The notes under the pieces were generated by a model that was given only the letters and a program-made list of their open reading frames with translations, had not been told where the DNA came from and did not search any database. A stretch of 64,000 bases of DNA from Deltaproteobacteria bacterium (GTDB lineage: Bacteria > Desulfobacterota > Syntrophobacteria > Syntrophobacterales > Syntrophobacteraceae). This document shows, piece by piece, positions 1-64,000 of this stretch (position 1 is its first letter; every line of letters begins with the position of its first letter). The stretch is taken from the NCBI GenBank assembly GCA_021777755.1, contig JAJYDE010000004.1, positions 62,001 to 126,000 on the forward strand. The letters are read 5' to 3'. Made by a program: the position numbers and the translations under genes.

Positions 1-738
1 ATGGCTTCGATCGGCAAGCTGGCCGCCTCGGTGGCCCATGAGATCAACAACCCCTTGAGTGGCGTACTCGCCTACGCCCGGCTGATATCGAGGCAATTGA
101 GCGAAGGGCCGATGACGGAGGAAGAGAGCAAGGTGGCCCTCAAGCACTTCGACACATGCATAGGCGAGATCAAACGGTGCGGAAATATCGTCAGGAACCT
201 GCTCCGCTTTTCCCGCAATTCCGAATCCGTGGTGGAAAAGGTCGATATAAACAATATTATCGACAAGAGTCTTTTAATCACAAACCACCATTTTCAGATA
301 CACAACATCCGGACGCTAACGGAGCTTGAAGCCGGGGATTCCGCCTTTTTCGGAGACCCGAACCAGATTGAGCAGGTGTTGGTAGCCCTTTTCATGAACG
401 CCTTGGAAGCCATGCCCCAGGGCGGCGTGCTAACCGTAACGACCAAGGACGCCCCGGACGGCAAGGCCCTGCAGGTGGGCGTAAAGGATAGCGGCCGTGG
501 AATTCCGGCGGAAATCCGGTCGAAAATTTTCGAGCCCTTTTTCACCACCAAGGAGGGGGGGCACAGCGCCGGGCTAGGCCTTTCAATCGTTTACGGAATC
601 ATGCTGAAACACTGCGGGCAGATCGAGGTCGAATCCGAACCGGGCCGGGGGGCTTCCTTCGTGCTCACATTTCCAAGGCAATTGACGCCAGACGAGGTCA
701 ATGGTTCCTCCGATGAAGGCATCATTTCCGAGATGTGA
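1..738 (+). CDS. Sensor histidine kinase, 3' part only
   Basis: This is the C-terminal catalytic half of a two-component sensor kinase; the gene starts before the window. The ATG at base 1 is almost certainly internal, because the frame opens directly on the dimerisation/phosphoacceptor helix, with the HEINNP motif (His at visible residue 13). The HATPase domain follows: N-box [13 protein letters not shown]1 box DSGRGIP, F-box EPFFTTK and G2 box GLGLSIVYG. The sensor domain is not visible. It sits 68 bp upstream of an NtrC-type response regulator on the same strand, so the two probably form one operon and phosphorelay pair. The input signal cannot be told from this fragment. Confidence 0.93.
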
Positions 739-806
739 GAAAAACCGGGGGCGGAGAGTGAAAAGCGGGCAACTGAGCGGTTCGGGCTGTGCGGGACGGG
801 GAGACA

Positions 807-2153
807 ATGGCAGAACAAGCTTCAATACTGATCGTAGACGATGAACCCTCGGTCCGGGATTCTCTCAAACACTGGTTTTTGCAGGAAAAATACCTCGTGG
901 AAACCGCCGCCGACGCACTGGAAGCCCTGGCAAGGATCGGCGAATCGAGTTTCGACATCGTTCTTCTCGACATCAAGATGCCAGGGATGGACGGAATCGA
1001 GCTTCAACGGCGCTTGAGGGAAATCGACAGCCAACTGGCCATCATTATCATGACGGCCTATGCGTCGGTGGACACCGCCGTTCAGGCCCTGAAACAGGGG
1101 GCCTACGATTACATAACCAAGCCGGTGGACCCAGACGATCTGAGCAGACTTATCCGCAACGCGGCCGTACAGCGCCGGCTCCAGAGGGAAAATCTCACCC
1201 TCAAGCAGGAAATCCATTCCCTCATTTCCACAAACAAGATCGTCGGTGAAAGCCGGCAGATGCAGGATGTGCTCAACACCATTCAAACGGTGGCCAAAAC
1301 CGACGTAACGGTGATGATCCAGGGGGCTTCGGGCACAGGCAAGGAGCTCGTGGCCAGGGCGATCCACTTCAACAGCAAACGCAAATACTTCCCGCTGATT
1401 ACCATAAACTGCGGAGCCCTTACCGATACGCTGGTCGAATCCGAACTTTTCGGCCATGAACGGGGGGCCTTCACCGGAGCCCAATACAAGCGCAAAGGGA
1501 AATTGGAACTCGCCGACAAGGGCGTTCTATTTCTCGATGAAATAGGCAACATCGGCCCCAAGACGCAGATGGATCTTTTACGCGTTATAGAAACCAAGCG
1601 CTTCACCCGGCTTGGCGGAAACGAGGTGGTGCAGGCGGACTTTCGGATCATTTCGGCGACCAACAAGAATCTGGAAGACGCGGTGAAGGAAGGTACGTTC
1701 AGAGAGGATCTCTACTACCGGTTGAACGTGTTCAACATCCAGTTGCCCCCGCTGAAGGAGCGGGTCTCGGACATTGCCCTGCTCGCAAATCATTTCGTGC
1801 GCAAGTTCGCCGCGGCCATGAACAAACCCTTCACGGGAGTCGAAGCGGCGACCATGGAGCTTCTAAAGCAACAAGCCTGGCCCGGCAATGTGAGGGAACT
1901 CCAGAACGCCATAGAACGGGCGATCGTCGTGGGAAAGCCCCCCCTGATCACTGTGGAGGATTTTGCCGGCCTTGTGGCGCAAAATGGTCCCTCGAAGTCG
2001 GGCGAGGTGCTGCCGTTGGCCGAAATCGAAAAACGCCATATTCAATTCGCCCTGGATAAGAGCGGGGGCAACGTATCTCTTGCCGCCCAACTCCTCCAGG
2101 TTGACAGGGCCACGGTCTACAACAAGATCAAGAAATATGGCCTGGTATACTGA
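807..2153 (+). CDS. NtrC-type sigma-54-dependent response regulator
   Basis: This is a 448-residue sigma-54 activator with the full three-domain layout. The receiver domain (about 1-125) has acidic D11/D12, phosphoacceptor D55 and K105. The AAA+ domain (about 145-385) has Walker A GASGTGKE (173-180), the sigma-54 contact motif GAFTGA (220-225) and Walker B LFLDEIG (241-247). A Fis-type helix-turn-helix lies at the C-terminus (about 400-445). I chose ATG 807 over the in-frame GTG at 789 because GGGGAG lies just before it and the receiver fold begins there. It is paired with the upstream kinase. It faces the hybAB-like operon, which may be its target; that is an inference. Confidence 0.95.
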   Translation: MAEQASILIVDDEPSVRDSLKHWFLQEKYLVETAADALEALARIGESSFDIVLLDIKMPGMDGIELQRRLREIDSQLAIIIMTAYASVDTAVQALKQGAYDYITKPVDPDDLSRLIRNAAVQRRLQRENLTLKQEIHSLISTNKIVGESRQMQDVLNTIQTVAKTDVTVMIQGASGTGKELVARAIHFNSKRKYFPLITINCGALTDTLVESELFGHERGAFTGAQYKRKGKLELADKGVLFLDEIGNIGPKTQMDLLRVIETKRFTRLGGNEVVQADFRIISATNKNLEDAVKEGTFREDLYYRLNVFNIQLPPLKERVSDIALLANHFVRKFAAAMNKPFTGVEAATMELLKQQAWPGNVRELQNAIERAIVVGKPPLITVEDFAGLVAQNGPSKSGEVLPLAEIEKRHIQFALDKSGGNVSLAAQLLQVDRATVYNKIKKYGLVY

Positions 2154-2305
2154 CAGGCAAGGTTCATGAATCGGGCCGCCCCCTCGGCCTCATACACCGC
2201 CCGCGCTCCGGCTGCGTGATGAAATCCTCACAATCGATCTCAAAAGCGGCTTCCCCGGCCCGAAGTGCATGGACGCCAGCGGCGCGGCCCGATACCGGAA
2301 AACGC

Positions 2306-3520
2306 CTACGCCCCTCCGGCTCCCGCGGCCCACAGATCCTTTAAGGTGTTTGTCCCCGTCTCGGGCTTTTCATGGGACAATACCGGCAGGCGGTTGACCA
2401 GCCATCTGAAGAGCCATATGCCCATGGTCACCAAAGTCACCGAGACCGTAATTTCCATCCAGCTCGGATGATAATGGGGGTGGATCTGCCAGTTGAAGGC
2501 GATAACGGATATGTTCAGCCGGTTGAAGATTATCCCGATGACGGTCCAACCGCCGGTAAATCGCACCAGTTTGACATTTCGGGTTCTCACCCCGAGGGTG
2601 TACAGAACGCACGGCAGGGCCACAAATCCCAGCATCTCGACCAGGAAGAGGTGGCCGTAGGGGGTAAGGAGCAGGTCCCAGCGCCCCAGTTCGGAAAGCC
2701 CTATGAGTTTGAGGAAAAAGTAGACCCAGAGCACCACCGCGGCGGCTTTGGCCAGCCCCAGGGTCAGGTCGTCGAGGTCGAAATGGCTCGATGCGGGCAG
2801 CCGGTAGGCGAAGAGCCTGTGGGATAGCGAGCTTTCAACGATCACCATGGAAAGCCCGGCGACGATGCTGGAAACGAAGAAAAAGAGCGGCAGGTAGGGA
2901 GAATACCACAGGGGAAAGAGTTTGGTTGGCGCCAGCAGGAAAAGAGAGCCCAGACTGGATTGATGAAGAGTGCTAAGCACGACGCCAAGGATCGACAGCC
3001 AAACGGTTAGTTTACCCCAAAAGCTCCTCAGGCCGTCCCACTGAAGCCATTCCCAGAAAGCCGGTACAAATTCGAGGAGTTGGACGGTAAGATAGGCTGC
3101 CACGCACATACCGACCTCGAAGAGCACCGAGGTGACCCCGCGCGGAAAAATCATGATGAGGGGCATGCGCCACGGGCGCCCGAGGTCCAAAATGAGACCC
3201 AAAACGACGAAAACATAGCCGAGAAAACCGGTTAGAATGGCGGGCCGCACAAGGGGTTCGTACTTTTTGAGCCCGAAGATGTGCACTGTGGCCGCGAGGG
3301 TGTAGCCGCCGGCGGCAAGGGCGACGCCCGACATGACATCAAAGCCGATCCAAATGCCCCAGGGGGTTGTCTGAGTCAAATTCGTAACCGCCCCCAGCCC
3401 CTTTGCCAGCCGCAGTCCGATCAAGCCCAACCCGACCAGCATGATGAATCCGCTGATCAGATTAAACGGGGTGAAAAACTTCTTCGGGTCTCCAAAAAGC
3501 AGATGAACGAGTTTTTTCAT
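2306..3520 (-). CDS. hybB: HybB/NrfD-family membrane subunit of a periplasmic redox complex
   Basis: This is a 404-residue integral membrane protein of the NrfD/PsrC/HybB family, which moves electrons between a periplasmic Fe-S protein and the quinone pool. About ten hydrophobic segments are visible, with the early TTPWGIWIGFDVMSGVALAAGG stretch typical of HybB (positions roughly 50-70) and a LDLGRPWR motif after the third helix. Its ATG overlaps the TAA of the upstream hybA-like gene by one base (TAATG), so translation is probably coupled. No hydrogenase catalytic subunits lie in this operon, so the electron donor may be encoded elsewhere. Family assignment is firm; use of hydrogen as substrate is not shown. 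Confidence 0.87.
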   Translation of the reverse strand: MKKLVHLLFGDPKKFFTPFNLISGFIMLVGLGLIGLRLAKGLGAVTNLTQTTPWGIWIGFDVMSGVALAAGGYTLAATVHIFGLKKYEPLVRPAILTGFLGYVFVVLGLILDLGRPWRMPLIMIFPRGVTSVLFEVGMCVAAYLTVQLLEFVPAFWEWLQWDGLRSFWGKLTVWLSILGVVLSTLHQSSLGSLFLLAPTKLFPLWYSPYLPLFFFVSSIVAGLSMVIVESSLSHRLFAYRLPASSHFDLDDLTLGLAKAAAVVLWVYFFLKLIGLSELGRWDLLLTPYGHLFLVEMLGFVALPCVLYTLGVRTRNVKLVRFTGGWTVIGIIFNRLNISVIAFNWQIHPHYHPSWMEITVSVTLVTMGIWLFRWLVNRLPVLSHEKPETGTNTLKDLWAAGAGGA

Positions 3521-4485
3521 TATCGGCTTCCCTTCTGTGAGGCGTCATGGTGGGAACGATCCTCGTGGGCATCGTCCTTACCGTGGCTGAAATAATGAAA
3601 CCCGGCAAGCAGCGCGGGCCAGATCAAAAGGACGGCCGGTACGGTTCCCGCAGCCCCGGCGGTCAATTCCGGATAGTTCTGCGAGCTCATCTTTGGCAGA
3701 CCCAGTTCGTCATGGGGCACCCCGGCAAGGTAGAGCCAACTGGTGCCGCCCGCTTCATGTTCCCCGTAGATATGATCGATGTAGCCCTTGGGGTTGCCCT
3801 CGATGCGTTTTCTGGCTTCCTCGATAAGATCTGATCTTCGCCCGAATTTGAGGGCCTGCACGGGACAGGCTTCCGCGCAACCCGGTTGTTGACCCTTTTC
3901 CTGCCGGGTGAAGCAGAACTGGCACTTTCTTATTCGAGGCACGGCCTTGGAATATTCGAATTTGGGCATGTCGAAAGGACAGGCCACCATGCAGTAACGG
4001 CACCCAAGACACAGGTCCTCGCGCCAGGTCACCGCGCCGTCGGGCTGCTTTTCGAGCGCCCTTATGATACAGGCCGAGGAGCACGCCGGCTCGATACAGC
4101 TCATGCATTGCTGCTTGCGCGTAATCTGCGCGCCGTTTTTCATGTTGTACCTGTTTACGACCGTCCATTCCCTGGGGGAAGTATCCCGGTGCTCGTTAAG
4201 AACGGAATCGTCGTCAAACGACCTTTTGGGCTGCGGCAGTTTGTTTACATCATTGCAGGCCGCCTCGCAGGAACGGCATCCGATGCACAAGGTGGTGTCC
4301 ACCAGGACTCCCATGGCATCATCTTTTTTCGACTTGACCACCGCTCCGGCCGCCTTGGCGGCCCCTGGAGTAAGCATGGCCATCGCTCCGCCCGCGCCGA
4401 AAATCTTGAGGAAGTTGCGCCTCCCAAGGTCGGGAGCGCCTTCTTTCGTTGACACGGTAACCACCGGCTTTGTCTTATCTTCCAT
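3520..4485 (-). CDS. hybA: HybA-like Tat-exported ferredoxin with four Fe-S clusters
   Basis: This 321-residue periplasmic iron-sulfur protein starts with a twin-arginine signal (GRRNFLKIFG, about residues 21-30) and a hydrophobic stretch. Cysteine motifs for four 4Fe-4S clusters follow: CIGCRSCEAAC, CMSCIEPACSSAC, CLGCRYCMVAC, and CQFC completed by CAEACP. A hydrophobic segment near the C-terminus (PAVLLIWPALLAGFHYF) would anchor it, as in E. coli HybA. It passes electrons to the NrfD-type membrane subunit encoded next. It lies 18 bp downstream of the GcvH-like gene in the same operon. The family match is strong; the physiological electron source is unknown because no hydrogenase large or small subunit is nearby. 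Confidence 0.9.
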   Translation of the reverse strand: MEDKTKPVVTVSTKEGAPDLGRRNFLKIFGAGGAMAMLTPGAAKAAGAVVKSKKDDAMGVLVDTTLCIGCRSCEAACNDVNKLPQPKRSFDDDSVLNEHRDTSPREWTVVNRYNMKNGAQITRKQQCMSCIEPACSSACIIRALEKQPDGAVTWREDLCLGCRYCMVACPFDMPKFEYSKAVPRIRKCQFCFTRQEKGQQPGCAEACPVQALKFGRRSDLIEEARKRIEGNPKGYIDHIYGEHEAGGTSWLYLAGVPHDELGLPKMSSQNYPELTAGAAGTVPAVLLIWPALLAGFHYFSHGKDDAHEDRSHHDASQKGSR

Positions 4486-4503
4486 TATCGGATCCCCCCC
4501 CCG

Positions 4504-5199
4504 CTATTTAGTGAGAAAAAACTCTCTTGCCAACTCGTCCCACATCTCCGGATCGACAGCCTTCGCGATCCCCCTGACCGGCTCGCCGCCGTCGGCGTAC
4601 ATCGGGGCGCCCGACATCGACTCACTCCGGGAGTACAGGGCCTGGCGAAGACCTTCAAGCCATTGTCCCACCATCGTCGAGGGTATCATATTCTTGGTAT
4701 TGGACGTGAGGTTGGCGCTTCGGACCTTGAACAGCCAGCCACTGCCGTAAGGGTCCTCGAAAGCCGTGGCGGGAGAACCGGCCACAGCCTCGTTTATCTC
4801 CGTGACTTCGCCTTCCACCGGGGCCAACATGTGAATGACGCGTGAATCGGTCTTGAACCCCCAGCCCAAAGAACCCTGCTTGACTTTGGAGCCCGGTTTG
4901 GGCAGTGAGATCGAATCGGCCGAACCGAGAAGTTTCGCCGCAAAATCGTCCATTCCGATGGTGACGGTGTCGGCGCTGTCGATTCTGGCCCAACCATGGC
5001 CGGGATGAAACATAACGTCCGCGGGAGCAAGAAAACCGGCCAGACGGTCGGCAAATGAGCGGGCGGCAACCGTTGCGGTCCGCGGCTTGGCGCTCGGACC
5101 GTTTAGCACCCGCCAGAAGGCGATAAAGCCGAACAGGCCGATTATGGCGATTAAGTACTCGGCCTGCCTCGCATGATAGATGTGCTCCAGGATGATCAT
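4504..5199 (-). CDS. Membrane-anchored GcvH-like protein lacking the lipoyl lysine
   Basis: This is a 231-residue protein with one N-terminal membrane segment (about 15-33), then a glycine-cleavage H-protein-like domain (about 60-165) and a C-terminal helical tail. The H-protein fold is recognisable from HPGHGWARI, IGMDDFA and APVEGEVTEIN. In true GcvH the lipoylated Lys lies eight residues before the Pro of the PVxGE turn. Here that place is Ser119 in KTDSRVIHMLAP, so it probably cannot carry lipoate. No glycine-cleavage gene is nearby; it is first in an operon with hybA- and hybB-like genes. A structural or sensory role in that redox complex is inference. Confidence 0.78.
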   Translation of the reverse strand: MIILEHIYHARQAEYLIAIIGLFGFIAFWRVLNGPSAKPRTATVAARSFADRLAGFLAPADVMFHPGHGWARIDSADTVTIGMDDFAAKLLGSADSISLPKPGSKVKQGSLGWGFKTDSRVIHMLAPVEGEVTEINEAVAGSPATAFEDPYGSGWLFKVRSANLTSNTKNMIPSTMVGQWLEGLRQALYSRSESMSGAPMYADGGEPVRGIAKAVDPEMWDELAREFFLTK

Positions 5200-5255
5200 A
5201 TCGTTGGCGCTCCTTTGGATTGAGGTTTGAAAAAAACGGGTCGTACAGCCTCTAG

Positions 5256-5271
5256 ATCAAGTTTCATGCCA
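5256..5271 (-). promoter_or_regulatory. Weak sigma-54 promoter candidate before the GcvH-like/hybAB operon
   Basis: On the minus strand TGGCAT, five bases, then TTGAT approximates the -24/-12 consensus TGGCAC-N5-TTGCA. It lies about 60 bp before the operon's start codon. The -24 GG is intact but the important -12 GC reads GA, so the match is poor. It is listed because an NtrC-type activator is the neighbouring gene. Confidence 0.22.
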
Positions 5272-5555
5272 TCACCAGCCCCGAAAGCTCTCAACCGTGA
5301 TTAGCCTGCATTATCAGATTGTTGGCACTCTTTAACAGTGGTGTTGCAAATCGGTTTCAATGGCGCGGCGAAAGGCGGTGTTGAAAATTTCGGCACACCG
5401 GGAACCGGGAGTGTGGAAAATTTCGAATTCAATGCGAATCGGTGTTGTATTTTTCATCAAGGCGCAAAAAGATTTATGGCGCCCGGAGAATTAGATTACA
5501 TAAAAAGAGCTCGGGCCGGCTTGGCAAAGCGACTCGAAATCCAAGGAGGCGTAGA

Positions 5556-5993
5556 ATGGCTGTTAAATCGATACCGGAAGGTTACCACACGGTTACGCCC
5601 CTTCTTTCGGTGAAGGGAGCGGTGAAATTGATCGATTTTTTGAAAAACGCGTTCGGGGCGGTGGAAGTCTACCGGTTTTCATCCCCTGACGGAACGGTAA
5701 GGCATGCGGAGGTTAAGATCGGCGATTCGGTTGTCATGCTCGGGGAGGCGTGCGTGGAGTCTCCCGCAATGCCGGTATCGCTCTATCTCAATCTAAACGA
5801 TACTGACGCCACCTATAAAAAAGCCCTGGCGGCCGGCGGCGAAAAGGTCGCGGCGCCCGAAGAGATGTTCTGGGGCGACCGGGTGGCAACCGTCAAGGAC
5901 TTTGCGGGAAACAGGTGGTGGATTGCAACGCACGTGGAGGAACTAAGTTCCGAGGAGCTGGAAAGGCGAGCGGAAAAAGCCATGGCCGCCTGA
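5556..5993 (+). CDS. VOC-family (glyoxalase/PhnB-like) protein
   Basis: This is a 145-residue protein of the vicinal oxygen chelate superfamily, closest in pattern to PhnB/YybH-like glyoxalase homologues. It starts with the typical GYHTVTPLLSVKGAVKLIDFLKNAFGA pattern and has the second half-module AATYKKALAAGG-like plus a DFAGNRWWIATH ending. I chose ATG 5556 because AAGGAGG lies six bases upstream; the longer upstream frame encodes an Arg/Lys-rich non-protein-like stretch. Substrate is unknown; many such proteins act in small-molecule isomerisation or drug binding. It appears to be monocistronic and is followed by a gene-poor region. Confidence 0.82.
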   Translation: MAVKSIPEGYHTVTPLLSVKGAVKLIDFLKNAFGAVEVYRFSSPDGTVRHAEVKIGDSVVMLGEACVESPAMPVSLYLNLNDTDATYKKALAAGGEKVAAPEEMFWGDRVATVKDFAGNRWWIATHVEELSSEELERRAEKAMAA

Positions 5994-6814
5994 TCACGGA
6001 CGGTAGTAGTAAGGGGTCTCAGGGGTGAGCCCCGAATCGATGAAGGGCGTTTGCCGCGGGGAGCAGGTCCGTATGAGATGTTCTCCAAGGCCGCAAAAAG
6101 GCCTTCCGTGTGACCTGAACCCGCTGCACGCCGGGATTTGGGGCGATCCGACCTCTATCGAACCGACCTCGCTCCAAGCTGCGATTGGGGCGGACCGACC
6201 CCGATCGACCATGACTTTTCACTAACATCGCCTTCCAATCTTGCAAAAACGCTCGTACGCATCCAGTACCTTGGCGACATGATCGGGCCGGTCGAAGTCG
6301 AGAGGATCTTCTGTGAGTTTAACTATCCAAGCCCCGCGGTCGGTCTGCCATGAACGGGTAAGAAGGTCTGAATCCCTCGGAGGGTCCGGAAAGCCCGGAA
6401 TTCGCACATTAGCAGGAGACCAATAATTCAGCCAATGGCTGGGCCCAGGGGTTTGGGGAGACGGGTGGTGCTTCTCAACGGAAGGACAGACCGTAGCGAG
6501 GCACCTTGCCCCCGGGTAGCCTGCTGTCCTCAGGGCAATACTGGTCGCCTATAACATCTGAGGCTGGAGAATGAGTGGCGCGACCCAGCCAAGCTTGAAG
6601 AGGGTAGCCTGCTCGGGCGAGAAGGAGTTCTCCCCCAAGAAAAAGCGCTTTGTTCGGCATCTTGATTGCAACTTTGTAAATGGCTTTTATTCTTCCATGC
6701 GTCCCTGCTCCATGAACGCCCATCGTCAGAATAGCCGGATAGCCCAATGTAAAAGTCCTACTTGCCGTTGCAGACGAGTGGTCTAGGCCTCACTGTTCTA
6801 CAGGCCCCGCTTTT
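5994..6814. other. Gene-poor 0.8-kb stretch, no convincing gene
   Basis: No open frame here looks like a real protein. The best candidates are a 61-codon minus-strand frame at 6222-6407 (GTG start, contains DPLDFDRPDHVAKVLDAYERF, with protein-like composition) and a 90-codon minus frame at 6475-6747. Neither has a recognisable domain or good ribosome-binding site. Around 6150-6215 the words CCGACCTCTATCGA, CCGACCTCGCTCCA and CCGACCCCGATCGA form degenerate short repeats. The stretch borders the interrupted kinase gene and may be decayed accessory DNA. Confidence 0.5.
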
Positions 6815-7036
6815 CTATGGTGAACCTTTCCGGGGAGATGTCCATTCAAGGACCGAGTCGATCTCCGTTGCGTTGAATCCCTCTTCACGGAGGGTCGCGA
6901 TCCGGGCATCCTTCGACTTCAGCCTCATTTCCCCTAGCAAAGTCCGAATCACCCCCATGGTATCACGATCGTCGGGATCGAGTTGGATGTCTTTGTGAAA
7001 ATCACGCAACGCTTCCCTGTAGTGCCCCTGCTTCTC
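6815..7036 (-). pseudogene. Detached TPR tail of the Ser/Thr kinase gene
   Basis: This stretch directly continues the reading frame of the upstream kinase after its TAA stop. The peptide reads EKQGHYREALRDFHKDIQLDPDD, which completes the tetratricopeptide repeat begun by YYSRGRA just before the stop. In the TPR consensus the residue at the stop position is usually Tyr, so TAC or TAT to TAA is the simplest explanation. About 50 further residues without a clear domain follow to the natural stop at 6815. It has no start codon or ribosome-binding site of its own and is probably untranslated. Confidence 0.8.
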
Positions 7037-8668
7037 TTAGGCCCGTCCCCGGCTGTAGTATTTCTGGCTATCCCCGGGAGATAGAATGATGGCCCTATTG
7101 TACCATGCTACCGCCCGCGCGTAATGTCCCTCATCATAGTAGACATCCCCTATTCCTTCCACTGCCTGAGCATTGTCCGCTTCGATTCGGAGTGCGCGCT
7201 CATAGAAAGCGATGGCCTTTTTAAATTGACCCGATCCAGCCCATGCGTCTCCCGTTCCGCTCAGGGCAGACGCTTCAGTATTTCGTGAAAAAAGCGGGAC
7301 CTTCAGCAAGGCAAGAGCTTTTTCATATGATCTTACCGCCTCCGGGTATTTCCCATTATTAACATAATTTTGGCCTTGAACAATGTAGTCTTTAACCAGC
7401 GAGTTAAAACCAAGAAATGAACCAATGGTCAACAGGAGCAGCAAAGCGCATGTCAAGATCGATACCACCCTATTCCTTTTGGTCCACCTGGTCAGCCTTC
7501 CGAGGTTTCCCACCGGCTTGGCCACAACCGGTTTGGAGAGCAGGAAGTCGCTCAGGTCTTCTTTCACCAGATCGACCCGATGGTAGCGGGCCTCGGGGGT
7601 CTTCTCCATGCATTTGAAGACTATGGCTTCAGCGTCTTTGGGGAATGCCTTGACAGCCGTCCGCAACAAGGGCGGGTCTTTTTTTAATATATTCTCAATG
7701 GTTCGAGCGACGTCCACCGCTTGAAAAGGGGACTTGAGCGAGAGCATTTCGTACATGGTGACGCCAAGAGACCAAACCTCCGATGCCGGACTTGCGATGT
7801 TTTTCGTGATGTGCTCAGGAGAGGCGTAGGAGATCGTACCGAGAAAGTCTTGCGATTGAGATTTTTTGAGAGAGCGCATGTCTTTCGCCAGACCGAAATC
7901 GACAATCATCGGCACCCCGCCGCGAGTCAGCATTATATTGGATGGTTTCAGGTCGCCATGGCAGATACCGTTTTTGTGCGCATAGCTGAGAGCGTCGGCG
8001 ATCTCGGCGCATAGTGTCAGCACGAAGGCATGATACGGCTTGACCCACAGCGAGGGCGGACGGGCAACATGGATTGATTCGGGCTCCCCCGTTTCATCAC
8101 TGCCGACGTTGAGCCGCATGAAGTCCGGATGATCTGAAATGATTTCCCGGACCATCATCGCCGACCGCCGACTGGCGGGAGCGCATCTCAGCGCCTGCAG
8201 GACCTTGTCGAAGGAAATGCCGGTGACCAAGGCCATTGCAATATAGCAAAGGCCCTTTTCCTCCCCCATGAAATGGACCGGAACTATGTTGGGATGGTTG
8301 AACTTGGCGACGATCCGCGCCTCGGAGCGGAACCGGTTCACCGCCCCGGAGTCGGAGGACAGAGCGAACGGAAGGACTTTCAGTGCGACATACCTGTTCA
8401 GGGATCGCTGGAGGGCGAGGTAGACCACGCCCATGCCTCCCCTGCCGATTTCATCTACAATCAGGTATTCGCCGATCTCTGTGCCGCTCAGATCGACATC
8501 GGCAAACGCCTCGTCAAGCACCTTGACAAGTTCGTATTTTTGCTCCAAGGCTCCCCTGAGGAAGGGATATTTTTCACAATAATCATCAAGCAGCTTCCCG
8601 CTTCCTCCATCAAGTATCTCTTCAATGAAGCGGTCGATTATCTCCTTTCGTTCGGCGGTCTTAGGCAT
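7037..8668 (-). CDS. Ser/Thr protein kinase with TM segment and TPR repeats (prematurely stopped)
   Basis: This 543-residue Hanks-type kinase has an N-terminal ~65-residue helical region, then the kinase domain with glycine loop GRGGMG, ALKVL lysine, catalytic loop HGDLKPSN and the DFG motif. One membrane helix follows (VVSILTCALLLLLTIGSFLGF region), then TPR repeats on the far side of the membrane. ATG 8668 is preferred over the GTG at 8677. It overlaps the 3' end of an ECF sigma gene by 31 bp, an arrangement typical of planctomycete-like ECF/kinase pairs. An in-frame TAA at 7037 cuts the last TPR unit; the kinase domain is intact and may still work. The full-length form would be about 618 residues. 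Confidence 0.88.
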   Translation of the reverse strand: MPKTAERKEIIDRFIEEILDGGSGKLLDDYCEKYPFLRGALEQKYELVKVLDEAFADVDLSGTEIGEYLIVDEIGRGGMGVVYLALQRSLNRYVALKVLPFALSSDSGAVNRFRSEARIVAKFNHPNIVPVHFMGEEKGLCYIAMALVTGISFDKVLQALRCAPASRRSAMMVREIISDHPDFMRLNVGSDETGEPESIHVARPPSLWVKPYHAFVLTLCAEIADALSYAHKNGICHGDLKPSNIMLTRGGVPMIVDFGLAKDMRSLKKSQSQDFLGTISYASPEHITKNIASPASEVWSLGVTMYEMLSLKSPFQAVDVARTIENILKKDPPLLRTAVKAFPKDAEAIVFKCMEKTPEARYHRVDLVKEDLSDFLLSKPVVAKPVGNLGRLTRWTKRNRVVSILTCALLLLLTIGSFLGFNSLVKDYIVQGQNYVNNGKYPEAVRSYEKALALLKVPLFSRNTEASALSGTGDAWAGSGQFKKAIAFYERALRIEADNAQAVEGIGDVYYDEGHYARAVAWYNRAIILSPGDSQKYYSRGRA

Positions 8669-9324
8669 GGTCGCCACAGCCTGAGTTCCTGCAAAATTTT
8701 TCTATCCTCGGCGATGGAAACGAGCTTCATATAAGAACGTTTGAATCGTTTCCTTACCGCGTCGGCACTTTCGCCCGAATAAGAGGCGATCTCGGTGAAG
8801 GTCAATTCCTCCAGTTTGTGAGAAATAATCACCTCACGATCCCGTTCATCAAGCTCGAGCAGAAGGCCATCGACCAAGGTTTGAATGTCTCTTTTCAATA
8901 GATGCCGGGTAGGAGAAGTCACTTGCGCTGGAATCATATCGCCCAAATGAAGCATGTCCCCCGAAACTGCCAGTGTTTCATCAAGGGAGAGTTCGCCCTC
9001 GGACGCTCTTTTCTTCGCCGCTGCGAAGTCGAGCTTATCGCGGACCACGTTTTCCACAATCCGGCTTAGCCAGTGGATGAAAGCCCCTTCGCCGGCAGGC
9101 TCAAAACCAGGAAGGTTTTCAAATGCCTTCATGAAAACCTCCTGCAGGATGTCCATCGACTGAGTTCTGAGCTTGTCGCGCATGCCGGAATTCAACCTCA
9201 GACGCACTATTCTGAGCACCCTGTTGTGGTAGCGGGCAAAAAGGATGTTGAGAGCGTGTCGGTCCCCCGCCTTCCCCATTCGGATCAACTTGACAGTGTC
9301 CTGCCCGGCTCTTTGCGCATCCAT
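8638..9324 (-). CDS. ECF-type RNA polymerase sigma factor
   Basis: This is a 228-residue sigma-70 family factor of the extracytoplasmic-function type. Region 2 is visible as LNILFARYHNRVLRIVRLRL through DILQEVFMKAFENLPGFEP, and region 4 as LDERDREVIISHKLEELTFTEIA followed by the recognition helix SADAVRKRFKRSYMKL. ATG 9324 was chosen because GGGGAA lies five to six bases upstream; the TTG at 9360 lacks this. No anti-sigma factor is adjacent. Instead the overlapping downstream gene is a Ser/Thr kinase, and ECF factors paired with such kinases are known to be controlled by phosphorylation. That regulation here is an inference. Confidence 0.88.
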   Translation of the reverse strand: MDAQRAGQDTVKLIRMGKAGDRHALNILFARYHNRVLRIVRLRLNSGMRDKLRTQSMDILQEVFMKAFENLPGFEPAGEGAFIHWLSRIVENVVRDKLDFAAAKKRASEGELSLDETLAVSGDMLHLGDMIPAQVTSPTRHLLKRDIQTLVDGLLLELDERDREVIISHKLEELTFTEIASYSGESADAVRKRFKRSYMKLVSIAEDRKILQELRLWRPCLRPPNERR

Positions 9325-9602
9325 AAAGGTTCCCCGAAGCTGTCCGCTTTTTTTAGACAAATCCGTTTAAGCAAGTATAGGGGCAAATGATTTCCGCAAC
9401 AAGGAGACATTTGCCGCCAACACTATTTGGCAGCTCCTCCCATGGCCTGAACGTTGAGGCTGATGCGTTGGCTTCAAGGAGGAGCAAATGAAGGACGAAT
9501 TGGTCCGAGCACGGGGGGCTGAGCCGGGAAGGAGGATGAGCGTTTGTTGATTAACGAAGAAATCGCGCAATTTATCTCAATATCAAGGTATGGAGTCGGG
9601 CT

Positions 9603-10112
9603 ATGTCAAAATATTACAGATTATTTATAATTGTTGTACTGTTTTGTGTATCCGGGTGCGCAACGATCATTAATGGAACAACCCAGAAGATTTCTGTTTC
9701 GAGCGATCCTTCAGGGGCAAACTTTGCGGTGGTAGGCGAAAATACAAATTTCACCACGCCCTGCCAGGTTGAGTTAAGCCGTAAATCGGACCACATCTTG
9801 AAATTTCAAAAAAAGGGCTATTACTCCGCAACGGTGGATGTCAGGCACGTCATATCCGGTGCTGTTGCAGGCAATATCCTCGCTGGCGGTCTGATTGGAT
9901 GGGGAGTGGACGCGGCGAGCGGAGGCCAATATAGATTGGTGCCGGATGCGATAAATGTCACATTAAAGCCTGAATTGCAGCCGCCAGCCACACTTTTAAA
10001 TTCCAAGAATCTTGAAGGCGAGCTAAATAAACTTGAACAAATGCGCAAGGATAATATGATAAACCATAGCGAATATGAAAAACTTAGGAAAAAGGCAATT
10101 AAGAAGTTCTGA
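9603..10112 (+). CDS. Predicted PEGA-like lipoprotein
   Basis: This is a 169-residue exported lipoprotein. A hydrophobic signal peptide ends in the lipobox VSGC (Cys at residue 19). The following part (about 25-80) has the beta-rich pattern SSDPSGANFAVVGE, then TPCQVELSRKSDHILKFQKKGY, characteristic of PEGA-type surface domains. A Gly-rich hydrophobic stretch (ISGAVAGNILAGGLIGWGVDAASGG) and a short helical tail resembling SHOCT follow (MRKDNMINHSEYEKLRKKAI). The gene is clearly richer in A and T than its surroundings, suggesting separate acquisition. It is 91 bp upstream of zorA and on the same strand; a role in Zorya is not established. Confidence 0.75.
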   Translation: MSKYYRLFIIVVLFCVSGCATIINGTTQKISVSSDPSGANFAVVGENTNFTTPCQVELSRKSDHILKFQKKGYYSATVDVRHVISGAVAGNILAGGLIGWGVDAASGGQYRLVPDAINVTLKPELQPPATLLNSKNLEGELNKLEQMRKDNMINHSEYEKLRKKAIKKF

Positions 10113-10203
10113 TAAATGGTGACGCCAGGGGGCGTCCGTCTCATCGGATCAACGCCCCACTGGCAATCTTGAGGCTGGCAATCCGGCACGTCGGGAGAGG
10201 CAA

Positions 10204-12333
10204 ATGCTGTATCTGATGATGACAAAAATGGGTGGATTGATAAACCAAATTGGAGCCAAGATTTTCCCTTGGTTCAAAAATGACTTCGTCGCTCCTTTCC
10301 TGGCCGGTGCAATCGGAATATTCGCGCTCGTCATATTGCTGTATTTCCTGTTCCGCCGTTTTCTTCCCGCATTCATGCAACTTTCCGGTTGCATGAGGCG
10401 GCTGAAATCGTTCGCATCGTGGGAGGAATTTTCGAGGGCGGAGAATTTTAACGGCTTTAATGCGTACATGGAACAAAAGAAACTTTTCATGCACGCCTGG
10501 AAAGAGTTCTGCAAGACCATTATCCGCCCAAATGAAGACGAATCAAGAGCGATATGGATTACCGTCCGGCCGTCGGTGTACCTGAATGCGGCGGATTTGG
10601 AGGGCAATCTAAGACTCAGGAGCCTCCATTCCTGGAGCAACATACTGGTTGGCATCGGTCTGCTGCTGACGTTTTTTGGCCTCGTAGCGGCCCTTTCCTT
10701 TGCCTCTCAAGGCATAAGCAGCGCGGTGGCAAGCGTGGCCGCCTCCGCGCTGAAAAACGGCGCACATTCTCAGGTCACCGCGCAGACGGATATCCAGAAC
10801 GCACTGGTGGAGCTGTTGCATGCGGCCAGTTTTAAATTCTGGACATCAATAGCTGGCCTGGGTTGTTCCATCCTTCTGACATTATGTCACAAATGGATGT
10901 CCAGATACATTGAAGGCCGGCTTGAAGCAATGTGCGCCAAAATCGAATCCCTGACATTTCCGGTCACGCCCGAATGGCTTGCTGATCGAGAGTACAAGGC
11001 AATACGGCAACAGTCGGATCAGCTCAAGAACTTTAATGATACACTCGCGGTCACGCTCGGACAGGCCCTTGAGAAGGCAATCGAGCGCTCAATGCCGGTC
11101 CTCATGAGCGCCGCGGTGGCCCCTGTCGTCGAACGACTGGACGACATGCCGCGCAGTAACGGCGAGACATTCCGCAACGCGCTGAACGACGCGATGCCCC
11201 AGGTAATGACATCGGCGATTTCGCCACTCTCCGGCCAAATCGGGAGCATGATCGAAGAACTCAACCTGCTTAACCAATCGATGGTGAACTCGCTTACAGA
11301 GAAGTTCGGAGACGTTGTAACGGCGAACGCCGGGACGGAACTGAGGGAACTTGCCACCACGCTCGGGCAGGTGAGAGAAACGCTTGCGGCGACCTCTCAA
11401 AGTGTGGGCGACAGTGGAAGCAAAATGTCCGACCAACTCGGCGAAGCCGCCTCGGAACTGCGAAGCGCCGTAAAATCACTCGTGGAAATGGTGGAAGGCA
11501 TGTCCCGCGGCGTGGAATCGGATTTGTCCAGGACACAATCCGCCCTTCAAACACAGTTGGCCTCGGTGGGGGACAACCTGAAAGTGTTGGCTGAAGGAAT
11601 AAAGGGATCTCTTGCGGAAATGGGCGGGCAATTGAAGGATTCATCGCTTCGGGCGGCGGAAGCGTTCAACGAGGAAATCGCTGGCGCGGTCAAACGGATC
11701 GAAACAGCGGCCGAAACGGGCGCCACGTCGCTGGCGACCCTTGTGGACAGCCTTCGGACGGCCTCCAGTGAAGCGACAGGGGCTCTGGCCGACCAGACCG
11801 CTGGAGCATCGAGGGCAATGCGGGAGGCTGTCGAGCGAATAGCCGCCTCATTGGATTCGGCCTCGCGCAACATGTTGGATGGCGCCTCAGAAGCATCCGC
11901 CCAGATATCCTCGCGCCTTCTCGATTCCATCAGAGAACTCAAAGACGCCGCCAGGCAAAACGCAGGGCAGATCGAGGAGGCGGTAAGGGCGATTACAGTG
12001 GCCGGACATGCCGCGACCCAAACGGTCGGCGACGCCGCCAACAGGACGGGTGTCGAGCTGGATGAAAAAGGCCAACTTGCCGCTGGCAGGCTCGTCTCGG
12101 GAGCAAGCGCCGTCCTGGAAAATCTGTCCAATGCTTTTGATGGCTTCAATGAAAGGACCAATTCTTTGAAGTCAGCCCTTGAAGTCATCGAGAACAGGCT
12201 TGCCACGCATGCCGCGGCTCTGAGAAAAGTCAATGAGTCGGCGCAGTCCACGGTCGATGCGATGGCCGGCACGGCCAGAACTCTCAAAGACTCGACCGGA
12301 CCGCTCACACAGGCCGAACAGGGGCTTGCGTGA
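10204..12333 (+). CDS. zorA: ZorA, Zorya motor subunit (ends at an in-frame TGA)
   Basis: This is the MotA-like subunit of a type I Zorya anti-phage system. Three membrane helices are visible (about 29-51, 147-166 and 211-229), followed by a long Ala/Ser/Glu-rich coiled-coil cytoplasmic tail from about residue 235. In characterised Zorya, ZorA5B2 forms a proton-driven motor whose long tail transmits the phage signal. The start has GGGAGAGG upstream. The frame is halted by TGA at 12331-12333 after 709 residues, yet continues in the same frame for 123 more codons of coiled coil. CGA (Arg) to TGA is the simplest origin. The membrane domain and most of the tail survive, but the tail tip would be lost. 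Confidence 0.9.
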   Translation: MLYLMMTKMGGLINQIGAKIFPWFKNDFVAPFLAGAIGIFALVILLYFLFRRFLPAFMQLSGCMRRLKSFASWEEFSRAENFNGFNAYMEQKKLFMHAWKEFCKTIIRPNEDESRAIWITVRPSVYLNAADLEGNLRLRSLHSWSNILVGIGLLLTFFGLVAALSFASQGISSAVASVAASALKNGAHSQVTAQTDIQNALVELLHAASFKFWTSIAGLGCSILLTLCHKWMSRYIEGRLEAMCAKIESLTFPVTPEWLADREYKAIRQQSDQLKNFNDTLAVTLGQALEKAIERSMPVLMSAAVAPVVERLDDMPRSNGETFRNALNDAMPQVMTSAISPLSGQIGSMIEELNLLNQSMVNSLTEKFGDVVTANAGTELRELATTLGQVRETLAATSQSVGDSGSKMSDQLGEAASELRSAVKSLVEMVEGMSRGVESDLSRTQSALQTQLASVGDNLKVLAEGIKGSLAEMGGQLKDSSLRAAEAFNEEIAGAVKRIETAAETGATSLATLVDSLRTASSEATGALADQTAGASRAMREAVERIAASLDSASRNMLDGASEASAQISSRLLDSIRELKDAARQNAGQIEEAVRAITVAGHAATQTVGDAANRTGVELDEKGQLAAGRLVSGASAVLENLSNAFDGFNERTNSLKSALEVIENRLATHAAALRKVNESAQSTVDAMAGTARTLKDSTGPLTQAEQGLA

Positions 12334-12702
12334 GCAACCGGCGCGCTCGGGCAGTCGGTTGACCGCCTATTCGAAAATATGCGTCCCGTACAGCAGGAAT
12401 TGGGGCGGCTTTCAAAGGAAACCTCCGGGACCTTGGAAAAACTTCAAGGGGTTTGGGAGCGACATGAGAACCGTTTTAAAGATGTTGACGCAAGCCTTGC
12501 CAAAACAGTTGAAATCATGATTGGCAACCTCAAGAGCAATGCCGCCGGATTCAGCGAATACATCGCAAAAGTGGACAGCAATCTTGCCCATACCGTGGGC
12601 CTGCTTGCGGGCAATGTAGATGATTTGAGGTATACCGCCGAGGAGGTTCGAAAGGCGACCGAGCATTTGCATAGCGGCAACGGTTCTTCCAGTGCCAGAT
12701 AG
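12334..12702 (+). pseudogene. Severed distal tail of ZorA
   Basis: This continues zorA in the same frame beyond the TGA, starting ATGALGQSVDRLFENM and running 123 codons to a natural stop 16 bp before zorB. The composition (heptad-like, rich in Leu, Glu and Lys) matches the preceding tail. An internal ATG at 12379 exists but without a clear ribosome-binding site. With it, ZorA would be about 832 residues. Immediately after the TGA an AACCGGC...GTCGGTT hairpin (11-nt loop) can form, but no evidence for selenocysteine recoding exists. Confidence 0.82.
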
Positions 12703-12718
12703 AGCGGGGTGAAGAAAA

Positions 12719-13474
12719 ATGGCAATCTCCAGGCGGTTTCATGTAAGCGGGCATACGGAAGAGGGGTATTTCGCCTCGATGACCGATATGATGATAGGCA
12801 TGTTGTTCCTCTTCATCATCATGCTGATGTTTTTCGCCCTCAAATTCAACCAGGCGGCCGCGCAGCAGCGCAAGACGCTGAAGGACCTTGTAGGCGCGGA
12901 CGATACGAGAAAAGAGCTTCTGAAAAATATCAAAAGGTCGATGGAAAAGGAGGGGGTTTCGGTGACATTGGATACTGAAAACGGCATTTTGCGCCTGCCC
13001 GAAAGCATCCTTTTCGATAGCAACAAATCAGAATTGAGCGACCAGGGAAAGGACGCCTTGAACAAGCTGGCGATGTCCCTGGCAAAGGTCCTGCCCCGTT
13101 ACACGTTTCTCCAGGGTCAAGACAACAGTGGGATGGGGCCGCGCTCACCCCACGGCATCGAGTCGATTTTTGTCGAGGGCCACACGGATAATGCCGGGAG
13201 TGCGGACCTCAATTGGCGGCTTTCCGTGGATCGGGCATTCCACACCTATCAAGCCTTGATCGGCGCACAACAAATCCTGGCGGAGCTTCAAAACCGGAAT
13301 GGACAGCCGGTGCTGAGCCTGGCAGGGTACGGAAAACAGCGTCCCGCATATCCCAACGACACGCCTGAAAACAAGAGGCTCAATCGGCGCATCGATCTGC
13401 GCTTCATCATGTCTCCGCCACGCGTAACCTCAAAACTGGAGGATATTCCGGAGAAAGGGGGGGCCGCGCCATGA
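12719..13474 (+). CDS. zorB: ZorB, MotB/OmpA-like stator subunit of Zorya
   Basis: This is a 251-residue partner of ZorA. A short cytoplasmic N-terminus leads into one membrane helix (about 20-40) with Asp23 at its start (ASMTDMMIGMLFLF), the position of the proton-carrying Asp in MotB-like stators. The C-terminal periplasmic OmpA-like domain (about 90-235) should bind peptidoglycan and has IESIFVEGHTDNAGS and NKRLNRRIDLRF motifs. It lies 16 bp after the end of the zorA frame and overlaps zorC by four bases (ATGA). The gene is intact. Known Zorya work places ZorA and ZorB in an inner-membrane motor complex that senses phage invasion. Confidence 0.93.
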   Translation: MAISRRFHVSGHTEEGYFASMTDMMIGMLFLFIIMLMFFALKFNQAAAQQRKTLKDLVGADDTRKELLKNIKRSMEKEGVSVTLDTENGILRLPESILFDSNKSELSDQGKDALNKLAMSLAKVLPRYTFLQGQDNSGMGPRSPHGIESIFVEGHTDNAGSADLNWRLSVDRAFHTYQALIGAQQILAELQNRNGQPVLSLAGYGKQRPAYPNDTPENKRLNRRIDLRFIMSPPRVTSKLEDIPEKGGAAP

Positions 13475-14865
13475 ATCTCAAATCATGCCTGGAGAGTTTT
13501 GATGGGCCGATAATCATCCCCCCGCCGCCCCTTGCTCGCGAACCGCGCATGCTGAAGGCAAGGGAGCATGTGGAAAGGAAACTTGAAGCCTTGTACGCCA
13601 ATCCGCCCGGCCTGGATATTGAAGAGCTTCATAGTCGCCTAAATGCCGCCGTCGTTTCGAACATTTGGGATAACATTGCCGACCGGGAATGGAGATACGT
13701 CCCGCTTTGCCTGACCATAGGTTCGCCCAGCCTTCTCGAAAACCAAAAGTTCATGAATTTCTACCTGGCCAGATTGAGCCAAGACCCCAGCCGCCTGGCG
13801 TTGCGCCACTTGATCAGAATCTATCTGCAAGAATTCAACCCCGAGGTTTTCGGGATTAGCGCCATCGCCGTTTTTCTGGCCGGCAGGACCGATTTGGAGG
13901 CAGAATGGGCGCAGAGGCATCGGGAGATCGATCTGTTCTCCGTCGGGAAAGCTCCGGTCAGACTCGCGGAGATGGCGCTGTCGGCCGATTCACCCGTCGG
14001 TTTTCTGTCGAACGTGGGCTTTGAACTCTCCTATGAATCGGCACGGCTTGCCGGACACGCGTTTATCAACGCTTTACTGTGGCTTGAACAGACTCTCAGG
14101 CGGGCGCCCTCCACAGGCCCGATTCTGAAGGTGATGAAATGGGCGATGAAGGAAGATAGACAATTCCGGTATCCATCGGTTCCCCGTATTGGAACTAAAT
14201 TGGCGGAAACACTTCTACTGCCATGGGAGGCCCATGATCCGCCGGAAGATGTGAAATATTTAATAGAACGGTTCATGTTGGACAATTACGGAGATCTTCG
14301 CGTCAACCGGTCCAAATGGATCGGCGTGAGGGAGGAAGCGCAGGCGGTAATGAGGCGTTGGCTCACAAAGATGTCTCTCGACTGGTTCCTGACCGTCGTT
14401 GATGAAACCACCACCAAACCCGAGGTGAAGCACATGTGGCCGGCGCGCCGGAAATTCTGGAACGCTTATCAGCGCCGCGGGTATATGCAGGAGGCATGGG
14501 TGATTTTCGGCAGGGTCGGAACGGACCACGCCACCAAGGTGGCCAGGAGGAAGCCAGAGGACCGGGCCTTGACGCGGAGCTTCGGCAGACTTCAAGGCGG
14601 GGGAATTGCAACGGAGCACGCCGTGCTTTTGATGCGCGTAGGAGATCTCACCATAGCCGACTGGAACTTCAACGGCAAATGCCACATATGGCTCGCGGGA
14701 AACTCCAAGGCTCCGAAGCTCTACCGTCAAGAGTACGATCGGTTCGAGCTTACGAATAATTCCAATTTTCAGCAGGTGCACCATACGGGCGCTTGGCAAA
14801 GTTCGATTTACGATTTTATACTAAAGTACACGGGGGCTTCGATGCCCAGACCGGATTACATGTGA
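13471..14865 (+). CDS. zorC: ZorC, EH_Signature-domain protein of type I Zorya
   Basis: This 464-residue soluble, largely helical protein ends in the EH_Signature domain that defines ZorC: conserved Glu-His in TEHAVLLMRVGDLTIADWNF (about 383-402), then the HIWLAGN segment and a C-terminal VHHTGAWQ. It overlaps zorB by four bases and precedes zorD by 19 bp, so the four genes form one operon. In characterised systems ZorC binds DNA and is thought to be recruited by the ZorAB motor together with ZorD. Its presence with an SNF2 protein, and absence of an HNH-type ZorE, makes this type I. The frame is intact. Confidence 0.9.
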   Translation: MNLKSCLESFDGPIIIPPPPLAREPRMLKAREHVERKLEALYANPPGLDIEELHSRLNAAVVSNIWDNIADREWRYVPLCLTIGSPSLLENQKFMNFYLARLSQDPSRLALRHLIRIYLQEFNPEVFGISAIAVFLAGRTDLEAEWAQRHREIDLFSVGKAPVRLAEMALSADSPVGFLSNVGFELSYESARLAGHAFINALLWLEQTLRRAPSTGPILKVMKWAMKEDRQFRYPSVPRIGTKLAETLLLPWEAHDPPEDVKYLIERFMLDNYGDLRVNRSKWIGVREEAQAVMRRWLTKMSLDWFLTVVDETTTKPEVKHMWPARRKFWNAYQRRGYMQEAWVIFGRVGTDHATKVARRKPEDRALTRSFGRLQGGGIATEHAVLLMRVGDLTIADWNFNGKCHIWLAGNSKAPKLYRQEYDRFELTNNSNFQQVHHTGAWQSSIYDFILKYTGASMPRPDYM

Positions 14866-14884
14866 TGCGGATGGATCGGGGAGT

Positions 14885-17800
14885 ATGAAAATGACTGCCA
14901 AATTCGAATATACCATCCTCGATGAGGCCGATGCCATACGCATCGAGCTGAGGGAAAGAAAAATCATCGGCGCAGGGAGGATTGTTCCTACTCGCGAATG
15001 GGCACTCAAGGTTGATGGCGCTCACATGACGGGCGCGGCGCGTCTTCTGGCCGTCGCCGATAAATGTGTCGATGATGAAAAGCCCGCCGCGGTTCGAGAC
15101 GAGACGGGAATCAACCTGTCTCACACTTTCGTAGCCTCCCTTGAAGAATATATCGCGCTAAAGGTCGGCTTGCCTCGCAGCACCGGTCTGGTGCTTGGAA
15201 TCGATTGCAAGGGCAACGTCGCGCAGCCCGATTTCGACCTGAGCGCCCGATGGCTTTCCATGGGAACGACTCCGGCGATCGGGGTGGGCGTAAATGGAAG
15301 CATTCTGAACCACGCCGGCGAGCAATGGCGCGTTCCCCAGCCTCTTTTCGACCTGTGGGACAAGATACGGGAGTTTAAAAGGACCGACACCCGCGACGAT
15401 CCGACGCGGTTTCGTCTTGTAGCGGAAATAATCGGCTTATTGCCGTCTGAAGAACAAGTTCGTCTGAAAACCGAAAGATACTTGAGGCGCATCAGGATAG
15501 CCCATCCCACCTCTTTTTCGCTTCGTCTCGGCGCCGGTCCCGAGGGATTTCGATGCGATCCTGTTCTGTTCGGCGCGAAGGTCCGAGACCGTTGCTTCTC
15601 ATCCGACGAGCCGCGCGCCGTAAGCGAAACGGAAAGTCTTCTGCCCGACGCGGCGCAACGGGTCTTCGCGGATGAACGCTTCCCCGCATACGATGAATGC
15701 AGGGACCGTTACGCCCTGGGGGACGGGTATTACGTCTATATCGAGCCAGCCCTTCGTGAGGCTCTTACGGTCGTTCGAAAAGCCCAGGGAGCCGACCAGG
15801 ACATTCGAAGACGCTTCGCCCTGAATCCCCAAGCATACCTTAAGGAAGCGCTTGGTGAAACGCTACCGGAATCGGTGATCGAGCAACTCTTCATTCCGAC
15901 CGAGCAATATTCGGAGCGAGTGCGGGACTTGGGGCTCTGGCAGCCGGTCGTTCTTCCCTGGGTGAAAAGGGAACCGAATTCATGGCTCCCGGAACGTTTC
16001 GGCATAATGGTGGGCGATACCAGAATAGAACTTGAGTCAAAAGACGTGGCGAAGTTGGAGGGGTCGTTGAGGGACGCGGTTTCAAGTGGAAAACCCGAAG
16101 TAGATTTCGGGGGGAAAAAAATTCCCGCCACTGATCAGGCACTGGATACCCTTGAACGACTCATAAAGGTAGTCAAGCCGCCCGAGGATAATGCGGCTGA
16201 GCCTCAGCGGGGATTCACAAAATCGAATTCAGGATTGATATTTCTAACTGTTGAAGAAAATTATGAAGCTGTTGCGTTCGCGCGCCGTTGCGATGCCCGT
16301 CATTCGCAGACGCCCGGTTTCCCGCCGTCCGTTCGATCCACGCCAAAACCGCACCAGGAGGATGGGCTTTGCTGGATGCAAGAAGCTTGGCGGAGCGGAC
16401 TCCCGGGTGTTTTGCTAGCTGATGACATGGGGCTTGGCAAGACCTTCTCCGCCCTGTGTTTTCTCAGTTGGTTGCGGGAATTGTTCCTTACGAAAGAACA
16501 GGAACGCCGGCCCTTCCTTGTTGTCGCCCCGACCAGCCTGCTCAAGAATTGGGAAAAGGAGCATGATGATCACCTGCACGACAAGGGGCTGGGAGAAATC
16601 CTGCGCGTGTACGGCGGCGAAATCAAACGGGTCCGGCTCTCAAGAAGAATGACGGGTCGGGACACGGAGCTTGGCGAGCCTCAGCTGGACGCACAGCGCC
16701 TTCGCGAAGCCGATTGGGTCCTCACCACCTACGAAACCCTTCGGGATTATCATTTGAGTTTTGCGGCGGTGCATTTTGCAGTGGCAGTATACGACGAAAT
16801 GCAAAAAGTGAAAAATCCCGCATCGCAAGTCGCAACCGCAGCCAAGGTCATTAACGCCGATTTCACCCTCGGCCTGACCGGGACCCCCATCGAGAACCGC
16901 ATTGAAGATCTCTGGGCCATTTTCGACATAATTCATCCGGGCTTTCTGAAGGACCTCAAGGGCTTCTCCGCTTCTTACCGGGACCATGACCTGGACGCTC
17001 TGAAAAGACTCAAGGAGCAATTGACAGCTCCGGGGAAAAATCGGCCCGCCCTGATGTGTCGAAGGATGAAATCAGACCATCTGCCCGGCCTGCCCACAAA
17101 AACCGTTGAAGCGATCAGGGCCGCTATGCCCTCCAAGCAGGCGGAGGCATACGATGAAGCATTGGCGGGAGCAGCTCGCAACAAAGGGCGTGCGATTCTA
17201 TCGACTCTGCAGAATCTGCGCTCCATTTCGCTTCATCCAGTTTCCCCCCAGCAACAGACGACCTACGGGGATGATTACATCAAGTGGTCGGCAAGACTCT
17301 CTCAGACATTTCAGATATTGGACCGGATCGCCGAAAGCCGGGAAAAGTGCCTTATTTTTTTGGAATATTTGGAAATGCAGGAGGTTTTGGCCGCTCTGAT
17401 ACAACGGCGATACAGGCTTTCTCGCCAGCCGCTGATCATTAACGGTTCGATACCCGGCCCCAAGCGCCAGTTGGCGGTTGACGAGTTTCAGAGCCGACGC
17501 AACGAGTTCGAGGCGATGATACTTTCTCCCAAAGCAGGCGGTGTCGGACTTACCCTAACAGCGGCAAACCACGTCATCCACCTGTCGCGATGGTGGAACC
17601 CGGCCGTCGAAGATCAGTGCACGGACAGGGTTTACAGGATCGGTCAAAATCGTGAAGTCCACGTCTATTATCCGATGGCGGTGCACCCGGACCCGTCGAT
17701 CCGCGAATACAGCTTTGACCTGAAATTGCACGAACTGCTCGATAGAAAGCGCTCGCTCAGTCGCGATGTCCTCATGCCCCCGGAAAGTTTCGAGGATGCG

Positions 17801-18244
17801 TCCCGCTTATACGATGAAATTTTGAGAGTGCCTCGGGAAGGCGATGCGGGTCGGGGCGCTTCAACGCCGTCCGTCAATTTGGAGGATATAGACCGCATGG
17901 ACGCGATCCAGTTTGAAAACTGGGTACTGACAAAATTGGCGGGCAACGGTTTCAATGTCAGCAGAACCCCCGCCAGCGGCGACGGCGGCGCTGATGGAAT
18001 TGCGGTTGACCGTACCACCGGTTCGGAGATGATCGTTCAGTGCAAGCACAGACAAAAAGGGCACTGCGACGACTCGCCGATCGATGATCTCCTACGCGCT
18101 CGCACAAGGTATGATCTCCAGGAACCTTTGCTCGTAGCATTCAGTAATGCTCGTTTTTCAAAAAAAACAGAAGACAGGGCAAAATCTTACGGTATCATTC
18201 TGATTGGTAGGGAAAAAATTAATGAGCGATGGCTTTTAGCGTAA
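14885..18244 (+). CDS. zorD: ZorD, SNF2 helicase with C-terminal Mrr-like nuclease domain
   Basis: This 1119-residue effector has an N-terminal ~480-residue region, an SNF2-type helicase core and a nuclease tail. Walker A LADDMGLGKT lies near residue 515, the DEAD-box equivalent DEMQ near 637, LTGTPIENR near 670, and helicase motifs V-VI (SPKAGGVGLTLTAANHVIHL, DRVYRIGQ) near 880-925. The last ~120 residues carry an Mrr/restriction-endonuclease-like fold with GDGGADG and QCKH catalytic motifs. ZorD is the DNA-degrading component of type I Zorya. Start ATG 14885 follows GGGGAGT. No disrupting stop is present, so the effector seems intact even though zorA is interrupted. Confidence 0.93.
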   Translation: MKMTAKFEYTILDEADAIRIELRERKIIGAGRIVPTREWALKVDGAHMTGAARLLAVADKCVDDEKPAAVRDETGINLSHTFVASLEEYIALKVGLPRSTGLVLGIDCKGNVAQPDFDLSARWLSMGTTPAIGVGVNGSILNHAGEQWRVPQPLFDLWDKIREFKRTDTRDDPTRFRLVAEIIGLLPSEEQVRLKTERYLRRIRIAHPTSFSLRLGAGPEGFRCDPVLFGAKVRDRCFSSDEPRAVSETESLLPDAAQRVFADERFPAYDECRDRYALGDGYYVYIEPALREALTVVRKAQGADQDIRRRFALNPQAYLKEALGETLPESVIEQLFIPTEQYSERVRDLGLWQPVVLPWVKREPNSWLPERFGIMVGDTRIELESKDVAKLEGSLRDAVSSGKPEVDFGGKKIPATDQALDTLERLIKVVKPPEDNAAEPQRGFTKSNSGLIFLTVEENYEAVAFARRCDARHSQTPGFPPSVRSTPKPHQEDGLCWMQEAWRSGLPGVLLADDMGLGKTFSALCFLSWLRELFLTKEQERRPFLVVAPTSLLKNWEKEHDDHLHDKGLGEILRVYGGEIKRVRLSRRMTGRDTELGEPQLDAQRLREADWVLTTYETLRDYHLSFAAVHFAVAVYDEMQKVKNPASQVATAAKVINADFTLGLTGTPIENRIEDLWAIFDIIHPGFLKDLKGFSASYRDHDLDALKRLKEQLTAPGKNRPALMCRRMKSDHLPGLPTKTVEAIRAAMPSKQAEAYDEALAGAARNKGRAILSTLQNLRSISLHPVSPQQQTTYGDDYIKWSARLSQTFQILDRIAESREKCLIFLEYLEMQEVLAALIQRRYRLSRQPLIINGSIPGPKRQLAVDEFQSRRNEFEAMILSPKAGGVGLTLTAANHVIHLSRWWNPAVEDQCTDRVYRIGQNREVHVYYPMAVHPDPSIREYSFDLKLHELLDRKRSLSRDVLMPPESFEDASRLYDEILRVPREGDAGRGASTPSVNLEDIDRMDAIQFENWVLTKLAGNGFNVSRTPASGDGGADGIAVDRTTGSEMIVQCKHRQKGHCDDSPIDDLLRARTRYDLQEPLLVAFSNARFSKKTEDRAKSYGIILIGREKINERWLLA

Positions 18245-18267
18245 AAGATGCGACAGAGAGCAAGATT

Positions 18268-18301
18268 ATTAACCGCTCGCGGCCGGTGGTTCGACCCCAC
18301 T
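18268..18301 (+). other. tRNA 3'-half-like remnant after zorD (possible attachment scar)
   Basis: The bases 18285-18301 form a T-arm: stem GGTGG, loop TTCGACC, stem CCACT (one G-U pair). The preceding TATTAACCGCTCG resembles the anticodon-loop 3' side and stem of a tRNA-Asn. No matching 5' half or paired acceptor stem is present, so this is not a functional tRNA. It sits 24 bp after the zorD stop, where an island attachment scar would be expected. No matching left copy was found. Confidence 0.35.
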
Positions 18302-18391
18302 ATCATACCGTTATCTATTGACCGCTTGCCGGCGGTTGACACAGGCGAATCGATCGAGGCCGCCTTCCGGGCGTCAAGGGGGATGGAGAAT

Positions 18392-19327
18392 ATGGCAAAT
18401 TTCGTGGAATATGGCTCCGGTTTTTCCATCAAGGCCGCGGATGGAGTTCGCCTCGCGCTGCACTGCGTTGCGGCGAAAGTTCCGAGAGCCGGGGCAGGTG
18501 AGGTGCTCTTAACTCACGGGACCTTCTCCAACTCCAATTCATGTTCGGGATTGGCCGGCTGCCTGGCTGCCAGGGGGTGGCGCTGCTGGGTGCTCGATTG
18601 GAGAGGCCACGGGGGGTCCGGGGAGGCGCCCCGGCAGACGACTCTGGACTCCGTGGCCCGACTTGACGTTCCCGCCGCGCTGGAGGCCATTTATGAGCGC
18701 GCGGGCCCGGTGCCGGTTTTCTGGATCGGCCATAGCGGCGGAGGGCTGATTGGCGCCATGTGGGCGGCGCGCAATATCGAAGCGGCCCGCAACCGGCTCC
18801 GGGGGCTTGTCATGATCGGTTCGCAGGCCTCCTGCGCCGGTACCGGCAGGCGAAACCTTTTTGCGATCCGCCTGATAGATTTACTCATCTCTGTAATCCG
18901 TTCGGCCCCCGGCCATTATCTGGGCATGGGGCCCGAATCTGAAAATCCCCGGTTGATGCGTCAGTGGTGTCGCTGGAACATGGAGGGGAACTTTCGCGGC
19001 GGGGATGGATTCGATTACTACGCCGCGCTAAAAAACCTGGAACTACCCGTTCTTGCGCTCTGCGGGGCCGGTGACAACTTTATCGCCCCCGAAGCCGGAT
19101 GCAGAAAGCTCGCCTACGGTTTCAGCGGACCGGATATCGAGTTCCATCTGTGCGGAATCGAAACGGGGTTTACCGAGAATTACTCGCATGATCGTCTTGT
19201 CTTATCGAAGCCGGCCAGCCGCGAAATCTGGCCGATGGTTGCGCGGTGGATGGAAAAGCGGCAAAACGGGGGCCAACAGGTCGATGTCGGGCTCGAAACG
19301 GACCCGGTTCAATCCGACAAAACATGA
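18392..19327 (+). CDS. Alpha/beta hydrolase
   Basis: This 311-residue protein has the alpha/beta-hydrolase fold: an oxyanion strand LLTHGTFSNS, the DWRGHGGS turn, the nucleophile elbow GHSGGG, an acid segment LCGAGDNFIAPEAG and a late His in YSHDRLV. I chose ATG 18392 because AAGGGGG sits nine bases upstream; the ATG at 18383 is too close to it, and the longer frame back to 18248 translates through a tRNA-like scar. The substrate is unknown; relatives are esterases, lipases or lysophospholipase-like enzymes. It may be the first gene outside the Zorya block. It converges on cutA. Confidence 0.83.
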   Translation: MANFVEYGSGFSIKAADGVRLALHCVAAKVPRAGAGEVLLTHGTFSNSNSCSGLAGCLAARGWRCWVLDWRGHGGSGEAPRQTTLDSVARLDVPAALEAIYERAGPVPVFWIGHSGGGLIGAMWAARNIEAARNRLRGLVMIGSQASCAGTGRRNLFAIRLIDLLISVIRSAPGHYLGMGPESENPRLMRQWCRWNMEGNFRGGDGFDYYAALKNLELPVLALCGAGDNFIAPEAGCRKLAYGFSGPDIEFHLCGIETGFTENYSHDRLVLSKPASREIWPMVARWMEKRQNGGQQVDVGLETDPVQSDKT

Positions 19328-19366
19328 AAAGAGTGGTTTGCCCCCCCTTCCGGCCGCTTGGCTAGC

Positions 19367-19690
19367 CTAAGCGCTTTCCGTTTCCTCCAAAACCCAGTTA
19401 AGATATCGAGGAAGCCCCCTGGCGACCGGAAAGGAAACTATTTCGGGGACCTCGTAGCTGTGCAGTTCCTTTACCCTCTGCTGGAGGGATTCATACTTTG
19501 ACGTCGCGGTCTTGAAGATGATAAGAAATTCCCGTTCGTCGCATATTTTACCCTTCCAGCGGTAAATCGACCGGATGGAGGGGACAATTTGAGCGCAGGC
19601 CGCCAGGCGTTCTTCGACCAGCGTCCGCCCGATCCGGGCGGCCTCCTCTTCGCCGCCCGCGGTTACAAAAACGATGGATGTTTCGCTCAT
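19367..19690 (-). CDS. cutA: CutA1 divalent-cation tolerance protein
   Basis: This 107-residue protein matches the trimeric CutA1 family throughout: SIVFVTAGGEEEAARIGRTL, the AACAQIVP segment, SIYRWKGKI, and the LHSYEVPEIVSFPV region with the terminal YLNWVLEET. The start at 19690 gives the family's usual length; the longer upstream frame is not protein-like. CutA was linked genetically to copper tolerance in E. coli, but its molecular role is still unclear. The gene is divergent from the coiled-coil/NYN gene, with only 29 bp between start codons, so their promoters must overlap. Confidence 0.95.
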   Translation of the reverse strand: MSETSIVFVTAGGEEEAARIGRTLVEERLAACAQIVPSIRSIYRWKGKICDEREFLIIFKTATSKYESLQQRVKELHSYEVPEIVSFPVARGLPRYLNWVLEETESA

Positions 19691-19719
19691 GAGCGAGCTT
19701 TCCTCATAGAGGCCCCGAG

Positions 19720-21462
19720 ATGAGCAAAAGCCTCGAAGACAGTGGTTTTTTACCGAAGATGCCGGTCCAGTTTTACGAACTGGTGATAAGGGATATCTCC
19801 GCCCCGGCCTGGGGGCGCATCTTCGAAGCCAATCCGGACGAGAAGAAAAAGGTTTTGGAAGGCTATTCCATAAGGAGTGCAAAGTCATCACAAATATTTC
19901 ACCGGCCGCCGGTATCTGAGCGCCTCTGCCGGCAACTGCAGACCAACGGGGCCTTTCTCCAAAAGGTCCTTGCCGTGTGGCGAGGGGAAAGGCCCGCCGA
20001 GATTTCATATCTCGCCATGCTAAGCGCGGATTTTATTTCCAAAAATCTGTGGAAGCTAAGAGACCTCTTCGGTCCGGCCCGCCTTTGCGCCGGACTGTTC
20101 TCGCTTGGCCTGCAAGGGCTCGATCGGCTTATCGAAACAATGGAGGCGGACGACTTCTGGTCGCGTGCGCCCGAGCCCGCGCTTTTCGATATCCTCGTGC
20201 CCACTTTGTCGATCTGGGGCGAATTTATCGAGAGCCATCCCGAGATTTCCGAAAGATTTCTGGAAAGCACGGCCGGGGGCGGTTTTCTCTTCGACCTCGA
20301 AGACGGCTCGAAAGAGGGAGAGCAAGAAGAGGGACCGTTTAAAAAGGTCGAAAAGAAACTCAGGAAAGTCCAGTCGGAGCTGGGACGCGCGACCGAACAG
20401 CTTGGCGTCCTGAGAAGTGAAAATGAGGCTCTCAGGAAAAGAATGAAGGAATGCGAAACGGAGTTCGAAAAAAGGCTCGGTACCGCTCTCAGTGTCAAGA
20501 GAAAGGAGTGGTTCGAACGCTACCAGTCGCTTGACAGGCAAGGGGCGGCCAGGGAAGCCGAACGGCTCGAATCGCTTCTCCAAAGAACAAGGCGGGCACT
20601 CGAGCTGCAAAAGCGGGCCGACGAGGAATACGGGGTTTTGGCCGATATTAGGGCAAAGCTTCTGGAAATCGACCTGGCACTGAACCGGATAGAGTCGGTC
20701 TACGCCGGTTCGCTGGTTGTGCACAGGGAAGTGGAGAAGGTTAAAGAAGCCCTTCTAGACGAGAAAGCCCGGCTGCTAAAACTTCCGGGAATCGGCAAAA
20801 TCATCGGCTCATCCGATGCCGGGGCGGGGGAAATTGTCTCCCGGATAAACCTGCTCGAGCCCGTGCCGGCCAATTTACCCCGGCTGATCGAGTTGCGAAA
20901 GATGGCCGGAGCGCTCTCGGAAATCGGCCTGACAGGCGACCCCGCCCGGATCGAGGATGCGGTTAAACACAAAAGGCGCCAGATCCTTGAGCGGCTCTAT
21001 TTTCAATTCGAGCCCTCAAAAAACGCGGGGAGGCAAAAGGGCGCCCGGTACCTGGATGATTTCATAAAGTCTGAAGAGAGCAGACGATACGAGCTTTTCA
21101 TCGACGGCTACAACGTCTTGCTGCGCTCTCACGCCGAAGGGGGACATTTTCCGCGCGGGGAGTTGACTAAATTTCGCAACCGCTTCATTGAAGCCGTTTC
21201 GACCAAAAGCAAACACTTTGCGAAAGTCTGGCTGGTCTTCGACGGCGTCGAGGAGTCGCGCACCGTTGCGGCCAACATGCAAATAATCTACACTGACAAG
21301 GCCATAAGCTCGGCCGATGAGGTCCTGATTGAAAAAATTTCGGCGAGAAAACATAGAAAAAGCCTGCTTGTAACCGCTGACGAAGGTATCATTTCGGCGG
21401 TCGGCGACCATGTTTTCGCTTTGATCGACGTGGCCGATTTTTACATGTTTCTTTTTGAATAG
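19720..21462 (+). CDS. Coiled-coil protein with C-terminal NYN/YacP-like nuclease domain
   Basis: This 580-residue protein has three parts. The N-terminal ~190 residues are helical and unassigned. Residues about 205-360 form a long charged coiled coil ([18 protein letters not shown] and onwards). The last ~115 residues form a NYN/PIN-like domain with [13 protein letters not shown] (first acidic motif), [15 protein letters not shown], and [12 protein letters not shown] plus LLVTADEG, matching YacP-type RNases (Rae1-like). The acidic catalytic residues appear present. The architecture is unusual: most YacP proteins are about 170 residues. It starts just upstream of and overlaps the region of queC, with 10 bp between stop and the next start. 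Role in RNA processing is inferred. Confidence 0.75.
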
Positions 21463-21472
21463 GGTCCTTTAC

Positions 21473-22174
21473 ATGACAGAGGAAAACAAAAGAGCGGTCG
21501 TGCTGGTGTCCGGCGGATTGGATTCGACCACGTGCCTTGCGATCGCCAGAAAAGAGGGCTTCGATCTTTTTGCCCTGAGTTTTGATTACGGCCAGAGGCA
21601 CAGGGCGGAAATCGGGGCCGCGAAGCTGGTGGCAAAAACCCTCGGAGTAAAAGAGCATTTGGTTCTCGATGTTCCCCTGGGCGCAATCGGCGGCTCCGCT
21701 CTTACCGCGGGAATCGATGTGCCCAAGGACGTTCCGATCGAGCGGATGGGGGAGCGAATTCCGGTGACTTACGTGCCGGCCAGGAACACGATTTTCCTCT
21801 CTTTCGCCCTTGCATGGGGCGAAACGCTTGGCGCACCCGATATCTTTATCGGCGTAAACGCCCTGGATTACTCCGGCTATCCCGATTGCCGGCCCGAGTA
21901 CATAGAATCTTTCGAAAAAATGGCCAACCTGGCCATAAGGGAATGTGTCGAAGGGCGCCTGCGCGTTCGCATTCATACGCCCTTGATCAATATGACCAAG
22001 GCGTCGATCATCAAAACGGGGGTGGAGCTGGGGATCGATTTTTCCATGACCCACTCCTGCTATGACCCCGATTCGGCCGGAAGAGCGTGCGGCAGGTGCG
22101 ACAGTTGTATTTTGCGAAAAAGGGGCTTTGCGGAAAGCTCCATACCGGACCCTACGCGGTATGCGGACCGATGA
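21473..22174 (+). CDS. queC: 7-cyano-7-deazaguanine synthase QueC
   Basis: This 233-residue enzyme converts 7-carboxy-7-deazaguanine to preQ0 with ATP and ammonia, a step in queuosine biosynthesis. The PP-loop SGGLDS is at residues 13-18. Zinc-binding cysteines are C196, C206, C209 and C212 in [20 protein letters not shown] 21473 gives the family's usual N-terminus; a TTG at 21455 would overlap the preceding stop. The gene is followed 16 bp later by queF, the next enzyme of the pathway, so they are co-transcribed. QueD and QueE are not in the window. Confidence 0.96.
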
Positions 22175-22190
22175 AAATGGATTGAGGGAA

Positions 22191-22655
22191 ATGACCGAGG
22201 TTAAAAACGAACTCACCCAGCTCGGGAAAAAGGCAAAAACAGCCAGGACCCCTCAAAGGGCGGTCCTGGAGACATTTACAAACACTCACCCGGAGACGGA
22301 CTACGTGGTGCGGCTCAGCGCCCCGGAATTCACCACTCTTTGCCCCATAACAGGGCAGCCCGATTTTGCCGTGATCGTAATCGATTACGTGCCTTCGGAA
22401 AAGCTGGTGGAAAGCAAGTCGCTAAAGCTTTTTTTGGGCAGCTTTCGAAACCACGGAACCTTCCACGAAGATTGCACGGTATATATACACGATCGGCTGA
22501 AGGAAGCCATGTCGCCCAGGTTTTTGCGGGTAACCGGCATCTGGAACGTAAGGGGGGGAATCGCCATAGACGTGGTGGTTCAAACCGGCGAACTGCCTCC
22601 TTCCTGTACTATCCTACCGCTTGGGGGCACGGACTACCGGGGAGGGCGGCAGTGA
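22191..22655 (+). CDS. queF: NADPH-dependent preQ0 reductase QueF
   Basis: This 154-residue protein is a type I (unimodular) QueF, which reduces the nitrile of preQ0 to the amine preQ1. Catalytic Cys51 and Asp58 lie in [10 protein letters not shown]; the NADPH-binding ESKSLK motif is at 74-79 and FHEDC (91-95) binds substrate. I chose ATG 22191 with GAGGGAA just upstream; ATG 22161 would overlap queC by 14 bp. It immediately follows queC on the same strand. The sequence looks complete and shows nothing unusual. Confidence 0.96.
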
Positions 22656-22790
22656 AAAGCCGGTGCCGATCTCTTGCAACAAGGTCTCCCATCTCTTAGA
22701 ATAGCACCCTGTAAAATCCGGCTGCCATGTGGACGGACAGGGCTTTTCGCCCCCGGGCATCAAGTGTTTCCGGGGGGGGCAGGTGATGAA

Positions 22791-23705
22791 ATGAGGGAGA
22801 AAAGGAATATCTTTTTTTTGCCGGCGGTGTCGCTTCTGGTATCCGGGCTTTTGGGCGGTTGCGGCAAGGTGGCCATTCTCAATCCCGCGGGGCCGATCGG
22901 CCGGGCCGAGCGAGATTTGATCCTTACGGCCCTCGGGCTCATGATGATCGTGGTCGTGCCGGTCATCCTCATGGCTCTTTGGTTTCCGCGAAGGTATTCG
23001 GCTTCCCGAAAGGATGCGGCCTACACTCCGAAGTGGACCAGGTCCGCGAAGCTCGAACTGATCGTCTGGCTGGTTCCCATCGCCATAGTGACCACCCTTG
23101 GCCACCTCGCCTGGAGCGGGGCACACCGGTTGGATCCCTTCCGGCCCATGGACCGGGGAGTCAAGCCCGTAAATGTTGAAGTTGTAGCCATGGACTGGAA
23201 ATGGCTTTTCATCTATCCGGATCAAGACATCGCGGTTATAAACAAGCTTGTTTTTCCGGCCGGTACGCCTCTAAGCTTCCGAATCACTTCGGATACGGTG
23301 GTGAATTCCTTTTTCATCCCGCGGCTTGGCAGCCAGATGTACGCCATGGCCGGAATGGTCTCCAGGCTGCATCTATTGGCCGATAAACCAGGCCTCTATT
23401 ACGGCCAGAGTCAGCAGTTCAGCGGCAAGGGGTATGCCGGCATGCATTTTGAGGCCAGGGCGGTTTCAGCGGCTCGATTCAAGGACTGGCTTGAAAATGT
23501 GAGGCGATCGCCCGACAGGCTCGATGCGGTCCGGTTCAAAAAACTCGAAAAACCGAGTATCGACGCCCCCGTAACCTACTTTTCCAATGTCGAACCCGGT
23601 CTTTTCGACCGAATCGTTGGAAGTTTTGTAAACATGGGACCGATGGCCAAAGCCAGGCCCCCCGTTCGCCCCGGCGTCGCAGGCGCCGTTGCCGGAGTAC
23701 GTTGA
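22791..23705 (+). CDS. cyoA: Cytochrome bo3 quinol oxidase subunit II
   Basis: This 304-residue subunit has a lipoprotein signal with Cys24 (SGLLGGC), two membrane helices (about 40-60 and 85-105) and a C-terminal periplasmic cupredoxin-like domain. The domain has no copper-A ligand set, as expected for a quinol oxidase rather than cytochrome c oxidase. [11 protein letters not shown] and [11 protein letters not shown] motifs match CyoA. ATG 22791 fits with the lipoprotein signal. It is the first gene of cyoABCD and ends one base before cyoB. Heme O synthase (cyoE) is not in this window. Confidence 0.95.
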
Positions 23706-23706
23706 T

Positions 23707-25710
23707 ATGTTGGGTAAACTCACCCTTTCGGCCATACCCTTCCATGACCCGATTGTAATGGGCGCGGTTTCGGGCTCGGTTCTGCTCGGAGCGGCCATCG
23801 TAGCCCTCATAACCTGTTACGGCAAATGGGGCTATCTTTGGAACGAGTGGCTGACGAGCCTGGACCACAAAAGAATCGGGGTGATGTATCTGGTACTTGC
23901 GCTGGTAATGCTGCTTCGAGGCCTGTCGGACGCCGTCATGATGCGCGCCCAGCAGGCGCTTGCCGTTGGCGGCTCCCACGGCTTCCTGCCCCCGGAGCAT
24001 TTCGACCAGATCTTCACCGCTCACGGCACGATCATGATAATCTTCATGGCCATGCCCTTTATTGCGGGTCTTATGAACATCATCGTGCCGCAGCAGATCG
24101 GGGCCCGCGATGTGGCCTTCCCCTTTTTGAATTCCTTAAGCCTCTGGCTGACTGTGGCCGGGGCACTGCTGGTGATGGTATCCCTCGGGGTGGGCGAGTT
24201 CTCGAAGGCCGGCTGGTCGGGCTATTCGCCTCTTACCGAAAAGCTCTTCAGCCCCGGCACGGGGGTGGACTACTGGGACTGGGCCATCCAGATAGCCGGC
24301 ATCGCCTCCCTCATGTCCGCCATAAACTTCTTTGTCACCATCCTGCGGATGCGCGCTCCCGGGATGAATCTCATGCGGATGCCCCTTTTTACCTGGGCGG
24401 TCTTTTTTACCACCGTTCTCATGATTTGCTCCTTTCCGGTCCTGACCGTAAGCCTTGCCATGCTGTCCCTGGATCGCTACCTGGGGATGCATTTTTTCAG
24501 CAACACGTTTGGCGGCAATATCATGATGTATGTGAACCTTTTCTGGATGTGGGGCCATCCGGAAGTTTACATCGTCATCCTGCCGGCCTTCGGAATTTTT
24601 TCGGAGATTGTGGCCACATTTTCCGCAAAGCGTTTGTTCGGCTACAAGTCTTTGGTCTATGCCACGGGGGCCATCACGTTGTTTTCTTTTGGCGTTTGGC
24701 TGCACCACTTTTTCACCATGGGCGCGGGCCCCGATGTCAATGCGGTCTTCGGCATTACGACCATGATCATCGCCGTGCCAACCGGGGTAAAAATCTTCAA
24801 CTGGCTCTTCACGATGTATCGAGGGCGTGTCAGGTTGACCGTGCCCATGTACTGGACCCTCGGATTCATCGTAAGTTTTACCCTCGGGGGGGCAACGGGC
24901 GTACTCATGGGAGTTCCGCCGGCCGACTTCGTGGTCCACAACAGCCTTTTCCTGGTTGCGCACTTTCACACCATGCTGATTACGGGCGCGTTGTTTGGTC
25001 TTGTGGCCGGGTACTCCTACTGGTTTCCCAAAATAACCGGTTTTCGGCTGAACGAAAAATGGGGCAAGAGGGCCTTTTTCTTCTGGCTTGCAGGTTTCTA
25101 CCTGGCTTTCGGGCCGCTTTATCTGCTGGGTTTAATGGGCATGCCCCGCCGGATGTGGCATTACAGCAACCCGGCCTGGCATCCCTGGCTCGTGGTGGCC
25201 GCCTGCGGAACGGCGCTCATCGTGATCGGAACCTTCCTTCTGATCGTTCAATTGGTGGTGAGCTACAGGGAGAGGAAAGACAATCTCGATTTGACGGGCG
25301 ACCCGTACGACGGGCGGACCCTCGAATGGGTCACTTCCTCTCCTCCTCCCGTCTATAATTTCGCCGAAATTCCCGTAGTCCATGACATCGACGCTTTGGC
25401 GGATATGAAGGAGCGAGGCGAGGTCCACAAACGCCCGGCCCGGTACCACGATATTGAAATTCCCGAAAACTCCGGCGCCGGTTTTCTTATTGGCGTCCTC
25501 ACCTTCTGCTCGGGGTTCGCCCTGGTCTGGTATATCTGGTGGCTGGCCGCGGCATCGGCCGCGGGCGTGGTTTTGATTGTGATTGCCCGGTCCTTCGACG
25601 ACCACACGCATCGGATCATTCCAGCCTCGGAAATCGAACGGATCGAGGAAAATCGTTATCGACAACTCGAGGCGGCTCGCTCGGGCCGCTCGGAAATCTC
25701 ACCCGCATGA
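23707..25710 (+). CDS. cyoB: Cytochrome bo3 quinol oxidase subunit I
   Basis: This 667-residue subunit holds the catalytic centre that reduces oxygen with ubiquinol or menaquinol and pumps protons. Counting from ATG 23707, the residues align one-to-one with E. coli CyoB numbering: heme ligands H106, H419 and H421; copper-B ligands H284, H333 and H334; Y288; channel residues E286 and K362; quinone-site R71, D75, H98 and Q101. That match supports this start (GGAG nine bases upstream). About 15 membrane helices are present. All key residues are intact, so the enzyme should be active. Confidence 0.97.
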
Positions 25711-25727
25711 ATCGCAGGTATCAAACT

Positions 25728-26342
25728 ATGACGAACCACGCTCCCACGGCCCAACTCGCTCAAGTCGAAGATCTCCGACAAGAGGCCCTGACAAACCAGG
25801 TTTTCGGCTTCTGGATCTATCTTATGAGCGATCTCATCTTGTTTTCGGCTATTTTTGCAACCTTTGTGGTTCAAAGTCACAGCTACGCGGGAGGGCCGAC
25901 GGGAAAAGAGTTGTTTCACCTGCCTTACGTGCTGGTCGAAACACTTTTACTGCTTTTTAGCAGCGCCACCTGCGGGCTGGCCATGGTGGCCGCTCAAAAC
26001 GAAAGAAGGGCACTCGTCCTCCAGTGGCTCGCCCTTACTTTTCTGCTGGGGCTCGGGTTTGTTTCCATGGAAGTAAAAGAGTTCCACTCGATGATCGCGG
26101 GCGGCAACGGACCGGATCGCAGCGGATTTCTTTCCGCTTTTTTCACCCTGGTGGGAACCCACGGCGCACACGTTTTCCTCGGCCTTCTGTGGATGGCCGT
26201 AACCATGGCGCAGGTGGGACTTAAGGGGTTGAGCACCTCCGTGCAGTCCAAACTGATGCGGCTGAGCATGTTTTGGCATTTTTTAGACATCGTGTGGGTT
26301 GGGGTCTTTACCACCGTCTATCTGCGGGGAGTGCTGCAATGA
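25728..26342 (+). CDS. cyoC: Cytochrome bo3 quinol oxidase subunit III
   Basis: This 204-residue subunit has five membrane helices and the family's [20 protein letters not shown] first helix, the [10 protein letters not shown] loop, and [14 protein letters not shown]. It stabilises the subunit I core. ATG 25728 is chosen; an alternative ATG at 25707 overlaps the cyoB stop (ATGA) and adds seven residues. Its stop overlaps the cyoD start (ATGA), indicating translational coupling in cyoABCD. Confidence 0.95.
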
Positions 26343-26665
26343 ACCGCTCACTTATCGACTCGGTCGGCGCTGGCGGGGCGGCCTTCAGGTCTTACGCGGT
26401 CGGCTTCGTACTGGCCCTCGTCCTGACCGGACTTTCGTTTGCCCTGGTGATGAGCGGCGTGCTGTCCCGACCCGCCACACTGATAATCATATTCGCGGCC
26501 GCGGCCCTCCAAAGCCTGGTGCACATACACTATTTCCTGCACCTGGACATGTCCTCCAAAGCCCGCTGGAATGTCTTGGCGCTCGCATTTACCGCGCTGG
26601 TCATGGCCATTTTCATCGGGGGAACCGTCTGGATCATGTATTACCTGCAGTACCGCCTGATGTGA
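26339..26665 (+). CDS. cyoD: Cytochrome bo3 quinol oxidase subunit IV
   Basis: This is a 108-residue small subunit with three membrane helices (about 17-38, 43-64 and 78-100) and the family's [15 protein letters not shown] segment between the second and third. CyoD assists assembly of the copper-B centre. The ATG overlaps the cyoC stop by four bases. It ends the cyo operon; the next gene, a DUF2284 protein, starts 21 bp later on the same strand and may be co-transcribed. Confidence 0.94.
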
Positions 26666-26686
26666 AAAAAAGATAAGGATCAATGA

Positions 26687-27286
26687 ATGTCGGATCACAA
26701 GGAATCGGGAAATTTTTCAGAACTGCTTGAGTTGGCTCTAAGACTGGGGGCCAGTGGCGCCAGGGTCGTCAGTTCATCGGACATATGCATCCAGGACGAG
26801 TTGGCCGGGTTGTGCGCGAAACCGCAATGCGAAAACTTCGGGGCCTCGGCCAATTGTCCGCCCCATGTTTCAGGCCCCGACGGGTTCCGCGAATTGCTCA
26901 AGGTCTACGATCAAGCCGTGGTATTCAAATTGGAGGCGCCCTCCCCGGTTCTTTTTTCGCCCGTGGAGCGCTTGGAGGTCTTCGGCCTTTTGCAGGAGAT
27001 AGCGGCAGGCCTGGAATTGGCCGCGGTGAAAATGGGACAAACCCGCTCCAAAGCCTTTGCGGGCAATTGCTGCAAGGTGCTTTTCTGCAACGATCACCCT
27101 CGATGCCGCGTGCTGCATGAAGGCGGCAAATGCCGCAATCCCCTGTCGGCCAGGCCCTCGATGTCGGGTTTTGGAATAAATGTTTCCAAATTGATGGAAT
27201 CGGCCGGATGGTCTCTTAAAAAAGCCGGTGAAAAGAGTGGCGAGACTTCCGTCGGGACCCTTTGCGGCTTGGTCCTGCTCGGATGA
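26687..27286 (+). CDS. DUF2284 predicted metal-binding protein
   Basis: This 199-residue cytoplasmic protein belongs to the DUF2284 family, recognisable by a Cys-rich core: LCAKPQCENFGASANCPPHVSGPDGF region, FAGNCCKVLFCNDHPRCRVL and the GGKCRNPLSARPSMSGFGI block. The spacing of Cys suggests binding of zinc or an Fe-S cluster. Family members are common in anaerobes and often lie near corrinoid or redox genes, but no biochemical role is established. It follows cyoD by 21 bp; whether this position is meaningful is uncertain. Confidence 0.83.
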   Translation: MSDHKESGNFSELLELALRLGASGARVVSSSDICIQDELAGLCAKPQCENFGASANCPPHVSGPDGFRELLKVYDQAVVFKLEAPSPVLFSPVERLEVFGLLQEIAAGLELAAVKMGQTRSKAFAGNCCKVLFCNDHPRCRVLHEGGKCRNPLSARPSMSGFGINVSKLMESAGWSLKKAGEKSGETSVGTLCGLVLLG

Positions 27287-27345
27287 AGCCAGGTCTTGGG
27301 CGCCCGGGGCTCTCTTAGAATATGCGGGGTCCTTGGAGCTTGGCC

Positions 27346-28989
27346 TTACGACAATGCAGTTCCGTGTAAAGAGAAATAATCGAGCCCGTCAAGGACTCTC
27401 AGGAAACCGCTCGCCAGCCCATGGAGTTTGACGTACTTTTCGATCAACCGGCAAGCGGCCTCCCGGGGGTCTGTCCAATCCATGTCCATCATTTCGTAAT
27501 CGTGGAAAGTGTGCATGATGGAATCTCCCGTGGCGGCGATATCGGTGTTGATCCCTGCAAGGGTCTCCATGAGCGATGAGGCGGCAGGCCCGGAGGGGCC
27601 GTCGAGCGCGGCCCTTTGGAGAGCCCTCAGGCCGTCTTGGTAGCGGGAGGCAAAAAGCGAGTACCTGTTGCGGCAGGCTTGGATTTTCGATACGAATGTA
27701 TCGAGGGGGCGCGGTTTTGGGCAAAAATCGCCGGCCGACTCGGGCCCGAGGCCCGGCCCCAGAGCGCTTTGCCAGAGGATCCGGTTGATAAGAGCCCAAA
27801 GGTAGCGTTCCGAGACCGTTTGGCCAAGCGGAGCGTAGAGCAGGGTTCCATTGGAAAGAAACCTCGACTCGTAGGCGCACAGGTTCGGGAAATCGGGCAG
27901 CGGGCCTTTTTCGCCAAACAACATCCTCTGCGCGACCGTCTTTACCGCTTCCACATCCAGATAATCCTTGCACCAGGTTTTCTCGCACCTTTCCTTCTGG
28001 CAGGGTGAGCAGTGAGTCTCGACCTGCAGGACCACATGGCCGCGGCCGAAGGGGGCGGTTTCGGCGAAATGAGCGGTGGAAAAGTAGAGGCCCAGCACCC
28101 TGGTTCCCACCGCCGCGGCTATGTGGGTGGTTCCGGTATCGTTGCTTATGAGAAGATCGCATTTTTTGAGGATGGCGGGCAGTTCGACAAGGCGGGTCTT
28201 GCCGATAAGGTTGATCGCCGGTATTGACGCCTGCCGCAGGAAATCTTCACCAAGAGCCGTTTCCCCTGGACTGCCGAGAAGAAGGAGTTCCATAGCCGGA
28301 TAGCCCGTCAAATGGGCGCCCAGCGAAGCGAAGTTGCCGACCGGCCAGGCGCGGTGGAGCTGGTTGGCTCCCAGTTGCAAGGCTACAAGCTTTCCGCGGC
28401 CTTTCCACCCGTGGGCGCCAAGGACCTCATCGGCCCTTTTGGCTTCACCGTCTCCAACGTCCAGCCAATTGTCCATCGCCCCATGGGTCACCCCCCCCAT
28501 TCCCATGTGGATATCCACCAGGTTTATCAGGTTTTCCATCCTGTTTGCCCTGTTGGCCACGGCGGAAAACAGATACTTGCCCCAGTCGCCCAAGACCGAG
28601 ACCCGGTCCTGCGCCATGTAGATCCGGCCCGATTTCTCAGCCCCCCTCACCGCCCGGCAGATGAGGGCCGAGGAGTAGCCGTGGGTCAGATTGACAACAA
28701 GGTCGTAGCTCTCCCGAAGTTTCGGGATGCTCAATAGAAAGTCCAACTTGGGCGATGGGCACATGAGCCCGTGGATGGTTTTGTAATAGGCGTAAGGGAC
28801 GGAAACAAACCGGTCTACCAGAGCGGAGCCTCCGATAAGCTCCACCGCTTCCCTGATGCATAGAAGCGTTATCTCGCAGGGGGACCTCTCCTCTTTCAGC
28901 CGCTTGAAAAGTGGCAGGCTCTGCACGACGTCCCCCGTGCGGCACATTTGAATGATCAAAATCTTTTCGTATCGGTCTTCAAAGCTCAA
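27346..28989 (-). CDS. Glycosyltransferase family 9 protein
   Basis: This 547-residue protein begins with the GT9 (heptosyltransferase-like) pattern KILIIQMCRTGDVVQSLPLFKRLK, and the second Rossmann half has LVALQLGANQLHRAWP, LLLLGSPGET and SNDTGTTHIAAAVGT, the sugar-nucleotide site. A ~200-residue C-terminal helical extension follows, which exceeds the usual ~350 residues of heptosyltransferases. A Cys cluster CSPCQKERCEKTWC lies between. The start is TTG 28989 with GGAG nine bases away. It probably acts on lipopolysaccharide core or a surface glycan; the acceptor is unknown. It follows the HEAT gene by 58 bp. Confidence 0.85.
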   Translation of the reverse strand: MSFEDRYEKILIIQMCRTGDVVQSLPLFKRLKEERSPCEITLLCIREAVELIGGSALVDRFVSVPYAYYKTIHGLMCPSPKLDFLLSIPKLRESYDLVVNLTHGYSSALICRAVRGAEKSGRIYMAQDRVSVLGDWGKYLFSAVANRANRMENLINLVDIHMGMGGVTHGAMDNWLDVGDGEAKRADEVLGAHGWKGRGKLVALQLGANQLHRAWPVGNFASLGAHLTGYPAMELLLLGSPGETALGEDFLRQASIPAINLIGKTRLVELPAILKKCDLLISNDTGTTHIAAAVGTRVLGLYFSTAHFAETAPFGRGHVVLQVETHCSPCQKERCEKTWCKDYLDVEAVKTVAQRMLFGEKGPLPDFPNLCAYESRFLSNGTLLYAPLGQTVSERYLWALINRILWQSALGPGLGPESAGDFCPKPRPLDTFVSKIQACRNRYSLFASRYQDGLRALQRAALDGPSGPAASSLMETLAGINTDIAATGDSIMHTFHDYEMMDMDWTDPREAACRLIEKYVKLHGLASGFLRVLDGLDYFSLHGTALS

Positions 28990-29047
28990 ATGGGAAAACT
29001 CCGCTCAAGGCTGAACAGACGACTCCACCGGCTCCCCTTCGAGGCAA

Positions 29048-29833
29048 TCACCGTACCGTTTCCGGTTCGGGCGGGCAACGCAAGCGCCCCAGTAACTCCC
29101 CGGCCATGGCCCCGATTTTGAGGTGGACAAAAGAGCCATCCTGGAACGTGCGCACTTCGGCGGGGTCGTCGAGCAAAGGGGCAAGAAGGGCCGCAAGCGC
29201 CTCCGGTTGCGGGTGGCTCTTTTCAAAAGGGGCGAGCCATAACAGTGTCTTTAGCGCAAGGGCTCTTTTTACCGGGTCGCAAGATTTCAATTGGGCAACA
29301 ATCGGGCCGGTCCAATCCAGCAAAAGCCGGGGCCTTTTTTGGGCAAGCCTGCAAATTCCCCACATGACCCCGCGCTCCAATAGATCGTTTTCCAACGGGT
29401 TTCCGTGCTCGTCTATGTAGGACACAAGGATTCGATGATATTCCAGGGCCAGATTTTCGTTTTCGGCCATGATTTCGCCCATCGCCTCTGGAGCGCCCCA
29501 GCCAATCCCGCCCGATTCGTCGTTGAGGCTCCACATGAGGCGCCGCATGATCTCCCGGGCCGCGTCGAGGTCCTTTCGGGCAAGTGCGGACACCGTGAGG
29601 CCCAGACCCCTTACCGCCCTGCACCTGGCCAGTTCGTTGGTTTCGAAAAGAAAGCCGAGCAAAAGGTTGATGATTTTTGCCGTAGTCAATCCCGCAGTTT
29701 GGAGCGCTTCTTCGAAATCGCGGGAATCGAGAAAAGAGCGAACCAGCGCCTTGGCACCCAGTCCTGCGCGCGCGGCCTCTCCGGCAATATGCTCACTCAC
29801 CTCCTTCAATGTCTTTTCCGCTCCATCTTTCAA
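29048..29833 (-). CDS. HEAT-like repeat protein of the DVU0298 family
   Basis: This protein of up to 261 residues is all-helical and matches the DVU0298-type HEAT-like family found in sulfate reducers and relatives: RCRAVRGLGLTVSALARKD, RRLMWSLNDESGGIGWGAPEAMGEI and LERGVMWGICRLAQ. The family has structural but little functional data. Start choice is weak: TTG 29833 has no clear ribosome-binding site and TTG 29809 is an alternative. It overlaps the 3' end of ubiX by up to 41 bp, suggesting coupled translation. Confidence 0.8.
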   Translation of the reverse strand: MKDGAEKTLKEVSEHIAGEAARAGLGAKALVRSFLDSRDFEEALQTAGLTTAKIINLLLGFLFETNELARCRAVRGLGLTVSALARKDLDAAREIMRRLMWSLNDESGGIGWGAPEAMGEIMAENENLALEYHRILVSYIDEHGNPLENDLLERGVMWGICRLAQKRPRLLLDWTGPIVAQLKSCDPVKRALALKTLLWLAPFEKSHPQPEALAALLAPLLDDPAEVRTFQDGSFVHLKIGAMAGELLGRLRCPPEPETVR

Positions 29834-30374
29834 ACAGGTTGTGTTCGATTCCGAAAAAGTCGAATATCTTTCCGATGGTATGATCGATTATGTCCTCGAT
29901 CGTTTTGGGCCGATGATAAAAGGCGGGCGAAGGCGGAAGGATATGGGCGCCCAAGTCGGCGGCCATGCTTAGCAGGCGCAGATGTCCCTTGTGAAGCGGC
30001 GTTTCCCTGACCACAAGGCAGAGTTTGCGTTTTTCCTTGAGCACCACATCGGCGGCCCGCACCAGGAGGTTTTCGCCGTAAGAATGGGCGATCCCCGAAA
30101 GGGACTTTATCGTGCACGGTACGACTACCATCCCTTCAGTCAAAAAGGAGCCGCTCGATATCGGGGCGGCCATGTCCCGTTCGTCGTAGGTGAAATCCGC
30201 CAGGGCCGTCACGGTATCGATCGAGCGGGAGGTCTCGATTTCGATGTTTCGTTTACCGTTTTGCGAAATAATCAGGTGAGTTTCGTAATCCGTCTGTTTG
30301 AGGAGTTCAAGACACCTGAGGCCGTATATCACCCCGCTTGCACCTGAAATCCCCACGATGATGCGTTTTTTCAT
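29793..30374 (-). CDS. ubiX: UbiX-type flavin prenyltransferase
   Basis: This 193-residue enzyme makes prenylated FMN, the cofactor of UbiD-type decarboxylases. It starts with IIVGISGASGVIYGLRCLELL, has the SSGSFLTEGMVVVPCTIKSLSGIAHSYG region and ends with the PPSPAFYHRPKTIEDIIDHTIGK motif. ATG 30374 gives the family length; the upstream extension from 30425 is not conserved-looking. A UbiD partner is not present in the window. It overlaps the next gene. Confidence 0.95.
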   Translation of the reverse strand: MKKRIIVGISGASGVIYGLRCLELLKQTDYETHLIISQNGKRNIEIETSRSIDTVTALADFTYDERDMAAPISSGSFLTEGMVVVPCTIKSLSGIAHSYGENLLVRAADVVLKEKRKLCLVVRETPLHKGHLRLLSMAADLGAHILPPSPAFYHRPKTIEDIIDHTIGKIFDFFGIEHNLFERWSGKDIEGGE

Positions 30375-30480
30375 CTTCCTACCCCGAATTGACTCAAAGC
30401 CGATCGCAAATCTGCCATCGTTCAATTTTTCAGTATATCTGATGATCCGGATATCTCAACGCCTGAATATCATCCCGGTT

Positions 30481-31899
30481 TTAGAGCCAATAGGCGAGCG
30501 GAGCGGTGAGCATCTCCATGAATCGTTCCGGGATGGATCTGCGCTTCCAGTTCCGAGGGGTGATCCTGTCGGAATTTTGGAGATCTTTTTGAAACAGCTT
30601 CTCCATTTTCGCGGCAAAATCCCGGCCCAGGATTACGGCATTGAGTTCGTTGTTTCTCAGGATGCTCCACAAGTCCATATTGTCGGAGCCCACCGTTGAC
30701 CAAACCCCGTCGATCACCGCGCTTTTGGAGTGCAATATGACGTCTTTTCGTTCGTAGAGTTTGATCCCCGACCGCAGCAGCAGCCCGTAATAACAGCGGC
30801 TTCCATATTGAGCCAGCGGCACGTCGCTTCTGTGAGGCAGAATGATTCTTACGTCCACACCTCGCCGTGCGGCCCCCGTCAAGGCCTCCACCAGTTGTTG
30901 GTCGGGGACGAAATAACTGCATGTAAGATGTATGGAACGTTGAGCGGAGTTGATGGCGGCAAGATAGGCGAAATAGTTGTCCCGGTTCTTTTCTCCCCAG
31001 GTGCTGCCGACCACCCTGACAAGATCATCGCCCGCGGGTTTTTTGAACTCGGAGTTGTCCTGTTCGGCGATGGGCGGCCCATGTTGTTTTTTCCAGGTGT
31101 CGCAGAAAAGCTTTTGAAAACTATGCGCGGCCGGCCCCTCAATTTGGATGTCCGTATCCCGCCATGGCAACTTCCCGCCCCCCAGGCCCGGGAGCGGACC
31201 GCCCGTTTTGGCGCACCTGTCTGATATATTGGCGCTGCCGATAAAGGCCACCCGGTCATCCACGGTCACAAGCTTGCGATGATCCCGGTGCACCATCGAC
31301 CACGGGCAGGGCAGAGGCAGCGTACTAAGCGGGGTGGGCGGATTAAAGGGCAGCACCGCGACGCCCGCACTGGTCAAACGGTTGAAAAAGGCGGGCGGAG
31401 TGCACATGGACCCGATACTGTCATAGATCAGGTGGACCTGAACGCCACTGGAGGCCTTTTTCATCAAAAGTTCGGCGAACTCATAACCGGCCTTGTCGGC
31501 CGAAAGAATATAGGTTTCGACATTGACGTTTTTCCTGGCATCCCGGATCGCTTTGAATATCGCGGCGTAGGTGGCGGCTCTATTTACAAGCAGGGTCACC
31601 CTGTTGCCTGCTCTCAGAGGGTGGGAGCTTATCGCTTCTTCGAGCGCCATGTGGCGCTCAAGACTGTCCGCGGCCGAAGAGCCGGGTTGAAGCATTTTCA
31701 TGACGGCGCGCACCCGGGAGGCGGAGAGCCGTTTGTGATCGCTTACGATGGTCGGGGATGCTTTTTGCCTGGCGCTGTAATAGCGAAAGGCGGGGCCGGC
31801 CTGCGGTACGCTCATGCAGCCGCCGGACAAAAGTGCGGCAAGAAGAGTTGAAAACAGAACTGGAAGTCTTGTTCCGGGAACGCGGTGCAATGGTCGCAT
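30481..31899 (-). CDS. Phospholipase D/cardiolipin synthase-like lipoprotein
   Basis: This 472-residue protein starts with a signal peptide ending in lipobox SGGC, so it is likely anchored on the periplasmic side of a membrane. It has two HKD motifs: HRKLVTVD followed by GSAN, and HSKSAVID followed by GSDN, the paired active sites of the phospholipase D superfamily. The layout resembles ClsC/YmdC-type enzymes and related phosphatidyltransferases. ATG 31899 is chosen because it directly precedes the signal peptide. Both HKD sites are intact. The substrate is probably phospholipid, but this is inferred. Confidence 0.86.
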   Translation of the reverse strand: MRPLHRVPGTRLPVLFSTLLAALLSGGCMSVPQAGPAFRYYSARQKASPTIVSDHKRLSASRVRAVMKMLQPGSSAADSLERHMALEEAISSHPLRAGNRVTLLVNRAATYAAIFKAIRDARKNVNVETYILSADKAGYEFAELLMKKASSGVQVHLIYDSIGSMCTPPAFFNRLTSAGVAVLPFNPPTPLSTLPLPCPWSMVHRDHRKLVTVDDRVAFIGSANISDRCAKTGGPLPGLGGGKLPWRDTDIQIEGPAAHSFQKLFCDTWKKQHGPPIAEQDNSEFKKPAGDDLVRVVGSTWGEKNRDNYFAYLAAINSAQRSIHLTCSYFVPDQQLVEALTGAARRGVDVRIILPHRSDVPLAQYGSRCYYGLLLRSGIKLYERKDVILHSKSAVIDGVWSTVGSDNMDLWSILRNNELNAVILGRDFAAKMEKLFQKDLQNSDRITPRNWKRRSIPERFMEMLTAPLAYWL

Positions 31900-32232
31900 G
31901 CAGTGGGCCTCAAGTATTGGAGTTGCGCGCGCGGGTATGCGGGGCGCCGTAAAATCTTTTAATGAGTGGATATCGTACATCCCGATTTCTCACCCCAAAA
32001 GTTTACTGATTATATTGGAATCCAAGAGGTGTGCAAGTAAACATACCATGCAAAAGGCCGGGACTTGCCACAAAGGACTTTTTGGAGCACCAAACCTTGA
32101 ACTCCTCCGGACCAAGCCGCCGGTTGGTGGGAGCGCAATGTCAAAAAATCATGGTGCAAGCGGGCGGGAACGAATAGAATCGTCAACGGTGTACAAGCTG
32201 GAAATCAGGCTTCATCCCATACTCGGATTTCT
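31900..32232. other. Divergent intergenic region
   Basis: This 333-bp gap separates the phospholipase D-like gene (minus) from the cysteine desulfurase gene (plus) and should hold both promoters. It is somewhat AT-rich in the middle (TTTACTGATTATATTGG). No gene, repeat or obvious regulator site was found. Confidence 0.5.
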
Positions 32233-33375
32233 ATGATTTACCTCGATAATGCCGCCACTTCATTTCCAAAACCCCCGGAGGTTCTCGAAGAGATGCTCGA
32301 GACCTACTCGCGGCTGGGCGTCTTGCCGGGCAAACAAAGCTATGGCCCGGCCGCGGCCTGCGACCGATACCTTGAGGAGGCGCGCAGCCAAATCGCCGCT
32401 TTTTTCGGAAGCCGCAATCCCGAAAAGGTCCTTTTCGCATACAACTCGACGGCTGCGCTAAAGGCCATCATACACGGACTGGCAGAACCCGGAAGCCACG
32501 TGATAAGCACCCGCCTGGAACATAACTCGGTCCTTTCGCCCCTTCTTCGCCTGCGAGACCGGGGGGTGATCACCCTCGATACGGTTTCTTTCGACACCAA
32601 TGGCTTCATTGATCCGCAGGAGGTCGCCGATCTCATCGGTCCTTCGACCAGGCTGGTCGTTTTAAACCATGTCTCAAACGTATTGGGGACAATCCAGCCG
32701 GTCTGCGAGATCGGACGCATCTGCGGGGAAAACGGCGTGCCGCTCGTCCTGGATGCCGCGCAAAGCGCGGGACTGGTCCCAATCGACATGCCGGCCATGA
32801 ACATTCAGGCGGTGGCCTTCACCGGCCACAAATCCCTCCTGGGTCCGACCGGCATCGGAGGCCTTGTGCTGGGGGAGGCAATGGACCTTCGGGCGATCAA
32901 CCTTGGCCGCCCCGGCGCCGATGCCCCGAACACCCGGTATCCCGTCGGATTTCCATACTGTGTCGAACCTGGCACGCCCAATCTTTTGGGCATCTTCGGC
33001 CTCTGCGCGGCGATGCGCCATGTCGAACACAAGGGAATCGGCAATTTGCACGGCCGCGTGACCTCGCTTGCGCGCGCTCTAAGAGACGGACTTGCCTCCC
33101 TTGAGGCGGTAAAGCTCTATTGTGCCCAAAACCTGGACAACCACACGGGCATCATTTCCTGTAATCTGGAAGGAGTGGACCCGGGTGATTTTTGCGTTCT
33201 TCTCGACTCCGATTTTGGTATTGCAGCCAGGAGCGGGTTGAACTGCGCTCCCCTGGTTCATGAAGACCTGGGCACAAGTCCTCGGGGAGCGGTGCGCTTC
33301 AGTTTTGGCGCCTTCAATACGGAGGAGCAAGTCACGGCCGTTCTGGCCGCGGTCCGAGCAATCGCAAGCCGATAG
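32233..33375 (+). CDS. Class V aminotransferase, cysteine desulfurase family
   Basis: This 380-residue PLP enzyme begins with IYLDNAATSFPKPPEV, has the Schiff-base lysine in FTGHKSLLGPTG and the HVSNVLGTIQP and DAAQSAG signatures. A Cys at the expected catalytic loop lies in ARSGLNCAPLVHEDLGT, so it can act as a cysteine desulfurase or selenocysteine lyase of the SufS-like type. It is a free-standing gene, not in an isc or suf operon. The role (sulfur for Fe-S clusters, thiolation or selenium) cannot be decided from context. Confidence 0.9.
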   Translation: MIYLDNAATSFPKPPEVLEEMLETYSRLGVLPGKQSYGPAAACDRYLEEARSQIAAFFGSRNPEKVLFAYNSTAALKAIIHGLAEPGSHVISTRLEHNSVLSPLLRLRDRGVITLDTVSFDTNGFIDPQEVADLIGPSTRLVVLNHVSNVLGTIQPVCEIGRICGENGVPLVLDAAQSAGLVPIDMPAMNIQAVAFTGHKSLLGPTGIGGLVLGEAMDLRAINLGRPGADAPNTRYPVGFPYCVEPGTPNLLGIFGLCAAMRHVEHKGIGNLHGRVTSLARALRDGLASLEAVKLYCAQNLDNHTGIISCNLEGVDPGDFCVLLDSDFGIAARSGLNCAPLVHEDLGTSPRGAVRFSFGAFNTEEQVTAVLAAVRAIASR

Positions 33376-33654
33376 ACCCGCCCCGGATAATAGTCAACAT
33401 GGCGGGACAGATTCAAACATGAACGGGTTTTTTGTCTTTGGCGATCAGCTCTCGCCAACCGACGGTCGGCGGGGCTCGCCGGGCAAATCTTTGACGGCTG
33501 TCGGGAAAATCCGGTTCCTTCACGGAAAAATTTTCCTTATCGTTGCGGCCGGATATTCCGATCACAATAACAGTCCGACTGATTATAGCGCCGGCTCACC
33601 ACCTCGCCGGCTGACTGGCTATAACGGTGACATCTTAAAGGAGGGTCCGGTAGA

Positions 33655-34023
33655 ATGCATCCCGACATTAGAGGACATGTTCGCTATAAAATGAAGAACG
33701 GAATGCTTGCAGTGCTTCCGCTGCCCGGTCAATTCAGGTCGATTGTCGGACACATCGTGGATATATCCGGAAGCGGACTGGCCCTCAGGCATACCGACGA
33801 AATCCCGGTGCATCTCAAGAGAGGCGACCTGATTCTCATGGGCCATGAGGACCGGGAAGACCAAGTGTTGGAGATTCCAGCCCGGTTGGTCTACGAAAAG
33901 GAACAGGCGGAGGGCTATCGATCCGGCTTTCAATTCGGTGAACTGTCCTCGGAGCAAGTGTCCCAACTCGCATGCTTCATCCAATCCAATGTCGAACCTG
34001 CAACGGCCTTGGCGAAACCATAA
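33655..34023 (+). CDS. PilZ-domain protein
   Basis: This 122-residue protein is a single PilZ-type domain, a c-di-GMP receptor fold. The second binding motif is visible as DISGSGLAL, with a beta-barrel pattern through LILMGHEDRED, LEIPARLVYEKEQ and YRSGFQFGELS. The usual RxxxR switch before the barrel is only partly present (RGHVRYKM), so c-di-GMP binding is plausible but not certain. AAGGAGGG lies about 10 bases before the ATG. It is a single-gene unit after a 279-bp gap in which no gene was found. Confidence 0.82.
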   Translation: MHPDIRGHVRYKMKNGMLAVLPLPGQFRSIVGHIVDISGSGLALRHTDEIPVHLKRGDLILMGHEDREDQVLEIPARLVYEKEQAEGYRSGFQFGELSSEQVSQLACFIQSNVEPATALAKP

Positions 34024-34197
34024 AAGGACATGTCTTGCGCGGTTTCCTGGCAATGATGCTCAATCATGTTCGGGTGGACGGCGTATCGGTATCGATTGTG
34101 TCCCCGTTTCAATTTGCAACCGCTCGGAATTGCCCCCAAAAGAGGTGAAAACCCGGATTCCGGGGATAAGACCGTGAAGGCTTGCGGGTGTCCGCGG

Positions 34198-34533
34198 CTA
34201 TGAACTCCGCCCGCTCTTTTTGACGAGCCAGGCGCAAAAGGCGACGATGATTTCCGCGCGCCTGTCGGACTGAAGAACTCCCCGGCACAGATCGAACAGC
34301 TCTTTTTGGACCGCAGTCGATTCCCCGGCGATTCCCGCCTCGTGGAGATATTCGCGCACCAGGGCCGAGGCCTTGAGGCTGGCCGAGCCGAAGATCCTCT
34401 CCCGGGGGTCCTTGGGCTCCTCGAACGGCTCCCAGTTGTCATAGCCGATCCTCAGGATTCTTTCCTGTCCGCGCTTCGCCATGCCGTCGAAGATGGCTTT
34501 TTTTCGAAGTTCGTATTCCTGGTTGTCAGTCAT
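34198..34533 (-). CDS. Conserved hypothetical protein next to ahbAB
   Basis: This 111-residue protein is not recognised. It is helical and charged, with the segments RILRIGYDNWEPFEEPKDPRERIFG and a terminal CAWLVKKSG. It has no signal peptide or membrane helix. ATG 34533 is five bases after the ahbAB stop, so the two genes are in one operon. The position suggests a role linked to siroheme decarboxylation or heme synthesis, but that is only context. The stop codon is TAG. Confidence 0.7.
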   Translation of the reverse strand: MTDNQEYELRKKAIFDGMAKRGQERILRIGYDNWEPFEEPKDPRERIFGSASLKASALVREYLHEAGIAGESTAVQKELFDLCRGVLQSDRRAEIIVAFCAWLVKKSGRSS

Positions 34534-34538
34534 TTGCG

Positions 34539-35528
34539 TTAATCCCAGAAAAGCTTGAGTCGAATTTTTTTGTATTCCCTGGTGCTGAAAAGGATCTGGA
34601 AATGAGCCAGACCCGCTGCCTCGGCCAGCTTGCAAGAGATGGTGCGGCACTGTTCGGGACTTCGGGCGTGAACCATGGCGTAAAGGTTGAAAGGCCAGTG
34701 CGGAAGGCTTGCGGGCCGGCTGTAGCAATGGCTGACCTCGGGGTATGAGGCCAAAATGGCGCCAATGGAGTCGATTCGCTCCTCGGGGCAGTTCCAGACC
34801 ACCATGCCGTTGGCCCGAAATCCCACCTGACGGTGGTTGAGAACGGCGGCAAACCGCCGGATGGCCCCCTGCCCCATCCAGTCCGACACCACGCGCAGAA
34901 GCCGCGATTCGGGCATCTCAAGAGACTCGGCCCATGCGGCAAAAGGCCTTTGAACAAGGGGAAGGTCTTCCTGGATGCATTTTACGACAGCAATATTTTC
35001 CGGGGTAGGTTCGAAGGCCCTGCCTTCGGTAGGCGGAAGGCCTGCTTTTTCTCCCGGCTCCCCCCCGTCGTCTCCATCCTCCAGAACGTCGAGCACCACG
35101 GCCAATTTATATTTTTTGAGGGCGGGCAGAACGAGCGCGGGCAAACCGCCGGCATTTCGCGCCAGCCCTTCGACCACCTCGCCAAGGTCCTCCCCGGGAG
35201 GCACGGCGATCGTAAACCACATGTTGAAGTCTCCGGGCCGCAGGTAATTATGACTAACGCCGGGATAGGCGTTAACGACCGAAGCCGCGCGCTCCAGGGT
35301 TTCCTCCGGCACGGCCAAGGCCACAAGCGAACTTGTGTAGCCAAGCGCCCCGGTATTGAAAATCGCGCTTATCTGACGGATCACTCCCTCGTTTTTAAGG
35401 GAAGCAATCCGTTCCATGGCTTCCGCCTCGCGGATTCCAAGCCCATGGGCGAGCGCCCCGTAGGGACTCGAAACAATCGGAAATGAGCGTTGGACCCTGT
35501 CGAGAATGACCCGGTTCGTCGAATCCAA
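34539..35528 (-). CDS. ahbAB: Fused siroheme decarboxylase AhbA-AhbB
   Basis: This 329-residue protein has two successive Lrp/AsnC-like halves. Each has a winged-helix start (TNRVILDRVQRSFPIV, and NIAVVKCIQEDLPLVQRPF) and a ligand-binding half with the family patterns YPGVSHNYLRPGDFNMWFT and YPEVSHCYSRPASLPHWPFNLYAMV. AhbA and AhbB normally form a heterodimer that decarboxylates siroheme to didecarboxysiroheme in the alternative heme pathway of sulfate reducers; here they are one chain. The TTG at 35528 with GGAG seven bases upstream is the most likely start. It precedes the 111-residue hypothetical gene. Confidence 0.88.
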   Translation of the reverse strand: MDSTNRVILDRVQRSFPIVSSPYGALAHGLGIREAEAMERIASLKNEGVIRQISAIFNTGALGYTSSLVALAVPEETLERAASVVNAYPGVSHNYLRPGDFNMWFTIAVPPGEDLGEVVEGLARNAGGLPALVLPALKKYKLAVVLDVLEDGDDGGEPGEKAGLPPTEGRAFEPTPENIAVVKCIQEDLPLVQRPFAAWAESLEMPESRLLRVVSDWMGQGAIRRFAAVLNHRQVGFRANGMVVWNCPEERIDSIGAILASYPEVSHCYSRPASLPHWPFNLYAMVHARSPEQCRTISCKLAEAAGLAHFQILFSTREYKKIRLKLFWD

Positions 35529-35688
35529 AACAATGCTCCAGGAAAATGGGTTAGCTAAATCGCAGAATTTCGAACATACCCCGGTCTCCCGGATTATCTT
35601 CGATTTATATACCCGGGCAACTTCCAAGACAAGGAAAGCTTTGCTACTATTAACAGCCAACGACAACTTTCACCGAGGTGGCCAGATT

Positions 35689-36834
35689 ATGGACATTGAT
35701 CAGCGGGGCACGGCCGTTCCAAGCATAGAGTGCTTTGTCAACACCGGTTTGCGCAAAATCCCCATACACGAGGAAGCCCCGGGGCGATCGATCAGCCTGG
35801 AAAAGCTGCCGGGAGAGACCTCCATGACCTACGGCCAATACCTCGATTCCCTGGCTCGGCTGCTCTCCGATAATTCCTTCGAGGTTTTGCGAAACATTTT
35901 CGTAAAACTTCCGGCGCCCGCCCCAAGGCTTGAAGAGGCCTCATCCATAGAACTCACGGCCGAAAAGCACGGCGCACTCTACTCCGTTTCGCGGCTGCGG
36001 GTGCGCTTTGGAGCCGAGGCCCGCCAGTTTGCCGTAAACTGCGCCTTTTCACCTCGGCAACAGGCATTCCTCCAGATCGAGGCCGACTTGCTTGCGGAGC
36101 TGACAGAAAGATTTCCCCTCGGTTTTCTGCCCTCGCCCCTCGTCTGCGCGCAAGCCCCGGGACTCAAGCTCTTCATTGCCGAATGGTTTGAAAACCATCA
36201 CGAGTTCCACCTGTCGGCAAACGGCGAGGCAGAGCCGGTCGTAAAGGTATGGGGCGATTGCGGGGAGCGCAAAATCATCGAGCGCGAAAAAATTCCCGAA
36301 CTCTACGCCGGGGCTGCAAACATCCTCACCTCATATCTCGACGTCGACTCCTTTTGTCAAATTTACCCGTGGCACCATGCGGCGGGGGATTTCATCCTCG
36401 ACGCCGCAAAAGAGCCCCCGAGCCTCAGACTCGTAACCGCAAGGGGCTATCGGTCCCTGCTTTCCATCGAGTCCGACCGCCCTGACAAAATGTTGGGGGG
36501 ATTACATTTTTTTGTCAATCTTTGCATACGGTTGCGGCTCGACAGGCTGGACGGGGTGGGAGAGCCGGCCTGGGCGGGACCGGAATGTCTGCCCGGGATC
36601 ATTCGCGGATTCAGCCAAGCATGGGAAACCCGGAGAAAAACTGTGGCATTGCCGGAAGCCGAAGAGATTTTTTCACTTTTCCAGGCCCTCTCGCCCGAAG
36701 AAAGGCTGGAGTTTGCACAAACCGTCGCATCCGACGGAATGGTGGAGGCGGACGAAGACGATTTTTTATCCGCCCGGATTTTCTCCTGCATGGCGGAACT
36801 GGCCAATGCCCTGGAAGGCCGGGAGAAAACATGA
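35689..36834 (+). CDS. Unknown protein with a possible kinase-like layout
   Basis: This 381-residue cytoplasmic protein is not recognised. ATG 35689 has GAGGTGG seven bases upstream. Segments FAVNCAFSPRQQAFLQIEADLL, LKLFIAEWFENHHEFHLS and YPWHHAAGDFIL fall in an order reminiscent of the small lobe, hinge and catalytic loop of aminoglycoside-phosphotransferase-like kinases, but key catalytic residues are not clearly present. The resemblance is weak. It diverges from ahbAB with about 160 bp between starts, and is followed 30 bp later by the convergent cobO gene. Confidence 0.65.
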   Translation: MDIDQRGTAVPSIECFVNTGLRKIPIHEEAPGRSISLEKLPGETSMTYGQYLDSLARLLSDNSFEVLRNIFVKLPAPAPRLEEASSIELTAEKHGALYSVSRLRVRFGAEARQFAVNCAFSPRQQAFLQIEADLLAELTERFPLGFLPSPLVCAQAPGLKLFIAEWFENHHEFHLSANGEAEPVVKVWGDCGERKIIEREKIPELYAGAANILTSYLDVDSFCQIYPWHHAAGDFILDAAKEPPSLRLVTARGYRSLLSIESDRPDKMLGGLHFFVNLCIRLRLDRLDGVGEPAWAGPECLPGIIRGFSQAWETRRKTVALPEAEEIFSLFQALSPEERLEFAQTVASDGMVEADEDDFLSARIFSCMAELANALEGREKT

Positions 36835-36864
36835 CGGGATTCAAGGATAGCCCCCCGGCTTGGC

Positions 36865-37389
36865 TCAGAACTCGATTCCCTTGCTTGCCTTGAGTCCCCG
36901 GTCCTGGAAAGGATGCTTTACGACCTTCATCTCCGTCACCAGGTCCGCGGCCGCAATGAGTTTTTCCGGGGCGTTTCTTCCCGTGACAACTATATGGCTG
37001 GTGGTCCTGCTCTCAAGGCCTTCGAGCACCGTTTCAAGGGGCAGAAGCCCCAAGGAGAGTACGATGTTGAGTTCGTCAAGGACGATCATGTCGTAACTTG
37101 CACGGCGTATGTGCGAGACGGCCTCCCGCCAGCCAGCTTCGGCAAGGCGCCGGTCTTCTTCCAGGTTTTCCTTCTTCCAGGTAAATCCGGTTCCGAGGGG
37201 CCTGATTTCGATTTCTTCGATTTTTTTTACCGAGAGAAGTTCACCATAAGTCCATGCTCCCTTTATGAACTGCAGCACGAGCACCTTCATGCCATGCCCG
37301 GCCGCCCGCAGGGCCATTCCAAGCGCGGCCGTGGTCTTTCCCTTGCCGTCTCCGGTAAAGACTATCAACAAAGCTGTTCGGGAATTCAC
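36865..37389 (-). CDS. cobO: Corrinoid adenosyltransferase (CobO/BtuR family)
   Basis: This 174-residue enzyme transfers the adenosyl group from ATP to cob(I)alamin. The P-loop GDGKGKTTAALGMALRA is near the N-terminus, and the family's VLVLQFIKGAWTYGE, YDMIVLDELN and VVTGRNAPEKLIAAADLVTEM motifs follow. GTG 37389 is the start, with a GGGGGG run just upstream. It converges on the upstream unknown gene. It makes adenosylcobalamin available for B12-dependent enzymes; other cobalamin genes are outside the window. Confidence 0.93.
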   Translation of the reverse strand: MNSRTALLIVFTGDGKGKTTAALGMALRAAGHGMKVLVLQFIKGAWTYGELLSVKKIEEIEIRPLGTGFTWKKENLEEDRRLAEAGWREAVSHIRRASYDMIVLDELNIVLSLGLLPLETVLEGLESRTTSHIVVTGRNAPEKLIAAADLVTEMKVVKHPFQDRGLKASKGIEF

Positions 37390-37409
37390 ACATTCCCCCC
37401 GTGATGGAC

Positions 37410-37433
37410 AAAAAAAAGCGGGCCGAAGCCCGC
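37410..37433 (-). terminator. Rho-independent terminator after fmdB
   Basis: On the minus strand the hairpin GCGGGC-TTCG-GCCCGC is followed by a run of seven T. It lies about 70 bp after the fmdB stop codon and just before cobO's start. Confidence 0.88.
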
Positions 37434-37504
37434 AAAACTTTCAAAAATGGAGCCCGGCGGAAATTATTGGCCGGGAGGTGACGAACACTTCGATTGCCAA
37501 GGCC

Positions 37505-37768
37505 TCACGAATGCTTTGCCGGGGAACTCTCGGTTTTGGTCTCGGCAGCACAGGGTTTGCTCTCCGCCGGCTTTGCCGTGCTCTGGTTCTTGCCGGCATA
37601 GTCGGTCGTGTACCAACCTGAACCCTTAAGATGGAAAGTGCTCATGGAAATGAGCTTCCGAAGCTGACCGTCACATTGCTCGCACCGGGTCAGCGGCGGA
37701 TCGGAAAATCGTTGCATCGCTTCACTGGTCTTTCCGCATTTCAAGCATTCGTACTCGTAGATTGGCAT
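37505..37768 (-). CDS. FmdB-type zinc-ribbon protein
   Basis: This 87-residue protein has the FmdB-family N-terminus MPIYEYECLKCGK with a second Cys pair in RCEQCDG, forming one zinc ribbon, then a low-complexity Ser/Lys/Glu tail. Family members are called putative regulators (FmdB) because of a formamidase operon, but function is not proved. ATG 37768 has GGAGG upstream. The gene stands alone and ends at a clear terminator. Confidence 0.9.
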   Translation of the reverse strand: MPIYEYECLKCGKTSEAMQRFSDPPLTRCEQCDGQLRKLISMSTFHLKGSGWYTTDYAGKNQSTAKPAESKPCAAETKTESSPAKHS

Positions 37769-37857
37769 AAGTCCGCCTCCTCGCACTATCATATAATTCA
37801 TTGGAAATCTAAATCATTATAAATCCGAACCCTTCAATGTCAAGGATCATCTCGGGT

Positions 37858-39783
37858 TCAAGGATAAACCTGGCCAACGGTCCCTTTGCGAACCTGGAAA
37901 ATCGAGTATTGGCGCTCCAGATCGCCCCCCGGACCGATGGTATACTTTCCCGTAACCCCGTTGAAATCTTTGGCCCGCTCGATCAGGTTATTGAACAGCT
38001 TATTGCGGTTGCTCACCCCGCCTTCGGCGCTTCTGGCCTCGAGCAGCATGGTGAGCGCATCGTAGGCCTGGGCCTCCAGATAAGAAGGCGTCGAACTGTA
38101 GAGCCCCTGGTATTCTTTTTCAAAGGCCTGAACCTTGGGATTATCGCTTTGCGGATAAAACGCGGTGGCGAACATGGCGCGATCGACATAAACGCCTCCG
38201 GCCCGCGCCAGCGAGTTTTCGCTCCACAGATTGGTTCCCAGCAGTGTGACGCCAACGATATTATTGTATGGAAGCTGAGGAGCTATCAGAGAAACGACGC
38301 TTACCTCGTCGGGGATGAAAAGGGCATCGAAGGGAGTGCCTTCGATGTCGGAAAGCGGAGCGTTTTTCTTTGCTATCTCCATTAACTGGTGGAGAGGCGC
38401 GGTAAAATCGGTGCTCTTTTCCATGTAGGAGGCGCTGGCCATCATCTGGCCGCCGTTTTTTTCGACCGTTTCGGCAAAAATTTTGGCCAGTTTTTGCCCG
38501 TAGCGATCATCGGGGTAAAGACAGGCAAAGCGTTTGAACCGCAGCTTGGTGCGACAGTAGCGCACCAGGGTATCGACCAGATCGTGGCTGTCGATAAAGG
38601 CGTGGAGAACAAAGGTATGGTTGGTGGCCCCACCGGCTTCCTTCTGTGTAAAAGAAAGCAGCGGAACGCCCTGACGGTCAGCCAGGGGCATAACGGTGCG
38701 GTTCGCCTGGTAGCCAAGGGGCCCGACGATCGCCAAAACGCCGTCCTCTCCAACCAGTGCGTTATAGGAAGCCGTGGCGGTATCCGGATCAAGACCGGCG
38801 TCTTTAACGTCCAGGGTGACCTTTTCTTCGGGGTGTGCGGCCCTCCAATCGGATAGAGCCATGTTCAGGCCGCGGATAACCATGTCCCCGTATACCGCAT
38901 TGGGACCTTTGAGCGGCACCATGACGCCTATTCTGCCGGGGTTGAGGGGAATACTGGTGTCAACGACGCCCGCGCCCCTCAGGGCGGCCTCCAGGTCCGA
39001 GGCGATCGGGTGGTCGGGATATTGGGCAAGGTCTTGCTTCAGAAGACGGCTGGCATCATCTTTGCGACCACCAGCCATTTCGAGCTGAGCACGGCGATAG
39101 TCCAAAAAGACCTTCATAAAGCCGGAGGGCCGCTTTCTATAAAGAGCGGCAAGCTCTTTGTCGCCAGCCCCGGCAAGGGTATGCTCGGTTAGAGCCGCAA
39201 CGGTTTTTTTCTGCTCTGCGTCCTTTGCGGCCGTAAAGCCGGCCTTGCACCACCTGAAGGCCGTTTCAACATCCTGCCTGGAGTTGTAGAGCCCGATCAT
39301 GAGCCGGGCCAGTCCATAACGAACATCGGGTTCAGCTTCCGATTTTCGCCAGAGCTTGACCGCCTTGCTCATCACCTGCTTTTGCTTGCCCTCACGCGCG
39401 AGCAACCTGAGTTGATTGAGCTTTGCGGTGTCGATCCCATCCCATTTGGGGTATTGGTAGACAAGATAATCGAGATAACGGGCGGCTCTATCCAACCGGC
39501 CCTGCTCGAGATAAATCTCACCGACTCTGTTCATCGATTCGGCCGCAACGGCGGTACCGGGGAATTCCTTCGTAATCCTGATCCAAAGCCGAAGGGCGCC
39601 CGGCACGTCTTTGGCACGATAGCTCTCGTCGGCCCGTTTATAGAGCCTTGCGGCATCGGGCGGGGTTTCAGTTGTAAAGCTGGCCGACAGATTGGGGGGT
39701 TTATTTCCGCCCCCCCCGCAACCGGTAAGAATTGTCAGGACAAGCAGGCAAGAAAACCAACCGCCTTTTTTAAAATTACCCAT
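37858..39783 (-). CDS. LpoA/LivK-like lipoprotein with TPR region
   Basis: This 641-residue protein starts with a lipoprotein signal (LTGC lipobox, then a Gly run), continues with ~250 residues of TPR-like repeats (LYKRADESYRAKDVPGALRLW onwards) and ends in a periplasmic-binding-protein fold (IGVMVPLKGPNAVYGDMVIRGL, AIVGPLGYQANRTVMPLADR). The combination resembles LpoA, the outer-membrane activator of penicillin-binding protein 1A, and also branched-chain amino acid receptors. ATG 39783 directly precedes the signal. It follows the dnaK terminator on the same strand. Confidence 0.83.
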   Translation of the reverse strand: MGNFKKGGWFSCLLVLTILTGCGGGGNKPPNLSASFTTETPPDAARLYKRADESYRAKDVPGALRLWIRITKEFPGTAVAAESMNRVGEIYLEQGRLDRAARYLDYLVYQYPKWDGIDTAKLNQLRLLAREGKQKQVMSKAVKLWRKSEAEPDVRYGLARLMIGLYNSRQDVETAFRWCKAGFTAAKDAEQKKTVAALTEHTLAGAGDKELAALYRKRPSGFMKVFLDYRRAQLEMAGGRKDDASRLLKQDLAQYPDHPIASDLEAALRGAGVVDTSIPLNPGRIGVMVPLKGPNAVYGDMVIRGLNMALSDWRAAHPEEKVTLDVKDAGLDPDTATASYNALVGEDGVLAIVGPLGYQANRTVMPLADRQGVPLLSFTQKEAGGATNHTFVLHAFIDSHDLVDTLVRYCRTKLRFKRFACLYPDDRYGQKLAKIFAETVEKNGGQMMASASYMEKSTDFTAPLHQLMEIAKKNAPLSDIEGTPFDALFIPDEVSVVSLIAPQLPYNNIVGVTLLGTNLWSENSLARAGGVYVDRAMFATAFYPQSDNPKVQAFEKEYQGLYSSTPSYLEAQAYDALTMLLEARSAEGGVSNRNKLFNNLIERAKDFNGVTGKYTIGPGGDLERQYSIFQVRKGTVGQVYP

Positions 39784-39874
39784 AGCAAGAAGCCTCTCGG
39801 GGGAATTCAGCACGTCTCCGAAAATCGGAGGAAACCATAAGCCCCGCCTCGCCAACTGATTCCAGCAGGTGAAA

Positions 39875-39907
39875 AGTAAACAGGGGCACCTCTACCAGCG
39901 TGCCCCT
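39875..39907 (-). terminator. Probable terminator of hrcA-grpE-dnaK
   Basis: An eight-base stem (AGGGGCAC with GTGCCCCT) around a 10-base loop lies 59 bp after the dnaK stop. On the minus strand it is followed by the T-rich GTTTACTTTTC. Confidence 0.65.
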
Positions 39908-39965
39908 TAATACATCGGAAAAGGTTTCAAGAAAAGGTGAAATCGGAAATTTTATCCCCTGTTTC

Positions 39966-41876
39966 CTATTTCTTTACTTCCTCGAAGTCGGCATCGACCA
40001 CATCGTCGTCGGGTTTTTTCTGCTGCCCGGGGCCGGCTTCAGGACCCGGACCCGGTTGGCCCTGGGGGCCGGCGGCCCGTTTGTAAGCCTCTTCAGCCAC
40101 CTTGTGGGAAAGCTGCATGAGGGTGTCGAGCTCTTTTTGGATGTCGTCCTTGCTGTCGCCTTCCATGGTGGTACGCAGCTTGGCGATCTGGGCCTCGATG
40201 TCCGATTTGGTCTTCTGATCGAGCTTATCACCCATATCGCGCATGGTTTTCTCAGTGCTGTAGATGAGCGTATCGGCCTGATTTCTGGCCTCGATCAGTT
40301 CGCGCTTTTTCTTGTCCTCCTCGGCGTGGGCCTCGGCCTCGCGCACCAGGTTCTTGATTTCCTCATCGTTGAGGCCGCTAGAAGCGGTTATCTGAATGGA
40401 CTGTTCCTTCTGGGTGGCCAGGTCCTTGGCCGAAACATGCACAATGCCGTTGGCGTCGATATCGAAGGTGACTTCGATCTGGGGAATGCCCCGGGGCGCC
40501 GCGGGGATTCCGACCAACTCGAAGCGGCCCAGGGTCTTGTTGTCCGAAGCCATGTCGCGTTCGCCCTGTAGAACATGAATGGAGACCGCGGTCTGATTGT
40601 CGGTGGCAGTTGAAAACGTCTGGCTCTTGCGGGTGGGGATGGTGGTGTTTCGCTCGATCAGCTTGGTCATAACGCCGCCAAGGGTTTCGATGCCAAGCGA
40701 CAGAGGTGTCACGTCGAGAAGCAGGACGTCTTTTACATCGCCTCTCAGAACGCCGCCCTGGATTCCGGCCCCCACCGCGACGACTTCGTCGGGGTTGACA
40801 CCCTTGTGAGGCTCTTTTCCGAAAAATTCCTGCACCTTCTGCTGAACCCTGGGCATTCTGGTCATACCGCCCACCAGGATCACCTCGTCTATCTCGCTGC
40901 GCGACAGCCCCGCGTCCTTAAGCGCTTGCTCCATGGGCGGGCCAAGCTTGTCGATCAGTTCTTCGACCATCGATTCGAGCTTGGCCCGGGTAAGCTTTAT
41001 GTTCATGTGCTTGGGCCCTGAGGCATCGGCTGTGATAAAGGGCAGATTGATCTCGGTTTCCATGGTGGTGGAAAGCTCGATTTTAGCCCTCTCGGCAGCT
41101 TCCTTGAGCCTCTGCAGTGCCATTTTGTCCGAGCGAAGATCGATCCCGTAGTCTTTTTTGAACTCGGTGGCCAGCCAGTCGATTATGCGCTGGTCGAAAT
41201 CTTCTCCCCCCAGATGGGTGTTGCCGTTGGTGGATTTGACCTCGAAGACGCCCTCGCCTATTTCGAGTATGGAGATATCGTAGGTGCCCCCGCCAAGATC
41301 GAAGACGGCTATTTTTTCATCCTTTTTCTTGTCCAGCCCGTAGGCAAGGGAAGCCGCCGTGGGTTCGTTTATGATGCGAAGCACGTTGAGGCCGGCAATT
41401 TTACCGGCGTCCTTGGTCGCCTGCCTCTGGCTGTCATTGAAATAGGCAGGCACCGTAATGACCGCGTCAGTCACCTTTTCCCCGAGGTAGTCTTCGGCGG
41501 TTTGCTTCATCTTGGTCAGAATAAAGGCCGAGATTTCCGTGGGGCTGTAGTCGCGGCCCCGAATGTGGATGTTGGTGTCCCCGTTGCCGGCCCGCACGAT
41601 CTGGTAGGGCAAAACCTTCGTATCGTCGAGGACTTCCTTGGTATCGAACTTGCGGCCGATGAGCCTTTTTACCGCAAAAACCGTATTTTCCGGATTGGTG
41701 ATCGCCTGCCGTTTGGCGACCTGTCCGACCAGCCGCTCGTTACTCTCGGTGATGGCCACCATGGAAGGGGTAAGGCGACTGCCTTCCGCGTTGGTCAATA
41801 CCTTGGGCTCCTTTCCTTCCATGATTGCGACCACTGAATTGGTGGTTCCGAGGTCGATTCCTATAACTTTACTCAT
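39966..41876 (-). CDS. dnaK: Chaperone DnaK (Hsp70)
   Basis: This 636-residue protein is a complete DnaK. The nucleotide-binding domain begins [14 protein letters not shown] and has the [20 protein letters not shown] and LAYGLDKK motifs; the substrate-binding domain and helical lid follow, with the C-terminal acidic end [21 protein letters not shown] lies before ATG 41876. It is the third gene of hrcA-grpE-dnaK; dnaJ is not in the window. CIRCE upstream of hrcA implies heat-shock repression by HrcA. Confidence 0.98.
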
Positions 41877-41941
41877 TTAAACGCCTCCTTAGGGTTTGGG
41901 CCGTGGAGCGTGCCTACTCCAGGTTCGGCCATGAGAACTGT

Positions 41942-42505
41942 TCAACAATTTGTATCTTTAGGGCTTCGCGCCACCGCAACCCTTGCAGGTCTAAGGAGCC
42001 GGTCCCGTAACATGTAGCCCTTCTGAAACTCCTTCGTCACAGTCATATCGGGAAAGTCGGAGGTCTGCTCCTGGAGCACCGCCTCGTGCATGTTGGGGTC
42101 GAAGGCCGCGCCCACGGACTCGAACGGCACGGCGCCAAACCTGGCGAGCGCGTCGAGGAAGCTCTTGTGGGTCATCCTCACCCCTTCCAACAATCCCTTG
42201 CAATCTTCATCCTCTTTTTCCCCGTGCTCAATCGCCCGCTCCAGGTTGTCGATCACCTCGACAAGCTGGCGCAGAATACTTTCATTGGCGTATGCTATCG
42301 ATTCGGCTTTCTCCCTTTCCAGCCGCTTTCTGGTATTGTCAAGCTCGGCGGCAAGCCTCAGAATGCGCTCTTGAGAATCTTTGAGCTCGGTTTCCCGTTT
42401 TTTTAAAAGCTCCCGGCAATCTTCCCGGGCAGCCTCGCCCCCGATTTCCGCCTGGTCATCGGCGGCAGGTTTTTTGTCCGTGTTCTTTTCATCAGCATTT
42501 ATCAA
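41942..42505 (-). CDS. grpE: Nucleotide exchange factor GrpE
   Basis: This 187-residue protein has the long N-terminal coiled coil (LLKKRETELKDSQERILRLAAELDNTRKR) and the C-terminal beta domain with FDPNMHEAVLQE and KGYMLRDRLLRPARVAVA signature. GrpE releases ADP from DnaK. I place the start at TTG 42505, which has GGAGGG about seven bases upstream; the longer GTG at 42532 has none. It lies between hrcA and dnaK in the HrcA-controlled operon. Confidence 0.94.
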   Translation of the reverse strand: MINADEKNTDKKPAADDQAEIGGEAAREDCRELLKKRETELKDSQERILRLAAELDNTRKRLEREKAESIAYANESILRQLVEVIDNLERAIEHGEKEDEDCKGLLEGVRMTHKSFLDALARFGAVPFESVGAAFDPNMHEAVLQEQTSDFPDMTVTKEFQKGYMLRDRLLRPARVAVARSPKDTNC

Positions 42506-42612
42506 ACTGTTCCCTCCATTTGATACGACCACGGCTTTGACAGAATCTCGCCGAGGTGACGAACTTGCATGGAAGCAAGCCAGGCGAAAAACCGCCGGCC
42601 CGAAGCCATCCC

Positions 42613-43662
42613 TTAGGCCTCATCCGCAATATCGAGCATCTGGCTGAGGAACTGGGCCGTAAATTCCACGATCGGTATAATCCTGGAGTAGTCCATCCGC
42701 AGGGGGCCGATCACGCCCAGAACACCCAGCGGGGTGTCGCCGCGACGAAAAGGAGCCGAAACCAGGCTCATGTCCTGCCACTCCCCCAGAAGTTCCCCTT
42801 CGGCCCCCAGCACAATCTGAATTCCCGTCGAAGCCTTGAGGGTCTCATCGAGAAGCCTGATCATCTTGGACTTATCCTCGAAGGCCTGCAGAATGCGCCG
42901 CATCTGTTCGACATGGGCGAACTCGGGGTTGTCCAGAAGATTGGTCTTGCCTTCGATGTAGATCTCGCTGTCCTCGATGGCATACTGGATCGCATGGTTG
43001 GCCATCTGCAAAGCCATGGAAAACAGCCGGTCGAAAAGCGCCTTCTCGCTCTCCATTTCCTCCCGTATGCGCTGCTTGACCCTGGAGAAGGGCACATTTT
43101 GAAGCAGCTCGTTGATATACAGGCTGTGCTTGTCGAGTTCGCCCTGGCTGATTTCATCCCTGGACTCGATATGGGTCTGGTGAATCAAGCCGTCCTTGGA
43201 AATGAGAATCACCATGATATCGAAGGGACCAAGCCTCAGGAATTCAATGTGTTTGAACGAAGCGATCGACTGCTTGGGCCAAAGAACCACACCGGCCTGC
43301 CGGCAGTATTGCGAAAGCAGCCGGGAGGTGCCCCGCAGAAGCTGGGCGATATCCTGCGGGCGGTTTTGAAGCGCATCGCGGATCCGGTCTTTTTCAGACC
43401 CCACAAGCTGTCTCGATCTCATTATCGAATCGAGATAGAGCCTCAAACCCTTGACCGTCGGGATGCGCCCCGCCGATGTGTGGGGCTGGTGCAAAAGGCC
43501 CATTTCCTCAAGGTCGGCCATCACGTTTCGAATGGTAGCCGGACTGACATTCATCACACCTCTTTTGGAAATGGTCCTCGAGCCCACCGGTTCGCCGGTT
43601 TCGATATAGTCGGTAATAATGGCTTCGAGAACTGTCTGATCGCGTTGCGTAAGCCCAATCAC
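42613..43662 (-). CDS. hrcA: Heat-inducible transcription repressor HrcA
   Basis: This 349-residue repressor has the N-terminal winged helix with PVGSRTISKRG and SPATIRNVMADLEEMG, a GAF-like central region and the DYSRIIPIVEFTAQFLS end. The start is GTG 43662, with GGAGG seven bases upstream; the upstream frame runs into the CIRCE element. It binds CIRCE to repress this operon and is probably autoregulated. The large plus-strand frame across it is a shadow. Confidence 0.96.
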   Translation of the reverse strand: MIGLTQRDQTVLEAIITDYIETGEPVGSRTISKRGVMNVSPATIRNVMADLEEMGLLHQPHTSAGRIPTVKGLRLYLDSIMRSRQLVGSEKDRIRDALQNRPQDIAQLLRGTSRLLSQYCRQAGVVLWPKQSIASFKHIEFLRLGPFDIMVILISKDGLIHQTHIESRDEISQGELDKHSLYINELLQNVPFSRVKQRIREEMESEKALFDRLFSMALQMANHAIQYAIEDSEIYIEGKTNLLDNPEFAHVEQMRRILQAFEDKSKMIRLLDETLKASTGIQIVLGAEGELLGEWQDMSLVSAPFRRGDTPLGVLGVIGPLRMDYSRIIPIVEFTAQFLSQMLDIADEA

Positions 43663-43681
43663 ATTCGGAGCCTCCCTGCTG

Positions 43682-43708
43682 GTAGCACTCACCCCAAAAG
43701 AGTGCTAG
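43682..43708. promoter_or_regulatory. CIRCE element
   Basis: The inverted repeat GTAGCACTC-N9-GAGTGCTAG matches the CIRCE consensus TTAGCACTC-N9-GAGTGCTAA in 16 of 18 arm bases, with the usual nine-base spacer. It ends 20 bp before the hrcA start codon, so HrcA should repress hrcA-grpE-dnaK through it. Confidence 0.95.
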
Positions 43709-43758
43709 AGAAACGTAGTGCTATCGGAGACATTTGTCAAGACGAGAGCCCCATAACC

Positions 43759-44826
43759 TTAACGATCTTTTTGAATCAAACGGCAAAAACCGGTCAGCAG
43801 ATCGAGGACCCGGGCGGCCTGGTCTTCGGGGAGGCTTCCGCAGCCGCACCCCGGGGTAAACAGGGAGTGCTCGATCAGCTCGTCTCGGGTGAGCCGGCCG
43901 GCGGCAAGAGAGCCGACCTGGGCGGTCCACCTGGCGAGCAGGCTCTCGGGGGTCTCCGAGCGTATGGCTTCGGGGTCCGAGGTCGGGACGACTCCCCAGG
44001 CCATGTTCGCACCCCTGTCGATAAAGTCGAAAAATTGTTTCGAATAGATGGCGAACTTTTCGAAATAGCCGTAGGAGTCGAAATTGATGATATCGACATT
44101 GGAGTCGAAGACGAGCTGCCAGTCGGTATTGGCGCACACGTGAACGCCGGCAAGGCCCCCCGCGGCGTGAACGGCCTCGACCACTTCGCCAAGAAGCCTG
44201 ACAACCAGTTCGCCCGAGACGGTGATAAGGGCCGAGGAGCCGAACCCGGCCAGTCCGGGTTCATCGAGGAAAATGATGACCGGGACTTTGAATTGGCGCA
44301 GAATTCCGATCTGCCAGCGGGCTTTGAGGCCCAGGAGCTTGGGCACGATATCCAGAAAACGCTCGTCATGAATGAGCGCCCGGCCGTCCTGGTCTTTGAG
44401 GCCGCAAAGAAGGGTAAAGGGGCCGGTCACCTGGCCTTTTACGGCGCCAAGGGCGGGAGAAGCTTTCTTGAGAGTCTGGACGAAGGAGCGGAAAGTGGCT
44501 CCGGTTTGCTCGCCAAGACCGAAGGGGGAGCGGTCGATATCGAGCAGGCCGTCGGCCTCGGCAATAAATGCCTCGTAAAAATGGAGCACCTCCCGGTCGA
44601 AATCGGGCGCGAGGCAATCGACAAACTGCCGCTGCCCCGAGTCGACGAAGCCGGGCAGGCCTTCCACATACTGGACCATCATCCGCTCGGCGGGATAAAA
44701 GGGCAACTGGGGCCAAACAGGTATCCGGGGCGCCGCCTTCAAGATAAGGTCGATCGCGCCGGCGCGATCCTTCTGAGGCATGCTGCCGATAAGGGTGGCG
44801 CGGCCCGATCCAAGAAAGTCGTTCAA
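43759..44826 (-). CDS. MetE/UroD-fold zinc methyltransferase (core-MetE-like)
   Basis: This 355-residue protein has the UroD/MetE barrel fold. Zinc-type residues can be matched to MetE: His and Cys in GVHVCANTDW and a late Cys in TPGCGCGSL. The N-terminus ATLIGSMPQKDRAGAIDLIL and FLDEPGLAGFGSS are typical of short core-MetE or uroporphyrinogen-decarboxylase-like proteins. Such enzymes can move methyl groups to homocysteine from corrinoid proteins or methyl-THF. The start is TTG 44826 with GGAG seven bases upstream. It is divergent from the AICAR transformylase gene; the exact substrate is not shown. Confidence 0.62.
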   Translation of the reverse strand: MNDFLGSGRATLIGSMPQKDRAGAIDLILKAAPRIPVWPQLPFYPAERMMVQYVEGLPGFVDSGQRQFVDCLAPDFDREVLHFYEAFIAEADGLLDIDRSPFGLGEQTGATFRSFVQTLKKASPALGAVKGQVTGPFTLLCGLKDQDGRALIHDERFLDIVPKLLGLKARWQIGILRQFKVPVIIFLDEPGLAGFGSSALITVSGELVVRLLGEVVEAVHAAGGLAGVHVCANTDWQLVFDSNVDIINFDSYGYFEKFAIYSKQFFDFIDRGANMAWGVVPTSDPEAIRSETPESLLARWTAQVGSLAAGRLTRDELIEHSLFTPGCGCGSLPEDQAARVLDLLTGFCRLIQKDR

Positions 44827-45015
44827 AACGCGGCTCCTTTCGCGTAAAGGGTTAAAAGCATCGAAAATATGGCAGACGGTTGCGCCTGGTGCGAACCGAA
44901 TTTGACGACACATCTTGGACAAATAATCCCATCTTGCCGACCTATCAAGTTTTATTTGATTTTAAGCCCCGGGCTGATTTACTAATGCGGACACTAAACA
45001 CTTCAGGAGGAATGA

Positions 45016-46305
45016 ATGGGCGAAGACCTCAAGAAAATGTATCGCACTATGATGGAGGATCATTTTCCGGACTCGCTGCGGGTGAGCTTCGGAGACCAGT
45101 CGCTTGTCTACCGCAAAAGGTCCTGGAAGTTTCCCGACGCCAAGACGGGGGAACTGATCGAAAAGGGGCTGCGCTACGGGGAAAACCCGGGCCAGGAAGC
45201 GGCGCTCTTTGAACTGATCGGCGGCAACCTGACGCTCGGGGCCTGCGGGTTTATCGATCCGGCGAGCGGCCTAGTGAGCGCGATTTCCGAAGAAGACATG
45301 CTCCAGGAGGGCAAACACCCCGGCAAGACCAATCTGACCGACTTGGACAACGGGCTCAACATATTGAAATTCCTTACCGGAAAACCCGCCGCGGTGATCT
45401 TGAAGCACAACAACCCCTGCGGGGCGGCCCTTGCCGCAAGCCTGGCGGAGGCCTACCACCGGGCGAACCGGGCCGACAGGATCGCCGCCTTCGGGGGCTG
45501 TTTGGTGGTCAATCGAGCAATCGACAAGACCACCGCCGAACTCATTTCCGAAAACTACCTGGAAGTGGTGGCGGCCCCGGACTACGAGGCCGGAGCGCTC
45601 GAAGTCCTCAAAAAACGGGCGAACCTGCGAATTATCCGCATATCCCGGATCGACCGGCTAAGCGATTATATCGATAAGCGATTCCTCGATTTCAAATCGC
45701 TTATCGACGGAGGGCTGATCGTGCAGCAGTCGCCAAACTACACGATTCGAAGCGCCAGGGACTTCAAGCCGGCCGAATGCGTCTACCAGGGCAAAACTTA
45801 TAAAATGGAAAGACAGGCGAGCGAGCGGGAAACAGCCGATCTTCTTTTCGGCTGGTTCGTCGAGCAGGGGGTGAGTTCCAATTCGGTGCTCTATGTAAAA
45901 GACGAGTGCACGGTGGGGATCGGCACGGGCGAACAGGACCGGGTCGGGGTGGCCGAAATCGCGGTCTACAAGGCTTACCGCAAGTATGCCGATGCTCTCT
46001 GTTACGACAGGCTGAAGATGTCTTACAACGAATTGGAGCTGGCCGTCGAGAAGGCGGAGCGCCCCGCGGAGACAAAAGCGCAAATCGATTCTCTCACAGC
46101 TGAGGCCAAGGCAGGGCTTATTGGTTCGGCGATGGTCTCCGATGCCTTTTTTCCTTTCCGCGACGGGGTGGACGTGGGACTTCGCCAGGGGGTGAGGGCG
46201 ATTATCCAGCCGGGGGGCTCGATGCGGGACTGGGAAGTGATCGAAGCTTGCAACCAGGCCGGGGTGACCATGGTGTTTACGGGTCAGCGGGCCTTCAAGC
46301 ACTGA
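45016..46305 (+). CDS. AICAR transformylase domain protein, without IMP cyclohydrolase domain
   Basis: This 429-residue protein matches the C-terminal (formyltransferase) half of PurH: GLRYGENPGQEAALFE, the KHNNPCG motif, AAFGGCLVVNR, VIDG-like GLIVQQSPNY and the terminal DAFFPFRDGVD and QPGGSMRDWEVI. The N-terminal IMP cyclohydrolase domain of bifunctional PurH is missing. It would catalyse the 10-formyl-THF-dependent formylation of AICAR in purine synthesis, leaving ring closure to another enzyme. AGGAGG precedes ATG 45016. The link to folate enzymes next door (metF, metV) fits. Confidence 0.9.
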   Translation: MGEDLKKMYRTMMEDHFPDSLRVSFGDQSLVYRKRSWKFPDAKTGELIEKGLRYGENPGQEAALFELIGGNLTLGACGFIDPASGLVSAISEEDMLQEGKHPGKTNLTDLDNGLNILKFLTGKPAAVILKHNNPCGAALAASLAEAYHRANRADRIAAFGGCLVVNRAIDKTTAELISENYLEVVAAPDYEAGALEVLKKRANLRIIRISRIDRLSDYIDKRFLDFKSLIDGGLIVQQSPNYTIRSARDFKPAECVYQGKTYKMERQASERETADLLFGWFVEQGVSSNSVLYVKDECTVGIGTGEQDRVGVAEIAVYKAYRKYADALCYDRLKMSYNELELAVEKAERPAETKAQIDSLTAEAKAGLIGSAMVSDAFFPFRDGVDVGLRQGVRAIIQPGGSMRDWEVIEACNQAGVTMVFTGQRAFKH

Positions 46306-46354
46306 GCAAATCGCACCGCCTCTAGAGGCAAAGGATTTCCTCCGCCACCTTTTT

Positions 46355-46384
46355 CGCCCGCCGGACTCTTCGGCCCGGCGGGCG
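46355..46384. terminator. Strong GC hairpin between convergent genes
   Basis: A 10-base perfect stem (CGCCCGCCGG with CCGGCGGGCG) around a 10-base loop lies between the convergent AICAR transformylase and metF genes. No T-run follows on either strand, so it may be a rho-assisted or attenuating terminator. Confidence 0.45.
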
Positions 46385-46399
46385 GATGGGGCAAATCGT

Positions 46400-47341
46400 C
46401 TAGAACCGCGGTCGGGGAAGCAGACCCGCCCTTTCGGTGATCTCCTTTACCCTTTCCTCCCATTCGATGGCCATGATGTGGACCCCGGCGACGCCGGGGA
46501 TTTCGCGCACTTCCTGAATTTGTTCGAGAAGCAGGCGGATGCCCTCCTCGGCCTGTTCGGTTTTGGCAACACCACGAATGCGCTTTATGATCTCATCGGG
46601 GATGGAGATGCCGGCGACGTTTTTGTTCATGTAGGCCGCCATACCGGCGGACTTTAGCGGCGTAAGGCCTGCAAGAATATAGCATTTGCGGTCCAGGCCC
46701 ATGTCGCAGGCCATCTTCATGAATTCACGGAACCGGTTCATATCGTAGATGCACTGGGTTTGGACAAAATCGGCGCCGGCGTCGATCTTTTTGGCCAGCC
46801 GTATCACCCGGAACTCGAAAGGGTCGGCGAAGGGATTGGCCGCGGCGCCCAAAAACATCTTCACGCCGCCCTGGACCGGGTCTCCGCTGTTGACCACGCC
46901 CGAGTCCCTGATCGTGCGCACCACGTCGAGGAGTTGCAAGGAATCGATATCGAAGACGTTCTTGGACTTGGGATGGTTTCCGAAAGTCTGATGATCGCCG
47001 GTAAGGCAGAGCATGTTTCGGATCCCCAAAGCGTAGGCGCCGAAAAGATCGCTTTGGGCGGCGATGCGGTTGCGGTCCCTGGTAACCATCTGCATGACCG
47101 GCTCGACGCCGTTTTTGACCAGAATGTAGCTGGCCGCGATGCTCGACATACGGACAACGGCCGTCTGGTTGTCAGTGACGTTGGCCGCGTCCACGCAGCC
47201 CTTGACCAGTGCAATTTTCTTTTCGAGATGTTCGACATCCGCGCCCTTGGGAGGGCCGCACTCACACGTGACGGCAAAATGACCGGAGCTTAGCACCCTC
47301 TCAAGATTACTCCCGGATTTGACAACGCTTTTGTCGCTCAT
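46400..47341 (-). CDS. metF: Methylenetetrahydrofolate reductase MetF
   Basis: This 313-residue flavoprotein reduces methylene-THF to methyl-THF. Signatures include FAVTCECGPPKGAD with the conserved Glu, AANVTDNQTAVVRMS, MLCLTGDH and FVQTQCIYDM. AAGGAG precedes ATG 47341. The gene follows metV by 51 bp and the HdrA/MvhD-like gene, in the arrangement known from Wood-Ljungdahl organisms, where MetFV can be coupled to heterodisulfide-reductase-like electron transfer. It carries no C-terminal regulatory domain as in eukaryotes. Confidence 0.94.
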   Translation of the reverse strand: MSDKSVVKSGSNLERVLSSGHFAVTCECGPPKGADVEHLEKKIALVKGCVDAANVTDNQTAVVRMSSIAASYILVKNGVEPVMQMVTRDRNRIAAQSDLFGAYALGIRNMLCLTGDHQTFGNHPKSKNVFDIDSLQLLDVVRTIRDSGVVNSGDPVQGGVKMFLGAAANPFADPFEFRVIRLAKKIDAGADFVQTQCIYDMNRFREFMKMACDMGLDRKCYILAGLTPLKSAGMAAYMNKNVAGISIPDEIIKRIRGVAKTEQAEEGIRLLLEQIQEVREIPGVAGVHIMAIEWEERVKEITERAGLLPRPRF

Positions 47342-47392
47342 ACATCTTTCTCCTTGAAGGACGCAGAAAAGTCGGGGGTTTTGCGATACCTG

Positions 47393-48076
47393 TCATTTAA
47401 CATCGTAGAGCTGTTCCCTGGCTGAGCGACGAACCCCGCCGTCCGAAGCGGTCGACCAATCCTTGGCGGGCAGAAGATTGCGGAGATCCTCGAGCCTCCC
47501 GAGCCTCTTTAGCCTGTCATAAATAAGCTGCCAAACACAGTCGATGTTTTTGGGATCGACTTCACACTTGCCCTTTTCAGAGCCGCCGCAGGGGCCGTTT
47601 AAAAGGTGTTTGGAGCAGCGCGCAACCGGGCAGATGCCGCCCGTGTAAGCGACAATGCAACTGCCGCAACCCGCGCACATCTCCGCCCAGAGCCCCTGTT
47701 GCATGTTGGCCCCGTAAAAAGTGGTGTCCAGTCCGGGGAAAATGGGAATATTGCCCAGCCGGTCGGCCAGAAAATTGACCCCCACCCCGCAGGCAAGCGA
47801 GACCACGGCGTCGATCCCTTCGGCCTCCACCTGGCTTAGCACGGGCACGATGAATTCCAGGTCGCATTGCCGCTGAACACAGCCTTCAAGGATGGTTTTT
47901 TTTCTGCCGTCCTTGCCAAAAGCGATCCTCAAACCCGAGGCGAGGATCTGGACCTCGGCCTCTCCGCCCGAAAGGCAGACCGTCGTGCATGTGCCGCAGC
48001 CGACGACCAGGACCTTTTGGAAATCTTCAAGATAGCCCTTAACCTGCAGGAACGGTTTAGGGTCGGCAACAATCAT
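47393..48076 (-). CDS. metV: MetV-like Cys-rich partner of MetF
   Basis: This 227-residue protein matches the MTHFR C-terminal zinc/Fe-S domain (MetV). Cysteines lie in VVGCGTCTTVC, GCVQRQCDLEF, LACGVGV and CAGCGSCIVAYTGGICPVARC, then GPCGGSEKGKC. MetV binds Fe-S clusters and accepts electrons for MetF in acetogens. ATG 48076 has GAGGAG nearby. It lies 30 bp after the HdrA/MvhD-like gene and 51 bp before metF, forming a single operon. Confidence 0.92.
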   Translation of the reverse strand: MIVADPKPFLQVKGYLEDFQKVLVVGCGTCTTVCLSGGEAEVQILASGLRIAFGKDGRKKTILEGCVQRQCDLEFIVPVLSQVEAEGIDAVVSLACGVGVNFLADRLGNIPIFPGLDTTFYGANMQQGLWAEMCAGCGSCIVAYTGGICPVARCSKHLLNGPCGGSEKGKCEVDPKNIDCVWQLIYDRLKRLGRLEDLRNLLPAKDWSTASDGGVRRSAREQLYDVK

Positions 48077-48106
48077 CTCGAATCTCCTCGGTTTATCTGC
48101 AGCGGC

Positions 48107-50206
48107 TCAACGGCCGACTGCGGTTTCAAGGTTGACTGCCCGAAATCTTTCCCATATGCGGGTCCAGGATTCGTCCCCGCTTCCCTCCATTTTAAAAAGC
48201 TGGAGTTTTTCGCCTCCCAGCCCGATTTCGTCCAGATACCTTTGGGTACGCGTGATTCGCCTCTCAAGCCAGCCTTCCACCCTGGGGTAGTAACAGGCGC
48301 CTTCGGGGCAGGAAACCACGGCGACCTTGTCGGCCCCGAGTTCAAAAGGACTCACAAGATCGGCCATGCTCAGCCGGCCCACACAGGGGACCAGGATGCG
48401 CAAAACACCCGTTTCCATGATCTCCCCGGCGCTCTGATCCTTGAGGTACTTCCTGCTGGTCGTTCCGTTGACACAGCAATAGGCAATCAGAAAGGGCCTG
48501 GCCACCCTTTCGAGATCCAGCCCGGCCACATTTTCCACCATGGACTTTTTCATGGCCGCGGTGGGAAACCTCAAGACTTCGATGGCAAAAGCCGGACATT
48601 CCGCCGCGCACAGGCCGCAGGTCTGGCACTCCTGCGGGGGCATGAAAGCCGTCCTTCTTACCTGCGCGACCCCGAAGGGGCATATGCGCACACAGGTAAG
48701 GCAGCCCGCACAGTGGTTGGGAAACTGCAAATGCGCTCCGGTTGCGCAGGATAGACAACGCCTGGACTCCGAGAGGGCTTCCTCTTCGGTATAGACCGGC
48801 TCGATAGGGGAAAAATCCTTGATGCGTTCGGCCGGATCGGTCAAATCCACGCAAACCCGGTCCAATCGCCTGGCTTTGGCGGCGGTCGCCGCCGGAAGCT
48901 CTCCGATGTTGATCGTATTTTTGTCGGGCAGCTTGAGGATTTCGCCCGTTTCCAGGTAGTGAGCCAGCACCTTTGCGGCGTCATGCCCCGTACCCACGGC
49001 CTGGATGGCCGAACCCGGACCGGTCATCACCTCGCCGCAGGCAAATACCCCCGGCTCGGAGGTGGCCATCGATTCCCGATCGCAGGTAAGCCTGCCCCCG
49101 TTAACGGAGACCTCTGAGCCTAGAAGAAAATCGAGATTGGCCTTCTGGCCTATTCCAAGAATTACACTATCGACTTCGACCGTGTTTGTCACCGACTCGT
49201 CATAGGAGGGGCTAAACCTTCGCTGGGCGTCAAAGACGCTTGCACAACGCCGAAATTCCATGGCGCGCACCGCCCCATCTTTTTCCAGGATGGCCTTGGG
49301 CCCCCAGGAGTTGAGGATTTCGATGCCTTCCTCTTCGGCTTCGGCAATTTCCCATTTCCACGCAGGCATCTCCTCGCGGCTTTCCAGGCAGGCCATATAG
49401 ACGTTTTTCGGCCCGAGCCGTTTTGCGGCCCTGGCGATATCGATCGCCACATTGCCTCCCCCGATCACCAGGGTGCGCTCCCCCAACTCAGGACACAGCC
49501 CGTTAGCCACATCCCAAAGGAAAGTCACGCCAAGGAAAACCCCCTTGCTCCCCGTGCCCGGAATGGGCAAGGAATGGCTCTCGGAGAGGCCGACCGCGAT
49601 GAGCACCGCATCGTTTTCCTTTCTTAACTGCTCGAAGGAAATATCGACGCCCACACTGCTGCCGAAATGGACCTCGATGCCGGTGGCAAGGATGTCCTCG
49701 ATATCCTGGGCCAGTGCCTCGGGGGGAAGCCGGTAGCGGGGAATGGCGTGGGCGAGCATGCCGCCAAGCTTGGTGTCCTTTTCGTAGACCTTCACCTTGT
49801 AGCCGCGAAGGGCGAGATCCATGGCCGCGGTAAGGCCCGCTGGGCCCGCGCCGATAATGGCCGCGCTCTTGTCGCTATTTATCTGAACAGCCTTCTTGCG
49901 ACGGGCTATACGGTGAGCGGCAGTGTTTTCAACGACGAAGCGCTTGAGCATCCGCAGGCTTACCGCCTCATCGATTGCCACCCTTCGGCATTTGGATTCG
50001 CACGGATGATGGCAGATTCGACCGCAAACGGACGGAAACGGATTTACCTCCAGCAAGACGTCGAGGGCGCCCTCGTAATCGCCCTTGCTGATGCGCTGCA
50101 CATATTCCCGGGTGTCGGTGTGGACCGGACAAGCGGCCGAACATGTGGGAAGCACGTCGCCTGCAATAGACTGCAAGGAACCCTGGGAACTTTTATCCAT
50201 CGACAT
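48107..50206 (-). CDS. HdrA/GltD-like FAD oxidoreductase with ferredoxin and MvhD domains
   Basis: This 699-residue protein joins several electron-transfer modules. The N-terminal region has Cys motifs of GltD type (CSAACPVHTDTREY, CGRICHHPCESKC). An NAD(P)/FAD domain follows (AIIGAGPAGLTAAMDLALRG, VIGGGNVAIDIARAAKRLG, GVFACGEVMTGPGSAIQAVGTG). Two ferredoxin-like clusters follow near residue 530-580 (CAGCLTCVRICPFG, CQTCGLCAAECPAFA). The last ~130 residues resemble MvhD (ILVPCVGRLSM, VAVVSCPEGACYYPRVE). It could pass electrons to MetFV or bifurcate them. ATG 50206 is chosen with GAGAGGG five bases upstream. Confidence 0.87.
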   Translation of the reverse strand: MSMDKSSQGSLQSIAGDVLPTCSAACPVHTDTREYVQRISKGDYEGALDVLLEVNPFPSVCGRICHHPCESKCRRVAIDEAVSLRMLKRFVVENTAAHRIARRKKAVQINSDKSAAIIGAGPAGLTAAMDLALRGYKVKVYEKDTKLGGMLAHAIPRYRLPPEALAQDIEDILATGIEVHFGSSVGVDISFEQLRKENDAVLIAVGLSESHSLPIPGTGSKGVFLGVTFLWDVANGLCPELGERTLVIGGGNVAIDIARAAKRLGPKNVYMACLESREEMPAWKWEIAEAEEEGIEILNSWGPKAILEKDGAVRAMEFRRCASVFDAQRRFSPSYDESVTNTVEVDSVILGIGQKANLDFLLGSEVSVNGGRLTCDRESMATSEPGVFACGEVMTGPGSAIQAVGTGHDAAKVLAHYLETGEILKLPDKNTINIGELPAATAAKARRLDRVCVDLTDPAERIKDFSPIEPVYTEEEALSESRRCLSCATGAHLQFPNHCAGCLTCVRICPFGVAQVRRTAFMPPQECQTCGLCAAECPAFAIEVLRFPTAAMKKSMVENVAGLDLERVARPFLIAYCCVNGTTSRKYLKDQSAGEIMETGVLRILVPCVGRLSMADLVSPFELGADKVAVVSCPEGACYYPRVEGWLERRITRTQRYLDEIGLGGEKLQLFKMEGSGDESWTRIWERFRAVNLETAVGR

Positions 50207-50591
50207 TGAAGCCCTCTCTCGATCCACGCTAATGAGAACCGAAGCAATTTTGAATAGTGATCTAAATCAATCAGTATGAAATGGGGTTTTAATCTAGCGC
50301 AAATCCGTGTGGATTATAACTCTTTTGATCGGATGGCCGCCAGAATTTTTTCTCTAAATATTTGAGTTGAGTTCCGCGCGTTTTTTTTGGTAGAATAGTT
50401 CGATTAAACTCGCTACAGCCCCCCGACCCCAGATATCCGCCCCAGGGCGGTTGGAGTTGATGTTCGGTCCGGAAAAAGGGGCGCTTTTCTGCTCGACTCG
50501 CTGCATGAATCCACTTTTTTTTACTGCCTCACAGTTGGACTTCATCGCGGAAGCGGGCGCCAAACGATCAATTTATCACGAGGAAACCGGC
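50207..50591. other. Divergent promoter region between the HdrA-like gene and nfnA
   Basis: This 385-bp gap is AT-rich near 50250-50420 (for example TGATCTAAATCAATCAGTATG and TTTTGGTAGAATAG), consistent with promoters in both directions. A 47-codon in-frame extension before nfnA has no support. No other gene or regulator site was recognised. Confidence 0.5.
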
Positions 50592-51461
50592 ATGTACAGA
50601 ATTCTCGAAAAACAGGTTTTGAGCGACGTGACCAAACTGATGGTGGTCGAAGCGCCGCAGGTTGCCCGCAAAGCCAGGGCGGGGCAGTTCATCATCGTGC
50701 TCATGCACGACCAGGGCGAGCGTATTCCTCTAACCATTGCCGACTACGACAAGGCAGCGGGCACTATAACGCTGATTTTCCAGGAAGTTGGCAAATCGAC
50801 CAAGGAAATGGGGACCATGAACGTGGGCGACTCCTTTCGCCATGTGGTCGGCCCTCTTGGCCATCCCACCGATATAGAAAACTACGGCGAAGTCATCTGC
50901 GTGGGCGGCGGCGTGGGGATCGCCCCGGTCTACCCGATAGCCCGCGAGCTCAAAGAGGCCGGAAACCGGGTGACCTCCATAATAGGGGCCAGGACCAAAG
51001 AGCTGCTGCTCTGGGAAGACAAGATGCGCGCGGTCTCCGATGAACTCATCGTTACCACCGACGACGGCTCCCACGGCCGAAAAGACCTGGTGACGGTCCC
51101 TCTTAAGGAAATTCTTGACAGCCGCCCGGGGCGGATAAAAAAGATTTGGGCCATCGGGCCTGCGATCATGATGAAATTTGTCGCCACGACGACCAAACCC
51201 TATGGCGTTCCCACCATCGTCAGCCTCAATACCATTATGGTCGACGGTACGGGTATGTGCGGCGGCTGCCGGGTGGTTTTGGACGACGGCGCCCAGTTCG
51301 TGTGCGTCGACGGCCCCGAGTTCGACGCTCACAAAGTGGACTGGAACAATCTTTTGTCCCGCCTCGCCTTCTATCGCCCCGAGGAACAGGCCGCCACCGA
51401 GCGCTACCAAAAGGACCACGAGTGCAAACTCGATCGAGCAATCGCTAATGGAGTAAAATAA
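50592..51461 (+). CDS. nfnA: NfnA (small subunit of ferredoxin:NADP oxidoreductase)
   Basis: This 289-residue protein has the ferredoxin-reductase FAD domain (AGQFIIVLMHDQGERIPLTIADYD), an NAD-binding domain with VCVGGGVGIAPVYPIARELK and a C-terminal 2Fe-2S motif (GMCGGCRV with a distant FVCVDGPEF). Its architecture fits NfnA/SudB, which couples NADH and ferredoxin to NADP+ by electron bifurcation together with NfnB. ATG 50592 has GAGGAA seven bases upstream. NfnB starts one base after its stop. Confidence 0.93.
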   Translation: MYRILEKQVLSDVTKLMVVEAPQVARKARAGQFIIVLMHDQGERIPLTIADYDKAAGTITLIFQEVGKSTKEMGTMNVGDSFRHVVGPLGHPTDIENYGEVICVGGGVGIAPVYPIARELKEAGNRVTSIIGARTKELLLWEDKMRAVSDELIVTTDDGSHGRKDLVTVPLKEILDSRPGRIKKIWAIGPAIMMKFVATTTKPYGVPTIVSLNTIMVDGTGMCGGCRVVLDDGAQFVCVDGPEFDAHKVDWNNLLSRLAFYRPEEQAATERYQKDHECKLDRAIANGVK

Positions 51462-52919
51462 ATGGCTCAACTCACGCAAAAAGAACGCATGAAGATACCC
51501 CGCCAGGATATGCCCGTACAGACGCCCGAAGACAGGGTGCAAAATTTTTCGGAAGTGGCCCTGGGCTACACCCTGGAGCTTGCCAGACTCGAAGCCGAAC
51601 GCTGCCTGCAGTGCAAGGACCCCCACTGCATGGAAGGCTGCCCGGTGGAGGTGAGGATCCCCGAATTCATCCAGGCGGTCCGCGACGGCGATATGGCTGA
51701 AGCGGTCAAGATAATGAAGAGCAAAAACAATTTGCCGGCCATCTGCGGCCGGGTCTGCCCGCAGGAAGTGCAGTGCGAATCGCGCTGCATATTGGGCAAA
51801 AAGGGCGAACCGGTAGCCATCGGGCGAATCGAAAGATTTGTCGGCGACTACGAGCTTGCCAACAAGACTCTCGAGATGAGCAAGGGGGCGCCCACGGGCA
51901 AAAAGGTCGCAGTATGCGGCTCGGGGCCCGCCGGGCTTACCTGCGCGGTGGACCTTGCGCGCATGGGGCATGAAGTAACGATCTTCGAGTCCCTCCACAC
52001 TCCGGGCGGGGTGCTCGTCTACGGCATCCCCGAGTTCAGGCTTCCCAAGGAATCGGTCATCAAGGCCGAAATCGAAACGGCCGCCAAGGCTCTTTCCATT
52101 AACATACTGACCGACTACATCATAGGCCGCACCCTTACAATCGATGAACTGCAGGCCCAATACGACGCGATCTTCCTGGGCACGGGCGCGGGACTTCCGA
52201 TGTTCATGCGCATCCCCGGGATCAATTTCAACGGGGTCATGTCCGCAAATGAATTCCTCACCCGCTGCAACCTTATGAAGGGCTACCGGTTTCCCGATTT
52301 CGACACGCCGGTAAAAGTGGGCAAAAGGGTGGCGGTGATCGGCGCGGGAAACGTGGCCATGGATGCCGCGCGCTCGTCTCTTCGTCTCCAGTCCCTGCTG
52401 GCCAAGGCCAACGGCAAGGAAAAGTCCGACTCGGAAGTCCACATCGTCTATCGCCGCTCCTCGGAGGAGGTGCCCGCAAGGCTTGAAGAAGTCCATCACG
52501 CCAAAGAAGAAGGCGTTATTTTCGACTTTTTGACCAATCCGGTCGAAATCCTTGGTGATGAAAAAAGCGCGGTGCGCGCGATGCGCTGCATTCGCATGGA
52601 ACTGGGCGAACCCGACCAATCGGGCCGACGCAGCCCGGTTGCCATCAAGGGCTCGGAATTCGACATGGAGGTGGACCAGGTGATCTTTGCCCTGGGGACC
52701 AGCCCGAACCCGTTGGTTTTCAACAATGCCGGGGATCTCCAGCGCTCCAAGTGGGGAACGGTCGTGGCCGATAAAGACAACGGACGCACCACGGTGAAGG
52801 GCATCTGGGCCGGGGGCGACGTCGTGACCGGGGCCGCAACGGTTATCAGCGCCATGGGCGCCGGGAAACGCGCCGCGGCCGATATCGACGGCTACCTTAA
52901 AGGCCAGTTCGAGTGGTAG
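51462..52919 (+). CDS. nfnB: NfnB (large subunit, GltD-like flavoprotein)
   Basis: This 485-residue protein has N-terminal Cys clusters (CLQCKDPHCMEGCPV, CGRVCPQEVQCESRC) and a two-dinucleotide-domain FAD/NADP part (VAVCGSGPAGLTCAVDLARMG, VAVIGAGNVAMDAARSSLRL, GIWAGGDVVTGAATVISAMGAG). It is the second NfnAB subunit. With NfnA it carries out the reversible electron-bifurcating transhydrogenation. GltD-type and NfnB/SudA types are alike; the adjacent NfnA settles it. It ends before a shared bidirectional terminator. Confidence 0.94.
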   Translation: MAQLTQKERMKIPRQDMPVQTPEDRVQNFSEVALGYTLELARLEAERCLQCKDPHCMEGCPVEVRIPEFIQAVRDGDMAEAVKIMKSKNNLPAICGRVCPQEVQCESRCILGKKGEPVAIGRIERFVGDYELANKTLEMSKGAPTGKKVAVCGSGPAGLTCAVDLARMGHEVTIFESLHTPGGVLVYGIPEFRLPKESVIKAEIETAAKALSINILTDYIIGRTLTIDELQAQYDAIFLGTGAGLPMFMRIPGINFNGVMSANEFLTRCNLMKGYRFPDFDTPVKVGKRVAVIGAGNVAMDAARSSLRLQSLLAKANGKEKSDSEVHIVYRRSSEEVPARLEEVHHAKEEGVIFDFLTNPVEILGDEKSAVRAMRCIRMELGEPDQSGRRSPVAIKGSEFDMEVDQVIFALGTSPNPLVFNNAGDLQRSKWGTVVADKDNGRTTVKGIWAGGDVVTGAATVISAMGAGKRAAADIDGYLKGQFEW

Positions 52920-52941
52920 ATTGCAGTTAGCAGGTCTTGAT

Positions 52942-52974
52942 AAAAAAAGCCGGGGCAAATCCCCGGCTTTTTTT
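52942..52974. terminator. Bidirectional terminator between nfnB and the exported protein gene
   Basis: GCCGGGG-CAAAT-CCCCGGC is flanked by seven A on one side and seven T on the other, giving a good rho-independent terminator on both strands. It serves nfnAB (plus) and the znu-zur operon (minus). Confidence 0.95.
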
Positions 52975-52994
52975 ATCTCAGGCGCCCGCGCCCG

Positions 52995-53405
52995 TTATTT
53001 GTTTATCCTGGGAATTCTGTATTCGTCGCTGCCGTGGATTTTAAACCGGAACACTATTTTGTTGGGATCATCGGGAACAGGGCTATAGGGCAGCCGCACG
53101 GTGTACCGGCTCCCGGGGGCCATGGTGCCGATATCGACGATTTTATTCCAAAAAACCCTGGTTTCGTCGGCATCCATGGTGTACATGTCGATCACCAGCC
53201 CCTTGATGGCACGGTTGGATTCGTTCACGATAAAGCCGGTGATCTGGCCGTCGGCAGTGATGTTGAAATGTTTGAAAAACAATACGTTGCTTTCGCTCCC
53301 GCTCGTATTAAGCACCCGGCCGTTACTGTAGAAGGAATCGGCCCCGGCTACCAGCGGAGAAAAAAGCAAAGCGGCCAGCACTAACACAAGAATCCGGTCA
53401 ATCAT
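52995..53405 (-). CDS. Exported protein, FxLYD-like beta domain
   Basis: This 136-residue protein has a cleavable signal peptide (about 1-21, ending AGA). The mature part is one beta-rich domain: HFNITADGQITGFIVNESNRAIKGLVIDMYTMD resembles FxLYD-type domains. It is the last gene of the zinc operon and its ATG overlaps the zur stop by four bases. A role in zinc transport is not shown. It ends at the bidirectional terminator. Confidence 0.72.
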   Translation of the reverse strand: MIDRILVLVLAALLFSPLVAGADSFYSNGRVLNTSGSESNVLFFKHFNITADGQITGFIVNESNRAIKGLVIDMYTMDADETRVFWNKIVDIGTMAPGSRYTVRLPYSPVPDDPNKIVFRFKIHGSDEYRIPRINK

Positions 53406-53950
53406 TCCATGCTCCTGTTACTGTTTTCGAGTAAATCTTGCGCCGATTTGCGCTCGCCTTTAAGGCAACGCTCGCAAGTCCCATAGACGGTCAATTTATG
53501 ATCGTTCACGGTAAAACCGTGCCGCCTGCCGATCTCATCGAATGTATGCGCCGAGAGGCATTCCCGAAAATCGACCACGCGATTGCACATGGTGCAGATG
53601 AGATGGTGATGGTGAGACCCGCCGCACACCCGGTACCGGTGGGAACCATCCGAGAGTTCGACCCGGTCGAGCACCCTGCTTTCCACCAACTGCTCGATCG
53701 AGCGGAAAACCGTTGCGCGGCCGATCCTGCCGTGAGCTGCCCGCAGCTGCTGCCACAGATCGTCTGCCGAAAACGCTTCTCCGGTGCGCGCAAGCTCGAC
53801 CAGTTTTTCCAGAAGCATTCGCCTCGGGGCCGTGTTTGGACGGCTGAGGTCAAAAAAGGCATTCTCGATCCGGCAAACCGCATCTTGATTGTCGCCTTCG
53901 GCGCAAAGCGGCCGAGGCGGCCGGGAGTGGGAGCCCGGTTCCTTTTTCAT
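53402..53950 (-). CDS. zur: Fur-family repressor, Zur type
   Basis: This 182-residue protein is a Fur-family repressor: winged helix with FSADDLWQQLRAAHGRIGRATVFRSIEQLVESRVLDRV and a metal-binding half with HHHHLICTMCNRVVDFREC and CERCLKGER. Two CxxC pairs give a structural zinc site. Its location as the fifth gene of a zinc-type ABC operon suggests Zur. ATG 53950 has GGGGGG upstream and overlaps the upstream permease stop by four bases. A long palindrome upstream of znuA is its likely target. Fur or Mn type cannot be excluded. Confidence 0.85.
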   Translation of the reverse strand: MKKEPGSHSRPPRPLCAEGDNQDAVCRIENAFFDLSRPNTAPRRMLLEKLVELARTGEAFSADDLWQQLRAAHGRIGRATVFRSIEQLVESRVLDRVELSDGSHRYRVCGGSHHHHLICTMCNRVVDFRECLSAHTFDEIGRRHGFTVNDHKLTVYGTCERCLKGERKSAQDLLENSNRSME

Positions 53951-54780
53951 ATGCGTCCCCCCTGGAATTTCCTGAAGACAAGGGAAACCGCGTAGGTCGA
54001 AGCGGCAAGTGTTGCGATGTAAAAGCCCGCCGGCAGAGGACGCACAGCTCCATAGAAGGCCAGGACAAGCCCGAGCCAGGTGATGGCGACCGCCATGAGG
54101 GCCGAAAGGGCTACCGCCCGGGCCGGGCGGTTGGTGAAGTTCACCGCCGCCGCCGCCGGAGCTATCAGCAGGGAGGCGGAAAGAAGGATGCCGACCAGGA
54201 GCACGCATACGGCCGTCGTAAGGGCGACAATGGCCAAAAAGGCGACCGAGAGTGCGCGCATGGGCACCCCCCTGGCTTCAGCGCCCGCCGGATCAATGGA
54301 GGCGAACAGCAGCGGCCGGTGCACGAGGGCAAGTACCCCGAGCGCGGTGGCGCAACACGCCGTCGCAAGCAGTATGTCGGTGGAATTGATGGTCATAATG
54401 GAGCCGAAAAGTATGTTTATACCGCTCATGGCGTGCGTGGCGCTGCTTCGCGAGTAGAGCCCGAGGAAAAGGACGCCAAGGCCCAGGGCAAAAGAGAGCA
54501 CCATGCCGATCTCCACGTCCCGCCCCCGCGCCCGGTCCCCCAGTATGCCCAGTCCCGCGGCCGCCAGAAGCGAGAAGGCAAGCATTCCGGCAAGCGAGGC
54601 GACTCCTAGCAGCGCCGCCCCCGTGGCCCCGGCAAATCCGATGTCGGTAAAGGCTTCCGCGGCGAAGGCCTGGGCCCTTAGCACCAGAAAGTAGCCCACG
54701 ATCCCGGCGACAAGCCCGACGAGCCCGCCACCCAAAAACGCGTGGGCCAACATTTGAGAGCCGAACAGAACCTTCAGCAT
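53947..54780 (-). CDS. znuB: Zinc-type ABC transporter permease, second copy
   Basis: This 277-residue membrane protein of the ABC-3 (ZnuB/MntB) family has about eight helices and the QAFAAEAFTDIGFAGATGAAL loop. It is the second of two adjacent permease genes and differs clearly from the first, so the channel may be a heterodimer. ATG 54780 overlaps the first permease gene by seven bases and has GGAAG upstream. The zur gene begins at its stop. Confidence 0.88.
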   Translation of the reverse strand: MLKVLFGSQMLAHAFLGGGLVGLVAGIVGYFLVLRAQAFAAEAFTDIGFAGATGAALLGVASLAGMLAFSLLAAAGLGILGDRARGRDVEIGMVLSFALGLGVLFLGLYSRSSATHAMSGINILFGSIMTINSTDILLATACCATALGVLALVHRPLLFASIDPAGAEARGVPMRALSVAFLAIVALTTAVCVLLVGILLSASLLIAPAAAAVNFTNRPARAVALSALMAVAITWLGLVLAFYGAVRPLPAGFYIATLAASTYAVSLVFRKFQGGRI

Positions 54781-55685
54781 CTGGCTTCCGTTTTTTTCCA
54801 ATTTTCCCCGGTGTTCACAATTCCTCTGGGAACATGTTCATGGAGAACCTTCTGAGGCAAGGCCGCAAGCCTTCCCTTTTTTCGGAAAAACATCCTCACC
54901 GGCATATACACAAGAAAAGAGATGGAGGCGATAAAAAAGCTCACCGGCCAGTCCCCGCTAAGACCCGCCAGGCTCACCCCGGCAACCATGTAGGCCACCC
55001 CCAGCATCGCGGATATGAGGATCGCGCGGCAAGGACCGCTGGTAAGCCTGCTTGCGGTAGCTCCCGGCCCGACCAGCAGCGTGAACACCAGTAGAGACCC
55101 CACCACCTGCACGGCAAGCGAAACGGTCACCGCAACGATCATCAGAAACATCAAAGTGAGCAGCCGAACCGGAACTCCCTTGGCCTCGGCCACAAAGGGA
55201 TCGAACATGATGAACAGAAGGGGGCGAAACATGACAAGCACCAGGCAAACAGAGACAAGACTCATAATAGCGGTGAAAATCACATCGCTACGCGTTATGC
55301 CCAAAACGGTCCCGAACAGAATGCTGTAGACCCGCTCGGCATATCCGCCGTAGAGCGAAAGAAACATCAGCCCCAGCCCCAGGGCGAAAGTCATTACAAC
55401 TCCGATTGCGACATCGCGTTCGCGAGGCTCCCGTCCCCCGGCGTTAATGGCCGCGGCGGCCAGAATCGTCATCACAAAAAGCCCGTAGACGGGTCTGACG
55501 CCGAAAAACACCGCCCCCGCCGCGCCGGCAAAGCCGATGTTGGGAAGAGCATGCCCTGCGAAGGTGTATCCCCCCTCGATCAGAAAATAGCCGACCACCG
55601 AGGCCGCAAGGGCGATGAATATGCCGCTTAGAAGCGCGTTCTGCAGGAACTCGAAACGATAGAGGGCGATAATCGAATGAAACAT
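54774..55685 (-). CDS. znuB: Zinc-type ABC transporter permease, first copy
   Basis: This 303-residue membrane protein belongs to the ABC-3 permease family with about eight helices and the typical GYTFAGHALPNIGFAGAAGAV loop. It pairs with the second permease and the ATPase gene that overlaps it by one base. The C-terminus has a basic tail (FFRKKGRLAALPQKVL). It should form the membrane channel of a high-affinity zinc (or manganese) importer. Confidence 0.9.
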   Translation of the reverse strand: MFHSIIALYRFEFLQNALLSGIFIALAASVVGYFLIEGGYTFAGHALPNIGFAGAAGAVFFGVRPVYGLFVMTILAAAAINAGGREPRERDVAIGVVMTFALGLGLMFLSLYGGYAERVYSILFGTVLGITRSDVIFTAIMSLVSVCLVLVMFRPLLFIMFDPFVAEAKGVPVRLLTLMFLMIVAVTVSLAVQVVGSLLVFTLLVGPGATASRLTSGPCRAILISAMLGVAYMVAGVSLAGLSGDWPVSFFIASISFLVYMPVRMFFRKKGRLAALPQKVLHEHVPRGIVNTGENWKKTEARC

Positions 55686-56461
55686 CAGGTTTCAACTCCC
55701 AGGACAAACTTTTTCCCCATCGCTTCAACCACATCCACCGGATGGTTGTATAGCGAACTGAGGGTTTCCCGCGTGATCACGCTTTGCGGCGCGCCTATGG
55801 CGCTTCTGCCGTTTGCCAGGTAGAGCACCCGGTCGATGTGGGGCAAAAGCGGATTGATGTCGTGAGTGACAAGCATCACCGCAACCCGGCGGGAAACGCG
55901 GAGCCTGCCCACAAGGCCGATGATTTCCCGGGCCGCGGCCATGTCGAGGTTTGCCAGCGGCTCATCGAGCAAAACAAGCCCGGGGTTGGAGATAAGAACC
56001 TGGGCAAGCGAGAGCTTCTGCCGTTCCCCTCCGGAAAGCTCTCCGACGGGCGCCTCGGCGTACCCGGCCGCGCCCACCTCCTCGATCACCCGGTCAATTA
56101 GCTCTCTGCGCTTCCGGCTCGGAAAACCCGGCCCGAAACGATGCCCGTCGAGCCCGAAGCCCACCAGGTCTCGGGCCCGCACACCAAAGTTGGTGTCAAG
56201 CGTTCTGAATTGCGGCGCATAACCGATTGCGGGATTACCGCGGCGGGGCTTGCGGCCAAATACCCAAACCTCTCCGGCCTCGGGCCGAACAAGGCCCAAG
56301 AGGAGCTTTAAAAGAGTCGTCTTTCCCGCGCCGTTGGGACCGAGAACGGCTATGAATTCACCGTTTTCAATCGCAAAGGTCATCTCCTCCTGGATCACCC
56401 GCCCCGCAAAACCGATGCGAACCTCACGCAAAAAAACCGGATTTTCAGCTTCAAGGCTCAT
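55685..56461 (-). CDS. znuC: Zinc-type ABC transporter ATPase
   Basis: This 258-residue ATPase has Walker A GPNGAGKTT, the signature LSGGERQKL and Walker B LVLLDEP, then the switch His in MLVTHDINPLLPHID. ATG 56461 is chosen because the MSLEAEN start lines up with family length and overlaps the upstream binding-protein gene by 11 bp; the longer frame is not family-like. It powers the two permeases. Confidence 0.92.
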   Translation of the reverse strand: MSLEAENPVFLREVRIGFAGRVIQEEMTFAIENGEFIAVLGPNGAGKTTLLKLLLGLVRPEAGEVWVFGRKPRRGNPAIGYAPQFRTLDTNFGVRARDLVGFGLDGHRFGPGFPSRKRRELIDRVIEEVGAAGYAEAPVGELSGGERQKLSLAQVLISNPGLVLLDEPLANLDMAAAREIIGLVGRLRVSRRVAVMLVTHDINPLLPHIDRVLYLANGRSAIGAPQSVITRETLSSLYNHPVDVVEAMGKKFVLGVET

Positions 56462-57386
56462 CGCCCAACGCTCCACTGATAGCTGCCATCTGCCCCAGCA
56501 TCCATGACTGATAGGTTTTGCCCGGAGGCATCGTTTCGCTAACCTCCACAACCGGCACCGAAGACGCCTTCGCCAACTCCTCGAGTCTTGCGGTAAAGCG
56601 GTCCGCGGTCTGCCGGTTTATAACCAGAAGGCGCACCTTTTTATCCTTCACCTGCTCCCCGGCGATCAGCATCGTATCGGCGGGCGGATCGATCCCCTGG
56701 GCGACAGCTTTTTGAAATTCGAACGGGGTCAATACCTTGAGGCCCATCGGGAGGGCCTGGTACATAAATATCGGCTCGGTAAGAGCAATGGGCGTTCCGG
56801 AAAAGCGCTTGGAAATCCGGTCGATTTTTGCCGCGATTCCGTCCAGGCTTGCCGTAAAGGTGCGCAGGTTACTTTCGAACCGGGCGGCCCGCGACGGGCA
56901 AAGCTTCCTTAGAGCCTCCGTCACGGCCGCGGCCAGCGCTTTCATGTCTTCCACGCTGTACCAGACGTGTTCGTTATCAGAAAGCTTCACAGGAGAAATG
57001 TCCCAGCCATTTATCACCAGCCGTCCCGACTTTGGCGAGGCCGACAGAAGCTTTTTCATCCACTCGTCGTATCCGCCCCCGTTTTCGATAACCAGGTCCG
57101 CGGTCGCAACCTCTTCGGCGTCCCTTACGCTCGGTTCGTATTCGTGCGGATCGATACCGGGCTCGGAAAGAATGCTTCGCACCTCGATCCCCGGCCCCGC
57201 CAGCTGAGCGGCAATGTTTTGGTAGAAGTTTTCCGCCGCCACTATCCTGAGGGTGCCGCAAGAGCTCGTCGCGGCCCTGGTTTTGAAGGGGGCCCAAAAC
57301 AGAAAAAGGGCCGCCATTGCCGCGGCAAACAAGATCCGGGGCTGCGGGAGGTGCCCTGAAGCGGCGAAATCGGCTGCTTCGACCAT
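56451..57386 (-). CDS. znuA: Zinc-type ABC transporter binding protein
   Basis: This 311-residue periplasmic protein has an N-terminal signal or membrane anchor (FAAAMAALFLFWAPF) and a cluster A-I binding fold. Metal ligands appear as His in IDPHEYEPSV and in DNEHVWYS, with the acidic DPPADTMLIAGE later. A His-rich loop, common in ZnuA, is absent, so manganese is possible. ATG 57386 has GAGGA eight bases upstream. It is the first gene of the operon, 21 bp after a perfect palindrome. Confidence 0.88.
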   Translation of the reverse strand: MVEAADFAASGHLPQPRILFAAAMAALFLFWAPFKTRAATSSCGTLRIVAAENFYQNIAAQLAGPGIEVRSILSEPGIDPHEYEPSVRDAEEVATADLVIENGGGYDEWMKKLLSASPKSGRLVINGWDISPVKLSDNEHVWYSVEDMKALAAAVTEALRKLCPSRAARFESNLRTFTASLDGIAAKIDRISKRFSGTPIALTEPIFMYQALPMGLKVLTPFEFQKAVAQGIDPPADTMLIAGEQVKDKKVRLLVINRQTADRFTARLEELAKASSVPVVEVSETMPPGKTYQSWMLGQMAAISGALGDEP

Positions 57387-57406
57387 GAGAAGAGTCCTCA
57401 AAAAAT

Positions 57407-57437
57407 GGGGTTAATGATACATGATATCATTAACCCC
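57407..57437. promoter_or_regulatory. 31-bp palindromic operator before znuA (Zur/Fur box)
   Basis: GGGGTTAATGATA-CATGA-TATCATTAACCCC is a perfect 13-base inverted repeat with a five-base spacer, 21 bp before the znuA start codon. ATGATATCAT is also a palindrome. The pattern suits Fur-family binding, and the operon encodes a Zur-like protein. Confidence 0.85.
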
Positions 57438-57563
57438 GATAATAGCCACCCTTGCCCCAAAGGTCAATGAAGTTTGCGCAGGCAAAGGGGGGAAAGGATT
57501 TTTGAAACTTTTTGCAACAGGGGTTGCTAAATCCGCCCGGAGATTATATAAGGGAGCTCTTTG

Positions 57564-57637
57564 GCCCCCGTAGCTCAGGTGGATAGAGCACGAGATTCCT
57601 AATCTCGGTGCCGGGTGTTCGAATCACCCCGGGGGCA
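57564..57637 (+). tRNA. tRNA-Arg (anticodon CCT)
   Basis: The cloverleaf folds fully: acceptor GCCCCCG with CGGGGGC and discriminator A, D-arm GCTC...GAGC, anticodon stem CGAGA with TCTCG around loop TTCCTAA (anticodon CCT), and T-arm GGGTG-TTCGAAT-CACCC. CCA is not encoded. Its 3' half serves as an integration site: two extra copies lie downstream. Confidence 0.97.
57596..57637 (+). repeat. Attachment site copy 1 (tRNA-Arg 3' half)
   Basis: These 42 bases from the anticodon loop to the tRNA end are repeated exactly at 60920-60961 and with one mismatch at 58647-58688. This is the attL-like copy and keeps the tRNA functional. Confidence 0.9.
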
Positions 57638-57644
57638 CTTAATA

Positions 57645-57683
57645 AAATCAGGCACTTACAGAATTGCTCTGCGTGCCTGATTT
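57645..57683. terminator. 11-bp inverted repeat just after tRNA-Arg
   Basis: AAATCAGGCAC and GTGCCTGATTT form an 11-base stem around a 17-base loop, starting eight bases after the tRNA. It could end tRNA transcription, or be part of the integrated element. No T-run beyond TTT follows. Confidence 0.45.
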
Positions 57684-57771
57684 AGTGGCTACGTTTTGGC
57701 TACGATCTGGCACCGAGACTCGCTTGCTGGAAAAATAAAAATGGCTGGAATTTTGCTCCTCTGCCATTTTA

Positions 57772-58032
57772 TCATTTTGTTAATCCGTGCTTGTCCATCA
57801 GATCCTTTGTCACCTCAAATTCCTCTCCGGATTTTCCGGCTTCATAAGCCTCACTCATTAAATCCACAATCTTGTATACAAATTTCAAATCTCGTCCCAA
57901 GCTGAAATCTTCCGATTCTCCACCATCCCTGACAAAAAGTCTCTCCGTTCCATTGACGATTATGGAGTAGAAATCTTGGTAATCATTTTCCGCCAAACCG
58001 TCCTCGGTTAAGCTGCGTTCGATAATTTTCAT
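57772..58032 (-). CDS. Small unknown protein in first tRNA-Arg element
   Basis: This 86-residue acidic protein is not recognised. It reads MKIIERSLTEDGLAENDYQD and ends EVTKDLMDKHGLTK; it has no signal peptide or membrane helix. ATG 58032 is chosen, with the longer frame from 58083 less likely. It is convergent with the tRNA and divergent from the next small gene. It is AT-rich, as expected for acquired DNA. No function is suggested. Confidence 0.55.
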   Translation of the reverse strand: MKIIERSLTEDGLAENDYQDFYSIIVNGTERLFVRDGGESEDFSLGRDLKFVYKIVDLMSEAYEAGKSGEEFEVTKDLMDKHGLTK

Positions 58033-58175
58033 ACATCTAAACAAAAACCTCGAAATTATGGTAACCTTACCGGAATTCCACAATAGACGAGGCTCTTGTT
58101 TGGTAAGGTTAATAACTTATTAACATTATTACATAAAGACATGAACCTGTGAAGTGAATAAACACGGAGACAATT

Positions 58176-58490
58176 ATGGAGACGTGGGCCGGTAGAAGCG
58201 ATTTTAAATATAGCGGTTCTGTAGAAACCGGTACAGAGATTTTTTACGGGAAAAACAATCGTTACAAAGCCACGGTCACACAAGAGCAATATAGAGCACT
58301 TCTGCAAAAATTTATCAGGAGGGTGGTACCTGTCGGAACATCAAGAACAAATCCTCCGCAGGAAAGCCTTGGGTTTTGGCTGAAAGAGAATGTCACAAAA
58401 ACGGCTATCGCGTCCTACGTTGCTCCGATCCTGATTCATGAAGGGTACGCCAAACGCGATGGAGATCACGACATTCAAATTGTAAAATAG
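58176..58490 (+). CDS. Small unknown protein in first tRNA-Arg element
   Basis: This 104-residue protein is not recognised. It has a YKATVTQEQYRALLQKF segment followed by RRVVPVGTSRT, and a C-terminal SYVAPILIHEGYAKRDGD, which together look like a small winged or mixed alpha/beta domain. There is no signal peptide. It diverges from the 86-residue gene with a ~140-bp AT-rich gap. The context is a decayed integrative element, so it may be an accessory or regulatory gene. Confidence 0.55.
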   Translation: METWAGRSDFKYSGSVETGTEIFYGKNNRYKATVTQEQYRALLQKFIRRVVPVGTSRTNPPQESLGFWLKENVTKTAIASYVAPILIHEGYAKRDGDHDIQIVK

Positions 58491-58509
58491 GAAAAGGGTG
58501 ATAGAGACC

Positions 58510-58529
58510 GGCTACGTTTTTGCTACGAT
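58510..58529. repeat. GGCTACG direct-repeat motif, second copy
   Basis: GGCTACGTTTTTGCTACGAT here matches GGCTACGTTTTGGCTACGAT at 57687-57706 with one mismatch. The two copies lie inside the first element, about 50 bp from the tRNA and about 120 bp before the second att copy. They resemble integrase arm-type sites. Confidence 0.6.
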
Positions 58530-58646
58530 TTACTTTCCGAAATTGTGCTTTTAGGGCTTGTGTTTTCCCAAGGATTCCTAGGCTAAAATGCCTTGCAGTC
58601 TGTCTTTGAGCGTGTTACGGCGAAATAAAAAAAGAGCTTATCGCTC

Positions 58647-58740
58647 TTCCTAATCTCGGTGCCGGGTGTTCGAAGCACCCCGGGGGCATGACAGGCATTT
58701 TGGAAGTTACGCCTTCCTGGAGGCCGCAATCCTTTCCCGC
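58647..58740 (+). repeat. Attachment site copy 2 with 52-bp flank
   Basis: These 94 bases match 60920-61013 with three mismatches. The first 42 repeat the tRNA 3' half (one mismatch); the rest (ATGACAGG... to CCCGC) is the probable original downstream flank of the tRNA gene. Confidence 0.9.
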
Positions 58741-58956
58741 TTTGCCGGTATGCTGAGCCTGCTTTTCAGTTGTGTCCTCCACGCTGGCTGTGATATTCAA
58801 ACACTTGCCACGGGTCTAACAGCCGCTCATTATCAGCTTCCTTGCCGAGGCTCAAACTAACATGGTGGCTCGCTGTATACCCCCATATCATTGGCTGCAT
58901 GGCTTGGTGCTGGGCGAAGTGCACGGAAACGGGCGAAGCGGAAGCGAAATTATCGA

Positions 58957-59601
58957 ATGAGTGCGCTCGAAAAAACTCTCATCTATCGTTTGGTTCATAT
59001 TGCGAACCTTGCCATTTTGCTCCAGAGGGGCGGACTTTGCGCTCCCCTTCATGAGCCGAGCGACGGAATGGTTTACAAAAAAATTCACAACGCTGAAATT
59101 CAGAATCATCGGTAAGTGAAACCTATCCCGTGTGGGCCTGGCGGTAGGATTCACGACTACGTCCCATTCTATTTTTGCACCCGCTCTCCGATGCTGTACA
59201 TCCTCAACAAAGGTGGGGTAGAAGGCTATAGCGAGGGGCAAGAACCTTTGATTTACCTCGTAACGACCGCCCAGAAGGTGGCCGAAAATGGAGTCCCTTT
59301 CGTTTTTTCAGACGGTCACGGCATAGCCAGCTTCACCGATTGGTATTGTGATTTGGCGGATCTGAATAAAATTGACTGGGAGGTTATCCAGTCGAGGTAC
59401 TGGGCTGACACCCTTGAAGATGGAGATCGAAAGCGGAGAAGGCAGGCTGAGTTTCTCATCCACCGCTTCTGCCCATGGTCCTTGATATTGGGAATTGCCG
59501 TATTAAATGATAAAATGAAGAAGCAAGTCGAAGCAATTTTGGCGCGTTTCCCTGGCGAAAAGCGCATACAGGTAGTGGTTAAGACAGATTGGTACTACTA
59601 A
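58957..59601 (+). pseudogene. darT: DarT DNA ADP-ribosyltransferase toxin, interrupted by TAA
   Basis: The frame encodes a DarT-family toxin (DUF4433), which ADP-ribosylates thymidine in single-stranded DNA. The N-terminal part starts at ATG 58957 with TLIYRLVHIANLAILLQRGG. TAA at 59113-59115 interrupts it after AEIQNHR. The same frame then continues VKPIPCGPGGRIHDYVPFYF, CTRSPMLYILNKGG and ends with the catalytic-Glu helix RQAEFLIHRF. The GTG at 59116 could start a 161-residue remnant lacking the NAD-binding His segment. The toxin is therefore probably inactive. Its antitoxin darG follows 22 bp later. Confidence 0.87.
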
Positions 59602-59623
59602 CCCAAACTGGAAGGAGGCTCAC

Positions 59624-60667
59624 ATGATTCAGATGGCAAGCGGGAACCTCCTCATGGCTAAGACCGAAGCCTTGGTAAATACTGTCAACTGCGTAGGATT
59701 TATGGGGAAAGGTATTGCCCTGCAATTCAAGAAGGCTTTCCCTGATAATTTTAGAGCCTACGAACAGGCATGCAGAGCGGGCCGAGTTCAACCTGGTCGG
59801 ATGTTCGTTTTCCAGACCGGCGCGATGTTTAACCCGAAACTTATCATTAATTTCCCCACCAAACGGCATTGGAAGGGGAACTCTCGGATGGAAGATATAG
59901 AGTCCGGCCTGAAAGCGTTGATCGAGGAAGTAAAAGACCGAAACATCAGGTCCATAGCTATCCCCCCCCTGGGTTGCGGTTTGGGGGGACTCAAGTGGAG
60001 CAATGTTCGATCAATGATTGAGGAAGCATTCGCCGGGGTACCCGATGTGGAAGTTAAGCTGTATTCTCCTACGGGTGCTCCTGATGCTGCGTCAATGCCG
60101 GTTAATACGCAAAAACCGAAAATGACTCCTGCAAGGGCGCTACTCATCAAGCTGATGGATCAGTACGCTAAGCTTGATTATCGGCTTTCCCTTCTGGAAA
60201 TCCAAAAACTGGCCTATTTCCTTCAGGAATCGGGAGAACGCTTGAAGCTTAATTACGATACCGGGACTTATGGACCGTATGCTCCAAATCTCAACAAAGT
60301 CCTGGAGATCCTGGAGGGGCATTATATTCGGGGTTACGGGGACAATCAAAAACCTGACGTTCTAGTCAAACTTCTTCCTGGAGCGCCAGCGGCGGCTGAC
60401 GATTTTCTGCAAAATCATGAGGAGTCACGGCAAAGGCTCGACAGGGTTGGTGAGCTTATTACCGGATTCGAAACACCTTACGGAATGGAGTTGCTGGCCT
60501 CAACTCATTGGGTTGCGACACATGCCGTTAGCAAGGCATCAAACGTTGAATCGGCCATTCTTCAGATTCACGAATGGACTGATCGGAAAAGAAGGATGTT
60601 CCAGGAGAAACATATCCGAGTAGCCTGGGGTCGCTTGCAGGAAGAAGGGTGGATAGCTTCGGCATGA
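59624..60667 (+). CDS. darG: DarG macrodomain antitoxin
   Basis: This 347-residue protein has an N-terminal macro domain (about 1-150; NTVNCVGFMGKGIALQFKKAFP and IPPLGCGLGGLKW) that removes ADP-ribose from DNA, and a C-terminal domain (about 170-345) that binds and blocks DarT in characterised systems. GGAGG precedes ATG 59624. The gene is intact although darT is interrupted. A lone DarG would be harmless and might still counter DarT activity from other elements, which is speculation. Confidence 0.92.
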   Translation: MIQMASGNLLMAKTEALVNTVNCVGFMGKGIALQFKKAFPDNFRAYEQACRAGRVQPGRMFVFQTGAMFNPKLIINFPTKRHWKGNSRMEDIESGLKALIEEVKDRNIRSIAIPPLGCGLGGLKWSNVRSMIEEAFAGVPDVEVKLYSPTGAPDAASMPVNTQKPKMTPARALLIKLMDQYAKLDYRLSLLEIQKLAYFLQESGERLKLNYDTGTYGPYAPNLNKVLEILEGHYIRGYGDNQKPDVLVKLLPGAPAAADDFLQNHEESRQRLDRVGELITGFETPYGMELLASTHWVATHAVSKASNVESAILQIHEWTDRKRRMFQEKHIRVAWGRLQEEGWIASA

Positions 60668-60919
60668 ATTCCGATGAGGCCGACCCCGTCGGGAAATCTT
60701 TTGCTGACCATTGACATGATCGATATCGGGTCGAGAAGGATAACGAGGAATGCGGCGGAAGGGTTCCCACCGATTTTTTGGTGTGGGGTTTGGTGTGTGG
60801 AAATCGTTCCAAAATGGGCAAAACTATGCAAAAATGTGGAAAATCTGCTAAACGAAAAATCCTGTAATTCCCATGATTTCCTTATTTATTAAGGAGGTAA
60901 AGAAGGTCAGGGTTGAATT

Positions 60920-61013
60920 TTCCTAATCTCGGTGCCGGGTGTTCGAATCACCCCGGGGGCATGACAGGTATTTTGGAAGTTAGGCCTTCCTGGAGGCCGC
61001 AATCCTTTCCCGC
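60920..61013 (+). repeat. Attachment site copy 3 with 52-bp flank
   Basis: These 94 bases match 58647-58740 with three mismatches and their first 42 are identical to the tRNA-Arg 3' half. This is the attR-like end, after which chromosome-like sequence resumes. Confidence 0.9.
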
Positions 61014-61326
61014 AGAGGTTGGTTTTTAAAGTCCGCTTTTGGAAATCAAGATTTTGCGGCGGAAAGCATGCGGTCCAGGCCGATCGTAATCAAGTCGTTA
61101 TAATTGCAGGGATAAAACCTGCTTCAGGGTATGCTGGCTACCCGATTCATCCCCCCCTAAATCCCCATTGCACAGGAACCATATTCATATTATCATTTGT
61201 TAAATTATACGTAAAAGCCAAACTTATCGTGAGATAAGGACGGAAAGCTACGGATCTTCCCCTCCAGTGAAGACCGCCGGGTTGCCAAAATACTTCGCGG
61301 CGTTCACTCGTTTGGAGGGGTGCAAT
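61014..61326. other. Intergenic region downstream of the tRNA-Arg elements
   Basis: This 313-bp gap holds no convincing gene. It is AT-rich near 61180-61230, which may include the promoter of the next gene. A 72-codon plus frame at 61019-61237 has no recognisable features. Confidence 0.5.
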
Positions 61327-62040
61327 ATGAATAAGAAGGTATCAATCAGGCTTTTTCCCACCTTGGGATGCCTCATCATATTCTTAGCGGTTTCCGGGAA
61401 TTGCTTCGCCATTGGTTTCCATGTTAGCGGATCGGCCGGCTTGACAAGCGCGTCCCGACCACTGAACGGACCGGCCTTCAGGCTCGCTCTTCATGATCTT
61501 GGCGCCAGGGCTCCGCATGCCGAGTTTATTCCCGTTGCTCCATCCACCCTCGGGGTTGCCCTTGCCGCCGCTTCCGACGGTGATTTCGCCCCGCGCCCGC
61601 GGCCTGCGGCCGAGGACGGCGGCATATGTTCTCTAATTGCATCAAACATCTCGCAGGCCTTTGACATCGGTAGTGTGGCGGCCCTTTGCCGTGGTGCGGG
61701 TTCGAGCCACTTTGCCGCGGCGGCCGGCGAAAAACGCCTCCCCGTGCCCTCTGCGCTCATTTTGTTGCTGGCCTCGCTCATGGCCTTCATTGGCGCCGGG
61801 CTTCAAAGACAGCGAATGAAATGTGGAAGTCTGCCACTTTATAGCGAGGTTCCCAAGGCTTTAAATTTTACGCCTGGCCACGATGTCCTTTCGCGCACTT
61901 TCTGTAGCGCCGCGGCCCTACCGGCCGAGTGTCGCACTCAGTGTTTCAATTATAAAAAAAGGGGTGCTTTTTCAGCACCCCCAAACGAGTTCGCCTGCCA
62001 ATGGGATGACAGGCAGACGGGAAGCGGCATCGCGAAATAA
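61327..62040 (+). CDS. Exported protein with PEP-CTERM-like segment
   Basis: This 237-codon frame starts with a signal peptide (about 1-28; SIRLFPTLGCLIIFLAVSG). Residues 138-165 read LPVPSALILLLASLMAFIG then a basic QRQRMK end, which is the tripartite pattern of PEP-CTERM sorting signals (VPxPSA motif, membrane helix, basic cluster). About 70 further residues follow, unlike known PEP-CTERM proteins, and cross a minus-strand terminator. One base change, TGT at 61822-61824 to TGA, would stop it just after the sorting signal. GGAGGGG lies before ATG 61327. A PrsK-like kinase is its neighbour. Confidence 0.6.
   Translation: MNKKVSIRLFPTLGCLIIFLAVSGNCFAIGFHVSGSAGLTSASRPLNGPAFRLALHDLGARAPHAEFIPVAPSTLGVALAAASDGDFAPRPRPAAEDGGICSLIASNISQAFDIGSVAALCRGAGSSHFAAAAGEKRLPVPSALILLLASLMAFIGAGLQRQRMKCGSLPLYSEVPKALNFTPGHDVLSRTFCSAAALPAECRTQCFNYKKRGAFSAPPNEFACQWDDRQTGSGIAK
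61952..61982 (-). terminator. Terminator of the PrsK-like kinase gene
   Basis: On the minus strand GGGGTGC-TGAAAAA-GCACCCC is followed by seven T. It lies about 175 bp after the kinase stop codon at 62156. Confidence 0.85.
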
Positions 62041-62155
62041 GCCCCCCCTATTGCGGCAATAGTCCATCCCGCCGCCGCGCCGGGTTCGCTTGCGGTTTTG
62101 ATGCAATGCGGGCTCGCGTGGGGAGATGAAAATCGCCTTAATTTCCACCGGCCCG

Positions 62156-64000
62156 TCAGCCTTGTCCGGCATCCTCCTCAACGGGTAAAAAAACAGAAAA
62201 AGTACTGCCGCGTCCTTCCAGGCTTTCGACCTCTATCCGGCCCCCGTGGGCTTCAACTATCATGCGGCTCTGGTAAAGCCCGATGCCCGATCCGTCCTTC
62301 TTGGTGGTCCGGAAAGGGTGGAAAAGGCTTTGGCTCATAAACTCGGGCGACATCCCGCAACCGCTATCCTTGACGGAAACGCGGATCCAATCTCCATGCC
62401 TGTGGGTCGAGATTCGGACTTGAGCCCCGTCGCTACTCGATTCGCCAGCGTTTAGCAGGAGGTTTAGCAGCACCTTCTGAATTTGCTCCGGGTCGAGGGC
62501 GCACTTTGGTACCGCGCCCGGATCGATCGCAATCGGGCGTCCCAGTTCCAGCTCCGCAACCGTGCCGGATACGAGTTCATTTAGGTCGGTCGGGCATTTA
62601 TGCAATTCGAGCGTGGGGTCCAGAGAGGAAAGGCGGCTGCACATCTTTTTGATTTTTTCGATGGTCTTGGACATCACCTGAAGCGTGTCGGCTCGAAACT
62701 CCGGATCTTTATAGTGGAGCGGGAGGTTTGTAAGGGTTAGCGCAAGGGTCGAGGCCACATTTTTGAGGTCGTGGGCAAAAAAGGAGGAAAAGATCCGAAA
62801 GGCTTCCATTTCCATCACCCGCTCGCGCCTCTCGAACAGCTCTTGATTGAGAATAAGCCCGGCGGCCTGTTCGGCCAAAGTCTCCAACAGATCCAAATCC
62901 TCGATGGAAAACGGCTGTCTGCTCCCGTTGTTAAGAGTCATCATTCCGATGAACCTGCTGCCGATCCCGAGCGGGACGCAGTAGCGGATCTTGGCCCTTT
63001 TGAAAAACTCCAGGGAAGCCTCCGGTATCTGGCTCGCGGCGCCACTGTCCACGACGATGGGCTCTTGCCGGTCTCGAACCACCCCGAGCAGTGTCGCCGC
63101 ATGTTCTTCGAATTCGGCGACTTCTTCGGGCAAGGGGGCGGTGGAGGCTGCTATTACGGGCCTCTGCGCTCCCTTCCTGTCAAGCCAGAGGGTGACCACG
63201 GGCGAGGTGAATGTTTCGGATACCGTTTTGACTATCATTTCGCAAACCCGCTCGCGATCGACCAGCGAAGAGGTTTTCTTGGTAAAAACGGTCCATATTT
63301 TCCTGTAATCGTAGTAGGGTTTTCGAAAATTGAGATGAACGAACCTTCTCAGCCTGTAGCGGATTTCCTCGGAAAGAAGCAGCACCGCGCCCCCCAGGAT
63401 GGCCGCAACAATCATCAGGTTCTCTGTGAAAACTATCCTCGAAATCCTGAAGTACTCCGCCACTTTGACAAACAGACCGAGCCCGAGCAGATAGAACCCT
63501 AGCACCAAAACCGTGAGCGACCCGCGCAAAATGTCCTGGGAAACATAGATCTTTTCTTCCCGCAAACGGTTTCTGAGCGCCGAAATTATGAGCAGCAGAT
63601 TTGCGATGTCCAGGACGACGCCGTCGAAGATGAACAAATCGGCCCTGAGGGACCGCACGAGCAGCACCTGGGCAGATGTATAGATGAGGGCCGCGAATAT
63701 TAGACCAACGCCGAGGATGGAGAACTTGATTCGCTGCCTGATGGCGCCGTAAGAGGCCCTGAGCGTCTTTTCCAGGTTGGCGACAACCAATAGCGAACAG
63801 GCCAGCATGCAGCAATTGAAGCCGAAGCCGCACCAGCCGATCGGAAATACCCAGTTACCGGCTTCAGAGACCTCCACGGCGCCGGTAAACAAAAAATTCC
63901 AGCCCAACAAGGCCAGCCCCGCGGGAACCGCAAAGGCAGCAAAGATTACCCACCTCCATTTCCGAGCGAACTCGCCGAAATTGCTCCGCGCATAAGCCAG
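62156..64000 (-). CDS. PrsK-like histidine kinase, 5' end beyond window
   Basis: The frame is open to the window's end, so the N-terminus is missing; the visible part is about 614 codons. It has several membrane helices in the first ~250 residues, a GAF domain (IRYCVPLGIGSRFIGMMTLNN), a phosphoacceptor helix with FFAHDLKNVASTLALTL, and an HATPase domain with LLNLLLNAGES, DSGCGMSP and GSGIGLYQSRMIVEAHGG. The order and motifs match PrsK of the PEP-CTERM/exosortase system. Its partner regulator PrsR is not in the window. A terminator follows on the minus strand. Confidence 0.88.
   Translation of the reverse strand: MAYARSNFGEFARKWRWVIFAAFAVPAGLALLGWNFLFTGAVEVSEAGNWVFPIGWCGFGFNCCMLACSLLVVANLEKTLRASYGAIRQRIKFSILGVGLIFAALIYTSAQVLLVRSLRADLFIFDGVVLDIANLLLIISALRNRLREEKIYVSQDILRGSLTVLVLGFYLLGLGLFVKVAEYFRISRIVFTENLMIVAAILGGAVLLLSEEIRYRLRRFVHLNFRKPYYDYRKIWTVFTKKTSSLVDRERVCEMIVKTVSETFTSPVVTLWLDRKGAQRPVIAASTAPLPEEVAEFEEHAATLLGVVRDRQEPIVVDSGAASQIPEASLEFFKRAKIRYCVPLGIGSRFIGMMTLNNGSRQPFSIEDLDLLETLAEQAAGLILNQELFERRERVMEMEAFRIFSSFFAHDLKNVASTLALTLTNLPLHYKDPEFRADTLQVMSKTIEKIKKMCSRLSSLDPTLELHKCPTDLNELVSGTVAELELGRPIAIDPGAVPKCALDPEQIQKVLLNLLLNAGESSSDGAQVRISTHRHGDWIRVSVKDSGCGMSPEFMSQSLFHPFRTTKKDGSGIGLYQSRMIVEAHGGRIEVESLEGRGSTFSVFLPVEEDAGQG

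Follow-up and report, generated by a model that had tools for sequence, protein, structure and literature searches.

What does a protein with the fold of a lipoate carrier do at the head of a respiratory operon once the lysine that would bear the cofactor is gone? The question is raised by a gene in the window, the whole stretch of 64,000 nucleotides analysed here (G000:C10:62001-126000, from an assembly of 4.2 Mb). The initial annotation described its product as a GcvH-like membrane protein without lipoyl lysine in a HybAB operon, and proposed that the H-protein fold had been reused in a periplasmic electron-transfer module beside an NtrC-type regulator. The reuse of the fold in such a setting is borne out by the analysis; the partners and the membrane side have to be revised. 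The family to which the protein belongs is called GcvH-star below, as distinct from true-type GcvH.

The operon and its neighbours

The gene is a real open reading frame on the minus strand that, as first described, leads an operon of three genes. The second gene (4485-3520) follows after a gap of 18 bp and the third runs from 3520 to 2306. The operon is flanked by a histidine kinase gene, a response regulator gene and a glyoxalase-family gene, and the kinase and regulator lie on the plus strand, convergent to the operon.

4504-5199, minus strand: GcvH-star gene, 231 aa, with an HmcD-like anchor, a lysine-less H-protein domain and a family-specific C-terminal extension
5210-5216, minus strand: AAAGGAG, likely ribosome-binding site of the GcvH-star gene, by sequence reading
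3520-4485, minus strand: HmcB/HybA-like protein with the Tat motif RRNFLK, 16 cysteines in four 4Fe-4S-type groups and a C-terminal helix (residues 278-296)
2306-3520, minus strand: HmcC/HybB-like membrane protein of the NrfD family
1-738, plus strand: histidine kinase, kinase part; the gene begins before the window
789-2153, plus strand: NtrC-type response regulator with the GAFTGA sigma-54 contact motif

The naming of the two downstream genes as HybAB was dropped because the Hmc models score higher, at 371.4 bits for HmcB (cut-off 420) against 253.6 for HybA, and 498.1 bits for HmcC (cut-off 550) against 260.6 for HybB, all four scores lying under the curated cut-offs. The HmcB-like protein is predicted to be exported because of its Tat motif. 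The stand-alone HybA/HybB-type modules, too, consist of an iron-sulfur protein that is Tat-exported and tail-anchored and, after it, an NrfD/HybB-type protein; the section of PMC10924467 on these modules mentions neither conserved flanking genes nor a GcvH-like or archaemetzincin (M54) gene.

An H-protein fold without the lipoyl lysine

4648-5031, minus strand: H-protein (GcvH) fold, residues 57-184, from the predicted structure and superposition
4843-4845, minus strand: codon of Ser119 at the lipoyl-lysine position, from profile and structure alignments and tree-split rows
4504-4647, minus strand: C-terminal extension, residues 185-231 with the stop codon; D203-G204-G205, W220 and F227 are family-specific

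The Pfam GCV_H model matches residues 67-169 of the window protein (3.2e-19, 69.4 bits against a cut-off of 22.2), and the NCBIfam gcvH model TIGR00527 and NF002270 score 69.3 and 74.4, under their cut-offs of 115.85 and 117. The AlphaFold core has a pLDDT of about 80-96 over most of residues 61-160, while the model of the C-terminal extension is of low confidence and unreliable. A Foldseek search with the predicted core returned only H-proteins (best E 7.7e-13); the H-protein 1htp superposes on it with a Z of 18.3 and 1.6 A over 131 residues, and many further H-proteins match at Z 16-18. GcvH-star is thus alike to GcvH in fold and unlike it in lacking the lipoyl lysine, its motif and glycine-cleavage partners and in adding a membrane anchor and the C-terminal extension.

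In a profile-to-PDB alignment the lipoyl lysines of 1onl and 3ift fall on the column of Ser119, and the predicted structure of the window protein has a hairpin turn at residues 118-119. No lysine aligned to the lipoyl site in either the profile or the structure alignment, so that the absence of the lysine, as claimed in the initial annotation, stands. A shifted lipoyl lysine is ruled out too, as the residue at +1 is an arginine (Arg120) and K115 of the preceding strand is not conserved. There is no cysteine anywhere in the 231-aa protein. Glycine-cleavage genes do not adjoin the gene, as had also been stated, and the genome's own GcvH is encoded elsewhere (G000:C102) with an ESVKA motif and a lysine at the site.

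The family alignment comprises 171 distinct rows, controls included, of which 29 have a lysine at the lipoyl site when true-type and GcvH-star sequences are taken together. The tree places the true-type GcvH sequences in one clade of 22 rows (support 0.999). Here the E[ST]x context precedes the site in 22/22 rows and the full E[ST]xK motif is found in 20/22; the two remaining sequences, from the control loci L158 and L159, have R and E at the lysine position (motifs ESERSV and ESSESV). Among the 149 GcvH-star rows neither the E-S/T-x-K lipoylation motif nor its E[ST]x context occurs (0/149 for both). The stricter statement that GcvH-star never has a lysine at the site was rejected, as nine of the 149 rows do, always outside the E[ST]x context. 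The window clade (52 rows, support 0.94) has S in 33, A in 10, G in 6, D in 2, E in 1 and K in none, and in the second phylum, the Acidobacteriota, K is found in 1/28 rows.

What has been kept and what has been lost differ by region. Fold residues such as H68, W70, G82, D85, G92, P100, G103, P127, G130, N136 and W155, among others, are retained, whereas the lipoyl neighbourhood (the E116, S117, K119 and V121 columns) is gone, and F56, H65, G67, D84, W180, L188 and the family-specific residues of the C-terminal extension have been gained. In these alignments the loss of the lysine is borne out for the whole family. GcvH-star is a large family in Desulfobacterota, Acidobacteriota and KSB1. A fold known for carrying lipoate has been put to use extensively in respiratory modules, without the cofactor, and genes of these phyla that bear the label 'glycine cleavage protein H' often do not encode glycine-cleavage proteins.

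A membrane anchor resembling HmcD

5098-5154, minus strand: codons of the predicted membrane helix, residues 16-34, within the HmcD-like N-terminus; hydropathy 1.87

The added N-terminal membrane helix of the initial annotation was recovered at residues 16-34 and is the only hydrophobic helix of the window protein. GcvH-star proteins come in three builds, with one of two kinds of membrane anchor or with a cysteine-rich N-terminal part. By a hydropathy threshold a membrane helix is present in 74/171 rows, the cysteine-rich part is present in 46 rows, and the same unit of GcvH domain plus C-terminal extension lies behind either N-terminal type. Lysine and arginine are more frequent on the domain side of the helix in 64 of the 74 anchored rows (252 against 59 residues in total). 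Under the positive-inside rule this excess predicts that the GcvH domain faces the cytoplasm, which speaks against the periplasmic location implied at first; charge counting is the whole basis of this prediction.

In the Hmc respiratory complex, HmcD is a small membrane subunit. The N-terminal consensus of the window's kind is M-x-G-F-x-x-V-D-I-x-A-T-K-G-I-E-Y followed by the helix, and the NCBIfam HmcD model matches 33 of 51 N-termini of the window clade at E up to 0.05 (best 3.8e-9), against 2/51 for the next family. The scan covered 51 of the 52 clade members, L039:8001-8180 being left out for an unreadable residue. On the window's own N-terminus the match is weak (E 0.038, 14 bits against a cut-off of 34), and among the control helices of the other anchored kind it is absent (0/16). 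With these matches in the clade and none among the controls, the window subfamily resembles a fusion of HmcD with an H-protein domain that lacks the lysine. As for the role first suggested, 'a structural or sensing part', the structural half gains from this N-terminus. GcvH-star might conceivably sense as well, but the cluster has an evident sensor in the c-haem histidine kinase described below.

Gene clusters across phyla

The genome-context survey proposed with the initial annotation was carried out on 73 GcvH-star loci annotated by six-frame profile search. These are the best-scoring matches and hence not a random sample, two genomes (G009 and G004) are represented twice, and many contigs are short, so that absences make the counts lower bounds. 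HmcB and HmcC genes are both present at 41/73 loci, HdrA without HmcC at 18/73 and neither at 14/73. A regulator set accompanies them, with response regulators at 56, histidine kinases at 48 and M54 genes at 48 of the 73. At 21 control loci with GcvH the corresponding numbers are HmcC 0, M54 0, response regulator 4, histidine kinase 2, HmcB 2 and HdrA 6. Within the window clade, 38/52 members lie on the same strand as HmcB and/or HmcC and within 350 bp of them or overlapping them; window-type genes with no HmcBC nearby are found at L047 and L049. The order HmcB-HmcC-GcvH-star-kinase-regulator-M54 recurs in Acidobacteriota genomes.

GcvH-star copies often number two or three per cluster and reach four per locus. 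At L061:6066-11180 four tandem GcvH-star genes stand beside what we take to be a sulfide:quinone-reductase-like flavoprotein and a small DUF1641 protein. The loci L067, L069, L070 and L071 encode a lysine-less GcvH-like protein with a cysteine-rich N-terminal part beside HdrC, HdrB and an HdrA-like protein of about 1490 residues, together with kinase, regulator and M54 genes. A tie between GcvH-like proteins and Hdr-type redox modules is also known from LbpA of sHdr sulfur oxidation, which GcvH-star recalls where it lies beside HdrABC. However, in the LbpA study the lysine is kept in all 95 LbpA sequences aligned and two conserved cysteines are described except in some archaeal members (PMC6067878), whereas GcvH-star is without the motif in 149/149 rows and the window protein has no cysteine.

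Probable control by a haem kinase and sigma-54

5256-5271, minus strand: candidate sigma-54 -24/-12 element TGGCATGAAACTTGAT, the -12 C not conserved
5378-5396, strand not assigned: candidate enhancer dyad GTGTTG-N7-CAACAC with two mismatches, 179-197 bp before the start codon
5442-5460, strand not assigned: second, weaker candidate dyad with two mismatches

The kinase is 561 aa long where the gene is complete (L065:3054-4739) and carries CX2CH and CX4CH motifs in its extracytoplasmic sensor. Among kinases longer than 450 aa, CX2CH is present in 29/32 from HmcBC-type loci (27 of them also with CX4CH) against 0/16 from HdrA-type loci and 0/3 from the remaining loci, and an alignment of five kinases shows no variation in either cysteine pair. 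The best structural matches of the predicted sensor are Cache/PAS-type sensors, the model being moderate (pLDDT 74, pTM 0.49) with a haem loop of low confidence. The regulator comprises a receiver, an AAA+ domain with GAFTGA and a Fis-type helix-turn-helix.

Upstream of the operon the block TGGCAYGRAANTTG is kept in 5/5 relatives between differing flanks, in the manner of a footprint. A strict -24/-12 scan fails the window element, which lacks the -12 C (score 7, shuffle fraction 0.375), and for the window the sigma-54 assignment is drawn from the footprint in the five relatives and from the other loci. Across all loci the strict scan gives at least 9/12 at 33/65, with a shuffle fraction below 0.05 at 32/65 where about 3 would be expected.

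The dyad motif was derived from the window's relatives, which are omitted from a count over 54 loci and included in one over 63; loci with a short or repeated upstream stretch were dropped. Outside the window's group the dyad lies upstream at 27/54 loci, and its 30 sites in 30,024 bp compare with 15 in 797,650 bp elsewhere, an enrichment of 53-fold. Five control dyads reach 0-7.8-fold, and the same half-sites at other spacings from 3 to 11 reach 0-2.8-fold with the exception of spacing 10. Half-sites at spacing 10 are enriched 22.5-fold, with 11 sites upstream, and may represent overlapping double sites. Such a distribution is typical of an enhancer that serves the linked NtrC-type regulator, and the dyad is predicted to be its binding site. 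Control of the operon by sigma-54 and this regulator is well supported by these sequence elements, and the cluster, which occurs in several bacterial phyla, is apparently activated by a redox sensor that bears haem. The common operator makes the regulon directly testable. A genome-wide search with a longer dyad found two places (2 forward, 2 reverse), one of which is the window operon; this is no commoner than with the reversed control (2 and 2), so that a wider regulon cannot be claimed.

A glyoxalase-family gene (5442-5993, plus strand) is transcribed away from the operon. The second dyad covers its GTG at 5442, and the true start is therefore probably further in.

A proposed subunit of an Hmc-like complex

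The reading preferred here, with a probability of roughly 0.55, is that GcvH-star is the HmcD-like membrane subunit of an Hmc-like complex and carries a non-lipoylated, cytoplasmic docking or structural domain, its operon being controlled by the haem kinase and sigma-54. The N-terminal helix would correspond to HmcD, and the soluble part would be an H-protein fold that has dispensed with lipoylation to act as a cofactor-free domain for docking or support. The Tat-exported iron-sulfur protein HmcB and the NrfD-type quinone protein HmcC would join GcvH-star in one module, through which electrons would pass between the menaquinone pool and a donor or acceptor in the periplasm. The c-haem kinase may sense the periplasmic redox state and phosphorylate the NtrC-type regulator, which would then bind the GTGTTG-N7-CAACAC dyads and activate the sigma-54 promoter before the operon. 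The fold, the lost lipoylation site, the conserved gene order, the HmcD resemblance of the subfamily, the conserved upstream elements and the haem motifs are read from sequence; that the protein physically belongs to the complex, lies on the cytoplasmic side and serves for docking, the direction of electron flow and the exact signal are inferred.

The subunit reading draws its main support from the HmcD-like anchor combined with the fixed adjacency to HmcB and HmcC. The Hmc complex of Desulfovibrio (HmcABCDEF) is among the closest comparisons: GcvH-star here has HmcB-like and HmcC-like neighbours and, in its subfamily, an HmcD-like helix, and the Hmc operon too has regulator genes beside it, rrf1 and rrf2 in D. 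vulgaris (PMC10924467). In contrast, the three-gene window operon has no HmcA, HmcE or HmcF, the HmcD-like helix is fused to a GcvH-like domain, and GcvH-star clusters frequently add an archaemetzincin to a haem-sensing kinase/NtrC pair. Weighing most against a role peculiar to HmcBC is the occurrence of the same domain with HdrA modules and in up to four copies per locus. Since close relatives accompany HdrA in the absence of HmcBC (the 18 loci above), the domain's job cannot be HmcBC-specific. More tentatively, and at somewhat less than even odds, lysine-less H-proteins would mark a widespread redox assembly: the pseudo-carrier domain, coupled to an archaemetzincin and to a sigma-54 two-component system that senses through haem, would be an interchangeable docking and control module for the membrane enzymes of HmcBC type and the soluble ones of HdrABC type alike.

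Archaemetzincins and alternative roles

The function of bacterial archaemetzincins is, to our knowledge, poorly understood. In the 394 genomes of the window's phylum that were compared, 101 have GcvH-star, 146 have M54, 93 have both and 240 neither, so that M54 is present in 93/101 genomes with GcvH-star against 53/293 of the others. For 297 genomes of the Acidobacteriota phylum the respective numbers are 35, 75, 34 and 221, or 34/35 against 41/262. GcvH-star was scored at a genome threshold of E 1e-32, which left out, for example, G259 at 1.2e-32. Fisher tests give 6.7e-42 and 1.3e-22, values that are overstated since the genomes are related. The association is seen in both phyla. In the window's genome the archaemetzincin was rejected as a part of the operon, the single copy lying on contig C79 (L149:5057-14047), where a second kinase-regulator pair with the same haem motifs is followed by M54, a multihaem cytochrome and a cytochrome b gene. 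This layout means that the regulator set is duplicated in the genome, with the protease outside the HmcBC operon.

The main rival builds on this association. GcvH-star could be a cytoplasmic signalling adaptor that reports the state of the module, be it HmcBC or HdrA, to the kinase, the regulator or the archaemetzincin, which would explain why the same regulator set accompanies it in both module types as well as its co-occurrence with M54. There is also a precedent in CarG, a bacterial archaemetzincin homologue that is part of a transcriptional regulator and by analogy makes a regulatory role for M54 plausible (PMC3427221). But the window-type anchor resembles a subunit of a complex, the window operon has no adjoining M54, and kinase, regulator and M54 occur together without any GcvH-star on C79 and at L193. 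A signalling role is accordingly considered unlikely, though it is the most serious competitor of the HmcD-like subunit.

If the archaemetzincin acts as a protease, GcvH-star might instead be its substrate, and regulated proteolysis of the cytoplasmic domain would tune or disassemble the complex. The co-occurrence would fit this as well, and an intact HEXXHXXGXXHC-type motif is present in 32 of the 48 M54 rows listed (the pattern demanded HEXXHXXG), the M54 protein of L041 scoring 153.6 against the NCBIfam archaemetzincin cut-off of 145. However, archaemetzincins tested so far have been inactive on many substrates (PMC3427221), with one archaeal member reported to be proteolytic (PMC4681839), and the only M54 gene of the window's genome is on another contig. 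Regulated proteolysis is for these reasons improbable.

It is very doubtful that GcvH-star still bears a covalently bound lipoate-like or other group elsewhere in its sequence: a basic residue directly after the site is common in the window clade (K in 20 and R in 12 of 52), but K and R interchange there, the window has Arg120 and no cysteine, and the context recognised by lipoyl ligase is gone. That the protein is a decayed, functionless copy of GcvH, as the lost catalytic lysine might suggest, is in practice already refuted by conservation, with window orthologues in Deltaproteobacteria/Syntrophobacteraceae MAGs 76-83% identical and a defined clade with invariant residues of its own in several phyla.

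The HmcD-like subunit thus stays the preferred reading, and the clusters join HmcBC or HdrA electron transfer and haem-dependent two-component sensing with bacterial archaemetzincins, three things that the literature searched, which was mostly open-access, does not connect. Neither an association of GcvH-like proteins with NrfD, Hmc or Hyb genes nor their link to M54 is described in that literature. If the wider assembly proposed above is real, it would provide the first shared physiological context for bacterial archaemetzincins and lysine-less GcvH homologues.

Other genes of the window

Two further gene groups were observed in the window. At 7037-9360 on the minus strand a serine/threonine kinase with a TPR tail lies beside an ECF-type sigma factor. 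A complete type I Zorya anti-phage system occupies 10204-18244 on the plus strand, with best PADLOC E values of 5.7e-62 for ZorA, 2.7e-87 for ZorB, 3.3e-98 for ZorC and 0 for ZorD.

Follow-up and report, generated by a model that had tools for sequence, protein, structure and literature searches.

The question raised by this locus is what becomes of a type I Zorya defence system when the zorA gene carries an in-frame TGA and the reading frame is intact behind it. The window, that is the whole stretch of 64,000 nucleotides analysed here, contained such a gene, and the best reading is that the stop counts as a loss-of-function in a known kind of system and not as new decoding. With a probability of about 0.75, a type I Zorya operon has here acquired a nonsense mutation in zorA, probably a recent one, and the system is most likely inactive.

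Genes of the Zorya operon

A complete type I Zorya operon, zorABCD, was identified on the plus strand of the window from its open reading frames and from PADLOC and Pfam profiles. The zorA gene as translated (10204..12333) had 709 codons followed by TGA, and matched the PADLOC ZorA1 profile with an E value of 5.7e-62. Ahead of the stop, the gene encoded the MotA/TolQ-type motor and the greater part of the coiled-coil tail; the MotA/TolQ/ExbB-type motor and long cytoplasmic coiled-coil tail that mark ZorA of type I were present, with the tail cut by the stop. The MotB/OmpA-type protein ZorB (12719..13474, 251 aa; PADLOC ZorB1, E 2.7e-87) was full length, contained the peptidoglycan-binding OmpA domain recognised by Pfam, and its gene ended in TGA. 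The zorC gene (13471..14865, 464 aa; PADLOC ZorC1, E 3.3e-98) also ended in TGA and encoded a full-length protein with the EH signature domain (Pfam EH_Signature), and zorD (14885..18244, 1119 aa; PADLOC ZorD1, 1192.8 bits) encoded a full-length SNF2 helicase with an Mrr-type nuclease (Pfam SNF2-rel_dom, Helicase_C and Mrr_cat). No further lesion was found in zorA, either before or after the TGA, nor in zorB, zorC and zorD.

The in-frame stop and the frame behind it

The TGA (12331..12333, plus strand) was in phase with the ATG at 10204, and the frame stayed intact beyond it, as a preliminary description made from the sequence had reported. The whole frame, including the part after the stop, ran from this ATG to a TAG (10204-12702). 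The segment after the stop, which would form the tip of the tail, covered 12334..12702 and held 122 sense codons and the TAG at 12700-12702; the 123 codons given earlier were right as to the open frame, and that count included the TAG. The distance of 16 bp from the end of the frame to zorB, whose ATG is at 12719, agreed with the earlier account.

The segment after the stop is genuine ZorA coding sequence. Its 122-aa peptide alone matched three ZorA1 models of PADLOC, best PDLC00605 over positions 579-697 of 700 (E 2.8e-16), and the ZorA1 profile search of the genome ran through the stop site with one TGA counted. Codon usage was host-like, with a score of 0.232 bit per codon after the stop and 0.254 in zorA before it, while the other two forward frames of the segment had negative scores. 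When the tail was shuffled 20,000 times by mononucleotide, the frame survived in only 43 cases.

The stop could be an error of assembly or base calling, or the allele of a strain in the minority, the genome being a draft and possibly metagenome-assembled. The contig that holds the window is 142,862 bases long and belongs to a draft of 4.2 Mb, whose 103 contigs and 2.84% contamination leave some room for such an origin. The zorA stretch was single-copy in the genome and identical to the window. The change is a lone substitution without any indel, which speaks against an error. No internal stop was met in the 53 ABC-transporter domain matches of the genome, so that nonsense codons are not scattered genome-wide and errors are infrequent, nor was there any in its two HsdR matches. 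Moreover, the one further clear in-frame stop noted in the window interrupts a second defence gene, darT, a pattern that random error does not favour. An artefact or strain allele is therefore improbable.

What the truncation removes

Nine ZorA homologues were compared, two of them from the same phylum and the others from Azospirillum, Zymomonas, an Escherichia coli plasmid, Nitrosospira, Polymorphobacter, Polaromonas and a Pseudomonas plasmid. All were distant, with lengths of 529-773 aa, and zorA was open to its end in all nine. Sliding windows of 120 residues within ZorA 561-760 gave less than 8 bits against every homologue, whereas with residues 681-800 the three nearest homologues scored 16, 16 and 10 bits. 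Judged by these alignment scores, no other piece of the distal ZorA tail is as well conserved as the lost tip. Shorter homologues retained the tip at their C-terminus. A profile of five ZorA sequences aligned nearly end to end with E. coli ZorA (PDB 8qyd) when the stop was read through; by this alignment, in which the coiled-coil register is approximate, the E. coli protein goes on for about 121 residues past the equivalent site.

A specific ancestral codon, such as the CGA (Arg) with which the preliminary description restored a normal tail, found no support. No close relative of this zorA was detected and the homologues vary in the residue at this site, so that no particular codon can be put forward as the original one.

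The missing segment is the tip of a tail that published work found to be needed, in line with the earlier view that the tail passes on the phage signal. In the type I system studied, point mutations at several ZorA tail positions abolished protection, and so did deletion of the tail (residues 237-696); a cut of the tip only was not among the variants tested there (PMC11890865). According to a review, ZorC and ZorD receive the signal by way of the ZorA tail (PMC12409362). Besides the 729-aa chain, the PDB contains ZorA chains cut to 495, 434 and 280 aa, which is consistent with a tail-shortened ZorA still being able to fold. The 495-aa chain lacked a middle stretch and retained the C-terminal tip in the alignment.

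It could also be thought that the 709-aa ZorA is a working protein with a short tail, either because it can do without the tip or because the shortening adjusts its trigger or its coupling to ZorC and ZorD. Its length falls inside the range of the open homologues, and zorB, zorC and zorD are full length. Such a variant is unlikely when the piece lost is the most conserved of the distal tail and is kept C-terminally even in shorter homologues, and when, in the studied system, defence is lost with tail mutations as well as with removal of the tail.

Decoding of the UGA

A tRNA-Sec (anticodon TCA) and SelB were found in the genome, as were two formate-dehydrogenase-like genes, each with a TGA in frame and a good bacterial SECIS (bSECIS) element (L059 and L060, on contigs C38 and C62 of the same genome). 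With this machinery and these bSECIS-bearing genes, the organism uses selenocysteine, and insertion at the zorA UGA needed testing because UGA is read as selenocysteine elsewhere in this organism. Decoding of the UGA, through selenocysteine, a suppressor tRNA or programmed readthrough, would give a ZorA of 832 aa. Besides the Sec machinery, two features are in its favour: the tail is well preserved, and a hairpin was predicted 2 nt 3' of the TGA (12335..12361, plus strand).

This hairpin misfitted the bSECIS model, in which the apical loop lies 16-37 nt after the UGA and has G in its first two positions (PMC13188914). Its loop was 11 nt from the UGA, and its energy was about one standard deviation better than that of shuffles (z -0.9 to -1.3), a stability that 3.4% of coding stretches of 40 nt attained. 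No hairpin at zorA fitted the model; the best allowed one had -1.7 kcal/mol and was matched or beaten by 58% of the background, against -10.1 and -12.5 kcal/mol for the two formate-dehydrogenase controls, which were among the best 3.2% and 1.4%. A Cys counterpart was likewise missing, with no Cys past residue 205, and so none in the tail, in all nine ZorA homologues. Selenocysteine at the zorA UGA was rejected on both of these points, in a test for which the formate dehydrogenases of the same genome served as positive controls. General reassignment of UGA was also rejected, for zorB and zorC end in UGA, as an ordinary terminator, at the expected place. There was no Rfam element of note at the stop, and no suppressor tRNA was seen in a search short of a full tRNA census of the genome. 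Decoding of any of these kinds is very unlikely.

Probable consequences for the operon

The favoured reading, a zorA nonsense mutation, would proceed as follows. One nonsense mutation arose in zorA, probably recently. Translation would end after residue 709 and give a ZorA with the membrane motor and most of the rod, minus the last 122 residues. This truncated ZorA may still insert in the membrane and assemble with ZorB, and without its tip the activation signal of the motor would not reach ZorC and ZorD. The operon would then be inactive or nearly so, and most likely give no defence; the truncation makes a loss of phage protection likely. The preliminary description had offered three outcomes, a system switched off, a shorter tail, or readthrough; the first is best supported, while selenocysteine insertion fails and nothing indicates programmed readthrough.

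ZorB is probably still made, since the gene has its own purine-rich ribosome-binding region. Its output is perhaps lower because 385 bases of upstream message are now untranslated. Neither a terminator nor a promoter was found on the plus strand in this untranslated gap before zorB.

The untranslated part contains an in-frame ATG (12379), 45 bases past the stop, from which a tail fragment of 107 aa could be made separately and join the motor. This idea is hardly credible, as no ribosome-binding site precedes that ATG, no ZorA homologue is divided there, and a free coiled-coil fragment would be unanchored.

Two points go against the reading as an inactivating mutation. One is the lack of a close relative whose zorA is open at this codon. 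The other is that, apart from the stop, zorA and zorBCD were free of lesions, so the stop is either very young or the short protein is kept for use; similarly, with no second lesion behind it, the stop is young or the tail is still used.

In-frame stops elsewhere in the window

Another interrupted defence gene was found 47 kb downstream of zorA. It is the darT of a DarTG toxin-antitoxin/defence pair (58957-59601, plus strand), which matched the DarT family over 1-201 of 201 positions with a single in-frame TAA inside (59113-59115), and it is followed by an intact darG (59624-60667). In a relative of the same family (G020) darT was open, and it was 55% identical to the window copy across the stop site. 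Two defence modules with nonsense codons on one contig suggest selection against them or absent for them, two cases being no statistics.

A further stretch on the plus strand (29439-30341) consisted of same-frame open stretches of 177 and 123 codons with a TAG at 29970 between them; it had good codon scores and no Pfam match. The codon-score scan of the window for in-frame stops was noisy and is not a complete census.

The UGA of zorA and the UAA of darT, both in frames otherwise well preserved, might be thought to hold costly systems off until readthrough rises, as could happen under stress or through suppressor tRNAs of a stop-reassigning phage. The two stops differ, which argues against a common suppressor, and no sign of readthrough was seen here, so that gating of this kind is still less probable than decoding of the zorA stop.

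Distribution and decay of Zorya in other genomes

Within the class, ZorA was found in one of 56 genomes, the present one. For ZorC, two clear distant relatives and two weak ones were detected among 395 genomes of the phylum. A search with ZorD in 60 relatives revealed no close relative of the zorA operon, its matches being to the helicase part only; there was also none in viral contigs, phages and plasmids, and a scan of genome contigs with ZorB gave distant matches only. With ZorA in a lone genome of the class and two clear ZorC relatives in the phylum, the operon was probably acquired, and it is probably dispensable.

In one of the two clear ZorC relatives (G349), zorB was interrupted by about 1.07 kb of inserted DNA (L055:7241-8308), which had perfect inverted repeats of 23 bp and in which no transposase was recognised, so that a second Zorya operon of the phylum is broken by nature.

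A similar zorA was present in 87 of 5,426 E. coli genomes. Among the 60 matches listed, it was covered in full in 58, as judged by coverage and annotation, and broken in two. One is E. coli 23AR1101 (L071), where zorA has an internal stop, adjoins IS3- and IS30-type elements and is annotated as broken. The other is E. coli Z1323CEC0017 (L072), also annotated as broken, where zorA lacks its N-terminus and zorC is frameshifted. Decay of Zorya occurs, and it is uncommon in E. coli. A literature search on the decay of defence systems returned nothing of use.

Significance and comparison with known systems

A natural truncation of the ZorA tail tip in an otherwise complete operon bears on the question of what the last 120 residues of the rod do. 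A defence-system finder would score Zorya as present here despite the cut motor protein, and zorA and darT in one window make a small case of defence modules that are there in sequence and probably silent. Where an organism makes use of selenocysteine, a TGA inside a frame needs testing before the label of pseudogene is given.

The formate dehydrogenases of this genome resemble zorA in having an in-frame TGA with the frame open on either side; in contrast to them, zorA is without a bSECIS that fits the model and without any Cys counterpart. The type I Zorya systems of E. coli and Shewanella sp. ANA-3 (ZorA in PDB 8qyd and 8vvn) have four genes whose order and families are alike here, whereas the present zorA has a stop 122 codons short of its end. 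Their sequences are also distant, and the 709-aa protein had no phmmer match in the PDB at E 0.01. In E. coli 23AR1101 and Z1323CEC0017 the Zorya genes are inactivated by internal stop, truncation and frameshift, with pseudogene annotation. Those operons bear several lesions, with insertion sequences next to zorA in 23AR1101, while the operon described here is otherwise complete and differs by a single substitution.
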